Shown: in pieces, positions 1 to 64,000 of the stretch
How the letters are laid out: each line of letters begins with the position of its first letter
How positions within the stretch are numbered: the first letter of the stretch is position 1
DNA from: Hydrogenovibrio marinus
GTDB taxonomy: Bacteria > Pseudomonadota > Gammaproteobacteria > Thiomicrospirales > Thiomicrospiraceae
Assembly: GCF_013340845.1 (NCBI RefSeq)
Contig: NZ_AP020335.1
Span: forward strand, 868,001-932,000
DNA: 64,000 nt
Direction: 5' to 3'
Made by a program: the position numbers and the translations under genes
The notes under the pieces: generated by a model
Database searches by the model: none
What the model saw: only the letters and a program-made list of their open reading frames with translations
Told to the model about the DNA's origin: nothing

Positions 1-291
1 GATATCTAGAGCATCCTCAACCGCTCGAACTGATGCCAAAGCATGGCAGCCAGTGCAGACACCACATATGCGTTCTACAAATGCCCATGCGTCACGAGGG
101 TCGCGTCCGCGAAGAATAACCTCAAGGCCTCGCCACATAGTGCCTGTGGATACGGCATTTTGGATGACATTGTTTTCATCAACGTTGACTTCACAACGCA
201 TGTGGCCTTCGATACGAGTAACAGGATCAATGACTACTCGACGACCGGAGTTGTCCATCTTATAGTGGTTTGGTGTGTTTAATACGCTCAT
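1..291 (-). CDS. hupL: Uptake [NiFe]-hydrogenase large subunit, left copy, cut by window edge
   Basis: This is the first 97 codons of the hydrogenase large subunit, running off the left edge of the window. It matches the start of the complete hupL at 7084-8919 base for base. The N-terminal nickel-binding motif RICGVC (Cys76, Cys79) is inside the visible part. An AAGGAG ribosome binding site sits within the end of hupS, and the ATG lies 2 bases after the hupS stop. Whether the rest of the gene is intact cannot be seen. If the duplication is tandem, a full second hupL, and perhaps hupC, should lie to the left. Confidence 0.93.
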
Positions 292-293
292 TA

Positions 294-1379
294 TTATTTA
301 TCTCCTTTCTTTTGAGCCGCTTTTACAGCACTTATCGCTGCATGAGCGACTACTGCTGCACCGACAACACCGATGGCGGTTTTACCAATATCGTCTGCCG
401 TTGCTTCAATGCCAAATGCGTTCATCTCTGTATCGCGTGAGTAGAAGGATCCTTTGTCCCAGAACCCATCTTCAGAACAGCCGATACAGCCATGACCAGA
501 TTGAATCGGGAAGGAAGTTCCTCCATTCCAACGGACGGTTGAGCAGGCGTTATAAGTTGTTGGGCCTTTGCATCCAACTTTGTATAAACAGTAACCTTTA
601 CGAGCACCTTCGTCATCCCACTCTTCTACAAATTGACCGGCATCAAAGTGAGGGCGGCGGTAGCATTTATCATGAATACGTTGTGAGTAGAACATTTTAG
701 GACGACCTTGTCGGTCCAGCTCAGGGATGCGATCAAAGGTTAGCATATAGGTAATGACGCCAGTCATGACTTCAGCAATTGGAGGACACCCAGGCACTTT
801 GATAATCGGTTTGTCATACCCGCCGCCAAGAAATTTATGTACTGGCGTGGCCTGCGTAGGGTTTGGTTTTGCTGCCTGTACGCATCCCCATGACGCGCAA
901 GAACCCCATGAAATGATAGCTTTTGCATCATCGGCCATGCGTTTTAATTGTTCGGAAAAAGGGCGGCCACCGATAATGCAGGACATTCCATCCTGATTAA
1001 GCGGAGGGTTCCCTTCTACCGCAAGAATATAGTTTCCTTTATATTTTTCTTTAATTTCATCAAGAATCGCTTCCGCTGCATGTCCAGAGGCTGCCATGAG
1101 GGTGTCGTCATAATCCAGAGAGATCATGGATAACACTACGTCTTTTGCTAGTGGGTGAGCAGAACGAATAAAGGATTCTGAACAACACGTACATTCCAAA
1201 CCATGCAACCAGATAACAGGCGTGCGAGGCTTTGTTTCCATCGCATGAGCAATTTTGTTCGCATAAGCAGGACTAAGCCCTAATGCAGCCGCAGTAAGGC
1301 TACAGTATTTCAAAAAGCTGCGACGCGTAATTCCTTGGCGCCGCATGACTTCATAGAACGTTTCAACTTGAGATGACAT
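294..1379 (-). CDS. hupS: Uptake [NiFe]-hydrogenase small subunit, left copy
   Basis: A complete 361-residue small subunit, identical to the copy at 8922-10007. It carries three iron-sulfur clusters that pass electrons from the NiFe site towards the membrane. A twin-arginine export signal (TRRSFLK, residues 18-24) sends the folded dimer to the periplasm, and a hydrophobic C-terminal helix anchors it. The proximal cluster region reads ECTCC (Cys63, 65, 66), and a further Cys134 lies in GMSC. The extra cysteines match those of oxygen-tolerant enzymes such as E. coli HyaA. A GAGGA site precedes the ATG. Because its control region is also duplicated, this copy should be expressed like the right one. 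Confidence 0.95.
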
Positions 1380-1472
1380 AGCAATCCTCGTTTTTATTTT
1401 TTAACTTGAAATAGATTAAGTACTAAAAAGGGCGTAAGCCAAAGTGCATGTACTTATGTTCTTGTTGCTCTA

Positions 1473-1488
1473 AGCGCGCCTAGTGCCA
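1473..1488 (-). promoter_or_regulatory. Sigma-54-type -24/-12 element before left hupS
   Basis: On the minus strand the sequence TGGCACTAGGCGCGCT has the invariant GG and GC of a sigma-54 promoter at the correct spacing, with a consensus TGGCAC half. It lies about 95 bases before the hupS start. It is identical to the element at 10101-10116. The GAFTGA-type activator HoxA in this window would be the natural partner; that link is inferred. Confidence 0.72.
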
Positions 1489-1593
1489 AGTTGATAAAAA
1501 TACATATATTTCAATAGGTAATGGTGATTTTTTAAGATTCCATTTCTTGTTTTTTGAAAACAAACTTTTCGTATATTTATTTTTTCGAAAACA

Positions 1594-1703
1594 AAGTTTC
1601 CGTTTTTTTTTGAAAGAGCTATAAGTTTTTTGAAATGGCCATAAGTTTTTTTGATTTTTTTAATTGAAGGAAAAGAGTACTATTTTAAAAAAAACGGAAA
1701 CTT
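1594..1703. repeat. 17-bp inverted repeat pair in left hupS-hupD spacer
   Basis: Arms at 1594-1610 (AAGTTTCCGTTTTTTTT) and 1687-1703 are perfect reverse complements 76 bases apart. They lie in the divergent spacer between hupS and hupD and are duplicated exactly at 10222-10331. They could be binding sites for a regulator, but no function is shown by the sequence. Confidence 0.6.
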
Positions 1704-1724
1704 AATTATCTATTTGGAATGAAA

Positions 1725-2423
1725 ATGAAAACTTTAGTTTTAGGTATCGGTAATTTACTATGGGCCGATGAAGGATTTGGTATTCGCTGTATTGAGTATA
1801 TGGATGCGGAGTATTCTTTTGATGACTCTGTTGAGCTAATGGATGGTGGTACTCAGGGGATATATTTAGCTCACCATGTTCAGGAGGCTGATAATCTGAT
1901 TATTTTTGATGCAATTGATTACGGTATGTATCCAGGAGAAAAGCGTGTTATTCGTAATGATGCTATTCCGAATTTTATGGGCTGTAAGAAAATGAGTTTA
2001 CATCAGACGGGGTTTCAAGAAGTTTTGTCTACAGCAAAGTTAATGGGGAGGTATCCGAGCCAACTTGCATTGATTGGTGTTCAACCCCGATTATTAGATG
2101 ATTTTGGCGGTTCGTTAACGCCTGAGGTTGATGAGCAGATAGTTCCTTGTGTGGAGATTGCGCTGCGCTTTTTAAAAAAATGGGGAGTGGAATATGAGCA
2201 TAGAGGTAAGAAGGGAAGTGAAGAAGGTCTTGTTGCAAAGGAATTGAATAAAGCTAAGTATGAAAGTGAGCGCCCACCGGAATGGATAGCAAGAAGAGTT
2301 GGTGATGAAAGAGTGCTGGCTGACAAGAATTACAGTCTGCGTGATACCCCTCTTTATGAGGGAATTAGTAATGTTAAGTCTGTTCCTGTAGATGGTCGTA
2401 AATTATTTGAAAGGAATGAGTGA
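1725..2423 (+). CDS. hupD: Hydrogenase maturation protease, left copy
   Basis: An endopeptidase of the HyaD/HybD family that removes the C-terminal peptide of HupL once nickel has been inserted. The family start MKTLVLGIGN is clear. It is followed by the acidic residue of ADEGFG and the histidine of SLHQTG, which correspond to nickel-contacting residues in E. coli HybD. I chose the second of two close ATGs (1725): it sits 6 bases after a GGA, aligns with HybD and places the key glutamate at residue 16. The protein is identical to the copy at 10353-11051. It has a long C-terminal extension (about residues 155-232) beyond the usual protease core. Confidence 0.93.
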   Translation: MKTLVLGIGNLLWADEGFGIRCIEYMDAEYSFDDSVELMDGGTQGIYLAHHVQEADNLIIFDAIDYGMYPGEKRVIRNDAIPNFMGCKKMSLHQTGFQEVLSTAKLMGRYPSQLALIGVQPRLLDDFGGSLTPEVDEQIVPCVEIALRFLKKWGVEYEHRGKKGSEEGLVAKELNKAKYESERPPEWIARRVGDERVLADKNYSLRDTPLYEGISNVKSVPVDGRKLFERNE

Positions 2424-2758
2424 TGTGCATAGGTGTTCCCATGGAGATTTTGTCCTGCAATGATTTGATTGCTCATTGTTGCAATGAAGAAGAAGGACGA
2501 GAGCAGGAGGTGGACATGTCGCTGGTCGGCAATCAGTTGATGGGTACTTGGGTGTTGGTGTTTCAGGGGGTAGCAAGAGAGGTGATTGAAACAGATGTTT
2601 TGGATCAAGTTCTACGAGCAAGAAGAGCGATGGCTGCTGCACTCGAAGGTGGGGATGTGGATGTCTTCTTTGCTGATTTGATTAACAGGGAGCCCGAGTT
2701 ACCTGTACTGGTCAAGCAATTTCGGACACATCACGTTTATAATTTTCATATTCAATAG
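2423..2758 (+). pseudogene. hupF: hupF (HypC family) truncated by the IS element
   Basis: The left copy of hupF keeps its MCIGVPM start and about 93 native codons up to base 2703. The reading frame then runs into the IS element and ends after 17 foreign residues. The intact copy at 11051-11383 has 110 residues, so 17 native C-terminal residues and the hupG ribosome binding site are lost. The hybrid ORF has 111 residues and could still make a stable protein, since the conserved HypC-family core lies in the retained part. Genes hupG to hupK do not follow this copy. Confidence 0.85.
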
Positions 2759-3563
2759 GACTCATGTCACCATTGCTTGTATGAAGCCTTTCTAAGTTGT
2801 AATAACGCATATACGCTTTCACATCGTCAATCATATGCTCATGGTTAGGTTGATGTACTTTGAGCAGCCAGTCATGCTTTAAACTGCCAAAGAACCTTTC
2901 AACCACGGCATTATCCCAACACGCGCCAACATCGCCCATTGAGGCTCGGATTTTGAATTGTTTCAGCTGCGCTCTAAATGCGTCACTGGTGTATTGTGAT
3001 CCACGATCACTATGGAAGATCACCCCTTTGGGCGGCTTTCTAAGCCAGTAGGCTTGCTTGAGCGACTCAAGCACGAGTTCGGTGGTCATGCGCGGGCTGA
3101 TTGACCAACCGATAATCCGGCGTGAGTACAAGTCCATCACCACGCTCAGGTATAGCCAACCCTGTGCGGTTTTTAAATAGGTGATATCACCGGCCCACAC
3201 TTGATTCATGCCTGTGGGGTTAAAGTCCATGTTCACAAGGTTATCTGCCACAGCGTGGCTTGGGTCCCGTTTTGTGGTGACTTTGAATGCAACACGCTGT
3301 TCAACCTTTAGGTTTAAGATTTCCATTAACTTGATGACTTTGTGGCGCCCAACCTTAAAGCCTTCTTTACGTAATCGCTTCATCAGTTCTCGTGAACCGA
3401 GACTGTTTCGACTGGCTATAAAAAGGGCTTTAGCTCGCCGATACAGTCGCAGTTGTTCTTCGGTAATAATAGCCTTGGGACGCTTGATCCAATCGTAATA
3501 GCCGGAGCGGCTAAAACTCATCACCTTACAGCTTAATTTAACCGAGTAGCCTTCTTGCGCCAA
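2712..3563 (-). CDS. IS3-family transposase OrfB (DDE integrase)
   Basis: The catalytic part of the transposase. The retroviral-integrase fold shows the DDE triad: Asp in AGDITYL, Asp in HSDRGSQY and Glu in NAVVERFFGSLK, the last two with the spacing usual for IS3 elements. The stand-alone ORF starts at about 3563. The reading frame continues upstream without a stop to the slippery site in orfA, so the working product is probably an OrfAB fusion. The gene looks intact, so the element may still be mobile. Confidence 0.92.
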   Translation of the reverse strand: MAQEGYSVKLSCKVMSFSRSGYYDWIKRPKAIITEEQLRLYRRAKALFIASRNSLGSRELMKRLRKEGFKVGRHKVIKLMEILNLKVEQRVAFKVTTKRDPSHAVADNLVNMDFNPTGMNQVWAGDITYLKTAQGWLYLSVVMDLYSRRIIGWSISPRMTTELVLESLKQAYWLRKPPKGVIFHSDRGSQYTSDAFRAQLKQFKIRASMGDVGACWDNAVVERFFGSLKHDWLLKVHQPNHEHMIDDVKAYMRYYNLERLHTSNGDMSPIEYENYKRDVSEIA

Positions 3564-3583
3564 CGTATGGATAAACTCAAATC

Positions 3584-3874
3584 CTAGTGCATTTCTCGGG
3601 CGAAGAAGGCTGAGGCCTTTTTTAAAATGTCTTTTTCCATTCGAAGCCGCTTGTTTTCAGCTCGCAGCTTTTTGAGTTCTTCACGCTCATTATCGCTTAA
3701 GGCCGCACCATTGGTTTGCGCTTCAAGCTTGTCTTTCCACTTGTAAAGCAAGTTTGGATTAACGCCTAGCGCTTGCGCCGCTTCAGCAACGCTATAACCT
3801 TGTTCAGTGACAAGCGCGACCGCTTCTTGTTTAAATTCTTTGGTGTAAGTTTTATAAACTCGCTTCTGATTCAT
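3584..3874 (-). CDS. IS3-family transposase OrfA (helix-turn-helix)
   Basis: The DNA-binding part of the transposase, about 96 residues. It has a helix-turn-helix (VAEAAQALGVNPNLLYKWKD), then a leucine-zipper-like helix ending in the typical EKDILKKASAFFAREM of the IS51 subgroup. I start it at the ATG at 3874, which follows an AGGAG by 5 bases, rather than at the ATG at 3898, which has no ribosome binding site. Confidence 0.9.
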   Translation of the reverse strand: MNQKRVYKTYTKEFKQEAVALVTEQGYSVAEAAQALGVNPNLLYKWKDKLEAQTNGAALSDNEREELKKLRAENKRLRMEKDILKKASAFFAREMH

Positions 3875-3942
3875 AACCACTCCTAGATTCGACAACATCT
3901 ATTGTCTCTCATTGAAGTGTCCGTTTCCATTAGACCAGTTCA

Positions 3943-4219
3943 AACATTAGTCTCTAGGAGAGAACATCATCATCTGTCGAGCGCCAATTTAACTCCAGCA
4001 TGTAGCAATTATGAGATTGTGAAGCGTATATTGTTTGCAACATTTACAGGCGGCATGATGGGATATGGTTCAGTGATAGCTTTTGGCTGCAATGTAGGTG
4101 GTTTTTTTAGTGGAATCATTTCCGGAAGTTTACATGGTTGGCTATGGTTAGTTTCAGCCTTGCTGGGAATGACTTTGACACTCTTTATTATGAACAACTT
4201 TAAGCGAGTCAGGGCTTGA
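3943..4219 (+). pseudogene. YeeE/YedE-family transporter, C-terminal remnant
   Basis: The open frame after the right IS end encodes the C-terminal part of a YeeE/YedE (DUF395) membrane protein, a family linked to uptake of sulfur compounds such as thiosulfate. The conserved GCNVGGFFSGI and SGSLHGWLW motifs and the last two membrane helices are present. The N-terminal part of the gene is missing at the IS boundary, so this is a fragment with no start of its own. It marks the left limit of the right hup copy. An intact version may lie left of the window if the whole block is duplicated. Confidence 0.82.
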
Positions 4220-5329
4220 AATTTAAAAGTTGATTATGTTTTCTCAATGTTGGGGAGCTGGAGAGTAAAGTGTTTGATAAGTTGTATCGCTTTGTGTAAA
4301 TTTAAAACTTATACTCAATCTGCAATCTAGTTGCGCTATTTGTGATGGACTTGTTTAATACAGAAAATACGCAGAGTAGTGCTTCAAATTTCCAATCCTT
4401 CCAAAAATTCTAGGCTAAGCTTCTACTTCTTAAAGTCTTAGAGATTATTATATTCGAAACGATTTTTAATCGGTTTATCTGTATTTTTATATCGCATAGC
4501 AACTGTATTTGAAGAAGGGGTAATACTCTTCTTCATTGCTTTAAAGAGTATGTTGAAGTTGTGGAGCTCTCTATTTTCTGAGTTCGTTTGAATAAGTGGA
4601 AGCGGTAAATTGATAATGTGCTTCCTACATTTGGAAGAAATTTCCAGTTCAGTAACCAAATCCTAAATTGATTTCATTCTTATTATAATCAGAATTTTCG
4701 CTGCTTCTTACCGATAGAACAATTGTTATTTAGATCTCCCTCGCCGCGAATATCGGGGGTAAACACACTTAGTATTGCTTGAGAGAGCTAGTTGTGAGAA
4801 TAGAAAATCCACGTAAAACCCGAATGTAATTGACTTAAGTGTTTTTATATGTCCTGCTTTAGTTTATATAGTTTTTGCTGTCGTTTTAATTGCGTTATAA
4901 GTCTAAAAGTTGAGAGAAAGAGACGGTCTTGAATGGTTATCCTGGAGTTGCATGGTAGAGTCCAGCCAGTGTTTTTAAAAATCTTCCTATATAGATCGAT
5001 TGGATAATTCTGACGTTAAACACATAGTGTTGTTTCCTGCAGTATCAGTTTGTCTGTCTAAACAAAATACTCAGCCATTTGGGATTGCGTGTTAGAAGCA
5101 GTTATCTGAATAGACGTTGCCTAAAAAAACAATTTGAAAGCAATATAGATTAATCCAGAATAGATGATGTATCCAAAATAATGTCCGGATAATGCCGATA
5201 AAACTCCAGATCTTAGTCACTTCTTTCTCTGGAATGATATTAGTTGTTGTAGTAATAATTCTAATTACAACCTTTGATTGGAGTAGTTCTCTAAAACAAT
5301 AGCTGCTGCTTCAAACGCTTAATACGATC
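4220..5329. other. AT-rich region without a recognisable gene
   Basis: About 1.1 kb with only short open frames. A 36-codon plus-strand frame (5192-5302) encodes one hydrophobic helix near its start, like the beginning of a membrane sensor. A minus-strand frame (5121-5216) encodes a glycine-rich hydrophobic tail. A 73-codon minus frame at 4438-4659 begins with TTG and has no ribosome binding site. None is convincing as an intact gene. The region reads as decayed sequence between the YeeE remnant and the hup operon terminator. Confidence 0.5.
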
Positions 5330-5362
5330 AAAAAGGACCCGGACTTGATTAATTTCCGGGCC
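5330..5362 (-). terminator. Rho-independent terminator ending the minus-strand hup operon
   Basis: On the minus strand a stem GGCCCGGA / TCCGGGTCC with an 11-base loop is followed by TTTTTGATC. It lies about 90 bases after the stop of the membrane haem protein gene, where the hupS-L-C transcript should end. Confidence 0.7.
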
Positions 5363-5451
5363 AAAAGGAGGAATGATAGGAATATTCTATGCAAGTAAGA
5401 GGGGGGAGTTGATATTTTTAATTATTATTGAATTTTATTAACTAAAAAATT

Positions 5452-6210
5452 CTAGCCTTGCCAAGTGTTTATGTCAGACTTTTTGCCTATCCACGGCATA
5501 ATCCACATTTGATACAGCGAAGTAAAAATCATAATCGAAGAAGCCAAGCTATACCCAAAACCACCAATGATTACAAGCCATGCATATTCAGGGTTGCTCT
5601 TGGTCAACCACCAAGAAGCCACATCTATCACCAAAAACGCAAATGGAATGAAGATAAGAGTTCCTTTCACCCACCGGTTCCAGCTGACAGACATGGAGAA
5701 AATCAGCCCAACAAAGAAGAAAATAAATGAAATCCCAAACAAATGGATATGCGCGACACGTACCATAGAGGTTTCCGTAGCACCATGATCAACTTTTGCA
5801 AATAATTTAATGACATCGTACTTCGGAATGTCAGGAATACCAGGAATCACACCATGACACTTAGCACAATACTTGTCGACTATTGGCTTGATTTTCGGTT
5901 CCCACTGAGACTTTGGGGCACCGTCACGCGCCCATTGAATCAAAGTAAAACGAGCCTCCGGTGGCGCATTCATTTTCATTGAGCCGTTGAGTTTTGCTTC
6001 TAGCGTTGAACCTGTACGGTTTCCGTAATAACTGTAAACAATATCATTCACTGATAAGCCAAACTTTCCGTCAGCCATACCATGAGTTAACATAATCTGT
6101 ACCCCCGCCATTAAAAGGCCTAGGCATGTTACCATCAAATATCCTGTGAACAATGCTTTAACTGGAATAGATATATTAGTGAGGTTAAGCGAAGAACAAT
6201 TACTATTCAT
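5452..6210 (-). CDS. Membrane protein with a single c-type haem motif, hup operon
   Basis: I do not recognise a named gene. The 252-residue protein has one membrane helix (about 18-40), a soluble stretch of about 110 residues with one haem c site CAKCH (Cys115, Cys118, His119), then three more helices (about 152-172, 180-202, 212-238). The second helix has His154 and His156. The conserved-looking DIVYSYYGNRTGS lies before the haem site. A topology with the haem on the periplasmic side fits haem attachment. Its position right after hupC suggests a role in electron transfer from the hydrogenase; this is inference. I start at 6210 (AAGG 9 bases before ATG): the longer start at 6279 is a TTG that lies within a terminator hairpin. 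Confidence 0.75.
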   Translation of the reverse strand: MNSNCSSLNLTNISIPVKALFTGYLMVTCLGLLMAGVQIMLTHGMADGKFGLSVNDIVYSYYGNRTGSTLEAKLNGSMKMNAPPEARFTLIQWARDGAPKSQWEPKIKPIVDKYCAKCHGVIPGIPDIPKYDVIKLFAKVDHGATETSMVRVAHIHLFGISFIFFFVGLIFSMSVSWNRWVKGTLIFIPFAFLVIDVASWWLTKSNPEYAWLVIIGGFGYSLASSIMIFTSLYQMWIMPWIGKKSDINTWQG

Positions 6211-6237
6211 TGGTTGAATACCTTGTGATTTAATATA

Positions 6238-6277
6238 TAAAAAAAGAACATCCTGGCTTTTTAAACCAAGAATGTTC
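6238..6277 (-). terminator. Terminator hairpin between hupC and the haem protein gene
   Basis: On the minus strand GAACATTCTTGG and CCAGGATGTTC form a stem with a 9-base loop, followed directly by seven T and ATATATT. It stands 54 bases after the hupC stop and 28 bases before the next ATG. It should end much of the hupSLC transcript and let only a fraction reach the haem protein gene, or protect the 3' end of the hupSLC message. Confidence 0.75.
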
Positions 6278-6331
6278 AAAGACCGAGGAGCACTCGAGTC
6301 AAACGTAAAATCGTAACGATATGTGGGTGTT

Positions 6332-7018
6332 TTATCGTTTATCTTTAAAGAAACGCCATCCGCTAATCATTGTGCTAACCATTGATTGGCGAGACATAAT
6401 ATCTTCGCGGATTGCGACATATACATGGGCAATTACAAAAACAACGATAATCCATAGACCAAGTCGGTGCCACGAATGGACATCTTGGCTTTGACCAAAA
6501 AGTGGTATTACCCATCCAAACAACTGATTTGCCCAACTTCCAGGGCCTGTTCCCTCTCCATAAAGTGCAAACCCAGTAAAGATCATTAAAATGGAGCCAA
6601 GGACAAACATACTAAACATTGCAAGTTGTGCCATAGGGTTATGACCTTCATGCTTGCCAGGTTCTTTTTTTAGAAATAGATACCATTTTAATTCGTCAAT
6701 AAATCCTTTACGCCATGAGGCACGCCAGATTGGTACATAAAACAGTTCACGAGCGTGATGATTCCCTACAAAAGCCCAATAAATTCGACCTGCAAAACCA
6801 ATTGCAAAAATATAGGCCGCACTGAAATGTAGAAAACGAATAGTTCCCATCAGGTAGTGATCTGATGCTTCGCCGCTCATCGTTGGTAAAGGATTGCCTA
6901 TTAAATAGCCAGTTATTCCAAGTACAATAATGGCCAACATATTTATCCAGTGCCAGAGTCGTATAGGGGCTTCATACACATAAACTTTGTCTACACCCGT
7001 TAAATTGGCATCACTCAT
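6332..7018 (-). CDS. hupC: Ni/Fe-hydrogenase b-type cytochrome subunit
   Basis: The membrane cytochrome b (228 residues) that takes electrons from HupS and passes them to quinone. Four hydrophobic segments are visible, with the family's histidines in RLWHWIN (first helix), RFLHFSA (second), and VHSWHRLG and IAHVYVAIRED (near the end). These supply the two b haems in HyaC/HupC proteins. A TAGGAG site stands 7 bases before the ATG. The gene is the third of hupS-L-C and ends before a strong hairpin. Confidence 0.95.
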   Translation of the reverse strand: MSDANLTGVDKVYVYEAPIRLWHWINMLAIIVLGITGYLIGNPLPTMSGEASDHYLMGTIRFLHFSAAYIFAIGFAGRIYWAFVGNHHARELFYVPIWRASWRKGFIDELKWYLFLKKEPGKHEGHNPMAQLAMFSMFVLGSILMIFTGFALYGEGTGPGSWANQLFGWVIPLFGQSQDVHSWHRLGLWIIVVFVIAHVYVAIREDIMSRQSMVSTMISGWRFFKDKR

Positions 7019-7038
7019 TTGAGTTCTCCTATTTTATT

Positions 7039-7078
7039 AAAGTGTGTGCATTCACAGGTAGTGCGGATGCACACTTTT
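7039..7078 (-). other. Stem-loop between hupL and hupC
   Basis: GTGTGCAT and ATGCACAC arms, with flanking A/T pairs and a small bulge, can form a hairpin in the 65-base gap between hupL and hupC. On the minus strand there is no run of T after it, so it is more likely to be a processing or stability element than a terminator. Confidence 0.4.
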
Positions 7079-7083
7079 TGTAG

Positions 7084-8919
7084 TTATCGAACCTTGACGG
7101 TCGCCATTTCTTCGCCTTCTTCACTCATAACATGCGTTGAACACGCTAAGCACGGATCAAAACTGTGAAGGGTACGAAGTACTTCGACCGGTTCATCTGG
7201 GCGTTCCATTGGAGTTCCCATAAGAGATGCTTCAAAAGCTCCTATATTTCCTTTAGGGTCACGAGGAGAGCCATTCCAAGTTGTTGGCACAACACACTGG
7301 TAGTTTTTGATCTTTCCTTTCTCAATAACAATCCAGTGCGCCAGAGCACCGCGAGGAGCTGCAACTGTTCCCACACCTTTGGCATGTTCAGGCCAGCTCG
7401 AAGGATCCCACTTGTCTGTATTAGCCGTACTGCTATCACCGTTTTTAATGTTGCTGATCAATTGGTTGAAGTCATCTAGCATCATGTCTCCGCAATACTC
7501 TGATTCAAGAGCACGAGCAAGAGTTCGGCCGATTGTTGATCCAAGGAAAGCTTTCAGGTCGGTGATGTCTTTATGGTTTGGGTCTAGCAAACGACATACA
7601 GCGTTAAACCTATTTAGGCTTGTGTGAACCTGAGTCTTAACGTATTCAACGCCTTGGGCATAGGCAAGTATATAGCGTGCAAGTGGCCCTACTTCGACAG
7701 CATGCCCCCTCCAGCGCGGGGATTTGATCCAGGAATATTTTGCAGATTCGTCGATTTCGATGATGTTTGTTCTCGACCCTTTTGTTTTAGATCCTAGTTC
7801 ATAGTTTGGCTCTGTAATACCATCCCATGGATGAAGTCCTTTTGTTTCGTCTGGGTATTTGTACCAAGAATGAGTGACAAATTCTTGAACCTGCTCAGGA
7901 TCTCTAGGGTCAACTGGATGAATTTTCCCCCAATCTCCATTAATGATTGCACCTCCAGGTAGTTGATCTGTAGATTTATCATATGGAGTTTTAGGGTATG
8001 CGCCATAATCCATAACGTTTGTCGCGGATAGCCCTCCACCATATAGCCAGTCGCGATAGAAAGCTGCGATAGCTATAACGTCGGGTACATAGACATTGGT
8101 GTTAAAGGTTCGCCCTTGTTCTATAAGTGATTTGACAAAGTTTAAACGCTCCATGTTTATAGGGGCACCCGCGGCCATATCTCCATCGATGTTTATTGCA
8201 CAAGGCACACCTCCAACCATATAGTTAGGGTGAGGGTTTTTACCACCGAATATCGCATGGATTTTGACGATTTCTTTTTGGAAGTCCAGAGCTTCAAGAT
8301 AGTGGGTAACAGCCATAAGATCTGCTTCGGGAGATAATTTATAGGCGGGGTTACTCCAATAACCATTCTTGAAGATTCCGAGTTGCCCAGAATCTACGAA
8401 CTTTTGGATTCTGATTTGAATGTCTTTGAAGTAGCCAGGGCTAGACATTGGGTGATGCGGTGAGACTAGTTTTTGTAGTTCAGAGGTTGCCTGAGGATCT
8501 GCCTTCAAAGCATTTACTGGATTGACCCAGTCTAGAGCATGTAAATGGTAGAAATGCACAATATGGTCATGAATTTGAAGTGTTTTGGCCATAATTTCGC
8601 GAATTAAAGTGGCATTGTGCGGAATTTTGATATCTAGAGCATCCTCAACCGCTCGAACTGATGCCAAAGCATGGCAGCCAGTGCAGACACCACATATGCG
8701 TTCTACAAATGCCCATGCGTCACGAGGGTCGCGTCCGCGAAGAATAACCTCAAGGCCTCGCCACATAGTGCCTGTGGATACGGCATTTTGGATGACATTG
8801 TTTTCATCAACGTTGACTTCACAACGCATGTGGCCTTCGATACGAGTAACAGGATCAATGACTACTCGACGACCGGAGTTGTCCATCTTATAGTGGTTTG
8901 GTGTGTTTAATACGCTCAT
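7084..8919 (-). CDS. hupL: Uptake [NiFe]-hydrogenase large subunit
   Basis: The catalytic subunit (611 residues) that splits H2 in the periplasm. Nickel is held by RICGVC (Cys76, Cys79) and DPCLAC (Cys590, Cys593). The protein ends 15 residues after His596, and this tail is what HupD should remove after nickel insertion. The N-terminal [12 protein letters not shown] is typical of group 1 enzymes. An AAGGAG site within hupS precedes the ATG, so the two subunits are translated together. The first 97 codons also occur at the left edge of the window. Confidence 0.98.
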
Positions 8920-8921
8920 TA

Positions 8922-10007
8922 TTATTTATCTCCTTTCTTTTGAGCCGCTTTTACAGCACTTATCGCTGCATGAGCGACTACTGCTGCACCGACAACACCG
9001 ATGGCGGTTTTACCAATATCGTCTGCCGTTGCTTCAATGCCAAATGCGTTCATCTCTGTATCGCGTGAGTAGAAGGATCCTTTGTCCCAGAACCCATCTT
9101 CAGAACAGCCGATACAGCCATGACCAGATTGAATCGGGAAGGAAGTTCCTCCATTCCAACGGACGGTTGAGCAGGCGTTATAAGTTGTTGGGCCTTTGCA
9201 TCCAACTTTGTATAAACAGTAACCTTTACGAGCACCTTCGTCATCCCACTCTTCTACAAATTGACCGGCATCAAAGTGAGGGCGGCGGTAGCATTTATCA
9301 TGAATACGTTGTGAGTAGAACATTTTAGGACGACCTTGTCGGTCCAGCTCAGGGATGCGATCAAAGGTTAGCATATAGGTAATGACGCCAGTCATGACTT
9401 CAGCAATTGGAGGACACCCAGGCACTTTGATAATCGGTTTGTCATACCCGCCGCCAAGAAATTTATGTACTGGCGTGGCCTGCGTAGGGTTTGGTTTTGC
9501 TGCCTGTACGCATCCCCATGACGCGCAAGAACCCCATGAAATGATAGCTTTTGCATCATCGGCCATGCGTTTTAATTGTTCGGAAAAAGGGCGGCCACCG
9601 ATAATGCAGGACATTCCATCCTGATTAAGCGGAGGGTTCCCTTCTACCGCAAGAATATAGTTTCCTTTATATTTTTCTTTAATTTCATCAAGAATCGCTT
9701 CCGCTGCATGTCCAGAGGCTGCCATGAGGGTGTCGTCATAATCCAGAGAGATCATGGATAACACTACGTCTTTTGCTAGTGGGTGAGCAGAACGAATAAA
9801 GGATTCTGAACAACACGTACATTCCAAACCATGCAACCAGATAACAGGCGTGCGAGGCTTTGTTTCCATCGCATGAGCAATTTTGTTCGCATAAGCAGGA
9901 CTAAGCCCTAATGCAGCCGCAGTAAGGCTACAGTATTTCAAAAAGCTGCGACGCGTAATTCCTTGGCGCCGCATGACTTCATAGAACGTTTCAACTTGAG
10001 ATGACAT
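8922..10007 (-). CDS. hupS: Uptake [NiFe]-hydrogenase small subunit
   Basis: The electron-transfer subunit (361 residues), with a twin-arginine signal (RRSFLK at 19-24), cluster-binding cysteines and a C-terminal membrane helix (about 328-350). Besides the standard proximal-cluster cysteines it has Cys65 and Cys134, at the positions of the two supernumerary cysteines of E. coli HyaA. In that family they form the [4Fe-3S] cluster that lets the enzyme work in air. It is the first gene of the minus-strand operon, reads away from hupD, and sits behind a sigma-54-type element. Confidence 0.97.
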
Positions 10008-10100
10008 AGCAATCCTCGTTTTTATTTTTTAACTTGAAATAGATTAAGTACTAAAAAGGGCGTAAGCCAAAGTGCATGTACTTATGTTCTTGTTGCTCTA

Positions 10101-10116
10101 AGCGCGCCTAGTGCCA
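10101..10116 (-). promoter_or_regulatory. hupS promoter: Sigma-54-type -24/-12 element before hupS
   Basis: TGGCACTAGGCGCGCT on the minus strand carries GG and GC at sigma-54 spacing. The predicted transcript start lies about 80 bases before the hupS ATG. The same sequence is at 1473-1488. The activator gene hoxA, with the GAFTGA loop needed to contact sigma-54, lies in the divergent operon. Confidence 0.75.
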
Positions 10117-10159
10117 AGTTGATAAAAATACATATATTTCAATAGGTAATGGTGATTTT

Positions 10160-10331
10160 TTAAGATTCCATTTCTTGTTTTTTGAAAACAAACTTTTCGT
10201 ATATTTATTTTTTCGAAAACAAAGTTTCCGTTTTTTTTTGAAAGAGCTATAAGTTTTTTGAAATGGCCATAAGTTTTTTTGATTTTTTTAATTGAAGGAA
10301 AAGAGTACTATTTTAAAAAAAACGGAAACTT
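10160..10331. repeat. Direct and inverted repeats in the hupS-hupD spacer
   Basis: The spacer has three sets of repeats. First, two imperfect direct repeats of TTTTTTGAAAACAAACTTTT type (about 10177-10198 and 10210-10230), spaced about 33 bases apart. Second, two ATAAGTTTTTTTGA-type repeats (about 10248-10262 and 10269-10283). Third, a perfect 17-bp inverted pair at 10222-10238 and 10315-10331, the second arm just before hupD. They lie upstream of the sigma-54 element as seen from hupS, where enhancer sites would be expected. The regulator that binds is not shown by the sequence. Confidence 0.6.
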
Positions 10332-10352
10332 AATTATCTATTTGGAATGAAA

Positions 10353-11051
10353 ATGAAAACTTTAGTTTTAGGTATCGGTAATTTACTATGGGCCGATGAA
10401 GGATTTGGTATTCGCTGTATTGAGTATATGGATGCGGAGTATTCTTTTGATGACTCTGTTGAGCTAATGGATGGTGGTACTCAGGGGATATATTTAGCTC
10501 ACCATGTTCAGGAGGCTGATAATCTGATTATTTTTGATGCAATTGATTACGGTATGTATCCAGGAGAAAAGCGTGTTATTCGTAATGATGCTATTCCGAA
10601 TTTTATGGGCTGTAAGAAAATGAGTTTACATCAGACGGGGTTTCAAGAAGTTTTGTCTACAGCAAAGTTAATGGGGAGGTATCCGAGCCAACTTGCATTG
10701 ATTGGTGTTCAACCCCGATTATTAGATGATTTTGGCGGTTCGTTAACGCCTGAGGTTGATGAGCAGATAGTTCCTTGTGTGGAGATTGCGCTGCGCTTTT
10801 TAAAAAAATGGGGAGTGGAATATGAGCATAGAGGTAAGAAGGGAAGTGAAGAAGGTCTTGTTGCAAAGGAATTGAATAAAGCTAAGTATGAAAGTGAGCG
10901 CCCACCGGAATGGATAGCAAGAAGAGTTGGTGATGAAAGAGTGCTGGCTGACAAGAATTACAGTCTGCGTGATACCCCTCTTTATGAGGGAATTAGTAAT
11001 GTTAAGTCTGTTCCTGTAGATGGTCGTAAATTATTTGAAAGGAATGAGTGA
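10353..11051 (+). CDS. hupD: Hydrogenase maturation protease
   Basis: Cleaves the C-terminal 15 residues of HupL. The product has 232 residues and is identical to the left copy. The core of about 155 residues matches HyaD/HybD proteases (LVLGIGN, ADEGFG, DGGTQG, SLHQTG). The remaining C-terminal part is longer than in E. coli HybD and charged. It opens the plus-strand accessory operon, and its TGA overlaps the hupF ATG by one base. Confidence 0.95.
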   Translation: MKTLVLGIGNLLWADEGFGIRCIEYMDAEYSFDDSVELMDGGTQGIYLAHHVQEADNLIIFDAIDYGMYPGEKRVIRNDAIPNFMGCKKMSLHQTGFQEVLSTAKLMGRYPSQLALIGVQPRLLDDFGGSLTPEVDEQIVPCVEIALRFLKKWGVEYEHRGKKGSEEGLVAKELNKAKYESERPPEWIARRVGDERVLADKNYSLRDTPLYEGISNVKSVPVDGRKLFERNE

Positions 11052-11383
11052 TGTGCATAGGTGTTCCCATGGAGATTTTGTCCTGCAATGATTTGATTGC
11101 TCATTGTTGCAATGAAGAAGAAGGACGAGAGCAGGAGGTGGACATGTCGCTGGTCGGCAATCAGTTGATGGGTACTTGGGTGTTGGTGTTTCAGGGGGTA
11201 GCAAGAGAGGTGATTGAAACAGATGTTTTGGATCAAGTTCTACGAGCAAGAAGAGCGATGGCTGCTGCACTCGAAGGTGGGGATGTGGATGTCTTCTTTG
11301 CTGATTTGATTAACAGGGAGCCCGAGTTACCAGATTTCTTAAAAGATGAAGCAGGAGAAAAAAATGTCAAGAACATTAATTAA
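11051..11383 (+). CDS. hupF: HypC-family chaperone dedicated to HupL
   Basis: A 110-residue member of the HypC/HupF family. It starts MCIGVPM, and Cys2, exposed after removal of Met, is the residue by which the family binds the hydrogenase precursor and iron. I reject the in-frame GTG just upstream because the cysteine must be residue 2. In other bacteria HupF protects the large subunit under oxygen. The 3' end overlaps the start of hupG. A second family member, hypC, lies at 17391. Confidence 0.94.
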   Translation: MCIGVPMEILSCNDLIAHCCNEEEGREQEVDMSLVGNQLMGTWVLVFQGVAREVIETDVLDQVLRARRAMAAALEGGDVDVFFADLINREPELPDFLKDEAGEKNVKNIN

Positions 11384-11774
11384 TAAAATTATCGAAGATC
11401 AGGCGTTGGTGCGTTTGAACTTGGAGAATTACCGCGACTTTGTCGACTCAAAACCGGTTAGTATGGTTGCCTTCATTGGTGATCCAAAACGTTACCAAGA
11501 AGCAAATGATTTAATCGTTGTTGTTCCAGAGTTGGCCAAGGCATTTTGTGGTGTTTTTTCTGTTGGAGTAGTTGATGAAGAAAGTGAAAGTAGGTTAGCA
11601 CAAGAATATGGAATTACGATGTGGCCGGCTTTGGTTTTCTTAAAGAGCGGAAGATATGTTGACATGATAACTAGAATTCAGGATTGGTCTGATTATATGG
11701 AAGATATTCCGAAAATTTTGGATAAGTCGCCAACGTTTGCACCTTCAATTGGTATTGGTATAGAGGTTAAATGA
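11364..11774 (+). CDS. hupG: HupG/HyaE thioredoxin-like chaperone for HupS
   Basis: 136 residues with a thioredoxin fold but no CxxC active site (the MWPALVF strand aligns with the thioredoxin WCGPC region and beyond). HyaE/HupG proteins bind the small-subunit precursor and its Tat signal. The start at 11364 follows GGAG by 7 bases, inside the end of hupF. The upstream ATG at 11346 has no good ribosome binding site. Confidence 0.9.
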   Translation: MSRTLINKIIEDQALVRLNLENYRDFVDSKPVSMVAFIGDPKRYQEANDLIVVVPELAKAFCGVFSVGVVDEESESRLAQEYGITMWPALVFLKSGRYVDMITRIQDWSDYMEDIPKILDKSPTFAPSIGIGIEVK

Positions 11775-11775
11775 G

Positions 11776-12645
11776 ATGTCAGATTATAGAGAGTTAAGCA
11801 TTCCGGTATCTGTTGTCGGTCCGGGGAGTCAGCCAGATAGCGAAGATGGCATGGTTCTGGATTATATGCCGATGCCAAATGATATGAGCGTGTTTCATGC
11901 GCCAGTGATAATGGATGATAGTTTGCATAATTATCCTCAGGCTGAAAAAGTGATTGAAGAAGTCATAGTTTCTCTAAAGAACGTTGCAGAAACAGGTGAG
12001 CAAGTGTTGCTAGATCTGGGAAGTTTGACGAGAGAAAATCTTGATTTTATTAACCGATTTTTTGGAGAAGGAGAGGTTTGCATAATTTGTAATCCTCGAT
12101 CTGACGAGTATAGGATTCAGGAAACCGTTCTAGCTGGTGTTTGGCGTATAGCTGGTAGACATGCGGGCCAACCATTTCAAGCAATTGAAATTGGTTGGGT
12201 GCCTGAAATTGTTTCAAAATATACATTTGAGGATGCGGAAAGCTCTATAAGTCTCCCAGATACTCTTCCGGAAGGTATTATCAATGCCCCATCTTTGCTA
12301 GCAGAATTGAATGAGAAATCTAAAGAATACTCTCTTGGAGATGCTGCTCATGTTGTCAATCTAACCCTTTTGCCACAATCACCAGAAGATTTAGAGTTTT
12401 TGGTGAGCGCTCTAGGTGAGGGGCCAGTTGTTTTCTTGAGTCGAGGTTATGGAAGTTGTCGAGTCACTTCGACTAGATTGAAGAATGTTTGGTGGGTTCA
12501 GTATTTCAATTCTGAAGACAAGTTGATCCTGAATACGCTTGAAGTCATTGATGTACCAATTGTTACACAAGCCTCTCTGGATGATATAGAAGACGGTTAC
12601 GATCGAATTGTTGAAATGTTGGAGTCAGTCCGTGTCACGCAATAG
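11776..12645 (+). CDS. hupH: Hydrogenase expression/maturation protein HupH
   Basis: 289 residues of the HupH/HyaF family. The N-terminal part is variable. The C-terminal half carries the family pattern RGYGSCRVTSTRLKNVWWVQYF and NTLEVIDVPIVTQA, typical of HyaF/HupH. In rhizobia the protein helps small-subunit maturation. It starts 2 bases after hupG ends and its end overlaps hupI. Confidence 0.93.
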   Translation: MSDYRELSIPVSVVGPGSQPDSEDGMVLDYMPMPNDMSVFHAPVIMDDSLHNYPQAEKVIEEVIVSLKNVAETGEQVLLDLGSLTRENLDFINRFFGEGEVCIICNPRSDEYRIQETVLAGVWRIAGRHAGQPFQAIEIGWVPEIVSKYTFEDAESSISLPDTLPEGIINAPSLLAELNEKSKEYSLGDAAHVVNLTLLPQSPEDLEFLVSALGEGPVVFLSRGYGSCRVTSTRLKNVWWVQYFNSEDKLILNTLEVIDVPIVTQASLDDIEDGYDRIVEMLESVRVTQ

Positions 12646-12871
12646 CGAGAAAGGGTTTGAAGGTTCCTATTTGGGAGATAATTCTCAGATTGATGAGAAT
12701 ACCAAAATGGAGTGCAAAATTTGTTGGTATGTTTATGATCCGGCAATCGGTGATGACTTCTGGCAAGTTCTACCAGGAACAGCGTTTGCGCATTTGCCTT
12801 CCGAATGGCGCTGCCCTAATTGCGACGGTGATAAAGAACAATTTATGGTTATTACTAATGAGAGTTCTTAA
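12632..12871 (+). CDS. hupI: Rubredoxin-like protein HupI
   Basis: A 79-residue rubredoxin with CKIC and CPNC iron ligands. It has the N-terminal FEGSYLGD stretch typical of HupI. The family is thought to protect or carry electrons during HupS cluster assembly in air. I start at the GTG at 12632, which follows GGAG by 8 bases inside the end of hupH. The ATG at 12708 would remove the FEGSYLGD part. Confidence 0.92.
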   Translation: MSRNSEKGFEGSYLGDNSQIDENTKMECKICWYVYDPAIGDDFWQVLPGTAFAHLPSEWRCPNCDGDKEQFMVITNESS

Positions 12872-13521
12872 TGGTTAAAGCTCAAAACCAGGCAAAAACT
12901 GTCCCTCAAACAATTCACACGGCATCTACAAATACCTTTGACGTAAAACAATGGGTGAAAAACGTTGAATGCTATTTTGAGAAGGTGTATCAGGTAAGTA
13001 TGAAAGATCTTCCGATTGTGAACCGGAATTTGGCAGTCCGTGTTGTTAACGTTAAAGAAATTCGTGCCAATACGTTTATTGGGTCTATAGTGTCGCCTTG
13101 GTTTGTTAATCTGATTTTTAAGGTTGTTGATGAACAAGGGGTGGATTGTCATCATCAATTGTATGGGGTTGGGGTAGGAGAGAGCCTTCATCTCAAGTTT
13201 CCTTCTGGGAAATACGAATTTATTGTTAATTATGAGGCAGATATTGGTTATTTTTATACCTGTTCTTTGGTTTCTGATACCACAGTGATTGAAAATCAGG
13301 AGGTTGCTTTATCTTTAGCCGATCATTGTTTTAGGCTTGTGTTTGACTCTGCCGCTAAGGAGTTAGATTTGTTTAAGCCACAAACAGAGAAAGATAAGCA
13401 AGGTATTCGGAAGGTTGGACGTAATGTTAAACCTATTGGCGAAAATAAGCCTTCTGCAATTTCTCGACGTAAGTTGTTTGGTTTGAATACATCGCTTGAC
13501 GATGCAAAAGATAGTCCCTAA
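12871..13521 (+). CDS. hupJ: HupJ/HybE hydrogenase assembly chaperone
   Basis: 216 residues. The middle part matches HybE/HupJ: LPIVNRNLAVRVV, SIVSPWFVNLIF, then FPSGKYEF and YFYTCSL. HybE-type proteins bind the small-subunit precursor. The protein is longer than most relatives: about 50 polar residues follow the domain and include ISRRKLFG. Its ATG shares a base with the stop of hupI and its stop overlaps the start of hupK, so translation is coupled. Confidence 0.88.
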   Translation: MVKAQNQAKTVPQTIHTASTNTFDVKQWVKNVECYFEKVYQVSMKDLPIVNRNLAVRVVNVKEIRANTFIGSIVSPWFVNLIFKVVDEQGVDCHHQLYGVGVGESLHLKFPSGKYEFIVNYEADIGYFYTCSLVSDTTVIENQEVALSLADHCFRLVFDSAAKELDLFKPQTEKDKQGIRKVGRNVKPIGENKPSAISRRKLFGLNTSLDDAKDSP

Positions 13522-14570
13522 TGCAGGGTTCAGTTGATATCCAGAAAGTACCCTTAAGTGTAAGGTCGAGGCGGCCTTTCCGTTTGCAGGAAATGTGTGT
13601 AGATAAGAAGCCGCAGTTAGTAATTCAATTTGTCGGCCTGGCTTACCAATTATGCGGCCAAGCACAGACTTTTGCTTCGAAACTGGCATTATTGCCTTTG
13701 GAATCTCTGCCTTTAGTGGATCTGCAAGAGGCGGTAACTATTGAAATTCTGAGGGAGCATTATTTAACGCTGGTGCAATTACTGAGTCAATTGCAACTGT
13801 GCAATGCTGTCGAAGCTGGTCACCTATTGCAAGGTGTTGGACAATGGAAGAATAAGTTTGAAAATGGAGTTTTGTTAATTGATCCGATTGCTGATTCTTA
13901 CAAGCAATTAGGTTTAGACCTGAGTAGACTTTCTTGTGCGATGGTGATGCCAGGCTCTTTGGCTGAAAAAATGATGGAATTTTTACTGACGATGGAAGAG
14001 AGCTCTGGTTCTCGTGAGACCTTGGAGTTGCCTTCTGGTTTGCATTGTTCACTGAATAATGAGGGGCGTAACGGGTTGATTGATATTGAATGTTGTGATT
14101 GGAAACGTTGGGTCGAATTTCCGGTTAATCATGGAAAGGTTTATGAAAATAGTGTCCTTTCGAGGGTTGAGATTCATAGTGAATGGGAGAATTTCAGAAC
14201 TGGTTTGCCATTGGTTGACCGAGTTCGTGCCAAGTGGTTGGATTCTGCCGTATTTTGGCAATCTCTCGGTAGTGATAAAAAAGAATGTAACCCGCCTGTT
14301 TTTGGTGTAAATCAATCTGGAACTATCTGTCAGAGTTGGGTTGAGACTGCCCGAGGGCGTCTTTACCACTTGGCACATGTAGAGTCGGATAGAGTAATGG
14401 ATTATGCAATTTGTGCACCGACAGAATGGAATTTTCATCCTGAAGGAGTAGCTAAAAAGTTATTGAAAGGACTTTCAAATCAGGTCTCCGACAGTGTGCG
14501 TTGGGCAGAGTGTGCATCCTTGTACGCTCAAGTGATAGATCCCTGCGTTCCGGTTAGATTCGTTGTGTAA
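13521..14570 (+). CDS. hupK: HupK, large-subunit-like assembly scaffold
   Basis: 349 residues. The C-terminal part resembles HupL: ETARGRLYHLAHVE, then CAPTEWNFHPEG and a final VIDPC, with only one of the two terminal nickel cysteines. HupK proteins serve as scaffolds for making the Fe(CN)2CO group with HypC and HypD. A TAATG overlap joins it to hupJ. Sequence divergence is high, as usual for the family, but operon position and C-terminal motifs agree. Confidence 0.88.
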   Translation: MQGSVDIQKVPLSVRSRRPFRLQEMCVDKKPQLVIQFVGLAYQLCGQAQTFASKLALLPLESLPLVDLQEAVTIEILREHYLTLVQLLSQLQLCNAVEAGHLLQGVGQWKNKFENGVLLIDPIADSYKQLGLDLSRLSCAMVMPGSLAEKMMEFLLTMEESSGSRETLELPSGLHCSLNNEGRNGLIDIECCDWKRWVEFPVNHGKVYENSVLSRVEIHSEWENFRTGLPLVDRVRAKWLDSAVFWQSLGSDKKECNPPVFGVNQSGTICQSWVETARGRLYHLAHVESDRVMDYAICAPTEWNFHPEGVAKKLLKGLSNQVSDSVRWAECASLYAQVIDPCVPVRFVV

Positions 14571-14601
14571 GTGTAAAAGAGTATAGGTACAGGGGGTAAT
14601 T

Positions 14602-14943
14602 GTGCATGAGATGTCTATTTGCGAAGGCGTTGTTCTTTCTTTGGAAAGCGAAGCGCAGAAACAGAATTTTCAGAAAGTAAAAAAAGTTTGGCTTACAGTG
14701 GGAATATTTTCCGGCGTTGAAATCGATGCACTTCGTTTTGGTTGGGATGTTGTGACTCGTAATTCGATCGCCGATGGTGCCGAATTGGTTGTGCTCGAAG
14801 AGCAGGGGCAGGCTTGGTGTATGGGATGTTCCAAGCATGTTCAGATAGAAAACCGTTATGATGATTGTCCTGCCTGCGGTAGCCACCGACTGCAAGTTAC
14901 CGGCGGGGAAATACTGAGTATTAAAGAGATAGAGGTAGAGTAA
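14602..14943 (+). CDS. hypA: Nickel-insertion protein HypA
   Basis: 113 residues. MHEMSI gives the nickel ligand His2, and CMGC with CPAC forms the zinc site. It acts with HypB to load nickel into the hydrogenase large subunit. It starts at a GTG 31 bases after hupK, behind a GGGGG stretch. The ATG three codons later would remove His2. Confidence 0.96.
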
Positions 14944-14945
14944 AT

Positions 14946-15836
14946 ATGTGTACAGTTTGCGGCTGCGGAGAAGGTGAAGTCTCCATTGAGGGCGCCCACG
15001 CCCATGCTCATAGTCATGATCACGGCGATAACCAGGAACATCAGCATGGTGAAAATGGCGATCTGCATTACGGACAGGGGCCGGCGCATGCTCACGCTCC
15101 AGGGATGACTCAGAGCAGAATGATCGAGATTGAACAGAATATTTTGTCGAAAAACGACGAATATGCTCACGAGAACCGACATACTTTCGGACATAAAGGG
15201 TTGTTTGTTTTAAACCTGGTTTCTAGTCCAGGATCAGGTAAGACGACTTTGTTGACACAAACCGTCGAACATTTGAAGAATAAATTACCAGTCGCCGTGA
15301 TTGAAGGCGATCAGCAAACAGCTAACGATGCCGACCGAATTAGAGCTACAGGAGTGCCTGCGATTCAGGTCAATACCGGAAAAGGCTGTCACTTGGACGC
15401 CCATATGGTTGGGCATGCAGTTTCTCACCTTGATGTAGAAGATTACGGTGTCCTGTTTATCGAAAATGTCGGCAATCTGGTTTGCCCATCGGCATTTGAC
15501 CTTGGAGAAGATCATAAAGTGGCGATTCTTTCGGTGACTGAAGGGGAGGATAAGCCGATCAAATATCCGGATATGTTTGCGGCTGCAGATTTGATGGTAC
15601 TCAATAAGGTCGATTTACTGCCTTATTTGGAGTTTGATGTTGATGCCTGCATCAAGTACGCGCAAAGAGTAAACCCGAATATTGAAGTACTGTTGGTTTC
15701 GGCGAAAAGTGGGGAAGGAATGTCTGAGTGGCTGAACTGGCTAGTCACACGCCGAAACAACAAGCTCAGTCAGTTTGTCGAACGCATGCAGTCTCAGGTT
15801 AAAGCGGTCGAGTCTGCACTGGATGTCAGCCTATGA
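14946..15836 (+). CDS. hypB: Nickel-insertion GTPase HypB
   Basis: 296 residues. The N-terminus has the nickel motif CTVCGCG, then a histidine-rich stretch (residues 17-52) that can store nickel, then the P-loop SSPGSGKTT and the rest of the SIMIBI-type GTPase ([21 protein letters not shown]). It starts 2 bases after hypA and overlaps hoxA by 4 bases. Confidence 0.97.
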
Positions 15837-17314
15837 TTTTGGAAAAGCCAAGTGTTCTAGTTGTTGATGACGACGAAAAATCAGTCGCCACTTTGAAGCG
15901 GACCTTGCGTAAGGATTTTAAGGTTTATACCGCCTTGTCGGCCGAAGAGGCCGAAGAAATCCTGCGTTTTGAATATATTCAGGTTCTGGTGTGTGACCAT
16001 CGAATGCCGAAAGAGACTGGAGTGTCGTTTTTAATCCGAGTCAAAGAGCAATGGCCGGATGTCATTCGAGTATTGCTTTCTGGCTATTCCAGTCTGGAAG
16101 ACACTATTCGTGGTGTGAATGAAGCTGGCATTTATCAATATATAGAAAAGCCGTGGCAGCCGGAGCAGTTGATCCATACTTTAATGAATGCGGTAGAACT
16201 GTTCGAGCTACAGCGTGAAAACCGTCTGCTGTCGGTGGAGTTGAAAGTTGCACCGAGTGCGCTTGAAAAAGAAGTCAAGCAGAAGAAAGAACAGTTAAAG
16301 AAAACCTATGATTGTGACGAAATCGTACGTACGCCAGATGGTTTGCTAGATAAGGTAATTCAACGGGTGTGTCAGATTTCTTCGTTCGATTTTCCGGTTC
16401 TGATTGCCGGTGAATCCGGGACGGGAAAAGAGCTGTTTGCCAGAGCGATTCACTATAACTCAGCGCGATCGGATGGCCCTTTTTTGGCTGAAAACTGTGG
16501 AGCTTTGCCGGATCAGCTGTTAGAGAGCGAATTATTCGGCTATAAAAAAGGCGCGTTTACCGGAGCCTATATGGATCACGTCGGTCTGTTAGAGCAGGTC
16601 AGTGGTGGGACTCTGTTTCTGGACGAGATCGGTGAAATTTCCCAGTCGTTTCAGGTCAAGTTGTTGAGAGTGCTACAGGAAGGCGAAATTCGTCCGCTGG
16701 GACACTCCAAACCACGAAAGGTTGATGTTCGTATTGTGGCAGCGACTAACCGTAATCTGGAAGAAGAAGTCAAAGCCGGTCGTTTCCGTGAGGATTTGTT
16801 TTATCGCCTAGTCGGTTATGTCGTTCAACTGCCTTCTCTGCATGAACGTACAGAAGATATTCCGTTGCTAGCAAATGCCTTCTTGAAGCATCTTTGCGAG
16901 CAATATGCCCGCCCGTTCAGTGGTTTTACCGATGAAATGATGCAATGCTTGATGGATTATCGTTGGCCGGGCAACATTCGTGAATTGCAGAACGAGATTG
17001 GACGCAGCTTTATGATGACGCCGCAGGGTGAACCTTTGCGTGCGGAGTTCTGTTCGTCGCGTGTTTTGCGCGCCGCTCCGGAAGATATGGAAATGGAATT
17101 GGAGTGGGTGTCCGGCGTCAACGGTTCTCTGAAAGAAAAAGTGGCGCAGATCGAAGAGCAGATCATTCGCGAGGCATTGATCCGCTTGCGTTGGAACAAA
17201 ACCAAAGTGGCAGAGGAGCTTGGTTTATCCCGCGTTGGGTTACGTCAAAAAATGGAACGCTTCAGTATTACCGAAAACCTTGGTAGTGGAGTGAACAGTG
17301 AAAAGGTCGGATAA
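15833..17314 (+). CDS. hoxA: NtrC-family response regulator controlling hydrogenase genes
   Basis: 493 residues: receiver domain (Asp55 in CDHRMP), AAA+ domain with P-loop GESGTGKE and the sigma-54 contact loop GAFTGA, and a Fis-type helix-turn-helix at the end ([20 protein letters not shown]). HoxA/HupR proteins of this context activate hup operons and are unusual in being active without phosphate in Ralstonia and Rhodobacter. The kinase hupT and the sensor hupUV are encoded at 32309-36116. The likely target is the sigma-54 element before hupS. Confidence 0.95.
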
Positions 17315-17390
17315 ACATCAATGAAGATGTCATTCGATCGGACAGTCAGAACCCGTAAATAGCAAACAGAAGAAGGGTGGAGGAGTTGAG

Positions 17391-17711
17391 ATGTGTTTAG
17401 GAATTCCCGGACAAGTGATTGAAATAACAGATGCGGAACGTCAGTTAGCGATGGTTGAAGTTTCCGGTGTCAGGCGAGAAGTGAATGTTGCCTGTGTGGT
17501 CGAACCCGGTTCACCGGTAGACAGTTGTATTGGATACTGGGTTCTGGTTCATGTCGGATTCGCCATGAGCCGGATTGACGAGGAAGAGGCGGGCAAAACG
17601 CTGGCGATTCTCAAAGAGCTTGGCGAAGTTGACGAAGAATTGGATGCTATGAAAGAGAGTGAGCAGTCTCTTCGTCAGACGCCTCCGGAGGAGAAAAGTC
17701 ATGCAGGATAA
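17391..17711 (+). CDS. hypC: Hydrogenase maturation chaperone HypC
   Basis: 106 residues starting MCLGIPG with the essential Cys2. It binds HypD during synthesis of the Fe(CN)2CO group and passes it to the large subunit. The C-terminal 35 residues are acidic and longer than in E. coli HypC. A GGAGGAG site precedes the ATG. The end overlaps the SIS-domain gene by 11 bases. Confidence 0.96.
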   Translation: MCLGIPGQVIEITDAERQLAMVEVSGVRREVNVACVVEPGSPVDSCIGYWVLVHVGFAMSRIDEEEAGKTLAILKELGEVDEELDAMKESEQSLRQTPPEEKSHAG

Positions 17712-18426
17712 ATCAACCAACAGCATCCTCAGCGGATTTTATCCCTTTGCCGGGGATAAAGTGTCAGTGCCGACTGAGACTTCTGACGAAAGGGACTCGG
17801 CGCCTTTTGGCCTCTCCGACGAAACACTTATCGCTTCGGTCCAACAGAAAGTCCAAGAGAGTGTTCAGGTTAAACTTGCCTACTTTAAATCGCAGGAAAG
17901 CAAACTGTTGATGGCCGCCAAATGCATTGCCGATGTTTACCGGCATGGCAGCAAAATGTTCTCAATGGGGAATGGTGGGTCCAGTTGCGATGCCTCGCAT
18001 CTTGCCGTGGAATTTCTGCATCCGGTCACGGCAGGCAGGCCGGCGCTTCCGGCTATCAACTTGGGAGCGGATTCAACCATGATTACTGCTGCAAGCAACG
18101 ATCTGGGATTTAACAATGCCTTTGTCAGACAATTAATTGCACAGGCAAGAAGCGGTGATGTTCTTGTTGGATTTTCCACCAGTGGCTGTTCCGAAAACTT
18201 AATGCAGGCCTTTGCTAAAGCGAAAGAGCTGAAACTGCATACCATTGGTTTTGCCGGAATGGATGGTGGTGATATGGCAAAAAGTACGGATGTGGATATT
18301 TGCTTGATCGTCGAAAGTATGAGCATCCACCGAATTCAGGAAAGCCATCTGACGACATACCACATTTTATGGGATATGGTTCATTCGCTTCTGGCCGATG
18401 ACCGCAAAAAACAGGTTGGGAAATAA
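17701..18426 (+). CDS. SIS-domain, phosphoheptose-isomerase-like protein in the hyp operon
   Basis: 241 residues. After a polar N-terminus the protein has the GmhA-type SIS fold with the sugar-phosphate motifs SMGNGGSSCDASH and GFSTSGCSEN, and a final ESHLTTYHILWDMVHSLL. GmhA makes heptose phosphate for lipopolysaccharide, but this gene overlaps hypC and ends 1 base before hypD, so a part in hydrogenase maturation is plausible. The start at 17701 follows GGAGGAG. The earlier frame start at 17659 has no such site. Confidence 0.88.
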   Translation: MQDKSTNSILSGFYPFAGDKVSVPTETSDERDSAPFGLSDETLIASVQQKVQESVQVKLAYFKSQESKLLMAAKCIADVYRHGSKMFSMGNGGSSCDASHLAVEFLHPVTAGRPALPAINLGADSTMITAASNDLGFNNAFVRQLIAQARSGDVLVGFSTSGCSENLMQAFAKAKELKLHTIGFAGMDGGDMAKSTDVDICLIVESMSIHRIQESHLTTYHILWDMVHSLLADDRKKQVGK

Positions 18427-18427
18427 G

Positions 18428-19567
18428 ATGAAATATGTCGATGAATTCCGTAATGGCAAGCAGGCGATGGCGATCGCCAAAAAAATCGCCGAACAGGTTA
18501 AGACACTGAATGTTTCCAAGCAGCGCCCGTTACAATTTATGGAAGTGTGTGGAGGCCATACGCACTCGATCTTCCGTTACGGTCTGGCACAATTTTTACC
18601 CGAAGAAATCGAATTTATTCACGGGCCAGGCTGTCCTGTGTGTGTGTTGCCGATGGGAGTTGTTGACGATTGCATTTCTATTGCCGAGCGGCCAGACGTG
18701 ATTTTCACGACCTTCGGTGATGCTATGCGGGTGCCTGGTTCAAAAAAAAGTCTGCTACAGGCAAAAGCTGAAGGACACGATGTCAGAATGGTATATTCGC
18801 CGCTGGATGCCCTGCAGATTGCGAAACAGAATCCGGAGCGTGAAGTGGTCTTCTTTGGTTTAGGGTTTGAAACCACTATGCCAAGCACCGCTTTGACGCT
18901 TCAGCAGGCAGCACAAGAGCATGTAAAAAATTTCTCCTTGTTCTGTAATCATATTACTATTATTCCGACGATTAAGGCGATGCTAGATTCACCTGATATG
19001 CGTTTGGATGGTTTTTTGGGACCAGGACACGTCAGTATGGTGATAGGCTCTCAGCCTTATGAATTTATTTCCAGAGATTACAACAGACCATTGGTAATTG
19101 CAGGATTTGAACCGTTAGACATTCTTCAGTCTGTTTATATGCTAGTTAAACAGCTCGTTGACGGTCGTTGCGAAGTAGAAAATCAGTATGAACGCATCGT
19201 TCCGAAAACGGGGAATCAAGTCGCTTTGCACTCGATTGGGGATGTGTTCGAACTTCGAGAGTTTTTTGAATGGCGTGGTATGGGATCGATTGACCACTCC
19301 GGGGTGCGCATACGTGAGAAATATGCTGATTTTGACGCCGAACGTAAGTTCGCCATGCCGAGACTGAAAATTGCCGATCCGGATGCAGCGCAATGCGGTG
19401 AAGTCGTTACAGGAGTTATCAAGCCGGAACAGTGCAAGTTGTTCGGTAAATCATGTACACCACAAACCCCCATCGGTGCATTGATGGTTTCGACCGAAGG
19501 CGCCTGTGCAGCCCATTACCATTACGGACAAATTGAAATTCCTATTTCCCAGGTTGTAAATCGATGA
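18428..19567 (+). CDS. hypD: Hydrogenase maturation iron-sulfur protein HypD
   Basis: 379 residues. HypD is the scaffold on which HypC and HypE build Fe(CN)2CO. Motifs MEVCGGHTH, GPGCPVCVLP, FFGLGFETTMPST and the C-terminal cluster cysteines are all present. The ATG at 18428 follows GGGA by 7 bases. It overlaps hypE by 4 bases. Confidence 0.97.
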   Translation: MKYVDEFRNGKQAMAIAKKIAEQVKTLNVSKQRPLQFMEVCGGHTHSIFRYGLAQFLPEEIEFIHGPGCPVCVLPMGVVDDCISIAERPDVIFTTFGDAMRVPGSKKSLLQAKAEGHDVRMVYSPLDALQIAKQNPEREVVFFGLGFETTMPSTALTLQQAAQEHVKNFSLFCNHITIIPTIKAMLDSPDMRLDGFLGPGHVSMVIGSQPYEFISRDYNRPLVIAGFEPLDILQSVYMLVKQLVDGRCEVENQYERIVPKTGNQVALHSIGDVFELREFFEWRGMGSIDHSGVRIREKYADFDAERKFAMPRLKIADPDAAQCGEVVTGVIKPEQCKLFGKSCTPQTPIGALMVSTEGACAAHYHYGQIEIPISQVVNR

Positions 19568-20619
19568 AAGTTATAGAAACCCTTAAACAGCAGTTAGTCG
19601 AAAGCTTTGGTGATCAGGTGATTACTTTGGCTCACGGTAGTGGTGGTAAAGCCATGCAACAGTTAATTGATCAGGTGATTCTGCCGTTTTTCGGTAAGCC
19701 ATCAGATTCACCGCTGGAAGATCAGGCCAGACTGCCGCTTCCGCAAAGCGGCCGTCTTTGTATGACCACGGATTCGTATGTGGTGACGCCGATTCGCTTT
19801 CCCGGTAGCAGTATCGGGCATCTGGCCATCAACGGAACAGTGAACGATCTAGCCGTATCCGGCGCCCAGCCACTGTATTTGAGCTGTGGTCTGATCATCG
19901 AAGAAGGTTTGGCGTTTGCGGAGCTGATTGAGATTTTAGCGGACATGGCCGTTGCGGCTCAAGTAGCCGATGTACGGATTGTAACTGGTGATACCAAAGT
20001 TGTGGATAGAGGTAGCTGTGACAAGCTGTTTATCAATACTGCCGGAATCGGTGTACTTGAAGTCGGACTTGACTCAGGGATCACTCATATTAAGATCGGG
20101 GACAAGATTCTGATTAACGGTGACATCGGAGATCACGGCGTAGCCATTCTAGCCGCACGGGGAGAGTTGGCATTAGAAACAACTATTACATCTGATTGTG
20201 CAGCTTTGACTAGCTTAATTCAATTATTGCTTTCGGAAGGCATTCCGATACATGCGATGAGGGATGTGACCCGCGGTGGCCTGGCAACGGTGTTGAACGA
20301 ATATGCTCAGGGAGCCGGAGTTGGCATTCTTATTGACGAAGGGCAAATTCCGATTAAACCGGAAGTTCGCGGTGTGTGTGAAGTGCTTGGTTTGGACCCT
20401 TTATATCTCGCTAACGAGGGCAAGGTCGCACTGGTTATTCCAGCCGATTCTGCTGAACAGGCGTTGCAATTGATGCGTACTCATCCGGCAGGCATGAATT
20501 CGGCGATGGTTGCCGAAGTGGTTGCCGATCACCGAGAACGGGTGGTTATGCAGTCTGATTTCGGAGGCAAGCGAGTGGTCGATATGTTGGTCGGTGAGCA
20601 GCTTCCGAGAATCTGTTAA
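19564..20619 (+). CDS. hypE: Carbamoyl dehydratase HypE
   Basis: 351 residues. It turns the carbamoyl group on its C-terminal cysteine into thiocyanate, the source of the cyanide ligands. The sequence ends in PRIC, as in all working HypE proteins, and has the AIR-synthase-like motifs HGSGGKAM, TTDSYVVTP and RDVTRGGLATVLNE. Confidence 0.97.
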   Translation: MKVIETLKQQLVESFGDQVITLAHGSGGKAMQQLIDQVILPFFGKPSDSPLEDQARLPLPQSGRLCMTTDSYVVTPIRFPGSSIGHLAINGTVNDLAVSGAQPLYLSCGLIIEEGLAFAELIEILADMAVAAQVADVRIVTGDTKVVDRGSCDKLFINTAGIGVLEVGLDSGITHIKIGDKILINGDIGDHGVAILAARGELALETTITSDCAALTSLIQLLLSEGIPIHAMRDVTRGGLATVLNEYAQGAGVGILIDEGQIPIKPEVRGVCEVLGLDPLYLANEGKVALVIPADSAEQALQLMRTHPAGMNSAMVAEVVADHRERVVMQSDFGGKRVVDMLVGEQLPRIC

Positions 20620-20686
20620 ATCCGGTCTGTCCAGACTGGTTCGATTACCCTTCAGGTTGAAACCTGTTTAAAAAGAGAGGCTGAGC

Positions 20687-21349
20687 ATGGAATTCGGTTT
20701 ATTGGTTATTTTTTATTATGGCATTTTGCACGCATTTGGCCCTGATCACCTGATGGCGATAGCTGATTTTTCGATTGGGCAAAACCGACGAAAAACACTT
20801 TTTTATACGATTGGGTTTGCAGTTGCCCATGGCTTAACTTTATTTGTGTTTGCAAAAATTCTTCAACATATACATATTCCTGCAGAGATTCTTGCTTATG
20901 GTGATGCGATTGCTTCGTCAGTGCTTATAGGGGTTGGTGCGTATCTGCTGTTTCTGGTTTTTAGCAGACGTATTCAACTGCATCAGCACCAGCATAATGG
21001 GGTGACCCATACGCATATCTGGTTTGGGCGCACTCATTCTCATAATGTTTCAGGACGGCGTGTTGAACAAAAAACGCGATTAACTTCGGTTGTTACGCTG
21101 GGTACCTTGATGGGAATTGGGGGCATTAGAGGAATGTTAATAACATTGGCAGCGATTTCAGGACACTCCGTCTCTTTATTGATGGTAGCGAGCTTCTCAC
21201 TGGGAGTTATGTCTATATTTCTGCTTTTTGGAGTGTTGATTGCGTTTGTAAATGAAAATTTGTTGACCACCAAACGCAATATTAACGCAGCGTTTTCTGT
21301 TGCTGGATTGGGTTCAATTCTGGTTGGTAGTCATGCATTGTTTTTTTAA
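20687..21349 (+). CDS. Probable nickel permease
   Basis: A 220-residue membrane protein with about six helices. The first helix has HAFGPDHLMA, an Hx4DH motif as used for nickel or cobalt selection in NiCoT and related NicO/UreH carriers. A histidine-rich loop (HQHQHNGVTHTHIW and THSH) follows the third helix. It is the last clear gene of the hup/hyp operon and probably brings nickel for the enzyme. I cannot assign a precise family name. Confidence 0.78.
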   Translation: MEFGLLVIFYYGILHAFGPDHLMAIADFSIGQNRRKTLFYTIGFAVAHGLTLFVFAKILQHIHIPAEILAYGDAIASSVLIGVGAYLLFLVFSRRIQLHQHQHNGVTHTHIWFGRTHSHNVSGRRVEQKTRLTSVVTLGTLMGIGGIRGMLITLAAISGHSVSLLMVASFSLGVMSIFLLFGVLIAFVNENLLTTKRNINAAFSVAGLGSILVGSHALFF

Positions 21350-21368
21350 ATTAGGAGCTTTGTAGAGC

Positions 21369-21743
21369 ATGCCTTTTACAAAAAATAAAAAAGGTGCTTT
21401 GCCGGATAACGATCAGTGCTGGTATCAGTCACATGCTGAAATTGGGGTAGCCCAATTATTACGACTTCTTTATGTAGATGTACGCGTTCATTATTGACTA
21501 GCGAGAATAGTTAAATGCGATTTTGATTGCGGGGGTGGGTTACGCTTCGAAGTAATGAAGGCTGAATTAGAGGTATTTTATCTACGAGATAGTCACGATC
21601 ATGATATTGACTATTACTACACTTCACGACTTTCGTCTGCTGAGCTAGCACAAGTCGTAGATGATATACATTTTCATCCAGTTGAACCAAGAACATTACG
21701 CTTTAAAGTCAGTTACCTATTTAAGAAATTGAGCTTAATTTAA
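21369..21743 (+). pseudogene. Small gene interrupted by a single in-frame TGA
   Basis: An ATG at 21369, preceded by AGGAGC at 10-11 bases, opens a frame of 42 codons that ends at TGA 21495-21497. The same frame then continues open for 81 more codons to a TAA at 21741-21743, with an ATG at 21555. Read through, it would give a soluble protein of about 124 residues. The second part is polar and has an HDHD stretch and a basic end. I know no family. Explanations are a nonsense mutation, restart at 21555 (poor ribosome binding site), or selenocysteine insertion. No clear selenocysteine hairpin is seen after the TGA. Confidence 0.55.
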
Positions 21744-21787
21744 ACCCTTTATCTATATTATTTAATTATTTAGGTAAAAGGGTTTTT
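21742..21787 (+). terminator. Terminator of the hup/hyp operon
   Basis: AAACCCTTT (21742-21750) pairs with AAAGGGTTT (21777-21785), and TT follows. The loop is long (26 bases) and AT-rich. It overlaps the stop of the preceding frame and ends the plus-strand gene series that began at hupD. Confidence 0.6.
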
Positions 21788-21848
21788 GCGTTCTGAAACG
21801 CTAAAGTTATATCTTAATTATATAAAAAATTAAGGGAGGTGAAATAGG

Positions 21849-22286
21849 GTGAGTTGTGCAGTTTCTTCAATGGGAATAGATGAGGTTCAAGCCGACTTAG
21901 TCAGGCGTTTTACGCATTTTAGTCGCGCCAAAGATCGCTATCGCTATTTGATTGATATGGGTAAGCAGTTGCAAAATTTGAACACTTCTTTTTTAACAGA
22001 AGAGAATCGAATTCATGGCTGCCAGTCGCAAGTCTGGATTCATATAGAAAATAAGAACGGCTTACTTTTTATAAAAGCAAAAAGCGATGCTGCAATTGTT
22101 TCCGGGCTAATTGTGTTACTACTCAAAATTTACAATGGTCGATCTCCCGAGGAAATCGTACATACCTCGCTAGACTTTTTGGCTAGAACAGGATTATTAC
22201 AAGAGCTTTCTCCAAATCGTTCGACTGGGCTATATCACATGATAAAGCGTATCAGAGATGAGGCTAAAATGTATTTATCTATCTGA
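21849..22286 (+). CDS. sufE: SufE-family sulfur acceptor
   Basis: 145 residues. SufE accepts persulfide sulfur from a SufS/CsdA cysteine desulfurase for iron-sulfur cluster assembly. The active cysteine is in HGCQSQVWI, and the fold's AIVSGLIVLLLKIYNG and LGLSPNR-like LQELSPNRSTGL parts are present. The start is GTG at 21849 behind AGGGAGG; an ATG at 21870 is possible. It stands alone between two terminator-like hairpins, so it may have its own promoter. Confidence 0.9.
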   Translation: MSCAVSSMGIDEVQADLVRRFTHFSRAKDRYRYLIDMGKQLQNLNTSFLTEENRIHGCQSQVWIHIENKNGLLFIKAKSDAAIVSGLIVLLLKIYNGRSPEEIVHTSLDFLARTGLLQELSPNRSTGLYHMIKRIRDEAKMYLSI

Positions 22287-22308
22287 TATTTATACTATAT
22301 CAGTTTCT
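22283..22308 (+). terminator. Possible weak terminator after sufE
   Basis: CTGATAT and ATATCAG form a 7-bp stem that includes the sufE stop codon, followed by TTTCTT. The AT-rich stem makes it weak. The following 275 bases to cysJ are very AT-rich and hold no gene; they must contain the cys promoter. Confidence 0.35.
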
Positions 22309-22583
22309 TGTCCTCGACCGGATAATACCTGTTTCTTTTTCTTTAATACCATTTATATCTTTCTTGAAAAGTAATTTTTTATAATCGAAATCTGTCAATT
22401 TAGGTCAAATAAAACCACTAGTAGTAAGTAAAGTTAAAATATATATCTCGCTATTTTTTTAATGCTTTTATATCTTAAAATTAGATTTATAAATCAATAT
22501 ATATCATTTTATTTAATGTTAAATATACAGTAATCTGTGTCACTTCAAACTGGAACAATTATTATTTTTAGGATACACAAGTT

Positions 22584-24392
22584 ATGTCAGATTATACGGA
22601 CCCGGCTTTATTGCTATTTGAGCCGCACGAGAGAGACGGAATTGAAAAACTGGTGAATGGTGCTTCTCCTTTCAAACTGGCATGGTTAAGCGGTTATTTG
22701 GCTGCCAGAGGATGGGATGGCTTCAAGCAGGAAATTTTGCCTTCTACGGCGGCTGCAAAATCGCCAGTTTCCAACATAAAACCAGTAAGAATCCTATTTG
22801 CCTCGCAAACCGGGAACGCTCAAAGTTTGGCGGAGCAGCTGCATAAAAGCTTGTGTCAGGCTGGCTTGGCAGCGGAATTGACAAACATATCCGATTTTAA
22901 ACCGGGCCTGTTGAAAGAAGAGAGCAGGCTGGTGCTGATCACATCTACTCAGGGCGAAGGCGAACCGCCGGAATCGGCGGAAAGCTTCTTCAAACTTCTG
23001 TCCGGCAAACGTGCGCCGGATTTAAAGCATCTGTCTTTTGCAGTATTGGGTCTTGGAGACCGTTCTTACGAATTCTTTTGCCAGGCTGCGATTGATGCCG
23101 ATCGACGCTTTTCCGAGCTCGGTGGCAAGGCGTTTTTGCCTGTTCAGGCGCTGGATGTCGACTATGAACAAGAGGCAAATTCCTGGAGCGAGCAACTGGT
23201 GAGCGTTTTGAAGGCGCAACAGCCAGAGGAATCTTCCTGTGCGATAGCTTCGGATTGGAATGTCCCTAGTTCAGAGTACGGCAAACAGACGCCATTCAAG
23301 GCGCAGTTGCTGGTGAATCAGGCTATTACGGCACCGGGTTCCATCAAGGATATTCGCCACTATGAAATTTCTTTAGAGGATTCCGGAATTCAGTATCAGC
23401 CGGGTGATGTTCTGGGGGTTTATTTTCGGAACAATGCGGCTTCGGTGGATGATCTGTTGAAAATCCTCTCTTTGAAAGGAACGGAAACGGTGCAACTTGA
23501 TGGAGAGGTGGTCGAACTGCGACACGCATTACTTGAAAAGTTCGAACTGACACAGAGTTACCCGAATTTTGCCAAGGCCTACGCCGAACACCCCAATCAT
23601 ACGCAAGGGATAAACCTGTTACGGGAGACCGTTGCGGACGCCTCAGCTTTGAGAGCTTATCTGGCAGAACGGCAGATTTATGACATTGTTGCCGAATTCC
23701 CGTGCAGGCTGGAGGCTCAGGATTTGGCGGACATGTTGCGTAAGCAGCAAGCGCGCTTTTACTCAATTGCTTCGGCGCAGTCGGAAGTCGGCGAAGAAGT
23801 GCACTTGACGGTCCGTACCGTGGAATATGATGCTTTCGGCAGCACGCATTACGGCGGCGCCAGCGGTTGCCTCGCCTCTCTCAAGGAGGGCGACGACATT
23901 CGCGTGTTTGTTCAGCCTTCGGAATTCAAATTACCGCAAGACCCTCAAACACCGGTGATTATGATCGGTCCAGGAACCGGTATCGCTCCTTTCCGCAGCT
24001 TTTTGCAGCATCGCGAGCAGACCGGAGCTCAGGGGGAAAACTGGCTGTTTTTCGGCAATAGCCGTTTTTGCGAGGATTTTCTCTATCAGCAGGAGTGGCA
24101 GGAATGGCTGCGCAGCGGGCTGCTAACTCGAATGAATACCGCTTTCAGCAGAGATCAAGCGGCGCGGATTTATGTTCAGCATCGCTTGAAAGAAGAAGGC
24201 AAAACATTTTTCGAATGGCTGCAGCGCGGAGCTTTTGTCTATGTGTGTGGCGATGCTTCGCGCATGGCAAAGGATGTCCATCAAGCTCTGATTGATGTGA
24301 TTGCCGAACATGGAAACCGCAGCCAGGAAGAGGCCGAGGCTTACCTTGACCAGTTAAAACAGGAAAAACGCTACCAGAAGGACGTGTATTGA
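22584..24392 (+). CDS. cysJ: Sulfite reductase flavoprotein (alpha) subunit
   Basis: 602 residues. It passes electrons from NADPH through FAD and FMN to CysI. An N-terminal flavodoxin domain (ILFASQTGNAQSLAEQL, about residues 70-205) is followed by a FAD-binding region (RFYSIASAQ) and an NADPH-binding region ending VYVCGDASRMAKDVH and KRYQKDVY, as in E. coli CysJ. It begins the assimilatory sulfate operon; its TGA overlaps the cysI ATG. Confidence 0.96.
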   Translation: MSDYTDPALLLFEPHERDGIEKLVNGASPFKLAWLSGYLAARGWDGFKQEILPSTAAAKSPVSNIKPVRILFASQTGNAQSLAEQLHKSLCQAGLAAELTNISDFKPGLLKEESRLVLITSTQGEGEPPESAESFFKLLSGKRAPDLKHLSFAVLGLGDRSYEFFCQAAIDADRRFSELGGKAFLPVQALDVDYEQEANSWSEQLVSVLKAQQPEESSCAIASDWNVPSSEYGKQTPFKAQLLVNQAITAPGSIKDIRHYEISLEDSGIQYQPGDVLGVYFRNNAASVDDLLKILSLKGTETVQLDGEVVELRHALLEKFELTQSYPNFAKAYAEHPNHTQGINLLRETVADASALRAYLAERQIYDIVAEFPCRLEAQDLADMLRKQQARFYSIASAQSEVGEEVHLTVRTVEYDAFGSTHYGGASGCLASLKEGDDIRVFVQPSEFKLPQDPQTPVIMIGPGTGIAPFRSFLQHREQTGAQGENWLFFGNSRFCEDFLYQQEWQEWLRSGLLTRMNTAFSRDQAARIYVQHRLKEEGKTFFEWLQRGAFVYVCGDASRMAKDVHQALIDVIAEHGNRSQEEAEAYLDQLKQEKRYQKDVY

Positions 24393-26083
24393 TGACTCAA
24401 TTAAGCGATAACGAACGTATCAAAAGCGAATCGAATTATTTGCGCGGCACAATTGCCGAGGCGCTGAACAGTCAAGTGACGGGAGCCTTTTCGGAAGACG
24501 ATCAGCAGTTGATCAAGTTTCATGGTTTCTATCAGCAGGATGATCGAGATCTGCGTAAGGATCGCAAAGAACGCAAGCTGGAGCCGCTTTATTCGGCCAT
24601 GCTGCGAGTGCGGATTCCCGGCGGAATCGTTTCCCCGAGTCAGTGGTTGGCGGCCAATGAACTGGCGCTGAAGTTGACCGAAAGCGGTACCTTGCGTCTG
24701 ACGACACGCCAGACGTTCCAATATCACGGTATTTTAAAACGTAATATCAAGCCGTTGATTCAGGGGCTGGACAAGATCATGCTGGATTCTATCGCTGCCT
24801 GCGGCGACGTGAATCGTCAGGTTTTGTGCAATCCGAACCCTGTTGAGTCGCGTCTGCATCACGAAGCTTATGCCTATGCTGTGCAGATTTCCGAGCATTT
24901 GCTGCCGTCGACTCGGGCCTATTATCAGATCTGGATGGATGAACCGAATCCTTCCGGCGCCGAAGACCAGGAACCGATCTATGGAAAAACGTATCTGCCG
25001 CGCAAGTTCAAGATTGCCGTTGCGGTTCCACCGCACAATGACGTCGATGTGCATGCCAACGATCTGAGTTTTGTGGCGATTGCCGAACAAGGCGAGTTGA
25101 TCGGTTTCAATGTCCTTGTTGGCGGCGGCATGGGCAGCACGCATGGCGATAAGCAAACCTATCCGCGCATGGCTTCGAATCTCGGTTTTATCCTCAAGGA
25201 ACAGGTGCTGGACGTCGCGACGGCAGTGGTTACGGCGCAGCGTGATCACGGTAATCGCGGTGAACGGCGTTTTGCCCGCCTGAAATATACCGTTGACCGT
25301 CTGGGAGTGGAAGTTTTCAGGCAAGAGGTTGAAAGCCGTTGCGGAGTGGTATTTGCAGAAGGTCGTCCTTACGAATTCACCCAGCATACCGATCGTTTCG
25401 GGTGGGTTGACGGGATGGATGGTTTGCGGCATTTGACGCTGTTCATACCAAACGGACGGATTAAGGACGGCGAACCTGGCCGCTTGCAAACAGGCCTAGC
25501 TGAAATTGCCAAAATTCATCAGGGGGATTTCCGGATCACCGCCAGTCAGAATTTGATTGTTGCCGGGGTGCCGAAAGCCGAGTGCGCGCGTATCGAAGCG
25601 ATTGCCCGCGAATATGGGTTGCTTAAGGATGGGCTTGCGCCTCAGCATCTGCATTCCATGGCATGTGTTGCTTTGCCGACCTGTACGCTGGCAATGGCCG
25701 AAGCTGAGCGCTATCTGGGAAGTTTCGTCGAGAAGTTCGTCACACTGCAGCGAAAACACCAACTTGAATCTAAACCAATCGTTCTGCGCATCACAGGTTG
25801 CCCTAATGGTTGCGCCCGCCCATTTCTGGCAGAAATTGCTCTGGTCGGTAAGGCACTAGGGCGTTACAACCTGTATCTGGGCGGTGATGGTAAAGGAACC
25901 CGTTTGAATAAGCTGTACCGGGAAAATATCACCGAAGAGCAGATTTTGACGCTGCTTGACGCATTGCTCGGAGCCTATGCGGCGGAAAGGATGAACGATG
26001 AAGCATTTGGTGATTTTGTGATTCGTGCGGGGCACATCAAGGCCACGCTCGAAGGACGTGATTTTCACGACCATCTGTCTTAA
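24392..26083 (+). CDS. cysI: Sulfite reductase haemoprotein (beta) subunit
   Basis: 563 residues. It reduces sulfite to sulfide at a sirohaem coupled to a [4Fe-4S] cluster. The four cluster cysteines are in ACVALPTC and GCPNGC. RLTTRQTFQYHG is the sirohaem region. The start is the ATG at 24392, overlapping cysJ (ATGA). The sirohaem is made by the next gene, cysG. Confidence 0.97.
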   Translation: MTQLSDNERIKSESNYLRGTIAEALNSQVTGAFSEDDQQLIKFHGFYQQDDRDLRKDRKERKLEPLYSAMLRVRIPGGIVSPSQWLAANELALKLTESGTLRLTTRQTFQYHGILKRNIKPLIQGLDKIMLDSIAACGDVNRQVLCNPNPVESRLHHEAYAYAVQISEHLLPSTRAYYQIWMDEPNPSGAEDQEPIYGKTYLPRKFKIAVAVPPHNDVDVHANDLSFVAIAEQGELIGFNVLVGGGMGSTHGDKQTYPRMASNLGFILKEQVLDVATAVVTAQRDHGNRGERRFARLKYTVDRLGVEVFRQEVESRCGVVFAEGRPYEFTQHTDRFGWVDGMDGLRHLTLFIPNGRIKDGEPGRLQTGLAEIAKIHQGDFRITASQNLIVAGVPKAECARIEAIAREYGLLKDGLAPQHLHSMACVALPTCTLAMAEAERYLGSFVEKFVTLQRKHQLESKPIVLRITGCPNGCARPFLAEIALVGKALGRYNLYLGGDGKGTRLNKLYRENITEEQILTLLDALLGAYAAERMNDEAFGDFVIRAGHIKATLEGRDFHDHLS

Positions 26084-26093
26084 GGAACCGATG

Positions 26094-27518
26094 ATGGACT
26101 ATTTGCCGATTTTTGTTGATTTGAAACGCCAGCCGGTATTAGTGGTTGGCGGGGGCGACGTGGCCTTGCGAAAAATTCGTTTATTACGTCAGGCGGGAGC
26201 GCAGATCAATCTGGTTGCACCACAATTGTGTCCCGATCTGGAAATCCTCTGTTCCGAAAATGAATTACTGTGGTTTCAGGGAGGTTTTCATCCCGATCAG
26301 CTTGCAGGCATGCGCCTGGTGATCGCTGCTACGGATCAGAAAAGCGTCAATCTGCAGGTCTTTCATGCTGCCGAATTACAGGGAGTTCCGGTGAATGTGG
26401 TGGACGATGCCGAACTGTGTCGTTTTATTTTACCGGCAATCATCGATCGCAGTCCATTGATGCTGGCGGTTTCCAGCGGAGGCCATGCTCCGGTGCTGGC
26501 TCGTCAGACTCGTGAGCAACTTGAGCGGATATTACCGCAAAGTCTGTCTGGACTCGGTCGCTTGGCGCAGCATAACCGAAGCCGAGTGAAATCGGCTTTG
26601 CCGGATGTCGGGCAACGTCGGGCTTTTTGGGAACAGACGTTTCGGGGCGAGATCGCTCGTCGAGTGGAAAACAACGATCAGGAGGGCGCACAGAAGCTTT
26701 TGGATCACAAACTGCAGGTATTTGCAGAGGATCGAGGTTGTGTCTCACTGGTTGGCGCTGGGCCGGGTGATCCTGAGCTGCTGACTATTAAGGCTCTGCA
26801 GGTGATGCAGCAAGCGGATGTGATTGTCCATGACGGCCTGGTTTCAGCGGAGATTCTTGAGCTGGCACGCCGTGATGCCGAGCGTATCAGCGTGGCCAAA
26901 AAGGCCGGCTGTCATTCGATGTCTCAGGAAGAAATCAACCAGTTATTGATTCATCTGGCGCAGCAAGGATTATCGGTCTGCCGTCTGAAGGGCGGTGATC
27001 CGTTCATTTTCGGGCGCGGTGGTGAGGAATGTGAGGCTTTAAAAGCGGTTGGTATCGATTATCGGATTGTCCCGGGAATCAGTGCAGCGGTTGGATGCGC
27101 CGCTTATGCAGGTATTCCGCTGACACATCGCGATTATTCCCGGACGGTTCAGCTGGTAACCGGGCATTGCAAGCCGGGCGGCGAAATGTCGGATTGGCGC
27201 GCTTTGGCTCAGTCCGGACAGACGCTGGTGATCTATATGGGACTGATTCGAAGTTCGGAAATTCGTGATGGGCTCCTGCAGTTCGGTCGTGAAAGGCAGA
27301 CGCCGGTGGCGATTATCGAAAACGGCACTTTGCCGCAACAGAGGGTGGTGCTGACCTGTTTGGAAGAACTGACCCGTACGGTTGAAGCGGAACAGATCAA
27401 GAGCCCGGCTTTGCTGATTGTCGGCGAGGTGTGTGCGCTGGCGGAAAAGCTCGCTTGGTGGGGCACATCGCATGAATTAAACAAGGATATAGAAAATGAC
27501 GCATTTAGAACAGCTTGA
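26094..27518 (+). CDS. cysG: Sirohaem synthase
   Basis: 474 residues joining two enzymes. The N-terminal part ([25 protein letters not shown]) is precorrin-2 dehydrogenase and ferrochelatase. The C-terminal part ([32 protein letters not shown]) is uroporphyrinogen methyltransferase. It supplies sirohaem to CysI. The ATG at 26094 has AGGA 7 bases upstream; 26091 is also an ATG. The 3' end overlaps cysD by 23 bases. Confidence 0.95.
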
Positions 27519-28386
27519 AGCAGAAAGCATTCATATTTTGAGAGAAGTCGCCGCGGAGTTTAAAAAACCGGTGATGTTGTATTCGATCGGCAAAGATTCT
27601 TCGGTTTTGCTGCACCTGGCCCGCAAAGCATTTTATCCCGGATGCATTCCGTTTCCGTTATTGCATGTCGATACGGACTGGAAGTTTCGGGAGATGATAG
27701 AGTTTCGTGATCGACAGGCTGAAAAACACGGTTTTGATTTGTTGATTTATCAAAATCAGCAAGGGTTAGAAATCGGCATAAATCCGTTTGTTCACGGCAG
27801 TTCTAAGCATACCGATCTGATGAAAACCCAGGCATTGAAACAGGCTTTGTCGCTGCATGGTTTTGATGCGGCGATCGGCGGAGCCCGTCGAGATGAAGAG
27901 AAGTCGAGAGCCAAGGAACGTATTTATTCGTTTCGTGATCGTCACCATCGCTGGGAACCGAAGGCACAACGTCCGGAATTGTGGAATATCTACAACGCAG
28001 CGCTCGATGAAGGGGAAAGCATTCGCGCGTTTCCTTTGTCCAACTGGACCGAGTTGGACATCTGGCTGTATATCTTGCAAGAACAGATTGAACTGGTTCC
28101 TTTGTATTTTGCCAAACCGCGTCCTGTGCTGCGTCGAGACGGCATGTGGATTATGCGTGACGATGAACGCATGCCATTGCAGGCAGGCGAAGAACCGGAA
28201 GAAAAATGGGTTCGATTCCGTACTCTAGGCTGTTATCCACTAACTGGAGCTATAGAGTCGCGGGCGATGACTTTGGAAGACGTGGTGGCGGAAACGGTGG
28301 GAGCCACGACTTCGGAACGGCAGGGACGGGCGATTGATCAGGATCAATCTGGAATGGAACAGAAAAAGCGGGAGGGCTATTTCTAA
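27496..28386 (+). CDS. cysD: Sulfate adenylyltransferase subunit 2
   Basis: 296 residues. With CysN it makes APS from sulfate and ATP. The PP-loop-like [18 protein letters not shown], the HVDTDWKF strand and [15 protein letters not shown] are typical. The C-terminus [19 protein letters not shown] matches the family end. A TAATG overlap links it to cysN. Confidence 0.97.
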
Positions 28387-29789
28387 TGAGTGAATCACAG
28401 GCAATCGATATTCGGAACTATCTGCAACAGCATCGCAGTAAATCGCTGATGCGCTTACTTATTTGCGGAAGTGTTGATGACGGAAAAAGCACGCTTCTTG
28501 GCCGTTTGCTGTTTGACAGCCATCAGCTGTATGAAGATCAGCTGCAGGGACTTCATCACGATGTGAAGGGTAAAAATGCTGAAGGCGATCTGGAGCTGGC
28601 GATGCTGGTTGACGGACTGCAGGCCGAACGTGAACAAGGGATTACCATCGACGTTGCATACCGTTTTTTTTCAACCGACAAACGTAAATTCATCATTGCC
28701 GATACGCCGGGACACGAGCAGTACACTCGAAACATGGTGACGGGCGCTTCAACCGCAGAAGCGGCGATTTTATTGGTGGATGCGCGCTATGGCGTGCAGA
28801 GCCAAACCCGCCGTCATGCTTTTATCTGCCATGCTCTGGGTATCCGAAACTGGATTGTCGCCATTAATAAAATGGATTTGGTGAACTACGACGAGCAGGT
28901 GTTCGATGCAATTCAAAGAGAACTGGAGACAATCAGCCAGACGCTGGGAGGCGTCAGTAGCTATTCGATTCCGGTATCGGCATTGAAAGGCGAGAATACG
29001 CTGGAAAAAGGCGACAAAATGCCCTGGTATCAAGGTGAAGCGCTTTTACCATATCTGGAAAATCTTTCGGTCGAGGCTGTGTCAGAGCCGGCACCGAACC
29101 GTTTCAGCGTGCAATGGGTGAATCGACCGAATGCTGATTTTCGCGGGTACAGCGGTACGGTTCAATCCGGTTGTCTGCAATTTGGCCAGGCGGTGAAAAT
29201 CTATCCGGGGGAGCAGCGTTCGCGCATCAAACGTCTGGTGACTTTCGATGGTGATCTCGACGTTGCGGAAGCCGGTCAGGCGGTTACTGTCGTTTTACAG
29301 GATGAACGGGATATCAGTCGCGGAGACTGGATCATTCCGGAAACGGAAGAGGTCGGGTTTTCAAACTGCTTTGATGCGCATCTGGTCTGGTTTGACGAGC
29401 AGAGAATGCAGGAAGGGCAGAGTTTTTATATTAAGTTTGCCGCTCGTCAGACCGAGGCTTGCGTAAGCAAAGTCGACCACAAGATCGATATCAATCGATA
29501 TGAAAGAGAACCGGCGTCGGGATTACAGATGAATGAAATCGGTCTGGTTTCTATCGAATTGGCCGAATCCACCTTGCTGGATTGTTATCGGAAAGGCATC
29601 GGCGCTTTTATTTTGATCGACCGCTTCAGCAATGCGACGGTTGCCGCGGGGATGATTCGCGAAATTCGGCAGAAAAAGCAGCAGCAGTTTTCCGATTTTG
29701 AACTGGAACTGAATGCTCTTATGCGCAAGCATTTCCCGCATTGGCATATTCGTGACCTGCCGAGATCGGCGGGTGAATCCGATGATTGA
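28386..29789 (+). CDS. cysN: Sulfate adenylyltransferase subunit 1 (GTPase)
   Basis: 467 residues of the EF-Tu-like GTPase family. GSVDDGKSTLLGRLL, DTPGHEQYTRNM and NKMDLV are the nucleotide motifs. It drives APS formation by GTP hydrolysis. The APS kinase domain (CysC) that is fused in some bacteria is absent. The 3' end overlaps the permease gene by 8 bases. Confidence 0.97.
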   Translation: MSESQAIDIRNYLQQHRSKSLMRLLICGSVDDGKSTLLGRLLFDSHQLYEDQLQGLHHDVKGKNAEGDLELAMLVDGLQAEREQGITIDVAYRFFSTDKRKFIIADTPGHEQYTRNMVTGASTAEAAILLVDARYGVQSQTRRHAFICHALGIRNWIVAINKMDLVNYDEQVFDAIQRELETISQTLGGVSSYSIPVSALKGENTLEKGDKMPWYQGEALLPYLENLSVEAVSEPAPNRFSVQWVNRPNADFRGYSGTVQSGCLQFGQAVKIYPGEQRSRIKRLVTFDGDLDVAEAGQAVTVVLQDERDISRGDWIIPETEEVGFSNCFDAHLVWFDEQRMQEGQSFYIKFAARQTEACVSKVDHKIDINRYEREPASGLQMNEIGLVSIELAESTLLDCYRKGIGAFILIDRFSNATVAAGMIREIRQKKQQQFSDFELELNALMRKHFPHWHIRDLPRSAGESDD

Positions 29790-31545
29790 GTGGCAGGCAG
29801 GACTGACTCTTGGCATGGTTATTCTGGTGTTACTCGCCATGGCCGTGACGAATATTGCCGCCGATGTATTGATGATGTTTGCGTTGTGCGTGCTTCTAGT
29901 CAGCGGAATTCTGAGCCCGGTGGAAGCCTTTGCAGGGTTCGCTAACCCCGGAGTGATGACAATCGCATTGCTGTACGTGGTTGCCGCGGGCTTAAGAGAA
30001 ACCGGTGCCGTTTACTGGCTCGGACACTGGCTGTTGGGGCGTCCTGCTACCCAGCGCGGAGCCATTGGCAATATGATTGTTCCGATCGCTGGTCTGAGCG
30101 GGTTGATGAATAACACCACCATAGTATCGATTTTCATTCCGGTGATTCAGCAGTGGGCGGTCAGATTGCGTATTTCTCCTTCTCAATTGTTAATGCCCTT
30201 GAGTTTTCTGGCGATTATGGGCGGCAGCCTGACGCTGATCGGAACCAGTACCAATCTGGTTGTGGTCGGATTGTTGCAGGCCGACAAACATTTTTCTCTG
30301 GGGATGTTTGACATTGCTTGGGTCGGATTGCCGACCTTGGTGATTGGCAGTCTGTTTTTGTGGCTCTTTTCCGGCAAGCTTTTGCCCAAGCGCAAAAATC
30401 CGATCGCCATGCCTGCGGATGCAAGGCTTTATCAAGTTCGGGTTGAAATATTGCCGTCGGCGCCCTGCATTGGGAAGCCTCTGGCTTCGACCGATTTGAA
30501 GCATTTGCAGCATGGAAAGTGGCAGGGCATTCAACGTAACAGAGAGTGGATTTCCGAAGATCCGGAACAGGTGATTCTACAGGCAGGTGATGTTTTATGG
30601 CTGAAAGGTCACCCGCTTGCGAGTCAGAGATTGCGCCAATATCCCGGGCTGAAACTGCTTGGCGAAGCACCGACGTCGCTTTCGGCGCCGCATACCAGTT
30701 TGATCGAGGTGATTCTGAGTTCCGATTTTCCGGGATTGGGTGAACCCTTGAAAATGCTGAAATTCTGGGAGCGGTACCAGGCTCGGGTTTTGGCGATTTC
30801 CCGGGGAGGCAATCACCTGACTCAGGAACTGGATGAAGTGAAATTGACGCTGGGGGATGCCATGCTACTGGAAGCCGGGCCGAGTTTTGTCGAACAGTAT
30901 CGTTTCCGTAAGGATTTCCTCCTGGTCAGTACTCTGGCCGACGAGCCGCCGCCGAACTTTCGCAAAGCTCCGTGGGCGATGAGTATTTTGTTTTTGATGC
31001 TCTTGTTGACGGCATTTGCATTTGTACCGATGTTGGAGGCTGCGCTTCTGGCTGCTGGAGCAATGCTTGCCAGCGGTTGCGTGAACATTGTCAAAGCGCG
31101 TCGCTACGTGGATTTGATGACGTTGATTACGATTGCCGCGTCTTTCGCCCTGGCGTCGGCGATGTCGAAAACCGGCGTCAGCCATTGGCTGGTTGAATCG
31201 TTGCTAGGGATGGTTGGAACAGCGCCGTTGCTGGCGTTGATTCTTATCTATATGATCACGGCTCTTCTGACCGAGCTTGTGACCAACAACGCGGCGGCAG
31301 TATTGATGTTTTCGGTGTCAACGGAGCTGGCCGGTCAGCTGGGAGTGAGTTTTCTGCCTTTTGTGGTTGCCGTCATGATGGCGGCTTCGGCGAGCTTTCT
31401 GACGCCGATCGGCTATCAGACCAATCTGATGGTGGCAGGTCCTGGAGGTTACCGGTTAGTGGATTTTCTGCGTCTGGGTATTCCACTGAATTTAATTTGT
31501 GCAACCGTGTCGCTGGCGGTCATTCCGCTAGTTTGGCCATTTTAA
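29782..31545 (+). CDS. SLC13-type permease with TrkA-C domains, likely sulfate
   Basis: 587 residues. Two blocks of membrane helices surround a soluble middle part (about residues 205-380) with two TrkA-C-like domains (LPSAPCIGKPLASTDL and SDFPGLGEPLKML). The motifs NTTIVSIFIP with GTSTNLVV, and NNAAAVLMF with TPIGYQTNL, are those of the SLC13/DASS group. Position between cysN and cysH points to sulfate uptake; substrate is inferred. The start at 29782 lies within the end of cysN. Confidence 0.85.
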   Translation: MIEWQAGLTLGMVILVLLAMAVTNIAADVLMMFALCVLLVSGILSPVEAFAGFANPGVMTIALLYVVAAGLRETGAVYWLGHWLLGRPATQRGAIGNMIVPIAGLSGLMNNTTIVSIFIPVIQQWAVRLRISPSQLLMPLSFLAIMGGSLTLIGTSTNLVVVGLLQADKHFSLGMFDIAWVGLPTLVIGSLFLWLFSGKLLPKRKNPIAMPADARLYQVRVEILPSAPCIGKPLASTDLKHLQHGKWQGIQRNREWISEDPEQVILQAGDVLWLKGHPLASQRLRQYPGLKLLGEAPTSLSAPHTSLIEVILSSDFPGLGEPLKMLKFWERYQARVLAISRGGNHLTQELDEVKLTLGDAMLLEAGPSFVEQYRFRKDFLLVSTLADEPPPNFRKAPWAMSILFLMLLLTAFAFVPMLEAALLAAGAMLASGCVNIVKARRYVDLMTLITIAASFALASAMSKTGVSHWLVESLLGMVGTAPLLALILIYMITALLTELVTNNAAAVLMFSVSTELAGQLGVSFLPFVVAVMMAASASFLTPIGYQTNLMVAGPGGYRLVDFLRLGIPLNLICATVSLAVIPLVWPF

Positions 31546-31560
31546 CAGGGAGTTTGAAGA

Positions 31561-32292
31561 GTGTTTAAGGAATTAAAGCAGGCTTTGGAAGTTTTGGATC
31601 CTTATGATATAGAAGGTTATCTCACGCAACTTTGCCGTTTGACGGAAGGGCAAAAAATAGTGTTTTCCAGCAGTCTGGGGCTGGAAGATCAGCTGATTAC
31701 CCATGTAATTTCCCGTTGTGAATTACCGGTTGAAGTTTTCACTTTGGACACAGGCCGTCTTTTCGCGGAAACCGAGGCATTGATTGCGACGACTGAAGCG
31801 CATTACCAACGCAGGATTCTGCGTTTTGCTCCGCAACCCGATGCGGTCAAGAGCTATGAGGAAGCGCATGGCATAAACGGTTTCTATCATTCAGTCGAGA
31901 ATCGCAAGTTATGCTGTCATATTCGTAAGGTTGAACCCTTGAACCGAGCCTTAAACGGGGCAGCGATCTGGATAACTGGCCTGCGTAGCGGGCAATCTTC
32001 ATTCCGTCAGGGGGTGCCGTTGCTAGAAGAGGACTCGGAACACGGGTTGATTAAATTCAACCCCTTGCTGGCATGGACATCGCAACAGGTAAGAGCTTAT
32101 ATCGACGCGAAGGGTATTCCTTATAATCCTCTCCACGACAAAGGATTTCCGAGTATCGGGTGTGAGCCTTGCACACGAGCCATCAAGCCGGGAGAAAATG
32201 AACGTGCCGGGCGATGGTGGTGGGAGCGGCAGAATGCTTTGCATCAGGAGTGCGGTCTTCATTTGCACGAAGAACGAATAGACAAGAAGTAA
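31561..32292 (+). CDS. cysH: Assimilatory APS reductase (CysH family)
   Basis: 243 residues. The PP-loop-type fold (FSSSLGLEDQLITH, FTLDTGRLFAET) with CCHIRK and GCEPCTR supplies the four cysteines of a [4Fe-4S] cluster, the mark of APS reductases rather than E. coli-type PAPS reductases. This fits the absence of cysC. It ends 16 bases from the convergent hupV gene. Confidence 0.93.
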   Translation: MFKELKQALEVLDPYDIEGYLTQLCRLTEGQKIVFSSSLGLEDQLITHVISRCELPVEVFTLDTGRLFAETEALIATTEAHYQRRILRFAPQPDAVKSYEEAHGINGFYHSVENRKLCCHIRKVEPLNRALNGAAIWITGLRSGQSSFRQGVPLLEEDSEHGLIKFNPLLAWTSQQVRAYIDAKGIPYNPLHDKGFPSIGCEPCTRAIKPGENERAGRWWWERQNALHQECGLHLHEERIDKK

Positions 32293-32308
32293 GCTATTTC
32301 CATTATAA

Positions 32309-33757
32309 CTAGTGAACCGTGCAAACCATACATGGATCAAAGGAGCGCACGATATGCTGAACATTGACCGGATCAGTCTCTCCATCGTACAGCGGAGTGT
32401 TTTCCAAAGCCTTTTCCAGAGCGCCCGGCGTGTTCTGCTGATCTCTCGGGGAGAAATTCCAAGTGGTCGGTGCGATAATCTGGTAACTGTATATCCGGTT
32501 GTTTTTTACTTCCAGCCAGTGGCCGAGACTGCCGCGAGCCGCTTCAATCAGTCCTACGCCGCGCTGGTGAACAATGTCGCCCGGTTCGGTGAAGAAATGA
32601 CCGGTCTCCGAAAACCCTTGTTGCAGCCAGGATTCTACCTGTACGGTCAATTTGACCAGTTCAAGCGTTCGCGCCAGAATTCGTGAATAAACGCAGCTGC
32701 CGTAGCGCTGTATCAGGTCGAGAATCAACGGTTGCTTAGCCATCACCTGCCGGGCCAGCGAACCGGTTTCGGCCACTTCCCCTTTTAAGCGCGGAGCCTT
32801 GCACCAGCTGTAGGCATCCGGGTTGTCCAACAGAGGCATCTGAGCTTGATGCCAGGGTGACGAATGGATATCGCCCTGATAGTTGGCATGGCTGATGTCT
32901 TCCTGAATATGGGATGGGTTCAGCAGATGGAACTCGCCGTTGCGATAGACTCCCGAGGGGATCAGACGTTGCCCGTTGGATTCGGGAAAGCTACCGTAAC
33001 TCATTAGCAAGGCATCGCTTTTGCCAAGCTCGTGCAACGACAAATCGGTGGCTATGGCGATGAACAGCCCAAGATCGGAATCAGCGTGCTGCTGTTGCCA
33101 GCTTTGCAAATCCGCTTCGTTTTCCAGAGCGAGAAAGTTTTCCAACTTGTCATGGAGTAGAGAGTTTTCCAGAAAATGTCGCAGCTTTTGCGCGTAGAGC
33201 AACATCTGCATGACTTCCGCATCGTTGAGTGATCGGCTACAGCCACCGGGTTGAATGGCAAGTGTATGCGGCCAGTGACCGGCAAGGGTTCCCATCATTT
33301 TCAGCCAGTGGCTGCGCGCCTCTATCGCACGGGCGGAGGAAACGCCCTGCATGGCTTTGAAACGTTTTTGACTGTCGGAAAACCATGTACGGTCCTTGTA
33401 GATTCCACGCGCAAAGTCCGGCATGAAAAACAGATAAAAGTGTGTTAGTAGATCGGCGGCATTCTCGTTGGCGAGCATTAAATTGATCGCCCTTTGGCCG
33501 TTTTCCGGTGGTGAGATGCCATAAATCTGGCTTAGTGCCTGAGCCGCAGCGACTGATTGGGAAACAGAACAGATACCACAAATTCGAGGAGCGTACACCA
33601 GAGCGTCACCCAGAGGACGGCCTTGAAGCATGCTTTCAAAGCCTCTGAAAAGCGTGGAGTTCACTCGGGCGGACGTTACTTTCTGTGCTTCGATTTCCAA
33701 CTGAACTTCCAGATCGCCTTCAACCCGGTTAAATGGCCCGATAATAATCTTGCTCAT
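32309..33757 (-). CDS. hupV: Regulatory (H2-sensing) hydrogenase large subunit
   Basis: 482 residues of the HupV/HoxC family. Nickel motifs are RICGIC (Cys60, Cys63) and DPCMVC. The protein ends in CTVH with no tail, so no protease is needed, a trait of sensor hydrogenases. Ile62 and Phe110 fall at exactly the positions of the bulky residues that narrow the gas channel and give oxygen insensitivity in Ralstonia HoxC. It overlaps hupU by 4 bases and is the last gene of the operon. Confidence 0.95.
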   Translation of the reverse strand: MSKIIIGPFNRVEGDLEVQLEIEAQKVTSARVNSTLFRGFESMLQGRPLGDALVYAPRICGICSVSQSVAAAQALSQIYGISPPENGQRAINLMLANENAADLLTHFYLFFMPDFARGIYKDRTWFSDSQKRFKAMQGVSSARAIEARSHWLKMMGTLAGHWPHTLAIQPGGCSRSLNDAEVMQMLLYAQKLRHFLENSLLHDKLENFLALENEADLQSWQQQHADSDLGLFIAIATDLSLHELGKSDALLMSYGSFPESNGQRLIPSGVYRNGEFHLLNPSHIQEDISHANYQGDIHSSPWHQAQMPLLDNPDAYSWCKAPRLKGEVAETGSLARQVMAKQPLILDLIQRYGSCVYSRILARTLELVKLTVQVESWLQQGFSETGHFFTEPGDIVHQRGVGLIEAARGSLGHWLEVKNNRIYSYQIIAPTTWNFSPRDQQNTPGALEKALENTPLYDGETDPVNVQHIVRSFDPCMVCTVH

Positions 33758-34746
33758 AGCTTTTTCCTTTTAATTTCCGGGCTAATTTCAATTCGCTCGG
33801 AAATAGCATTGATTTTTAATCGTTTTGGTGTGGCTGACTTTGCTAGAGTCGACAATGCTATAAACCAGGCTTTAGGCATATCACTAGGAAGCCCTACAGG
33901 AATGTTACCTATTTTTGGGGTTTCCTGATAGGAGTGATTGAGATGACCGAAATCCGGGGAGGTGCAATCCACACAGGGGTAACCGCCTTTGGTGCAGGAG
34001 CCGTTGCCGTTCCACGGACGTTCATTGCAGTCGGCATGCGCGACTGTGCCGACGCATCCCATATGTTCCATCATGCAGCCGAGATCGGAGGGTTTGACGG
34101 CGCTGGCTTTGTATTCGTAATATTCGTTTCTAGAACAGCCGTGATGTACCAGTTTATCGGCGTAGAAACGGGGGCGGTTGTAGGGATCAAGGTGTTCGGT
34201 TTTCAATTTCTGGAAACGGATCAGACCGATGGTTTCGGCGACCCATCCAGGGTGAACCGGGCAGCCTGAAATGTTGATCACTGGTAGTCCGGCACGGCTT
34301 TTGAAGTTTGTCGGTAACAGGCTTCCAGCGAAATTCTGATCGTACTGCAGTCCGGTCGCCTCGACGGTATTGGGCGGTGAAGCCGTGATGCCGCCGAACG
34401 CGGCGCAGGTGCCGACAGCGAGAACGTAATCGGCTTTTTCGCTCAGACGCTCGATCAGCTCCTTGGCAGGCGTTTCGGTTCCGGCAAGCATATGAAAGCG
34501 TCCACTGCCTTTCGGTCCCATAATGACCGAGCCTTCAAGGCAGAAAATGTCCAGTTTGATTTCGTCCTTTAATACGGCGTCGAGCATCGCCTGAGTTTCT
34601 GAACCGCTGTGTTCGGTCAGAGAGGGGTGCCAGAGCCAATTGAGTTGCATGGATCGGGACCATTCGATCAGATCCATCTCTTCCAGACCGAGAAATGAGA
34701 GGGTGCAGCCGCTACAGCCGCCAGATTGGAACCAGAGAATATTCAT
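33754..34746 (-). CDS. hupU: Regulatory (H2-sensing) hydrogenase small subunit
   Basis: 330 residues of the HupU/HoxB family, with cluster cysteines from the first motif SGGCSGC onward (VGTCAAFGG, SGCPVHPG, HHGCSRNEYY). It has no Tat signal and no C-terminal membrane helix, so the sensor stays in the cytoplasm. The ATG at 34746 has AGGAGG 7 bases upstream; a TTG two codons earlier is rejected. Confidence 0.95.
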   Translation of the reverse strand: MNILWFQSGGCSGCTLSFLGLEEMDLIEWSRSMQLNWLWHPSLTEHSGSETQAMLDAVLKDEIKLDIFCLEGSVIMGPKGSGRFHMLAGTETPAKELIERLSEKADYVLAVGTCAAFGGITASPPNTVEATGLQYDQNFAGSLLPTNFKSRAGLPVINISGCPVHPGWVAETIGLIRFQKLKTEHLDPYNRPRFYADKLVHHGCSRNEYYEYKASAVKPSDLGCMMEHMGCVGTVAHADCNERPWNGNGSCTKGGYPCVDCTSPDFGHLNHSYQETPKIGNIPVGLPSDMPKAWFIALSTLAKSATPKRLKINAISERIEISPEIKRKKL

Positions 34747-34748
34747 GC

Positions 34749-36116
34749 TCAAGCCTCCTGAGCGTGACTGGAAGTCAAGGTTTGGGTCTCTTCGCTATTG
34801 GATAGATTTTCGTCGCCGGGAAGCAGGATCTGGAAGGCGGCGCCGCCCTCCGGTCGGTTCCAGACGTTGAGCTCGCCGTGCATCGATTGAATGAGTTGAT
34901 GGCTGATGCTTAACCCTAAGCCAGTTCCTTCCCCGACATCCTTGTCGGTAAAGAAAGGGTCGAAAATTCGTTCAAGCTGTTCTTCGGGGATGCCGGGGCC
35001 GTTATCCTCAATTAGAATCTCCACCCATTGTTGTTTTTTGTTGAGATGAATCGCTATCTGTTTGTTGAGCGGGTCTGCGATATTTTTACCACTTAAGGCG
35101 TCGAAAGCGTTTTGCACAATATTGATAACAACCTGTTGCAATGCTTGTGGATTACCGTGAATCCAGAGGTTTTCGGAAGCGGAAAAGGTAATGGTCGGCG
35201 AAGTGAGTTCCTTGCTGTTGGCCTGCACCCAATTCGTAGCGGTTTTCAGAATCGGTTTGATTTCGATGAGTTGATTGGCTTTTTCCGAATGCGGCTGGCT
35301 GAAGGTTTTCAGGCTTTTGACGATATCGGCAATGTGCTTTAACGCTTGCTGCGAATCGGCAAGCAGATCCGGGGTGTCTTCGAGAATCTCTTCAATGTCT
35401 TCGTTTGACGCGTGAACAAAAGGTCTGACTTCGTCAAAATAGCTCTTTAACGACCATAGGTTGCCTTTCAAAACGCTGATCGGGGTATTCAGCTCATGCG
35501 CCACACCGGATACCAAGCGCCCGAGTGCGGCCATTTTTTCCGAGTGCACCATTTTTTCTTTGGTTTGGGCCAGTTCCTGGTGAGCTTTCTTGAGAGCTTC
35601 ATAAGCCGTTAGCAGCTCTCCGATTGGCCTTGCGACGATCACTTTTCCTTTGAAGTCGCACTGATCCGGGTTCAGACAGCTGCAACTCATACTGATCGGG
35701 ATGTTACCATGCAGAGTGTGTAGGCTGCCCTGTAAGTCCTGTAGGCTGATGCCTTGCTTCAGTAGACTGTTTTTGATCGGTTGAGGTGTTTGAACGAAAT
35801 CGAGTATCGAGTGATGAATGACGCTGTCTTCGTTCAGTCCGGTTAATTCCAGAAAGGCGGGATTAACCTGCGTAATCTTGTGTTCGTTGTCGATGACGAT
35901 CAGCAAATCCGACATGGAGGAAATGATGCCGGAGATAAACTGGTGAGCCTGGTTGAGCGCCTGATTTTTTTCTTCTATTTCAGTCTGGTATTGCAGGGAT
36001 TGGGTATAAGATTCTTCCATTGCCTGTAAAACTTCCAGCCATTCACCCACTTCGAAGGGAGAGGGAGCCGAAGACTTCAGGGATTCCGAATGAGCAGCTT
36101 GAACCAATTTTGTCAT
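34749..36116 (-). CDS. hupT: Sensor histidine kinase of the H2-sensing system
   Basis: 455 residues without membrane helices. A coiled coil and PAS domain (about residues 60-130) bind the sensor hydrogenase in the HoxJ/HupT family. The dimerisation box has the phosphorylated histidine in GVAHELNTPISVLKGN, and the ATPase domain shows NIVQNAFDAL, EDNGPGIP and GTGLGLSI. It pairs with HoxA. A short Cys-rich stretch (SCSCLNPDQCDF) follows the PAS domain. Confidence 0.94.
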   Translation of the reverse strand: MTKLVQAAHSESLKSSAPSPFEVGEWLEVLQAMEESYTQSLQYQTEIEEKNQALNQAHQFISGIISSMSDLLIVIDNEHKITQVNPAFLELTGLNEDSVIHHSILDFVQTPQPIKNSLLKQGISLQDLQGSLHTLHGNIPISMSCSCLNPDQCDFKGKVIVARPIGELLTAYEALKKAHQELAQTKEKMVHSEKMAALGRLVSGVAHELNTPISVLKGNLWSLKSYFDEVRPFVHASNEDIEEILEDTPDLLADSQQALKHIADIVKSLKTFSQPHSEKANQLIEIKPILKTATNWVQANSKELTSPTITFSASENLWIHGNPQALQQVVINIVQNAFDALSGKNIADPLNKQIAIHLNKKQQWVEILIEDNGPGIPEEQLERIFDPFFTDKDVGEGTGLGLSISHQLIQSMHGELNVWNRPEGGAAFQILLPGDENLSNSEETQTLTSSHAQEA

Positions 36117-36125
36117 GGACTTATC

Positions 36126-38567
36126 CTAACACAGATTTACTCTGCGCGCAGCGAGCGCACACAGTTGTCCCACCGCAATCGATTGGTCGTTTGCCGGAAG
36201 TTTCCGATGGGTTAATAATGTGATTTCCGGCGGTGCCATTTGCCTGAAAAGCCAGATCAACCAACCGTTTTGGCAAACGCCGCCGCTTAGAACAATATAT
36301 TGGAAAGAAAACTTCTCTCTCAGCTGTTCGGCACTCTTAAGTAAGGTTTTGACCAAACAGATATGGAAGCGAGCTGAAACTTGTCCAACGGATAAATGGT
36401 TGTTTAGGTCTTTCAGTATCTGAGGAATAATGGAAGCGGTGTCCAGTAACTGTCGGTTGCTTTGTGGGTTAGTTTCAGTTTGCATGAAATAGGCATTTTC
36501 CCATTCCTTCAGCAGTAATTCTTCATTTAGCAGGCCTTCCAAACGCATGGCGGCTTCACCTTCGTAACTCATACTGTCAAAACAGAGGTCGCAAACGGCT
36601 GCGACCGCGTCGAACAGACGACCTGCCGACGAAGAAAGAGGACTGTTGAGCCCGGATTTTGACATGGAATCCAATAAATCGGTCGGTTTAGTCTGCAGTT
36701 GCCGCAGACTCTTCACTTGCGGATAGCGCTGGATCAGGTTTTCCAAAGAGTCTTGAGTGCGAACGAGCGCATACAGATTCCTCCAGGGTTCTTTATTTGC
36801 TTTGTCTCCGCCTAGTAGAGGACGGGGAGCGAGGTTGCCCAGACGAATGAAATGATCGTAGGTTCCGTAAAGAATTTCTCCGCCCCAAAATGTACCGTCT
36901 TCTCCGAATCCCAATCCGTCCAGAATAATTCCTAAAACTGGCGGAGAACCCAGTGGAATAGCGTTCTCAAACAGGCAGGCGTTCAGGTGGGCATGATGAT
37001 GCTGAATTTCAGTTAGAGTCGCTGCCGGAGCATGTTTTTCCCTGTAGCGGAGGATCTCTTCTTTAACATAATACCCAGGATGTTTGTCGGTGATAATGTG
37101 CTCAGGTTTGAGTTGGTAAAGTTGTTGTAAATCCTGCAATGCCTCGCCGTAAGCTGTTTGGATATCGAAATTTTCCATGTCGCCGAGAAAATGCAAAAGA
37201 GTGATTTCGTTGCCTTTCTGAAAGGCGATGCTGTTTTTCAAATCGCCTCCTGATGCTAGGGTATTTAATGAAGGAAAGCCTTCCGGCATCGTGAAGCGCA
37301 ACGGGGCAAAACCGCGTGATTGGCGCAGGGCTTCGCAGTCATTTCCCTCGACCGAAGTTTTCATTACCGAATCTTCAAGACGGCGGATGATAGGGCGGTT
37401 GTGGGTCAACACTGCATCGGCGAGCTGCATAAGTTCGGCTTCCTTATCATCTCGGTAGATCTGCGGATACCCGCTCAAATTAGCGGAGGTAAAAACCAGG
37501 AGTCTGTTGGGACAGGTCTTCGCCCATGTTGACATCAACATACTGTGTAAGGGGGTATTCGGAAGCATAATTCCCAAGCGTGACTGGTTCGGGGCAACCA
37601 GTTCCGATAGTTCGGAGGGAGGTAATTTTCCCAGTTTCGGCAAAAGGACAATCGGGGCTTGCGTCGAATTCAGTTTTTTTTCGGCCGCTTTGCTGACCTT
37701 TGCATAGCGTTTAACAATATCCATATCCGAAGCCATTAACGCAAAAGGTTTTTGAGGGCGAGATTTTCTTTGTCGAAGTGTTCGGCAAGCGGAGTCGTTG
37801 CCAGCATCACAGACCAGATGAAAACCTCCCAGCCCCTTGATTGCAAGGATCAGTCCTTTTGCCAGATAGTGGCAGACCTGTTCGATCATACGCCAGTTAT
37901 CCGGTTGCGATAGACCGTTTTCCTGCGTATGTGATGTTTCCGAACTTGGAAGGAATTGCGTTAATCTCAGCTGAGGGCCGCAGGCAGGACATGCATTCGG
38001 TTGGGCATGGAAGCGCCGATCAGACGGGTCTTGATATTCCCTTTGGCAGACGGGACACATATTAAAACCGGCCATGCTTGTATATTCGCGATCGTACGGC
38101 ATCGATCGGATAATCGAGTAACGGGGGCCGCAGTGAGTACAGTTGGTGAAGGGGTAGCCATAACGACGGTTTTCGGGGTCAAAAACGTCCCGCAGGCAGG
38201 CGGAGCAGGTGGTGGCATCGGCCAAAACGGCAGTTTGCATAAGTCCGGGACGGCTTTTTTGGATCGTAAAGCCGCAGCAATCTTTCAGTTCGGTAAGTTC
38301 TCTGTGTGTGGCGTTCGGATCGATCCATTCCCAGAGTACCTGATCAACCTGAGCGAGAGCAGGAGCTTGTCCTCTGAGTGCTTCAACAAATTGCTTCTCG
38401 GCTTCGGGGTTGTTTTCACTGTTAATTTTGAGAAATATTTTCACACCAGAAGCGTTGTTCAGAACCCAGCCGCTATAGCCGAACTGTCTTGCAAGCTGCC
38501 AAACAAATGGACGAAATCCAACACCCTGAACAGCTCCAAAGACGGTAATTTGCGCATAGGCGTTCAT
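36126..38567 (-). CDS. hypF: Carbamoyltransferase HypF
   Basis: 813 residues. It makes the carbamoyl group that HypE turns into cyanide. The domains in order are acylphosphatase (GAVQGVGFRPFVW), two zinc fingers (CSAC...CTHC and CPVC...CPAC), a YrdC-like domain, and a Kae1-like domain (HHHAHLNACL, LDGLGFGEDG, SGGVCQN). The ATG at 38567 follows AGGA by 9 bases. The frame start at 38615 lies inside the upstream gene and is rejected. Confidence 0.96.
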   Translation of the reverse strand: MNAYAQITVFGAVQGVGFRPFVWQLARQFGYSGWVLNNASGVKIFLKINSENNPEAEKQFVEALRGQAPALAQVDQVLWEWIDPNATHRELTELKDCCGFTIQKSRPGLMQTAVLADATTCSACLRDVFDPENRRYGYPFTNCTHCGPRYSIIRSMPYDREYTSMAGFNMCPVCQREYQDPSDRRFHAQPNACPACGPQLRLTQFLPSSETSHTQENGLSQPDNWRMIEQVCHYLAKGLILAIKGLGGFHLVCDAGNDSACRTLRQRKSRPQKPFALMASDMDIVKRYAKVSKAAEKKLNSTQAPIVLLPKLGKLPPSELSELVAPNQSRLGIMLPNTPLHSMLMSTWAKTCPNRLLVFTSANLSGYPQIYRDDKEAELMQLADAVLTHNRPIIRRLEDSVMKTSVEGNDCEALRQSRGFAPLRFTMPEGFPSLNTLASGGDLKNSIAFQKGNEITLLHFLGDMENFDIQTAYGEALQDLQQLYQLKPEHIITDKHPGYYVKEEILRYREKHAPAATLTEIQHHHAHLNACLFENAIPLGSPPVLGIILDGLGFGEDGTFWGGEILYGTYDHFIRLGNLAPRPLLGGDKANKEPWRNLYALVRTQDSLENLIQRYPQVKSLRQLQTKPTDLLDSMSKSGLNSPLSSSAGRLFDAVAAVCDLCFDSMSYEGEAAMRLEGLLNEELLLKEWENAYFMQTETNPQSNRQLLDTASIIPQILKDLNNHLSVGQVSARFHICLVKTLLKSAEQLREKFSFQYIVLSGGVCQNGWLIWLFRQMAPPEITLLTHRKLPANDQSIAVGQLCALAARRVNLC

Positions 38568-38586
38568 TGGTTCATGTCCTGCTGCG

Positions 38587-39198
38587 TTATTGCTTAGTAT
38601 TTTGCATGGATTCAATCATGTCTTTCACCGCTTGAGCTTTTTCGTCCTGCTTCAAATGCTCCGGAAGCTTTTCAATCAGTTGTAGCGCGGCCGGAATGTT
38701 GTTTATTTGAACCAGAATTGCCAGCTCAACTAATAAGGCTTCGTCATCATGCGGGTACTTTTGCCGAAAGACTTCGACCAGTTCCACTGCCATATCGAAT
38801 TGTTCAGAGCTTAATAGAAGTTCGACCTGTTGTTGTAGTAAGTTGAGGCGATTTTGTGCTTCACTTAAAACATGGGGTTCGATTAGCAATTCAAACTGTT
38901 GCTTGTTTAGAAGGCCTGTAGCTTGGGCAACGATTTGTTGTTGGTGGAAAATTTTAATATTCGGAATAGACTCGACTTTGCAGAGATCTAGTATCGGTTC
39001 AATTTCTTTATCTTCAATATCAAGCAGAGCTATGTGCAAGCGATCTTCATACTGGGGTGCAAGTTCAGCTAGCATTTTTAGCACGGCATCGCAAGGTTCA
39101 CAGCCAGTAGCTGTAAAAAATACAGCTACTGGAGTGTGCAGTGAACTAGTCAAAACAGCTATATCGAAGTCTTTTACAGGTATTTTTTTCAGGCCCAT
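38587..39198 (-). CDS. Thioredoxin/TPR protein heading the hypF-hupTUV operon
   Basis: 203 residues. A thioredoxin domain with the CxxC site TGCEPC (residues about 32-37) and the SIPNIKIF cis-proline strand is followed from about residue 110 by helical repeats like those of YbbN-type co-chaperones. The gene leads the minus-strand operon with hypF 19 bases behind. A role in folding or redox care of hydrogenase subunits is plausible but inferred. Unlike HupG it keeps both active cysteines. Confidence 0.8.
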   Translation of the reverse strand: MGLKKIPVKDFDIAVLTSSLHTPVAVFFTATGCEPCDAVLKMLAELAPQYEDRLHIALLDIEDKEIEPILDLCKVESIPNIKIFHQQQIVAQATGLLNKQQFELLIEPHVLSEAQNRLNLLQQQVELLLSSEQFDMAVELVEVFRQKYPHDDEALLVELAILVQINNIPAALQLIEKLPEHLKQDEKAQAVKDMIESMQNTKQ

Positions 39199-39264
39199 TG
39201 TCTTTATTATCCTAAAAAGCAGTTAAAATTAATTATTATAAAATTATAAATAGGATGACTTAAT

Positions 39265-39288
39265 ATAGCTAGCTTAATAGCTAGCTTA
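39265..39288. repeat. Tandem 12-bp repeat before the hypF-hupTUV operon
   Basis: ATAGCTAGCTTA occurs twice head to tail, 67 bases before the first gene of the operon. Each unit holds the palindrome TAGCTA. A TATAAT-like -10 box lies between the repeat and the gene at 39243-39248 (minus strand). It may be an operator. Confidence 0.4.
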
Positions 39289-39453
39289 TAAGAATTGACT
39301 TATCCCCTCTGATTTTTTTCAAAAAACCACAACACAGGCAGATAACACAATAGGTTGTCTAAATTAGCTAGTAGATAGATTGTTAATCATTGTATTAAGT
39401 ATGTTTTTGAAGTTGGCAAACAAATACTTGTTTACTTGTTCAAAGCTTTATTA

Positions 39454-39603
39454 ATGTATGAATCGCCATATAGAGTTACTTTATCTAAGCTTATAAATCA
39501 GAAAGGCTACAGCACTACAACTGAAAATATTGATAAGTTGTGTGATTTCTTTGATTGTGAAGTTCAGGATGTTATGCAGAAGGTTAAGTGGGCAACTGAA
39601 TGA
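39454..39603 (+). pseudogene. Fragment of a Cro/C1-type (XRE) regulator
   Basis: A 49-codon frame whose end (LSKLINQKG, then IDKLCDFFDCEVQDVM) resembles the last helices of short XRE-family repressors such as YozG. The first two helices, including part of the helix-turn-helix, are missing. The frame is open further upstream but without a match. The rest of the 39199-39817 interval is AT-rich and shows no gene. Confidence 0.45.
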
Positions 39604-39817
39604 GGGGGAGGGTATCTATTTAAACGGAAGTCACCGTTTGGTCACCGCGATAACTATGGATGTTTAAGCAGCTCAGGGGAAATGATCAATAATGGTTGCT
39701 TTATTGTATGTCTGCTTAAGAGACAGATAGAATGTTTTCTGTAGTACTTGAGGATATATAAGGGTACAGCTATAGTGAAAGAGTGTTGTTGCAAGTTATT
39801 GAAAATATTGAAATAAG

Positions 39818-39894
39818 TGGGGCGAATGACGGGGATCGAACCCGCGACAACAGGAATCACAATCCTGGGCTCTACCAACTGAGCTACATCCGCC
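39818..39894 (-). tRNA. tRNA-His (GTG)
   Basis: On the minus strand the cloverleaf has acceptor stem GCGGATG/CATTCGC, an encoded extra G at position -1, anticodon GTG in the loop TTGTGAT, the T-loop GGTTCGATCC and an encoded CCA end. Confidence 0.96.
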
Positions 39895-39931
39895 ATAGTA
39901 GGCCTTGATGAGTTTGCAACCATCAAAGTAA

Positions 39932-40008
39932 TGGCGCGCCCATCAGGATTCGAACCTGAAACCCTCGCCTTAGAAGGGCGATGCACTATCCAGTTGTGCT
40001 ATGGGCGC
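39932..40008 (-). tRNA. tRNA-Arg (TCT)
   Basis: The minus strand gives acceptor stem GCGCCCA/TGGGCGC, anticodon TCT in the loop CTTCTAA between TCGCC and GGCGA, T-loop GGTTCGAATCC and an encoded CCA. Confidence 0.96.
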
Positions 40009-40061
40009 TCTTTCGAACCTTGTAACTGCACCTAATTAGAAGATAATTAAATGCGGAAAAT

Positions 40062-40138
40062 TGGTCGGAGTAGAGGGATTTGAACCCCCGACCACTTGTA
40101 CCCAAAACAAGTGCGCTACCAGGCTGCGCTATACTCCG
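40062..40138 (-). tRNA. tRNA-Pro (TGG)
   Basis: The minus strand gives acceptor stem CGGAGTA/TACTCCG, anticodon TGG in the loop TTTGGGT, T-loop GGTTCAAATCC and an encoded CCA. The three tRNA genes lie within 321 bases and are probably one transcript. Confidence 0.96.
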
Positions 40139-40298
40139 ATAAGATGCGGCGTATTGTATAGAGCACCACGAATACTGTCAACCTATAAAATTGGATTTTT
40201 TGCAAAAAATAGAGTGAAAGATAATCTTACTTTTAGATTGAATTTTATAAATGCGTTATCATATGCGCCACAAGAAAAACTGTACGGAGAATGTGGTT

Positions 40299-41147
40299 AT
40301 GTCGGCAAAAATTTTAGATGGTAAAGCAATTGCCCTTGAGTTACGTGAATCTATTGCTGAAAAAGTCAAAAAACAGGTTGCGCTTGGTAAGCCTGCGCCT
40401 GGATTAGCGGTTGTTCTCGTGGGTGAAGATCCTGCGTCTCAAATCTACGTTAGAAATAAAAAAATTGCTTGCGAAAAAGCAGGTTTTAACGACGTATCGA
40501 TGGTGTTGCCAGCAGAAACAACGGAAGCAGAATTGCTAGCTATTATTGATGACCTAAATGCTAGAGAAGATGTCCACGGTATTATCGTGCAATCACCAGT
40601 GCCAAAGCACATTGATCCAGAAGTTGTCATCGAGCGTATTGATCCTAAAAAAGATGTTGATGGTTTCCATCCTTATAATGTTGGACGTTTAGCGACTCGT
40701 ATGCCTGTATTGGCGCCGTGTACACCTCATGGTGTCATGACAATGTTGGCAAAAACCGGAATTGAATTACGAGGATTGAATGCTGTTGTTGTTGGTGCTT
40801 CGAATATTGTTGGCGTACCGATGGCATTGGAGCTGCTAAATGTCCGTGCTACTGTCACTGTATGCCACAGTGCAACGAAAGACTTGGCTCAAAAAGTCAG
40901 TGAAGCGGATGTCTTGGTTGTCGGTGTGGGGATTCCTGAACTTGTGAAAGGTGATTGGGTCAAAGAAGGCGCGATTGTTATTGATGTAGGGATGAACAGG
41001 CTGGAAGGCGGACGTTTGGTTGGTGATGTTGAATATGAAGTCGCTAAAGAAAAAGCTAGCTGGATTACGCCAGTTCCAGGTGGCGTTGGTCCAATGACGA
41101 TTGCGACCTTGTTGCAGAATACTTTACAGGCCGCATACGATCTGTAA
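40299..41147 (+). CDS. folD: Methylenetetrahydrofolate dehydrogenase/cyclohydrolase
   Basis: 282 residues. It interconverts methylene- and formyl-tetrahydrofolate with [18 protein letters not shown] holds the catalytic lysine; [17 protein letters not shown] is the nucleotide site; [14 protein letters not shown] is near the end. The ATG at 40299 follows GGAG by 9 bases; the frame's earlier start at 40251 lacks a site. Confidence 0.97.
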
Positions 41148-41170
41148 GTTTTAGTGATTCACTAGTCATA

Positions 41171-41196
41171 AAAGCCCGACATTGTCGGGCTTTTTG
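41171..41196. terminator. Bidirectional terminator between folD and the DUF5610 gene
   Basis: AGCCCGAC and GTCGGGCT form a perfect stem with a 3-base loop, with A runs before and T runs after, so it can serve both convergent genes. Confidence 0.85.
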
Positions 41197-41215
41197 TTGG
41201 CAGCTAATTAAGTTC

Positions 41216-41896
41216 TTAAGCTTCAGTTTGATCCGCTTTGGATGTGCTATCGGATGTCGTTTCAGCATCTTGGTTATTTGGTGTGATACCTAGGTATTGA
41301 TTGGTGAAGTTTTGCATTCCCTGCGTAACCAATCCCCAAGTGCTGTTGAAATTGTCTTTAATTTGGCCGTCAAACACTTTCAGGCTAGAAAGAATATCTT
41401 TAGCTTCATCAAAGCCTTTTTTCAAGCCGCCACCGACAACTTCATTGAACTTATCTATCAAGGCTTGCCCTTGTAATTCAGGGTGAATTTTTTGAAAGCC
41501 GTCCAAAAATGCAGTTGCGCCCGTTACAATGCGGTTTGCAGTGTTTTCTGGCGACCAATACTCAATGCCACCTTGTTGCTTTAACGCTTCTTCGCTAATC
41601 GGTGCTGTATCGGACGAGCTACTACCTGAGCTGGTTTGGTCAGCGGTTAAAATCTCGTTTAACTTGCCAATGGCAGCTTGATAAGTCATCTTCAATGCAT
41701 CACTTGGCGCAGTTTCCTTGTTGCCGAATAGTGATGTCACGATGCTTGCCTGTTGCGAACGGTTAGACGAGCTAATATCCACGCCATATTGTGCCGCTCT
41801 TTGTGCTGCGATATCCAATCCCTTGGTCTTGTTATTGTTTTGGCTTGAATTGTTCTGATAAGCCTGAACTAAGTCATTGATACTGGTTCCTGACAT
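41216..41896 (-). CDS. DUF5610-domain protein
   Basis: 226 residues, low in hydrophobic stretches, with Ser/Thr/Asn-rich ends. The central part (about residues 110-205; YWSPENTANRIVTGATAFLD, then GGGLKKGFDEAKDIL) matches DUF5610, a family of unknown function in motile gammaproteobacteria. AAGGA stands 10 bases before the ATG at 41896; the upstream ATG at 41941 has no site. It is a single gene that converges with folD. Confidence 0.78.
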   Translation of the reverse strand: MSGTSINDLVQAYQNNSSQNNNKTKGLDIAAQRAAQYGVDISSSNRSQQASIVTSLFGNKETAPSDALKMTYQAAIGKLNEILTADQTSSGSSSSDTAPISEEALKQQGGIEYWSPENTANRIVTGATAFLDGFQKIHPELQGQALIDKFNEVVGGGLKKGFDEAKDILSSLKVFDGQIKDNFNSTWGLVTQGMQNFTNQYLGITPNNQDAETTSDSTSKADQTEA

Positions 41897-42156
41897 AATC
41901 AAGTTTCCTTCTGGTCTGGGAAGAATTTCTTCTATCTTCATATTTTTATTCTACGCTTCAGCTAAGTAGCTGAAAAGCATTATATTTTTTTGTATTTTAT
42001 TTATCGGCAGAAGGGGAAGTTTCTTGAGGTTGAACTTTTCCTTGTATTTTTACGGAAGAATTCATTTTTTGTCCGCTAACATGGCTGAATCCAACCGTTA
42101 AAAATGATAGAATTCCTCTTTTTTTATCACAAGCCGTTAATGAGGCTGCAGAGAAG

Positions 42157-43252
42157 ATGGAATTAAACCCGATTTACAGCAAAATCAAAGATTTTTCAGA
42201 GCGTACCCAAGTACTTAGGGGGTATCTTTGACTTCGAAACCAAGCAAGAGCGTTTGATCGAAGTAGAAAGGGAGTTAGAAGACCCGAAAATCTGGAATGA
42301 CCCGGAAAAAGCTCAAGCACTGGGCAAAGAAAAAGCACAACTGGATAACGTTGTTAAAACCATCCAAGACTTGGATGCCAGCCTAGAATCTGCACAAGAA
42401 ATTCTTGAAATGGCAGAGGCTGATGAAGACCAGGAAATGGTTGATGATGTCGTTTCTGAACTAGAGCGTTTGGAGAGCATGCTGGACACGCTGGAATTTC
42501 AGCGTATGTTTTCTGGTGAGTTGGATGCCAACAATTGTTACCTGGAAATCCAAGCGGGTTCCGGTGGTACAGAAGCTCAAGACTGGGCAAACATTCTATT
42601 GAGAATGTATTTGCGCTGGGCGGAGTCGCATAATTTCAAAGCTGAAATCGTGGAAATCTCTGCAGGTGAGGTTGCTGGTATTAAAGGGGCGACTGTTCAT
42701 GTACAGGGTGATTATGCCTATGGTTGGTTAAGAACGGAAACAGGTGTGCATCGTTTGGTGCGTAAGTCCCCATTTGACTCCGGAAACCGCCGCCATACAT
42801 CTTTCGCGTCGGTATTCATTTCCCCTGAAATCGATGACAGTTTTGAGATTGAAATCAACCCAGCTGATTTGAGAATCGATGTTTATCGTGCCAGTGGTGC
42901 AGGTGGTCAGCACGTTAACCGAACAGAGTCAGCAGTACGTATCACACATTTGCCAACCAATACAGTCACCCAGTGTCAAAATGGTCGTTCTCAACACCAG
43001 AACAAAGCTGAGGCGATGAAACAGTTGCGCGCTAAACTATATGAATTAGAGATGCAAAGCCGCAACGAAGAAAAACAGCAGTTGGAAGACAGTAAATCCG
43101 ACATAGGCTGGGGAAGTCAGATTCGTTCTTATGTTTTAGACTCAGGTCGAATCAAAGATTTAAGAACCAATATCGAGACAGGAAATACCGGCGCGGTGTT
43201 GGATGGAGAGTTAGATCAGTTTATTATCCCTAACCTAAAAGCGGGCGTTTAA
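42157..43252 (+). CDS. prfB: Peptide chain release factor 2, programmed +1 frameshift
   Basis: RF2 (364 residues), which reads UGA and UAA stop codons. The first 24 codons end at CTT TGA (42226-42231) after an AGGGGG pseudo-ribosome-binding site. A +1 shift to GAC at 42230 joins them to the main frame. This is the known autoregulation of RF2. The catalytic GGQ is in [18 protein letters not shown]. Confidence 0.97.
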
Positions 43253-43306
43253 GCGATCATTTGAAAGTAAATTATTCTGTAAAAGTTTAAGTTAATAGGA
43301 AATATC

Positions 43307-44833
43307 ATGTCAAAAACCGAGAATCAGTCCCCTGAGCAAGCCAATCCGGTAGACGAAAATAAAATTATTGCAGAGCGTCGTGCGAAGCTAAATGCATTGC
43401 GTTCAGAAGGGCACTCATACCCGAATACATTCAGGCGTCAGGATATTTCTACTGATTTACATGCGAAATACGGCGATATTTCAAAAGAAGACTTAGCAGA
43501 AATGGAACCGGTTCGCGTGAGAGTGGCGGGTCGTATGATGTTGCGTCGTATTATGGGGAAAGCCAGCTTTGCAACTTTGCAAGATACTGAAGGGCGTATC
43601 CAGATTTATGTTACGCGTGATGAGTTGCCAGAAGGTTTCTATAATGAGCAATTTAAAAAGTGGGATTTGGGTGATATCGTCGGTGCAGAAGGGTATTTGT
43701 TCAAAACCAATACCGGCGAGCTATCGGTTCATGTGCAGCAAATCGAGTTGATTACCAAATCTATTCGCCCGTTGCCGGATAAGTTCCATGGCCTGCAAGA
43801 CCAAGAAATCAAATACCGTCAACGTTATGTTGATTTGATTGTGAATGAAGAAAGTCGTAACCGCTTTGTATTACGTTCAAAAATCGTTCAGCACGTTCGT
43901 GAATTTTTGATTGGCAAAGGGTTCATGGAAGTTGAAACACCAATGATGCACGTCATCCCAGGTGGAGCAACCGCTAAGCCTTTTAACACTCACCACAATG
44001 CGCTGGATATGCCGTTGTATTTGCGTATTGCGCCAGAACTTTATCTAAAACGTTTGGTTGTCGGTGGTTTTGAAAAAGTATTCGAAATCAACCGTAGCTT
44101 CCGTAATGAAGGTTTGTCTACAAGACACAATCCAGAGTTCACCATGGTTGAGTTCTATTCAGCTTATACTGACTATCATCAGTTGATGGACTACACAGAA
44201 GAGCTTTTAAAAGAGTTGGCGGAGTTAGCTATTGGTTCGACTAAAGTGCCTTATCAAGGGCAAGAGTTCGACTTTGGTAAGCCATTTGCTCGAATGAGCA
44301 TGAAAGAATCCATTATGCACTTCTATCCAAAGGTCACAGCAGATCAGTTAGCGGATTTGGAGTCGGCACGTGCGTTGGCGAAAGAAATGCATGTTGCTAT
44401 CGATGACTCTTATGGTTTGGGTAAAGTGATTACCGAAATTTTCGAAGAACATGTTGAGACCAAGCTGCAAGATCCAACATTCATTACTGAGTACCCTGCG
44501 GAAGTTTCACCGTTGGCGCGTCGTAATGACCAAGACCCATTTATCACAGATCGTTTTGAGTTGTTTATCGGTGGAAGAGAGTTGGCGAATGGCTTTAACG
44601 AGTTGAACGATGCGGAAGATCAAGCTGAACGCTTCAAGGCGCAGGTTGCTGCGAAAGATGCCGGTGATGATGAAGCAATGCATTATGATGAAGACTATAT
44701 CATCGCGCTAGAGCATGGTATGCCGCCAACAGCGGGTGAAGGGATTGGTATTGACCGTTTGGTAATGTTGTTTACCGATTCTGCCTCCATTAGAGATGTA
44801 TTGTTGTTCCCTCACATGAGGCCAGCTGACTAA
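43307..44833 (+). CDS. lysS: Lysyl-tRNA synthetase (class II)
   Basis: 508 residues. An N-terminal OB-fold anticodon domain ([21 protein letters not shown]) precedes the class II core with motif 2 [20 protein letters not shown] and motif 3 [14 protein letters not shown]. It follows prfB by 54 bases, the same order as in E. coli. Confidence 0.98.
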
Positions 44834-44853
44834 TTCATCTTGGTTTGCCTAAT

Positions 44854-44887
44854 AAAAAAGCCTTTGCAAATGCAAAGGCTTTTTTGT
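44854..44887. terminator. Terminator after lysS
   Basis: AAAAAAGCCTTTGCA pairs with TGCAAAGGCTTTTTT around a 2-base loop, giving T runs on both strands, so it can also end ygfZ transcripts. Confidence 0.9.
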
Positions 44888-44909
44888 TTGTGCTGAATGG
44901 TTTGGCATA

Positions 44910-44949
44910 CCCAACCTGGCAGATTTTTAGCAAAATCTACCAGGTTGGG
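44910..44949. repeat. Long palindrome sharing an 18-base arm with fliO
   Basis: CCCAACCTGGCAGATTTT (44910-44927) and 44932-44949 form an 18-bp stem with one mismatch and a 4-base loop. The reverse complement of the first arm occurs perfectly at 56951-56968 inside fliO. It may belong to a dispersed repeat family. Confidence 0.6.
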
Positions 44950-44969
44950 GTGGTGCTAGATAAGCAAGC

Positions 44970-46034
44970 TTATTCTTCAGCTAGGTCGTAAGGCATAGGC
45001 TCTATAGTCGCAATAGCACCATCTGCCGTTTTCAGGTCTCCTTGAGTGGACTCTAGCGGTTTTAGTGTTGTTACCGCAAGCGCAATAGAACCTTCGTAAA
45101 TGTCTTGACCAATAGATACGATGGTGAACTTGTAGCTGCGCTCTGCACTATCTTGCAAAACCAACTCATCACCAGAAGTCAAAGCTAATGGTTGCGAGAT
45201 ATGCAGTCTTACCATGCGTTTGGTTGCTTTTCCGCGATAGTGCATGCGGGCAATAATTTCTTGCCCAGGGAAGCAACCTTTCTTGAAGTTGATGGCATCA
45301 AGCTTGTCTAGGTTTAAGAATTGCGCCACAAATTCATTAGTTGTATTGGCATTGATTTCTGGTTGTCCTGACACAATGTTCAATAGTGACCAGTCTGGTC
45401 TACCAACGCATTCGCTATTGCCTTTTAAAGTTTCCCAAACTAGTTTGATGGTTTCAAAATCGCCAAACATACTATAGCGGTGGTATGGCCCTGGCAACTT
45501 GACGCCGATAACGCCCTCCAAACCTTCTTTTGACACTTTTTCAACTTGGAAGATGTCTTTGATTTTAGTGGATAGTGCTCGTTGAACATCCAAATCTGCA
45601 AACTCACCGGCATAACCGATTTGGATCATGCTGTTTGAAACATCTTCTAGTTCGGCTTTGGCGCGTAGCTTGAACATCGTTAAACGTTTAAGAATGCTGT
45701 CTTTTAAAGAGTCGTCAAAACTCAGATAAAACGCATCATCCTGTTTGAAAACAGTGATAAGAGCAAGAACTTTCCCCTGTGGTTCACAGTAGGCGGTGAG
45801 CTGGCCTTTTTCATCTGTAACGTCTTTCAAGTCGTTGGAAAACTGACCTTGAAGGAAAGTGAAAGCTTCTTCCCCAGTAACTTTAATTAAAGCTTGGTAA
45901 GAAAGGTCGCTTAAAACTGGACCGTGTTTTATCAGAAAATGCTCTAGTTCAGGGTTGCCGAAATGCTCAATAACCCCGGATTCGTTAAAACTCGCGCCTT
46001 GTTCTTGTAAAAAACTTTTCCATTCGCTATTCAT
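44970..46034 (-). CDS. ygfZ: Folate-binding protein YgfZ
   Basis: 354 residues of the GcvT-like family that uses tetrahydrofolate to support iron-sulfur enzymes such as MiaB. The family motif appears as KKGCFPGQEIIARMHYRG. FLQGQFSND near residue 60 is also typical. The start is ATG at 46034. Confidence 0.94.
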   Translation of the reverse strand: MNSEWKSFLQEQGASFNESGVIEHFGNPELEHFLIKHGPVLSDLSYQALIKVTGEEAFTFLQGQFSNDLKDVTDEKGQLTAYCEPQGKVLALITVFKQDDAFYLSFDDSLKDSILKRLTMFKLRAKAELEDVSNSMIQIGYAGEFADLDVQRALSTKIKDIFQVEKVSKEGLEGVIGVKLPGPYHRYSMFGDFETIKLVWETLKGNSECVGRPDWSLLNIVSGQPEINANTTNEFVAQFLNLDKLDAINFKKGCFPGQEIIARMHYRGKATKRMVRLHISQPLALTSGDELVLQDSAERSYKFTIVSIGQDIYEGSIALAVTTLKPLESTQGDLKTADGAIATIEPMPYDLAEE

Positions 46035-46156
46035 TGTTAGTTTAACCCCGTTTTTTTAGGTGCTCTATTATATACTATTGAACTATGGAAGCTTAATCGG
46101 TAATATCATTTGAAAATGATTAAGCCTGACGCTAAACGTCAGTTTGGAGATAAATT

Positions 46157-46708
46157 GTGTCTGAATCAAAAAAAGATTTTCTAACATTTAAGTTAAGTAA
46201 AGAAGATTACGCGGTTGAGATCAACCGAGTTCAAGAAATTCGTGGTTGGCAAGAGCCAAGTCCATTGCCGAATGTACCCGCTTTTGTGAAGGGGGTTATT
46301 GACCTCCGTGGAGAAGTGGTTCCGATTCTTGACTTGAGAGAAAGATTTCACTTGAAGGTGTCTTATAACGCAACCACTGTAGTGATTGTTGTGAATGTCA
46401 CCACCAAAAATGGTGAAAGAGTGGTCGGCTTTGTGGTCGATGCCGTGTCTGATGTGCATCAGTTTGACTTGAATAAAGTACAACCAGCGCCTGATGTTGC
46501 CGCAATCGATAACCAGTTCATGATGGGGTTGACGACGATTATTGAAAAAAATCATGCGAGCAATTCAATGGGTTCTAATCAGTCAGAAGACAATGCGGCA
46601 GATAAAAAACGCATGGTGATTTTGATTGATATTGATAAGCTGGCTTCTGATGGGATGCTGGAACAAATCAGTAACAATGTGGATAACCTACCGTTGCAAA
46701 ACGGCTAA
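46157..46708 (+). CDS. cheW: Chemotaxis coupling protein CheW
   Basis: 183 residues of the CheW fold: FLTFKLSKEDYAVEI, LPNVPAFVKGVIDLRGEVVPILDLRE-type strands, and GFVVDAVSDV. It links chemoreceptors to CheA. It starts at a GTG with GGAG 7 bases upstream. An insert of about 25 polar residues (Asn/Ser-rich) lies before the last strand. It stands alone here. Confidence 0.93.
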   Translation: MSESKKDFLTFKLSKEDYAVEINRVQEIRGWQEPSPLPNVPAFVKGVIDLRGEVVPILDLRERFHLKVSYNATTVVIVVNVTTKNGERVVGFVVDAVSDVHQFDLNKVQPAPDVAAIDNQFMMGLTTIIEKNHASNSMGSNQSEDNAADKKRMVILIDIDKLASDGMLEQISNNVDNLPLQNG

Positions 46709-46763
46709 TAGTGTTATTCACCCAGGGTGGCGCTAGTGTAGCGTTCGCCCGATATAACTTTCA

Positions 46764-48389
46764 TTACTTCTTTTTCGTCTCTGCAGAGGTTTTAGGCAGT
46801 TTCTTTTTCGGTTTTAGGAAAGTGGGTTTTGCCTTGGGTTTTGTCTTAGGGTAATCAAGATTGTAGTGTAGCCCGCGGCTTTCTTTGCGCTTGATTGCGC
46901 TTCTTACCATCAGCTCTGCCACTTCTGTCAGGTTTCTAAGCTCCAATAAGTCACTCGTTAAAGTATGCGCGTAGAAGTATTCACGTACTTCTTGTTTCAG
47001 AATACGTATGCGTTTTAGTGCGCGGTTAAGACGCTTGTTGGTACGCACAATGCCGACATAATCCCACATCAATCTTCTCAACTCATCCCAGTCATGACTG
47101 ATAAGCACTTTTTCTTTTGCTTGGGTAACGAAGCTGGTATCCCAGTTCTTAACGCAAAAGAAGGTTTCAGAAGAAACGGGTTCGAAGTGAACCTCTATCC
47201 ATTCATAAGCAGTTTCGGCAAATACCAAGCCTTCCACTAGTGAGTTACTTGCAAGCCTATTGGCACCATGAAGTCCGGTATAAGCCGTTTCACCAATTGC
47301 AAACAGTCTTTTTAAGTCAGTTTTACCATTCAGGTCAGTTTTGATGCCGCCGCAAGTGTAATGCGCTGCGGGAACCACAGGAATAGGTTCTTTGGTGATA
47401 TCAATCCCAACTTTCAAGCAGCGTGCATAAATAGTAGGGAAGTGATGGATGATGAAATCCGCTGGACGATGCGAAATGTCCAGATAAACGCAATCGATAC
47501 CATGACGTTTCATCTCTTGGTCAATGGCGCGTGCCACAATATCACGCGGTGCTAGGTCTGCTCTTGGGTCATATTCAGACATGAATGCGTGACCATTTGG
47601 TAGCTTAAGGATGCCGCCTTCGCCACGAACGGCTTCGGAAATCAAAAAAGACCTGTCTTGTGGATGGTATAAGCATGTCGGGTGGAATTGGTTAAACTCC
47701 ATATTGGCAATGGTACATCCGGCACGCCATGCCATGGCAATGCCATCACCTGTGGATGTGTCTGGATTGCTGGTATATAGATATGTTTTACTGGCACCGC
47801 CTGTAGCCAAGACAGTATAGTGCGCAAGAACCGCCTCGACCTTATTGGTATTTTTATCAAGTACATAGCTTCCCAAGCATTCTGATCGATCGCTATTCAG
47901 GATCAAGTCGACCGTCATGTGTTCAGGCAAGAGTGTAATATTCGGGTTTTCTGACACTCTTTCTATAAGCGTTTCAGCAACACTTTTGCCGGTGTGATCG
48001 GCAGCGTGGATAACGCGTCTATGACTATGCCCACCTTCTTGAGTGAGATGATAGTCATCTGAAGTCGTGTCCTTACTAAACGGAACACCAAGTTCAATCA
48101 GCTCATAAATGGCGGGTGTGCCTTTGGTGGTCACTAGGCGAACAGCATCTTCCTCGCATAAGCCCGCGCCAGCTTCCAGTGTGTCTTTGATATGAGATTC
48201 GACGGAGTCAAAAGGGTCGAGTACCGCGGCAATACCTCCTTGCGCGTGTTGTGTGCTGCCTTCTTGTAAGGCGGCTTTGGCGACAACGGTCACGCGATAG
48301 TGACGTGCAAGTTTCAGAGCGATCGACAAACCGGCAATGCCGCTGCCGATGACTAAAATATCCGTTTGTTGCTTAAAAGCGCTTGTCAA
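46764..48389 (-). CDS. nadB: L-aspartate oxidase
   Basis: 541 residues. First step of NAD synthesis: aspartate to iminoaspartate. The FAD site VIGSGIAGLSIALKLA, GSTQHAQGGIAAV, HTGKSVAETLIERV, QFHPTCLY and CGGIKTDLNGKTDLKRLFAIGE are typical. The C-terminal 30 residues are Lys/Pro-rich and unusual. Confidence 0.97.
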   Translation of the reverse strand: MTSAFKQQTDILVIGSGIAGLSIALKLARHYRVTVVAKAALQEGSTQHAQGGIAAVLDPFDSVESHIKDTLEAGAGLCEEDAVRLVTTKGTPAIYELIELGVPFSKDTTSDDYHLTQEGGHSHRRVIHAADHTGKSVAETLIERVSENPNITLLPEHMTVDLILNSDRSECLGSYVLDKNTNKVEAVLAHYTVLATGGASKTYLYTSNPDTSTGDGIAMAWRAGCTIANMEFNQFHPTCLYHPQDRSFLISEAVRGEGGILKLPNGHAFMSEYDPRADLAPRDIVARAIDQEMKRHGIDCVYLDISHRPADFIIHHFPTIYARCLKVGIDITKEPIPVVPAAHYTCGGIKTDLNGKTDLKRLFAIGETAYTGLHGANRLASNSLVEGLVFAETAYEWIEVHFEPVSSETFFCVKNWDTSFVTQAKEKVLISHDWDELRRLMWDYVGIVRTNKRLNRALKRIRILKQEVREYFYAHTLTSDLLELRNLTEVAELMVRSAIKRKESRGLHYNLDYPKTKPKAKPTFLKPKKKLPKTSAETKKK

Positions 48390-48507
48390 AAGAGGTATCC
48401 TATTAATTTGTTATTTTGACTGACACAATAGTATTAAATCTATTTTGGCGTCATCTGTATTGTTCTATTATAACGCTGTCATAGAGCTGGTTTATTGGGA
48501 AGTTGTT

Positions 48508-49002
48508 ATGAAAAATCAAAATCAAATCATTCAGCCTTTTTCTTTTGATGCTGAATCGGCTGTATATGCTTCTCAGGGCAAGCTAGTGGCAGTGGGCACT
48601 GTTGTGGATGAGAAGGAAGGGAAGGTTTGGGTTGTGACTGAAAGCAACACAGGGTGTAGTGGTTGCTCGGCAGAATCCGGGTGTGGCACATCGGCGTTGG
48701 CAAAATTGTTTTCGCCCAATAATAAAGCTCCGCTGATGCTGGATAACGACCTTGGTGCCGGGGTTGGAGACCGTATTCTACTCTCAATAGTGGAGTCAGA
48801 CTTATTTAAACATTCTATGGTGGCTTATGGCGTACCATTACTTTCAATGATTGTACTTGCCTGGATAGGCTTGGCGACGACTCAGGAAGATGTGTTTTCG
48901 ATTTTGGGTGGCGTTGTTGGGCTTGGTTTAGGTTGGTGGTTTGCTAAGTGCTATTATCGACCACATTTACCTAAGTTGGAAAAGATCATTCAGGCGCAGT
49001 AA
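48508..49002 (+). CDS. rseC: RseC/MucC-family membrane protein
   Basis: 164 residues: an N-terminal cysteine motif (TGCSGCSAESGCG) and two membrane helices (about 95-117 and 123-140). RseC proteins influence the sigma-E response or redox proteins. In E. coli rseC sits in rpoE-rseA-rseB-rseC; here rpoE, rseA and rseB are not next to it. The start at 48508 follows GGGAAG. Confidence 0.88.
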   Translation: MKNQNQIIQPFSFDAESAVYASQGKLVAVGTVVDEKEGKVWVVTESNTGCSGCSAESGCGTSALAKLFSPNNKAPLMLDNDLGAGVGDRILLSIVESDLFKHSMVAYGVPLLSMIVLAWIGLATTQEDVFSILGGVVGLGLGWWFAKCYYRPHLPKLEKIIQAQ

Positions 49003-49056
49003 GAGATTTCATTTGGAAATTTCTAATAGGAATAAATAAAACCAAAGGGAGAAAAC

Positions 49057-50475
49057 ATGTTTGTTAATAAACATAAGTTCTTGTCTGCTAAGTATTTCTC
49101 AGCCATGTGGCTAGCAGTTTTGTTAAGTGTGTCAGCAGTAGCCTCTGCAAAAATGCCAATGGTGTCCTTGCCGGATTTTTCGGTTTTGGCTCAGCAAAAT
49201 AGCCCAGTTGTGGTCAATATTAGTACGACGAAACATGTCTCAACCGTTCCTCAGCAATTCCAAGGGTTGCCTGATGAGATGTTGCGTCGCTTTTTCGGTA
49301 TTCCAGAAGGACAGCAGCCTGGTACGCAAGAGAGACAAGTGACTTCCTTGGGGTCTGGGTTTATTATCAGTTCTGACGGCTACATTTTGACCAATAACCA
49401 TGTGGTTGATGGTGCGGATGACGTTGTGGTGAAACTCAGTGATAGAAAAGAGTTGAAAGCAAAAATCATCGGTCAAGATAAGCGTACTGATGTCGCAGTT
49501 TTAAAAGTGGATGCAACAGGATTACCAGTAGCGAAGATCGGTTCTTCAAAAGATTTGAAAGTCGGTCAGTGGGTGTTGGCAATCGGTGAACCATTTGGGC
49601 TTGATTACACGGTAACGCACGGTATTGTCTCTGCAATTGGTCGTGCTTTGCCGGACGATACTTATGTGCCTTTCATTCAAACGGATGTTCCAATTAACCC
49701 AGGTAACTCTGGTGGTCCATTGTTTAACATGAAAGGTGAAGTTGTCGGTATCAACTCACAAATTTACAGTAATAGTGGCGGTTCAATGGGATTGTCTTTC
49801 TCGATTCCAATCGATATCGCGATGTCCGTTGCTGAACAGTTAAAAGAAAAAGGTCATGTGACGCGAGGTTTCTTAGGGGTCAGTGTTCAGGATGTATCTG
49901 GTGATTTGGCTAAATCCTTCGGATTAACTATTCCGAAAGGCGCATTGGTTGCGGAAGCTGTCAAAGGAACGCCAGCTGAGAAGGCAGGCATTCAGGCAGG
50001 AGACATTATTCTTGCATTCAATGGGCAGCCTATTGATAAATCGGCAGACTTGCCGCCAATCGTTGGAGCAACACCCATCGGTAAAAAGGTAAAGGTTAAA
50101 ATCTTGAGAGCTGGTGACATCAAGTATGTAACCGTTGTATTGAAACCATTGGATAAATTCGGTGGTAATGCAGGCGGTGATAATGCTGTTCATATTGCGG
50201 CATTGGGTGTTCGCGTTGAAATGGTTGATCCTAAAGTGCTACATAAACTGAATTTGCCATTTGGTGTGCGTCTTGTGCATGTCGATAATGATGGTCCAGC
50301 GGATAAAGCTGGGTTAATGAAAGGAGATATTCTGGTGACAGTTAATTTCCATTCTGTAGAGTCGGTCAATGCGCTGGAGAAAATTACCAAAGACGTACCA
50401 AAAGACAGAGCAGTTCCGGTAAGAGTGGTTAGAGGTAATCGATCTATTTTCTTACCGGTACAGTTTGGTAAGTAA
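49057..50475 (+). CDS. Periplasmic serine protease, DegP/MucD type
   Basis: 472 residues with a signal peptide (to about residue 31). The trypsin-like domain has the triad His in NNHVVDG, Asp in RTDVAVLKV and Ser in NPGNSGGPL. Two PDZ domains follow (about 275-365 and 380-465). It degrades or refolds damaged envelope proteins. Position between rseC and lepA resembles mucD. Confidence 0.96.
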   Translation: MFVNKHKFLSAKYFSAMWLAVLLSVSAVASAKMPMVSLPDFSVLAQQNSPVVVNISTTKHVSTVPQQFQGLPDEMLRRFFGIPEGQQPGTQERQVTSLGSGFIISSDGYILTNNHVVDGADDVVVKLSDRKELKAKIIGQDKRTDVAVLKVDATGLPVAKIGSSKDLKVGQWVLAIGEPFGLDYTVTHGIVSAIGRALPDDTYVPFIQTDVPINPGNSGGPLFNMKGEVVGINSQIYSNSGGSMGLSFSIPIDIAMSVAEQLKEKGHVTRGFLGVSVQDVSGDLAKSFGLTIPKGALVAEAVKGTPAEKAGIQAGDIILAFNGQPIDKSADLPPIVGATPIGKKVKVKILRAGDIKYVTVVLKPLDKFGGNAGGDNAVHIAALGVRVEMVDPKVLHKLNLPFGVRLVHVDNDGPADKAGLMKGDILVTVNFHSVESVNALEKITKDVPKDRAVPVRVVRGNRSIFLPVQFGK

Positions 50476-50612
50476 AGCTTGCTCAAACCATTTTAAAGAG
50501 TGAGTTTGGAGTCAAATTAGCGTAAAATACGGCGATTATTGGATTATGCTCGTATCTATGCTGGTTTGAAATGCATCACGCTGAGGTTTCTCAGTAGTGT
50601 GAAATAAAGGAA

Positions 50613-50650
50613 GGGTGCAAGTTCCGTTGGAATAGGCGCCCTTTTTTATT
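50613..50650 (+). terminator. Terminator after the DegP-type gene
   Basis: GGGTGC and GCGCCC close a hairpin with an inner TTCC-GTT-GGAA stem, followed by TTTTTT. It separates the protease gene from lepA. Confidence 0.8.
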
Positions 50651-50720
50651 ATTTTTTTAGGCAAAAAATCAGTGATAAAAGAGGCGAGACGAAAACAGAT
50701 TGAAGGTTGTCGAGGCTTAA

Positions 50721-52523
50721 ATGTCAGTAAATATTGACCATATTAGAAATTTCTCCATTATTGCGCATATCGATCATGGTAAATCCACCATAGCGGATCG
50801 CTTTATTCATATGTGTGGTGGGCTGACTGATCGTGAGATGGCAGCACAGGTTTTGGATTCAATGGATATTGAACGTGAACGTGGCATCACTATCAAAGCG
50901 CAGAGCGTGACGTTGCATTACAAGGCGGAAAATGGTCAAACTTATCAATTGAATTTCATTGATACTCCTGGTCATGTCGACTTTTCGTATGAAGTTTCAC
51001 GTTCTTTAGCAGCATGTGAAGGTGCATTGCTGGTGGTAGATGCTTCTCAAGGAGTTGAGGCGCAGACAGTGGCTAACTGTTATACCGCCATTGAACAAGG
51101 GTTGGAAGTCTTGCCGGTCTTGAATAAGATTGATCTGCCTGCAGCAGAGCCTGAGCGTGTAGTTGACGAGATTGAAGAGATTATCGGTATTGAAGCGCAT
51201 GATGCGGTTCAGGCAAGTGCAAAGTCCGGTATCGGTATCAAAGAGACACTGGAACAGATTGTTCAGAAAGTTCCAGCGCCTACCGGAAATGTTGATGCGC
51301 CTTTGAAAGCTTTGATTATCGATTCATGGTTCGACAATTATCTAGGTGTAGTTTCATTGGTTCGCGTTGTGGATGGACGAATCGGCAAGAAAATGAAGAT
51401 GAAGATTTGTTCAACCAAAGAAGAGTATATGGTTGATCAGGTAGGTATCTTTACCCCGAAACATACACCGACAGACTTTTTGTCTGCGGGTGAGGTAGGG
51501 TTTGTGATTGCCGGGATTAAAGACATTGATGGTGCGCCAGTTGGCGATACCATTACGCTCGCGGGCAACGATGTTGCGCCGTTACCGGGTTTTAAACCTG
51601 TACAGCCACGCGTTTTTGCCGGTTTGTTTCCAATTAGTTCCGAAGACTATGAAGACTTGCGTGAAGCGCTCAGAAAGCTCCGTTTGAATGATGCGGCGCT
51701 GCATTTTGAACCAGAGTCTTCCGATGCATTGGGGTTTGGATTCCGTTGTGGTTTCTTGGGTATGCTGCATATGGAAATCATTCAGGAGCGTTTGGAGCGT
51801 GAGTATGACCTTGATTTGATTACCACAGCACCCACGGTAGTCTATGAAGTGTTGACCAAGTCGGGTGACATTATTAAAGTTGACAACCCGTCAAGTCTGC
51901 CAGAAGTCTCCAGTATCGACGAGATTCGTGAGCCAATTATCCAAGCAAATATTCTGGTGCCTAATGAATATGTAGGTGCGGTTATGAAGCTGTGTTTGGA
52001 AAAACGTGGTATTCAAAAGAATATGCAGTATGCCGGAAATCAGGTATCACTCACTTATGAAATGCCGCTAAATGAAGTGGTATTGGATTTCTTTGACCGC
52101 TTGAAGTCCACTAGCCGAGGCTATGCGTCGATGGATTATGAGTTCAAACGTTTCCAAGCCGATGATTTGGTCAAGTTGGAATTTATGATCAATGGTGAGG
52201 GAGTGGATGCGCTTGCTATTATCGTCCACCGTTCAACGGCTGTGCAACGTGGGAAAGTGTTGATTGAGAAGCTTAAAGACATTATTCCTCGTCAAATGTT
52301 TGATGTTGCCATTCAGGCCGCTATTGGTGCTAAAATCATCGGCAGAACAAATGTTAAGGCGCTGAGAAAGAACGTAACCGCCAAGTGTTATGGTGGTGAT
52401 GTATCACGTAAGAAGAAATTGCTACAGAAGCAAAAAGAAGGGAAAAAACGCATGAAAGCCATTGGTAGTGTCGAATTGCCGCAGGAAGCGTTTTTAGCTG
52501 TATTGAATACTTCGGAAGATTAA
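50721..52523 (+). CDS. lepA: Elongation factor 4 (LepA)
   Basis: 600 residues. A ribosomal GTPase with [24 protein letters not shown] and NKIDLPAA, and the LepA-specific C-terminal domain ([18 protein letters not shown]). It leads the lepA-lepB-rnc-era-recO-pdxJ-acpS series. Confidence 0.98.
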
Positions 52524-52534
52524 GGACAGAATAG

Positions 52535-53305
52535 ATGAGTTTTGAACTGATACTGGTCATCGCAACGGCTATAACGGGGGCGATTGCCTATGTCGATAAG
52601 TTGGTTTGGAAACCAAAACGTGATCGTTCGGTCACTACCGAAAGTGAACCATTAATTGTTGAATACTCTCGTTCTTTATTTCCTGTCTTTTTAGTGGTTT
52701 TGGTTTTACGTTCTTTTGTCGTAGAGCCTTTCAGAATTCCATCCGGTTCGATGTATCCGACGTTGGAAATCGGTGATTTTATCGTTGTGAACAAGTTTGC
52801 CTATGGGCTAAAGTTGCCAGTCACGCAAACTAAAATTGTACCGATTGGTGAGCCGAAACGTGGTGACGTGGTTGTTTTTAAATATCCAAAAGACCCTGAT
52901 GTCGATTACATCAAACGTGTGATTGGTCTACCGGGTGACAAGATCACCTATATCGGTCGTACTGTTTTTATAAATGGCGAGCCGTTAAAGCAGACATATA
53001 TTGGTGCTTATAAGGGGAGTGATTCAGGTGCCAATATGGACGGTACTTCCGAGATTTCGGAAACCTTACCGTCCGGCAAAAAGCATATGATTTTGCTTGA
53101 TAAAGATAAATATAGCCAAGATATGCAAACAGTTACCGTGCCGCCAGGGTATTATTTCATGATGGGCGATAACCGAGATTATTCAAATGACAGTCGATTC
53201 TGGGGCTTTGTCCCAGAGCAAAATATCAAGGGTAAAGCGTTTGGTATTTGGATGAATTGGGATGACGGTGTTCACTTTGGACGCATTGGGAAAGGGATTG
53301 ATTAA
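52535..53305 (+). CDS. lepB: Signal peptidase I
   Basis: 256 residues with two N-terminal membrane helices. The catalytic serine is in PSGSMYPTL and the lysine in DYIKRVIGLPGD; the MMGDNRDYSNDSRFWG box is conserved. It removes signal peptides from exported proteins. Confidence 0.98.
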   Translation: MSFELILVIATAITGAIAYVDKLVWKPKRDRSVTTESEPLIVEYSRSLFPVFLVVLVLRSFVVEPFRIPSGSMYPTLEIGDFIVVNKFAYGLKLPVTQTKIVPIGEPKRGDVVVFKYPKDPDVDYIKRVIGLPGDKITYIGRTVFINGEPLKQTYIGAYKGSDSGANMDGTSEISETLPSGKKHMILLDKDKYSQDMQTVTVPPGYYFMMGDNRDYSNDSRFWGFVPEQNIKGKAFGIWMNWDDGVHFGRIGKGID

Positions 53306-53307
53306 CA

Positions 53308-54003
53308 ATGTCTGAACGCGAAAAGCAGGCAAAGTTAAAAAGACTTGCTAAAGCACTGGGTTACGACTACCAAGATATGGGCTATCTTGAAAGAGCGTTA
53401 ACGCACCGTAGCGTTGGCGCTAAAAATAACGAGCGCTTGGAGTTTCTGGGTGATAGCTTAGTGAACTTCATGATTGCGGATGCACTTTTTCATCAGTTTG
53501 AAAAGATTTCTGAGGGTGACTTGAGCCGAATTCGCGCTTTTTTGGTTAAGGGTGAAACTCTCGCCAAAATTGGAAAAGAATACCAGTTGTCTGATTACTT
53601 GATGTTAGGCCCTGGTGAGCTGAAAAGCGGTGGTTATCGTCGAGAATCCATTATTGCCGATGCTGTCGAAGCGATTATTGCATCGGTTTATGAGGATGGT
53701 GGTTTAGAGCCTTGCCGGGATTTGGTTTCAAGATTGTATAAGAAACGCCTGGAAGAGCTTGAACCGGAAAAAGTCGGTAAAGACCCAAAGACACGTTTGC
53801 AGGAGTTTTTGCAGTCTCACCATCAGCAGCTACCTGAGTACAGCGTTATCAGTGTGAACGGTCCTGCTCATGCACAAGAATTTATTGTTAGTTGTTATGT
53901 TGCGCAGTTAAACCGAAAGTTTGAAGCAACAGCTACCAATAGAAGAAAAGCGGAACAGCTTGCCGCAGAACAGGCTCTTGACGTTCTGGAGAATCAATCA
54001 TGA
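53308..54003 (+). CDS. rnc: Ribonuclease III
   Basis: 231 residues. The metal-binding motif is ERLEFLGDSLV; a double-stranded RNA-binding domain occupies about residues 158-228. It starts 2 bases after lepB and overlaps era by 4 bases (ATGA). Confidence 0.98.
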   Translation: MSEREKQAKLKRLAKALGYDYQDMGYLERALTHRSVGAKNNERLEFLGDSLVNFMIADALFHQFEKISEGDLSRIRAFLVKGETLAKIGKEYQLSDYLMLGPGELKSGGYRRESIIADAVEAIIASVYEDGGLEPCRDLVSRLYKKRLEELEPEKVGKDPKTRLQEFLQSHHQQLPEYSVISVNGPAHAQEFIVSCYVAQLNRKFEATATNRRKAEQLAAEQALDVLENQS

Positions 54004-54914
54004 GTGATGAAAAGGATTTTAAAGCCGGTTTCGTTGCTGTAATCGGTCGCCCTAATGTCGGTAAATCGACTTTAATGAATACCCTTTTAGGGCAAAAGCT
54101 GAGTATCACTTCTCCTAAACCCCAAACAACGCGACACCGGATTCACGGTATTCACTCAACAGAAAATTATCAAATCGTTTTTGTCGATACACCAGGTATG
54201 CACTTGGGCGGGCAAAAGTCGATTAATCGTTATATGAATCGCGCGGCAAACAGTGCATTCGCAGATGTAGATGTAGTGTTGTTTGTTGTCGAAGCTGGGC
54301 GATGGACACAAGAAGACCAAGCCGTAGCGCAGAAGTGTCAGAACTTGGATATTCCGGTGATTGTCCTGGTAAATAAAATCGATAAGATGCAGCAGAAAGA
54401 AGTGTTGCTACCCTACCTGCAAAAGATTGCGGAAAAGATCGATTTTGATGAAGTTATTCCTGTTTCTGCTTATAAAAAATCCGGTATAGAGTTGATTGAA
54501 GCAGAAGTTTTGAAGCACTTACCAAACCAGCCTGCTATTTTCCCTGAAGATTACATTACGGATCGTTCTTCGCGCTTCCTAGCATCGGAAATTGTTCGTG
54601 AAAAGTTGATGCGTACATTGGGGGACGAAGTTCCTTATGGTGTGACTGTCGAGATTGAGAAATTTAAGTTCGATGAAGAAGAAGGTCGCTGGGTAATCCA
54701 TGCATTAATTCTGGTTGAGAGACCGGGACAAAAGCAAATCGTTATCGGTAAGCAAGGGCAGCTGATCAAGCAGGTCGGTATTCAAGCTCGAAAGGATTTG
54801 ATGAAGATGATGGATAGTCGCGTTCACCTTGAATTGTGGGTGAAGGTCAAAGAAAATTGGGCAGATGACGATCGTGCTCTGGCGAGTTTGGGTTATACCG
54901 ACGAAATCAATTGA
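54000..54914 (+). CDS. era: GTPase Era
   Basis: 304 residues. GRPNVGKSTLMN, DTPGMH and NKIDK form the GTP site. The C-terminal KH domain (VIGKQGQLIKQVGIQARKDL) binds 16S rRNA during 30S assembly. Confidence 0.98.
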   Translation: MSDEKDFKAGFVAVIGRPNVGKSTLMNTLLGQKLSITSPKPQTTRHRIHGIHSTENYQIVFVDTPGMHLGGQKSINRYMNRAANSAFADVDVVLFVVEAGRWTQEDQAVAQKCQNLDIPVIVLVNKIDKMQQKEVLLPYLQKIAEKIDFDEVIPVSAYKKSGIELIEAEVLKHLPNQPAIFPEDYITDRSSRFLASEIVREKLMRTLGDEVPYGVTVEIEKFKFDEEEGRWVIHALILVERPGQKQIVIGKQGQLIKQVGIQARKDLMKMMDSRVHLELWVKVKENWADDDRALASLGYTDEIN

Positions 54915-54932
54915 CGGCTGAGAGGGTAGGCT

Positions 54933-55664
54933 TTGGCTTTAGAAATACAGCAGCAAGCCTATGTATTGCACAAAAGACCTTACCGTGAAACCAGCTTGTT
55001 GGTCACTTTTTTAACTGCGGAAAAAGGCCGCCAAAATGCGGTTGTGAAGGGTGTTCGTAGCAACTCTAAGTCTAGTCGTGTTAAGCAAGCTTGGTTGCAG
55101 CCATTTCAAAGTCTTAATATCAGTTGGGCGGAGCGTTCGGTACATCAATCCGACTTGGTTAACCTGAGATTATTGGAACCTGCATCAGTACGTTTCCCCT
55201 TAGTTGGCGATGCCAATATTTGCGGGCTATACCTGAATGAGCTGTTATATCGTCTGCTTTATCCTCGCGTGACCTCTGAATCCATTTTTGAAGATTATCA
55301 GCAAGCTTTGCTTGGTTTGGCAAGGGCACAAGACCGCAATGAGCAAGCGTGGGTATTACGACAATTCGAGTTTCAACTGTTGAATGACTTGGGCTATGGT
55401 TTTGATTTGTCCAGCGATGCGGCGGGTAATGAGATTGATGAAGGCAAGCAATATAAATTTGTACCGGAACTCGGTTTTGTTGAGCTTTCTGGGTTGGTTG
55501 AAATTCAAGGGACGACAATTTCGGGACGATGCATTTTGCGATTTTTGGCGGAAGATTATTCTCCGGACTGTGCGAATGCTATCAAACAATTTTTCAGACA
55601 GGTATTGGCCTATTACCTGGGAAATAAACCTATCCAAACCCGTGCGTTATTTCAGGGGAATTAG
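54933..55664 (+). CDS. recO: DNA repair protein RecO
   Basis: 243 residues. The N-terminal OB fold (AYVLHKRPYRETSLLVTFLT, GRQNAVVKGVR) and a helical C-terminal domain are typical. It helps load RecA. The start is a TTG at 54933 with GAGGG upstream. The zinc cysteines of some RecO proteins are absent. Confidence 0.94.
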   Translation: MALEIQQQAYVLHKRPYRETSLLVTFLTAEKGRQNAVVKGVRSNSKSSRVKQAWLQPFQSLNISWAERSVHQSDLVNLRLLEPASVRFPLVGDANICGLYLNELLYRLLYPRVTSESIFEDYQQALLGLARAQDRNEQAWVLRQFEFQLLNDLGYGFDLSSDAAGNEIDEGKQYKFVPELGFVELSGLVEIQGTTISGRCILRFLAEDYSPDCANAIKQFFRQVLAYYLGNKPIQTRALFQGN

Positions 55665-55705
55665 GTAAGTAAAATAGGTCTACACTGAGGTAAGAAGGAA
55701 TAGAA

Positions 55706-56449
55706 ATGAATCCGATTTATTTGGGATTGAATATTGATCATGTTGCAACCATTCGTCAGGCGAGAGGGACACGTTACCCGGATCCTGTCAAAGCAGCGTT
55801 GGATGCAGAAATGGCGGGTGCAGATAGTATCACGCTTCACTTGAGAGAAGATCGACGACATATCCAAGATGACGATGTGAGACGTATCAGTGAGTCGCGA
55901 CAAACCAAAGTAAATTTAGAGATGGCCGCTACACCAGAGATGGTGGCTATTGCGTTGCAATATTGTCCTGAAGACGTCTGTTTGGTTCCGGAAAAACGTG
56001 AAGAGTTGACAACGGAAGGTGGTTTGGATGTCGCTTCTCAGCAACCATGGTTGACAGAGGTTTGTGGAAAGTTAGCGGCCAATAAAACGCGTGTTTCCTT
56101 ATTCATTGACGCGGATGAAACTCAAATCAGAGCGGCAAAAGCGGTTGGCGCGCCTGTTATTGAAATTCATACCGGTACTTATGCGGAGTTGACCGACCCA
56201 ACTGAAATTGCGGCTGAGCTGGAACGCATCAAACAGGCGACCGCCTTGGCAAAGTCTTTGGGGTTAGTGGTGAATGCAGGGCACGGGCTTCATTATCACA
56301 ATGTGCAAGCCATTGCCGCAATACAAGATATTGAAGAATTGAACATCGGTCATGCAATCATTGCTCAAGCAATGTTTTCAGGCTTGCCTGAAGCGGTGAG
56401 AGAGATGAAACGCATCATGGTCGAAAGCCGCCAATCTTACTTAGGTTGA
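55706..56449 (+). CDS. pdxJ: Pyridoxine 5'-phosphate synthase
   Basis: 247 residues. A TIM barrel with [34 protein letters not shown] and GHGLHYHN. It makes vitamin B6 from deoxyxylulose phosphate. A GGAA site precedes the ATG. Confidence 0.98.
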
Positions 56450-56467
56450 TGGCGGTTTGGCAGCAAG

Positions 56468-56848
56468 ATGATTATCGGAATTGGAACAGATATTGTTGAA
56501 ATTGAAAGAATCTCCTCTTTGTTAAACAAAAGAGGGGAGAGTTTTGCCCGTAGAATTTTGTCCAAAGTCGAAATGAAAGAGTTTGCAGCTCAGATGCACC
56601 CTGCTGTGTATCTTTCAAAGCGCTGGGCGGCAAAAGAGGCGATTGCAAAAGCTTTGGGTACAGGATTTACACAAGGTGTTTGCTTTTCCGAGATGACGGT
56701 CGGTCATACTGATCTAGGTCAACCACAAGTCCTTTTGCATGGCAAAACACTTGAACATTCCGAGTCACGTCAAATAACCGACTGGTCAATCAGTATTAGT
56801 GATGAAAAGCACTACGCGATTGCATTTGTCGTTGCTGAAAGTCGATGA
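56468..56848 (+). CDS. acpS: Holo-[acyl-carrier-protein] synthase
   Basis: 126 residues. GIGTDIVEIERI and SKRWAAKEAIAKALGTG are the metal and CoA motifs. It adds the phosphopantetheine arm to ACP. It closes the lepA series and runs straight into the flagellar genes. Confidence 0.97.
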   Translation: MIIGIGTDIVEIERISSLLNKRGESFARRILSKVEMKEFAAQMHPAVYLSKRWAAKEAIAKALGTGFTQGVCFSEMTVGHTDLGQPQVLLHGKTLEHSESRQITDWSISISDEKHYAIAFVVAESR

Positions 56849-56911
56849 ATGCGTTTCATTGAAAATATCTCTGAAGGATTCCGCTTACACTTTTCGATAA
56901 GATTTAATACA

Positions 56912-57385
56912 ATGCAATCTATGAATCGATTAATGATTGTTTTTGTAAGAAAAATCTGCCAGGTTGGGGTGTTTGCTTTCGCATGGTTCTCGGCAAATGT
57001 TTATGCCGCAGTACCTGAGCCAACAACACTATCAAAAGGTATTGAACCGACAAGTTATTTCGGTCAAATCCTCGTATCCCTCGCTTTTATTATTTTGGTT
57101 ATCTTTGCAGGTGCATGGATGCTGAAACGTTTAGGTAAAGTCAATGGCTTGGTTAGCAAGGATATGCGTGTTCTTGGTAATATGGCGGTTGGACAGAGAG
57201 AACGAATTTTGCTGCTACAAGTTGGTAAAGAGCAGTTATTGATTGGCGTCACTTCGAGCCGAATCTCCCTGTTACATGAGTTGAAAGAACCGATTGATGT
57301 GCAAGAGTCGGCTCCGATGAATAATGCCTTTGCCCAACGGCTTCAAGAAGCCCTAGCCAATAGAAAAAAGCTGGAAAATGACTAA
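56912..57385 (+). CDS. fliO: Flagellar export protein FliO
   Basis: 157 residues. A signal-like first helix ends near NVYAA and a second helix (about residues 50-72, [20 protein letters not shown]) precedes a basic cytoplasmic part ([20 protein letters not shown]). FliO aids assembly of the FliP ring. The start is uncertain: no good ribosome binding site exists. An ATG at 56849, right after the acpS stop, would add 21 residues. The 18-base repeat at 56951-56968 lies within the coding sequence. The end overlaps fliP by 8 bases. Confidence 0.85.
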
Positions 57386-58133
57386 ACGATTACCTTTCTT
57401 ACTATTTGTTTTTACCCTTCTATTTCCGATGATTGCGGGCGCTGACCCAGGTATTCCAGCTTTTACTGTTCAAACGGATGCGCAAGGTAACCAAGACTAT
57501 ACCTTAACGATTCAAATTCTATTGTTGATGACAGGTTTGACGTTGTTACCGGCAGCGTTGATTGCCATGACTTCGTTCTTAAGAATCATTGTGGTGCTTG
57601 CGCTATTGAGGCAGGCGTTAGGGGTTCAGTCGACACCTTCTAACCAAGTGTTGATTGGTTTAGCCTTGTTTTTGACCTTGTTTATCATGTCTCCGGTGCT
57701 TGATAAAATTTATAAAGATGCCGTAACGCCGTATTTGAATGAGCAAATCAAATTCAAAGAAGCGCTTGATATTGGCGCAAAACCCTTGCATCAATTTATG
57801 ATTGAGCAAACGCGAGAGGCGGATTTGGGAATGTTTGCCCAAATGGCGGATGTCGAGTTGAAAGATCCACAGACCGTACCCTTTAAAGTTTTGATTCCAG
57901 CATTTATGACCAGTGAGTTGAAAACAGCCTTTCAAATAGGGTTTATGATCTTTATTCCTTTCCTAATCATAGATTTGGTGGTCGCGACGTTGTTGATGGC
58001 GATGGGGATGATGATGTTGTCACCGATGATTATTTCGTTGCCCTTTAAGATCATGCTGTTTGTTTTGATTGATGGTTGGGCTTTGATTATGGGAACTTTG
58101 GCGAATAGTTTTGTCGTCGCAGGAGGTAGTTGA
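57378..58133 (+). CDS. fliP: Flagellar export gate protein FliP
   Basis: 251 residues with a signal peptide and four membrane helices. The family stretches [19 protein letters not shown] and [13 protein letters not shown] are present. FliP5 is the core of the export gate. The stop overlaps the fliQ ATG. Confidence 0.97.
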
Positions 58134-58402
58134 TGACACCTGAATTTGTATTGACGCTTGGTCAAAGAATGTTGGAAGTGGTCGCGATGCTTTCCGTACC
58201 ACTGTTATTGCCAGCGCTTGCTGTCGGTTTGTTGGTAGGGATGTTTCAGGCCGCAACGCAAATCAACGAAATGACTTTGAGCTTTATCCCTAAGGTTGCC
58301 GCAGTAGGGGTGGTTCTAGTAGTAGGCGGTCCGTGGATGTTGACGACGTTGATTTCTTTTACTAAAGAGCTTTTCCAAAACATTCCAGCCTTGATTGGTT
58401 AG
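58133..58402 (+). CDS. fliQ: Flagellar export gate protein FliQ
   Basis: 89 residues, two membrane helices, with PALAVGLLVGMFQAATQINE typical of FliQ. The ATG at 58133 overlaps the fliP stop. Confidence 0.96.
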   Translation: MTPEFVLTLGQRMLEVVAMLSVPLLLPALAVGLLVGMFQAATQINEMTLSFIPKVAAVGVVLVVGGPWMLTTLISFTKELFQNIPALIG

Positions 58403-58406
58403 CGCC

Positions 58407-59186
58407 ATGCTGACGTTCAACTACGATGATTTTCTTCGACTTCTAGGCCTGTATTTCTGGCCGTTTGTCCGTATTACTGGCATGCTCATGCTTATGCCAT
58501 TATTTTCCGCAAGCTATGTTTCCGTCAATATCCGCTTGATGCTCGCGGTCTTTATCACTCTGGCGGTCGCGCCTTCGTTGCCGCTTCCAGCTCCAATTGA
58601 TCCTTTTACCTGGCATGGTGTGCTACTGATTGTGCAGCAATTTGGTATTGGGTTGGCAATAGGTCTTATTTTTGCCGTTATTTTCCAAGCGTTTGTTATT
58701 GCGGGTCATTTGATTTCCATGGCGATGGGTTTGGCAATGGCGACAATGGTTGATCCTTCAACTGGGGTTAATACCCCTATTATCGGTCGTTATTTTACAA
58801 TTGTCGCGACTCTGTTATTCTTGTTGATGAATGGTCATGTTTTGATTTTTAAAATGGTTCTGGACAGTTTCCAAACGTTACCTGTCGGATTGCACTTTTT
58901 TGATTCCATGAGCCTGAAACAGATTTATGGTTTTGGTAGCACAATGTTTGAATCGGGTGTGTTATTGGCGCTACCGTTGGTAACTGCATTGCTGTTAGTG
59001 AATATTTCCTTCGGCGTGGTAGCGCGTGCTGCACCTGCACTGAATATTTTTGCGGTTGGTTTTCCAATTACGCTGTTGGCAGGGTTGATTATGTTGATTT
59101 TTATCACCCCTTTGTTGTTGCCTACCATGCAAAACTTGATGGTAGCAGCCCACGACTTGATTGAAAGTTTAGCATTGAGCAAGTAG
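58407..59186 (+). CDS. fliR: Flagellar export gate protein FliR
   Basis: 259 residues with about six membrane helices. RITGMLMLMPLFSA at the start, GLAMATMVDPSTGVNTPIIG in the middle and ALNIFAVGFPITLLAGL near the end are typical. The start at 58407 is the first ATG after fliQ; a TTG at 58395 overlapping fliQ is possible. Confidence 0.95.
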   Translation: MLTFNYDDFLRLLGLYFWPFVRITGMLMLMPLFSASYVSVNIRLMLAVFITLAVAPSLPLPAPIDPFTWHGVLLIVQQFGIGLAIGLIFAVIFQAFVIAGHLISMAMGLAMATMVDPSTGVNTPIIGRYFTIVATLLFLLMNGHVLIFKMVLDSFQTLPVGLHFFDSMSLKQIYGFGSTMFESGVLLALPLVTALLLVNISFGVVARAAPALNIFAVGFPITLLAGLIMLIFITPLLLPTMQNLMVAAHDLIESLALSK

Positions 59187-59207
59187 AGAGTTACTTAAGG
59201 GTTTTGG

Positions 59208-60368
59208 ATGGCTGAGAACGAAGACGGCACAGAAAAAACGGAAGACCCCTCCGATAAAAAGCTCCGGGAAGCTAGGGAGAAAGGTCAGGTTCCGAGGTCA
59301 AGAGAGTTATCTACACTGTTGATGACCTTGTCTGCAGCTTTATTTCTCTATTTTTTCGGTCATTTCATGGTGGTTCGGTTTGAAGAAATCATGATTCAAG
59401 GATTTCAACTGGATCGAGGTCATGCGTATGATATAGGCCTGCTCACAAACCGCATACTTGGTATGGCTTTAGAATCGATTTATATGTCATTACCTTTTTT
59501 GACTTTGATGATGTTGGTGGCGATTGTTTCACCTATGTTGCTGGGCGGTTGGAATTTCAGTACTCACGCATTAGTGCCTAAATTGAGCAAATTGAATCCA
59601 ATCAGCGGTATCAAGCGTATGTTTTCAATGAACGCTTTGGTTGAGTTGATTAAAGCATTGTTGAAGTTTACGTTGGTTTCTGCGGTTGCGTCTTATTTCC
59701 TATGGCACACTTACCATGAAGTGGTTTCCATTGGTATGGAACCCTTGAAAATAGCCATGGAACACTCTGCAAAACTGGTTCTTGAGGCTTTTATTTTTGT
59801 CAGTCTTTCGCTTATCATCATTGCTGCAATTGATGTGCCTTTTCAGATGTACCAACACATTAAGCAGCTGAAAATGACCAAGCAAGAAGTGAAAGAAGAG
59901 CATAAGCAACAGGAAGGGAGTCCAGAAGTTAAGGGACGTATTCGCCAGTTGCAAAGGGAAATGTCTCAAAAACGTATGATGCAGCGTGTTCCTGAGGCGG
60001 ATGTCGTTATTACCAACCCGACGCACTTTGCCGTTGCATTGAAATATGACGCTGATGAAATGCAGGAACCAATGGTTTTGGCAATGGGTGCTGACTTTAT
60101 GGCAACCCAAATCAGAACGCTGGCAACGGAACATAATATTCCATTGATAGAAGCGCCTCCTTTAGCTCGTGCTTTATACTATAATGCAGAAGTTGAGCGA
60201 CCGATTCCTTATGACTTATTTAAAGCGGTTGCAGCGGTACTGGCTTATGTCTATCAGCTAAGAGATGGCCGAATGCCGCAAGAAATGGATTTTGAAACTT
60301 TACCTATTCCCGAAGGAATGAAAACTGAGCAAACCTCAGAGAGTAGAGAACGAGAATTAGAAGAATAA
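59208..60368 (+). CDS. flhB: Flagellar export switch protein FlhB
   Basis: 386 residues: four membrane helices, then a cytoplasmic domain that cleaves itself at NPTH (in VITNPTHFAVAL) to change export from rod/hook to filament proteins. The start EKTEDPSDKKLREAREKGQVPRS-type region is typical. Confidence 0.97.
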   Translation: MAENEDGTEKTEDPSDKKLREAREKGQVPRSRELSTLLMTLSAALFLYFFGHFMVVRFEEIMIQGFQLDRGHAYDIGLLTNRILGMALESIYMSLPFLTLMMLVAIVSPMLLGGWNFSTHALVPKLSKLNPISGIKRMFSMNALVELIKALLKFTLVSAVASYFLWHTYHEVVSIGMEPLKIAMEHSAKLVLEAFIFVSLSLIIIAAIDVPFQMYQHIKQLKMTKQEVKEEHKQQEGSPEVKGRIRQLQREMSQKRMMQRVPEADVVITNPTHFAVALKYDADEMQEPMVLAMGADFMATQIRTLATEHNIPLIEAPPLARALYYNAEVERPIPYDLFKAVAAVLAYVYQLRDGRMPQEMDFETLPIPEGMKTEQTSESRERELEE

Positions 60369-60375
60369 CCATTAG

Positions 60376-62469
60376 ATGAATTTTACTCAGCTGCTCAATC
60401 AGATAAAACAATCATTCAAAAATGGATTAGGGATACCTGTCGCTATTCTGGCACTTTTGGCAATGGTTGTTGTGCCGCTACCGCCTTTCCTCTTGGATGT
60501 CTTCTTTACTTTTAACATCGCTTTGTCACTCGTTGTTCTGATGGTGACCTTGTACGCCAAACGCCCAATCGAATTTTCAATTTTCCCAACCATAATCCTG
60601 TTAACGACTTTGTTCAGGTTGTCTTTGAATATTGCCTCAACTCGTGTCATCTTGCTGGAAGGTCACAATGGTGGTGCTTCGGCTGGTTATGTTATCGAGT
60701 CCTTTGGTGAGTTTGTTATCGGTGGTAACTATGCTGTCGGTTTGGTGGTCTTTGCGATTCTTGTTGTCATTAACTTCGTGGTTATAACCAAGGGAGCCGG
60801 TAGGGTTGCCGAAGTAAGTGCGCGCTTCACGTTGGATTCTATGCCAGGTAAACAAATGGCAATTGATGCTGATTTGAATGCTGGGTTGATCACGCAAGAA
60901 CAGGCGCAGGAACGTCGTTTTGAAATTGCGACAGAAGCCGACTTTTATGGCTCAATGGATGGTGCCAGCAAGTTTGTAAGAGGGGATGCGGTTGCAGGGA
61001 TTGTCATTCTATTTATCAATTTGCTGGGAGGTTTTGCAATTGGTGTTGGTCAACATGATATGTCATTCAGCGATGCAACCCATGTCTATACTATTTTGAC
61101 GCTAGGGGATGGCTTGGTCGCGCAAATCCCTTCATTGTTACTCTCTACTGCAACGGCAATTATCGTTACCCGTGTATCGGGCGAAAAGAAAGATATGTCC
61201 CAACAGGTCCAATTGCAGATGTTTGCCAATCCAAAGGCGTTGGGAATGAGTGCGGGTATCGTTGGCGTTCTAGGTTTGGTTCCAGGAATGCCGAATGTCG
61301 CTTTTTTATCATTTGCAGCGATTTCAGGTGTGGGCGCATATTTAATTCACAAGAAACAATTAGAAACACCCCCTGTAGAAGAGCTGCTGAATGAAAGTGA
61401 ATCTGAAACGCCGGAGCAAGCATCAGAGTTGAGCTGGGATGATGTGCAGGCAGTTGATGTGCTGGGTCTTGAAGTTGGCTATCGTTTGATTCCCATGGTT
61501 GACCAAGCCCAAAACGGACAGCTACTAGAACGCGTCAAAGGGGTCAGAAGAAAAGTATCTCAAGAACTTGGGTTTTTGGTTCCGCCTGTCCATATTCGAG
61601 ATAACCTAGATCTTACGCCGAACAACTATAAAATTATGCTATTAGGTGTCTCCGCAGGTGAAGGTGAAGTTTTTCCGGATAAAGAGCTGGCAATTAACCC
61701 TGGACAAGTTTTCGGCGAGATTCAAGGAACTCCGACAAAAGACCCGACATTTGGTTTGGATGCGGTTTGGATTTCCCCGTCGGATCGTGAGCAAGCACAG
61801 GCACTGGGTTATACTGTGGTGGATTCAAGTACGGTTGTGGCGACACATATCAGTCAAGTTATCCAAGACTATGCAGCAGAGTTGTTGGGGTATGATGAAA
61901 CACAAAAACTCTTGGATAAACTCAAAGAATCTTCACCTAAGTTGGTGAGTGAGTTGATTCCAGATAAGTTACCGCTATCGGTTGTGGTGAAAGTCTTGCA
62001 GAATCTTCTGGAAGAGAAAGTCTCCATTAAAGACTTGAGAACGATTTTGGAAACTTTGACAGAAAGTGCAGCTAAAATTCAAGATCCTAGTTTGCTAACG
62101 ATTCAAGTGCGATCTGCATTGGGACGTTCGATTATTCAAAACCTTGTAGGTCCTGAGGGCGAGTTGAAAGTCATTACACTGGATCCGAGTTTGGAACAAT
62201 TGTTGCTACAGGCATCTCAGGGTTCTCCAGAAGGACAGTTAGCGATTGAACCTGGCTTGGCTGAAAGATTGCATAATACTCTAAAAGAAGAGTCACAAAA
62301 GGTCGAGATGGAAGGCCAAGCAGCCGTGCTACTGGTCGCACCGCAAATACGAGCGCAGTTGGCTAGGTTGTTTAAGTTTAGCTTGCCTAGCTTAAATATT
62401 TTGGCATATTCCGAAGTGCCGGAAAACCGTCAGATTAGCGTGGTTGCAAATGTGGGGCAAGGAGGCTAG
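60376..62469 (+). CDS. flhA: Flagellar export protein FlhA
   Basis: 697 residues. About eight membrane helices (to about residue 320) with the conserved cytoplasmic loop (GRVAEVSARFTLDSMPGKQM, IDADLNAGLI), then a large soluble domain that forms the nonameric ring receiving substrates. Confidence 0.98.
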   Translation: MNFTQLLNQIKQSFKNGLGIPVAILALLAMVVVPLPPFLLDVFFTFNIALSLVVLMVTLYAKRPIEFSIFPTIILLTTLFRLSLNIASTRVILLEGHNGGASAGYVIESFGEFVIGGNYAVGLVVFAILVVINFVVITKGAGRVAEVSARFTLDSMPGKQMAIDADLNAGLITQEQAQERRFEIATEADFYGSMDGASKFVRGDAVAGIVILFINLLGGFAIGVGQHDMSFSDATHVYTILTLGDGLVAQIPSLLLSTATAIIVTRVSGEKKDMSQQVQLQMFANPKALGMSAGIVGVLGLVPGMPNVAFLSFAAISGVGAYLIHKKQLETPPVEELLNESESETPEQASELSWDDVQAVDVLGLEVGYRLIPMVDQAQNGQLLERVKGVRRKVSQELGFLVPPVHIRDNLDLTPNNYKIMLLGVSAGEGEVFPDKELAINPGQVFGEIQGTPTKDPTFGLDAVWISPSDREQAQALGYTVVDSSTVVATHISQVIQDYAAELLGYDETQKLLDKLKESSPKLVSELIPDKLPLSVVVKVLQNLLEEKVSIKDLRTILETLTESAAKIQDPSLLTIQVRSALGRSIIQNLVGPEGELKVITLDPSLEQLLLQASQGSPEGQLAIEPGLAERLHNTLKEESQKVEMEGQAAVLLVAPQIRAQLARLFKFSLPSLNILAYSEVPENRQISVVANVGQGG

Positions 62470-63639
62470 ATGAAGCTTAAACGTTATCTGGGACCAAATA
62501 TGCGACAAGTGATGGCGCTGGTTCGTGATGAGCTGGGTGACGATGCTGTCATTATGTCAACGCGAAATACAGATGAGGGCGTTGAAATTGTTGCTGCTAT
62601 TGATCCGGAATCGTCAATGAAGCAAGAAGCTCCTTTGCAACAGGGGGCGAGAGCGAGTTTTACTTCGCCTGAGTTGAGTCATCAAAGCGGGCAAGGATTT
62701 GGCAAAGAAAACCAAGAAATACAGAAAATGGCAACTGAACTCCAGGCTGTCAAAACCATGTTAAAAGACCAATTGGCAGGGCTAGCTTGGAACCATTCGG
62801 AAAAAATGGAACCTGAAAAAGTCAGGTTACTGAAGCGCCTAGTACAACTTGGTATTGGTTGGGATTTAGCACAAGAACTGGTTAGTGGGCTCGAAAGCCT
62901 CAATGATAATTCTTGGTCTGAAGTTTTGGTCGAATTGGAAAGACGCATTCCAACTGGTATGGGAGATGTCGTAGACATGGGTGGGGTGGTTGCTCTGGTA
63001 GGACCCACCGGTGTTGGGAAAACCACTACTATCGCAAAAATGGCAAGCCGCTTTGTGATGAGGAACAGTCCTAGCCAATTAGCATTGATTACGACGGATT
63101 GTTATAAAATAGGAGCACAAGCTCAACTTAAGACGTTTGCAGATTTGTTGGGTGTTCCTGTTTATGTCGCTGCTTCAGAAGGCGAGCTGTTAAATTTACT
63201 GGCATCCTTGACCAGTAAAAAATTGATATTGATTGATACAGCGGGTCTAAGCCAAAAAGACTCATTAATTGAACAGCAGCCAACTAAAACAAAAATGGGG
63301 CTGGAGACGATACGAAATTATTTGGTGATGTCTGCAGCAACACAGTTGAGCGTAATGAAGGACATTGTTAGCGCCTTTGGCAAAGTTGGTTTAAAAGGCT
63401 GTATTTTGACAAAGCTGGATGAAGCAACGCAGTTGGGTAATATTTTGACGGTGTTGATTGAACATAAGTTGCCGCCAGTCTATGTGTCTAATGGACAGCG
63501 AGTTCCAGAAGATTTGGAACCAGTAAAAATAAGAGATTTAGTTGATAAAGCCATGGTCTTAGGACAGCAAAAATCAGTAAATGAAGAAGAAGTGGCATTT
63601 CGTTTAGGAATGGGTAAGGATATTTCAGATGCACAATGA
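62470..63639 (+). CDS. flhF: Flagellar GTPase FlhF
   Basis: 389 residues. An SRP-type GTPase with the P-loop VGPTGVGKTTTIAKMA, TTDCYKIGAQAQLKTFA, LIDTAGLSQ and LTKLDEA. It sets the position of polar flagella. It starts 1 base after flhA. Confidence 0.97.
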   Translation: MKLKRYLGPNMRQVMALVRDELGDDAVIMSTRNTDEGVEIVAAIDPESSMKQEAPLQQGARASFTSPELSHQSGQGFGKENQEIQKMATELQAVKTMLKDQLAGLAWNHSEKMEPEKVRLLKRLVQLGIGWDLAQELVSGLESLNDNSWSEVLVELERRIPTGMGDVVDMGGVVALVGPTGVGKTTTIAKMASRFVMRNSPSQLALITTDCYKIGAQAQLKTFADLLGVPVYVAASEGELLNLLASLTSKKLILIDTAGLSQKDSLIEQQPTKTKMGLETIRNYLVMSAATQLSVMKDIVSAFGKVGLKGCILTKLDEATQLGNILTVLIEHKLPPVYVSNGQRVPEDLEPVKIRDLVDKAMVLGQQKSVNEEEVAFRLGMGKDISDAQ

Positions 63640-64000
63640 TCAAGCAGCGGGCTTAAGAGCCATGCAATCCAGCCAAACCAGCGCTCCGGTAAGTGAAGAG
63701 AGCGCTCCGAAAAAGACTTCGGGAAGACCTCCAAAGCCGGTTAGAGTACTCGCGGTTGCAAGTGGTAAGGGAGGGGTTGGTAAAACGAATGTGTCTGTTA
63801 ACCTATCTGTTTCACTGGCTCAGCTAGGTAATCGCGTCTTATTGATGGATGCGGATATGGGGTTGGCGAATGTCGATATCATGCTGGGTCTGCAAACCAA
63901 ATATAACCTTGCGCATGTGTTGGATGGAGAAAAGACGTTACGTGAAGTAATGGTGGACGCTCCTGGCGGAATTAAAGTGATTCCTGCGGCATCTGGCGTC
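63629..64000 (+). CDS. fleN: MinD-like ATPase FleN/FlhG, cut by window edge
   Basis: The first 124 codons are visible. After a polar head of about 37 residues the deviant Walker A motif SGKGGVGKTNVSVNLS and LLMDADMGLANVDIMLG follow. FleN limits flagellar number and works with FlhF. The ATG at 63629 has AAGGA 9 bases upstream and overlaps flhF by 11 bases. Confidence 0.95.
   Translation, partial: MHNDQAAGLRAMQSSQTSAPVSEESAPKKTSGRPPKPVRVLAVASGKGGVGKTNVSVNLSVSLAQLGNRVLLMDADMGLANVDIMLGLQTKYNLAHVLDGEKTLREVMVDAPGGIKVIPAASGV

Follow-up and report, generated by a model that had tools for sequence, protein, structure and literature searches.

A sugar isomerase (SIS) gene that encodes a 241-aa protein of the GmhA fold is located between hypC and hypD (17701..18426, + strand) in the window, the whole stretch of 64,000 nucleotides of Hydrogenovibrio marinus DNA analysed in this work. 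The assignment was based on Pfam, PDB and fold matches, on the neighbouring genes and on the homologues. Judging from sequence comparison, the product belongs to a GmhA-derived subfamily (hyp-SIS) that is apart from heptose GmhA and is kept by hypC and hypD. From its conservation, we have high confidence that it is an accessory component that one HypC-HypD lineage has conserved. It is probably a dedicated accessory factor of one HypC-HypD-HypE lineage that works beside HypC and HypD, and we have moderate confidence that it acts at the HypCD stage. Conservation supports a putative role in maturation.

The SIS gene is part of an operon with the order hupD-hupF-hupG-hupH-rubredoxin-hybE-hupK-hypA-hypB-response regulator-hypC-SIS-hypD-hypE-NicO-like, all on the + strand. 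The accessory genes hupD, hupF (HypC-like), hupG, hupH, rubredoxin, hybE and hupK (10347..14570) were assigned by their families, where hupG, rubredoxin and hupK were named by gene order and similarity to hoxO, rubredoxin and hoxV of Cupriavidus necator. The genes hypA (14602-14943) and hypB (14946-15836) were assigned by profile matches. The gene of a HoxA/HupR-type sigma-54 response regulator (15833..17314) matches that of the C. necator regulator after hypX at 49%. It is followed by hypC (17391..17711; PF01455 and TIGR00074), the SIS gene, hypD (18428..19567; PF01924 and TIGR00075, placed by tree in the SIS-linked HypD clade), hypE (19564..20619; TIGR02124) and the gene of a NicO/HupE-like putative nickel transporter (20687..21349; PF03824 at 19.8 bits, under the cut-off of 27.7). 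The hydrogenase genes hupS (8922-10007) and hupL (7084-8919) are divergent from the operon, on the - strand, and show 86% and 73% identity, respectively, to the first C. necator pHG1 hydrogenase set. A CTCC motif is present in HupS, on the strength of which we take the window hydrogenase to be O2-tolerant; the hydrogenase group names used here (for example MBH-type for the window enzyme, and Huc-type) are also our assumption. No HypX match at E 1e-50 was found in the H. marinus genome.

The hypF gene (36126..38615, - strand) is away from the hyp operon and lies beside genes of a hydrogenase-like large subunit (32309-33757), a hydrogenase-like small subunit (33754-34752) and a PAS histidine kinase (34749-36116). 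These genes are grouped within 32309-41147 with those of a thioredoxin-TPR protein and a folD-type gene (40251-41147), and a folD-type gene near hyp genes is interesting for C1 supply. A 2703-bp stretch that contains hupS, hupD and parts of hupL and hupF occurs twice at 100% identity (1-2703 and 8629-11331). Its first copy reaches the left edge of the window and adjoins an integrase-core transposase gene (2712-3563). The repeat is either a recent duplication or an assembly artefact.

The position of the SIS gene between hypC and hypD, as described in the earlier note, was confirmed. Its start lies inside the 3' end of hypC with an 11-nt overlap, and GGAGG is present upstream of its ATG. A possible hypD ATG at 18428 leaves a 1-nt gap after the SIS stop codon; an alternative in-frame hypD ATG is located further upstream, at 18398. 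The scan of 17250-18700 gave no terminator-like site and no promoter-like site on the + strand. The closest named relative in the genome-collection scan (4 loci) is Thiomicrorhabdus heinhorstiae with 90% identity. The pairwise dN/dS (NG86) of the SIS gene against T. heinhorstiae L003 is 0.088, which indicates purifying selection.

The SIS protein contains the Pfam domains SIS_2 (1.4e-19) and SIS (4.6e-7). The 15 PDB sequences that match it consist of 13 phosphoheptose isomerases and two DiaA proteins. Its AlphaFold2 model, for which the input was a 5-sequence alignment, is of moderate quality with a low-confidence N-terminus. At this quality (mean pLDDT 69), the GmhA-type SIS fold is predicted, and the best fold match to the model is E. 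coli phosphoheptose isomerase 2i2w (E 3.2e-16).

The zinc ligands of Burkholderia pseudomallei GmhA are H64, E68, Q175 and H183, according to passages of PMC5705639. The aligned residues H100, E104, Q213 and H221 are present in 30/30 hyp-SIS rows, which include close relatives, and in 62/62 GmhA rows. The codons C96-H107 (17986..18021, + strand) specify the helix with C96, H100, E104 and H107, while the codons Q213-H221 (18337..18363, + strand) specify the other two aligned ligands, which correspond to Q175 and H183 of GmhA. The phosphate-loop residues of GmhA are also intact in the hyp-SIS rows. Other residues distinguish the subfamily, where H107, P108, H210, Y220, W224 and H228 are each found in 30/30 hyp-SIS rows versus 0/62 GmhA rows, and C96 in 29/30 versus 0/62. 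The residues Y14, P15 and F16, each found in 28/30 hyp-SIS rows, belong to an N-terminal motif (codons 13-16; 17737..17748, + strand) that reads FYPF in the window and LYPF in most relatives; [LF]YPF is found in 0/62 GmhA rows. These residues predict, with high confidence, an enzyme-like metal site in hyp-SIS, whose chemistry may be altered by the extra histidines.

The H. marinus genome carries a second SIS gene, the product of which is 36% identical to the window SIS protein. This gene adjoins hldE, which scores 702 bits where the cut-off is 521. The window gene was rejected as the heptose gmhA of this genome because the other gmhA sits by hldE and the window copy is in hyp context; the window gene has no heptose-pathway neighbours, nor is it the sole gmhA of the genome. 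A survey of relatives gave a second GmhA-like match (E 1e-20) in four of the five SIS genomes, and the fifth genome is 85% complete. In the SIS tree (56 rows), the GmhA rows (21 of 62 were used) form one side of a branch with 100/100 support, so that hyp-SIS does not group with housekeeping GmhA; a long-branch warning applies to 4/5 split-SIS rows and one GmhA row of this tree. The earlier note had considered that the window gene might replace gmhA, which is disfavoured by the other gmhA beside hldE and by the separate subfamily. The NCBIfam scores of the window protein are under the cut-offs (152.1 against 209.45 for TIGR00441 and 145.1 against 276 for PRK13936). However, the hldE-linked gmhA also misses both (169.8 and 175.9), and these cut-offs were therefore dropped as an argument since they do not discriminate. 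DiaA identity was rejected, as the window protein scores 94.6 where the DiaA model cut-off is 352, and its DiaA score is also lower than its scores with the GmhA models.

The taxonomic distribution of hyp-SIS was determined from three surveys that overlap, where the genome of the window is in all of them and genome G030 is in two. The class survey (369 genomes) identified the subfamily in 15 genomes, and the order hypC-SIS-hypD is found in 15/15. The scores are bimodal: none of these 15 genomes is below 298 bits, and the next match is at 174 bits. The 10 lower-scoring loci among the matches listed in this survey have no hyp gene within the approximately 3.5 kb fetched. The relatives survey (37 genomes), which has two of its five SIS genomes in common with the class survey, identified five genomes with a protein at least 59% identical to the window protein, and hypD is directly behind it in 5/5. 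The phylum survey (269 genomes) identified two further hyp-linked copies, each of them flanked by hypC and hypD; among the matches listed outside the class, which are mostly from one family, only these two are of the SIS subfamily. The 26 lower-scoring loci of the phylum survey have no hyp neighbour. For the 10 and 26 GmhA loci, the absence of hyp neighbours refers to approximately 1.5 kb on each side, and several of these loci are cut by contig ends.

The order hypC-SIS-hypD is also found on alpha- and betaproteobacterial plasmids. Six of the eight plasmid regions exhibit this order (Cupriavidus, Afipia, Bradyrhizobium, Mesorhizobium, Sphingopyxis and Novosphingobium). The Methylocystis region exhibits SIS-hypD with no hypC found there, and the Mycobacterium region exhibits a split SIS form. 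On pHG1 of C. necator H16, the SIS gene (H16_RS31885) is in the second hyp set, which is presumably an actinobacterial-type hydrogenase operon. In the plasmid HypD search (best 60 of 122 matches), all 16 records at least 70% identical to the window HypD have a SIS annotation under the match, where these records include seven near-identical Bradyrhizobium plasmids and pairs from the same strain or close kin. The next record in the same best 60 of 122, at 63% identity, is without SIS annotation. A chance neighbour was rejected because the gene occupies the hypC-hypD position in all 15 subfamily genomes of the class survey. The count suggested in the earlier note, of how often this SIS type sits in hyp operons, thus gave 15/15 subfamily genomes of the 369 at the hypC-hypD position, and together with the eight plasmid regions this is the conservation inside hyp operons expected of a Hyp accessory factor.

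The HypD tree was constructed from 72 loci, of which 61 were kept after those with no HypD hit, a HypD under 300 aa or an identical protein had been dropped. All 30 SIS-labelled HypD proteins are in one clade of 33 rows (99/98). The other three rows of this clade are from Thermus and Sulfobacillus (both with split SIS) and from the SIS-less locus L047. The label 'none' of the Thermus and Sulfobacillus rows arises since the split SIS is outside the 1500-nt/42% rule. Locus L047 (L047:642-1995) has hypC-hypD without SIS and a very long HypD branch inside the SIS-linked clade; it is among the rows with a long-branch warning and is possibly a case of SIS loss. The 12 hypX-labelled HypD proteins are in another clade of 17 rows (98/97), in which the five others have neither gene; the hypX labels cover class-survey genomes, and rows from elsewhere (e.g. 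L043, L044 and L049) are unscored for HypX.

The class survey (369 genomes) identified HypX in 20 genomes, SIS in 15 and HypD in 143. Most of the 143 HypD genomes carry neither SIS nor HypX, and therefore neither is generally needed. The HypX gene is at most 2.1 kb from hypD by coordinates in 18/20 genomes, and in the other two it is on another contig. SIS and HypX were found together in 0/369 genomes. This overlap of zero compares with 2.1 expected among the 143 HypD genomes (P(0)=0.092) and with 3.2 expected among 84 genomes with high-scoring HypD (P=0.018), where the threshold for the 84 had been chosen once the score gap had been seen. The exclusion between SIS and hypX is weak and tracks the two HypD lineages, and it therefore does not represent many independent events.

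Both SIS and hypX are carried by at least two C. necator records and at least seven Bradyrhizobium plasmids among the matches listed (40 of 68 and 40 of 42), and hypX might therefore serve both sets there. The two genes are approximately 54 kb apart in the C. necator records and 87-88 kb apart in the Bradyrhizobium plasmids. In the two C. necator regions that were opened, SIS and hypX are in separate hyp sets. The window HypC, HypD and HypE are 59%, 70% and 55% identical to those of the SIS-bearing C. necator set versus 40%, 51% and 47% for the hypX-bearing set. The MBH-type hydrogenase goes with hypC-SIS-hypD-hypE in the window and with hypC-D-E-X in C. necator. The window HupSL resembles the first C. 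necator set and the window HypCDE resembles the SIS set, so one kind of hydrogenase fits either cassette. These comparisons suggest that SIS may be a functional replacement of hypX, in a pattern that also reflects two inherited lineages.

Split and fused forms of SIS were identified in other hyp operons. The plasmid hyp operon of Mycobacterium intracellulare, adjoined by RuBisCO and CbbX genes, encodes a 236-aa protein whose C-terminal part is of HypC type (PF01455, 1.3e-11) and whose N-terminal part is a degenerate SIS half. This half matches the window SIS protein at 38% over 65 aa (E 7e-9) and the Thermus SIS half at 37.5% over 160 aa (E 9e-22), with both E-values holding for a 12-sequence comparison only. 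A second SIS protein is encoded directly after the fusion. Three plasmid records matched the fusion, one of them over the whole length, so the fusion rests on one mycobacterial plasmid. In Thermus thermophilus SG0.5JP17-16 the two SIS halves are joined in one 392-aa protein, whose gene is flanked by hypE on one side and by a glutaredoxin-like gene on the other; hypD is preceded there by the gene of a small HypC-type protein that is 37% identical to the mycobacterial tail. The Sulfobacillus layout is similar, but its second SIS half does not form a single open frame in the deposited sequence. The three half-A rows retain H100, E104, H107, P108, H221 and W224 and have lost the phosphate-loop residues. 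In the two half-B rows these loop residues and Q213 are retained, and H100 and E104 have been lost. A composite site may be formed between the two halves.

A second small HypC-type protein with extra cysteines ahead of its HypC-like part (L112:6480-6707, L113:6422-6655 and L052:9129-9839) stands alone in Thermus and Sulfobacillus, and in Mycobacterium it is joined to SIS half A. The cysteine stretch reads C-T-L-D-x-D-G-C-x-T-C in Thermus and Sulfobacillus. Both also have a glutaredoxin-like gene between the split SIS gene and hypF (L112:10046-10306 and L113:10048-10275).

The earlier note had offered a CO-ligand precursor, a regulator or a passenger as options for the SIS gene. Its link to maturation gained support from conservation, whereas the passenger and the replacement gmhA are disfavoured; a passenger is unlikely given the separate subfamily, its retention with HypD across nearly the whole clade and the SIS-related half fused to a HypC-type domain. 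The SIS protein would be a metal-dependent enzyme that acts next to the HypC-HypD scaffold, with a phosphorylated, sugar-like compound as its substrate. This step would take place during Fe(CN)2CO assembly, chiefly for uptake hydrogenases of aerobes.

A tentative and rather doubtful form of this proposal is that SIS, as the CO-ligand enzyme or as an essential partner of that enzyme, supplies or prepares the CO ligand in the HypX-less HypCD lineage, a task performed by HypX in the hypC-D-E-X lineage. The GmhA-derived metal site would then take a carbonyl unit of one carbon from a phosphorylated ketose or polyol and release it or hand it over directly at HypC, which would cover the second C. necator pHG1 set, the mycobacterial and Thermus sets and the MBH-type enzyme of the window. 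The support is circumstantial, namely the absence of overlap with hypX and hypC-SIS-D-E replacing hypC-D-E-X. To our knowledge, known GmhA chemistry makes no CO. This proposal is rated lower because one expression study favours anaerobic growth. In line with a role in maturation, GmhA is among the hup-operon maturation proteins in the proteome of H2-grown Acidithiobacillus ferrooxidans, matched here by name alone. Passages of that study report GmhA and other Hup maturation proteins at higher levels when growth on H2 was anaerobic than when it was aerobic, so that a SIS role limited to air is not favoured (PMC7735108). Evidence against the accessory-factor proposal also comes from the SIS-less locus L047 and from the Huc-type operon 4 of Parageobacillus thermoglucosidasius, for which a passage of PMC12976888 lists no SIS gene beside hypC, hypD, hypE, a glutathione-S-transferase-N gene and hypF.

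We consider it improbable that SIS is a regulator or sensor that catalyses no maturation step and instead adjusts HypCD activity to the carbon status by binding a sugar phosphate. Phosphosugar sensing is common among SIS domains, and the conserved phosphate-loop residues and the RuBisCO and CbbX genes by the M. intracellulare hyp cluster are consistent with such a role. However, the four zinc-ligand columns kept in 30/30 rows are needless for a pure sensor, and split half A retains metal ligands without phosphate loops. We also give little credence to metal handling, in which the SIS scaffold would hold or deliver Fe for HypC through the GmhA metal site and H107, H210 and H228. The invariant extra histidines and C96 (29/30) are close in sequence to the metal ligands, and it is half A, with the metal ligands, that is joined to a HypC-type domain containing Cys; yet the intact phosphate-binding loops suggest a phosphorylated ligand, and for E. 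coli iron supply through Isc has been argued (PMC10847431). A spare gmhA trapped in the operon, as a second heptose isomerase or passenger, shares the GmhA fold and the conserved catalytic residues but is highly implausible against the other gmhA by hldE, the second GmhA-like match in 4/5 SIS genomes of the relatives survey, the separate 100/100 branch of the GmhA rows, the single position in 15/15, the dN/dS of 0.088 and the SIS half fused to a HypC-type domain.

The association of SIS with hyp genes is already published as table or list entries, without explanation. A [NiFe]-hydrogenase neighbourhood table (PMC12727194, in part) has the SIS domain as cluster 37, which comprises 68 genes, GmhA is listed with the Hup maturation proteins of A. 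ferrooxidans (PMC7735108), and a predicted GmhA-HypD-HypE link is given without explanation for Clostridium acetobutylicum in a passage of PMC3231954. Among the open-access papers listed, no function for the hyp-linked SIS gene was found in the titles, abstract starts and passages covered. The main text of PMC10017518 does not mention isomerase, SIS, hypC or maturation, and the passages of PMC13098282, PMC7248562 and PMC11018855 are silent on the hyp-linked SIS gene.

The SIS gene is relevant to the question of the CO-ligand source without HypX. The origin of the CO ligand in anaerobic microorganisms is named as the most pressing question in a passage of a 2025 review (PMC12134894). If true, CO supply by SIS would be a third Fe-CO ligand route beside HypX and the anaerobic route. 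The SIS gene by HypC and HypD, including that of the second C. necator pHG1 set and the mycobacterial hydrogenase operon, is a concrete genetic target. The SIS-bearing and hypX-bearing sets are on one C. necator H16 plasmid, so a single laboratory strain allows SIS, hypX or both to be removed.

The known systems closest to hyp-SIS are compared here. GmhA, the D-sedoheptulose 7-phosphate isomerase (EC 5.3.1.28; B. pseudomallei 2x3y/2xbl and E. coli 2i2w), is approximately 35% identical to the window SIS protein in the fold alignment. Both GmhA and hyp-SIS have the same fold, four zinc ligands and phosphate-loop residues, whereas hyp-SIS has its own branch, its subfamily residues, the N-terminal LYPF and the hyp context. 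DiaA also has the GmhA-like SIS fold in common with the window protein. In C. necator, HypX uses formyl-tetrahydrofolate to produce the CO ligand, according to passages of PMC12134894, and like SIS it is a single gene added to a hypC-D-E set. However, HypX consists of formyltransferase and enoyl-CoA hydratase domains whereas the window protein has SIS domains only, HypX goes with another HypD clade than SIS, and no surveyed genome has both. HupK/HoxV and HupF/HoxL are non-core helpers in the maturation of O2-tolerant hydrogenases; unlike SIS, HoxL/HupF are relatives of HypC and HoxV/HupK are relatives of the large subunit (PMC12134894, in passages). Likely counterparts of both HupK/HoxV and HupF/HoxL are present in the window beside the SIS gene.
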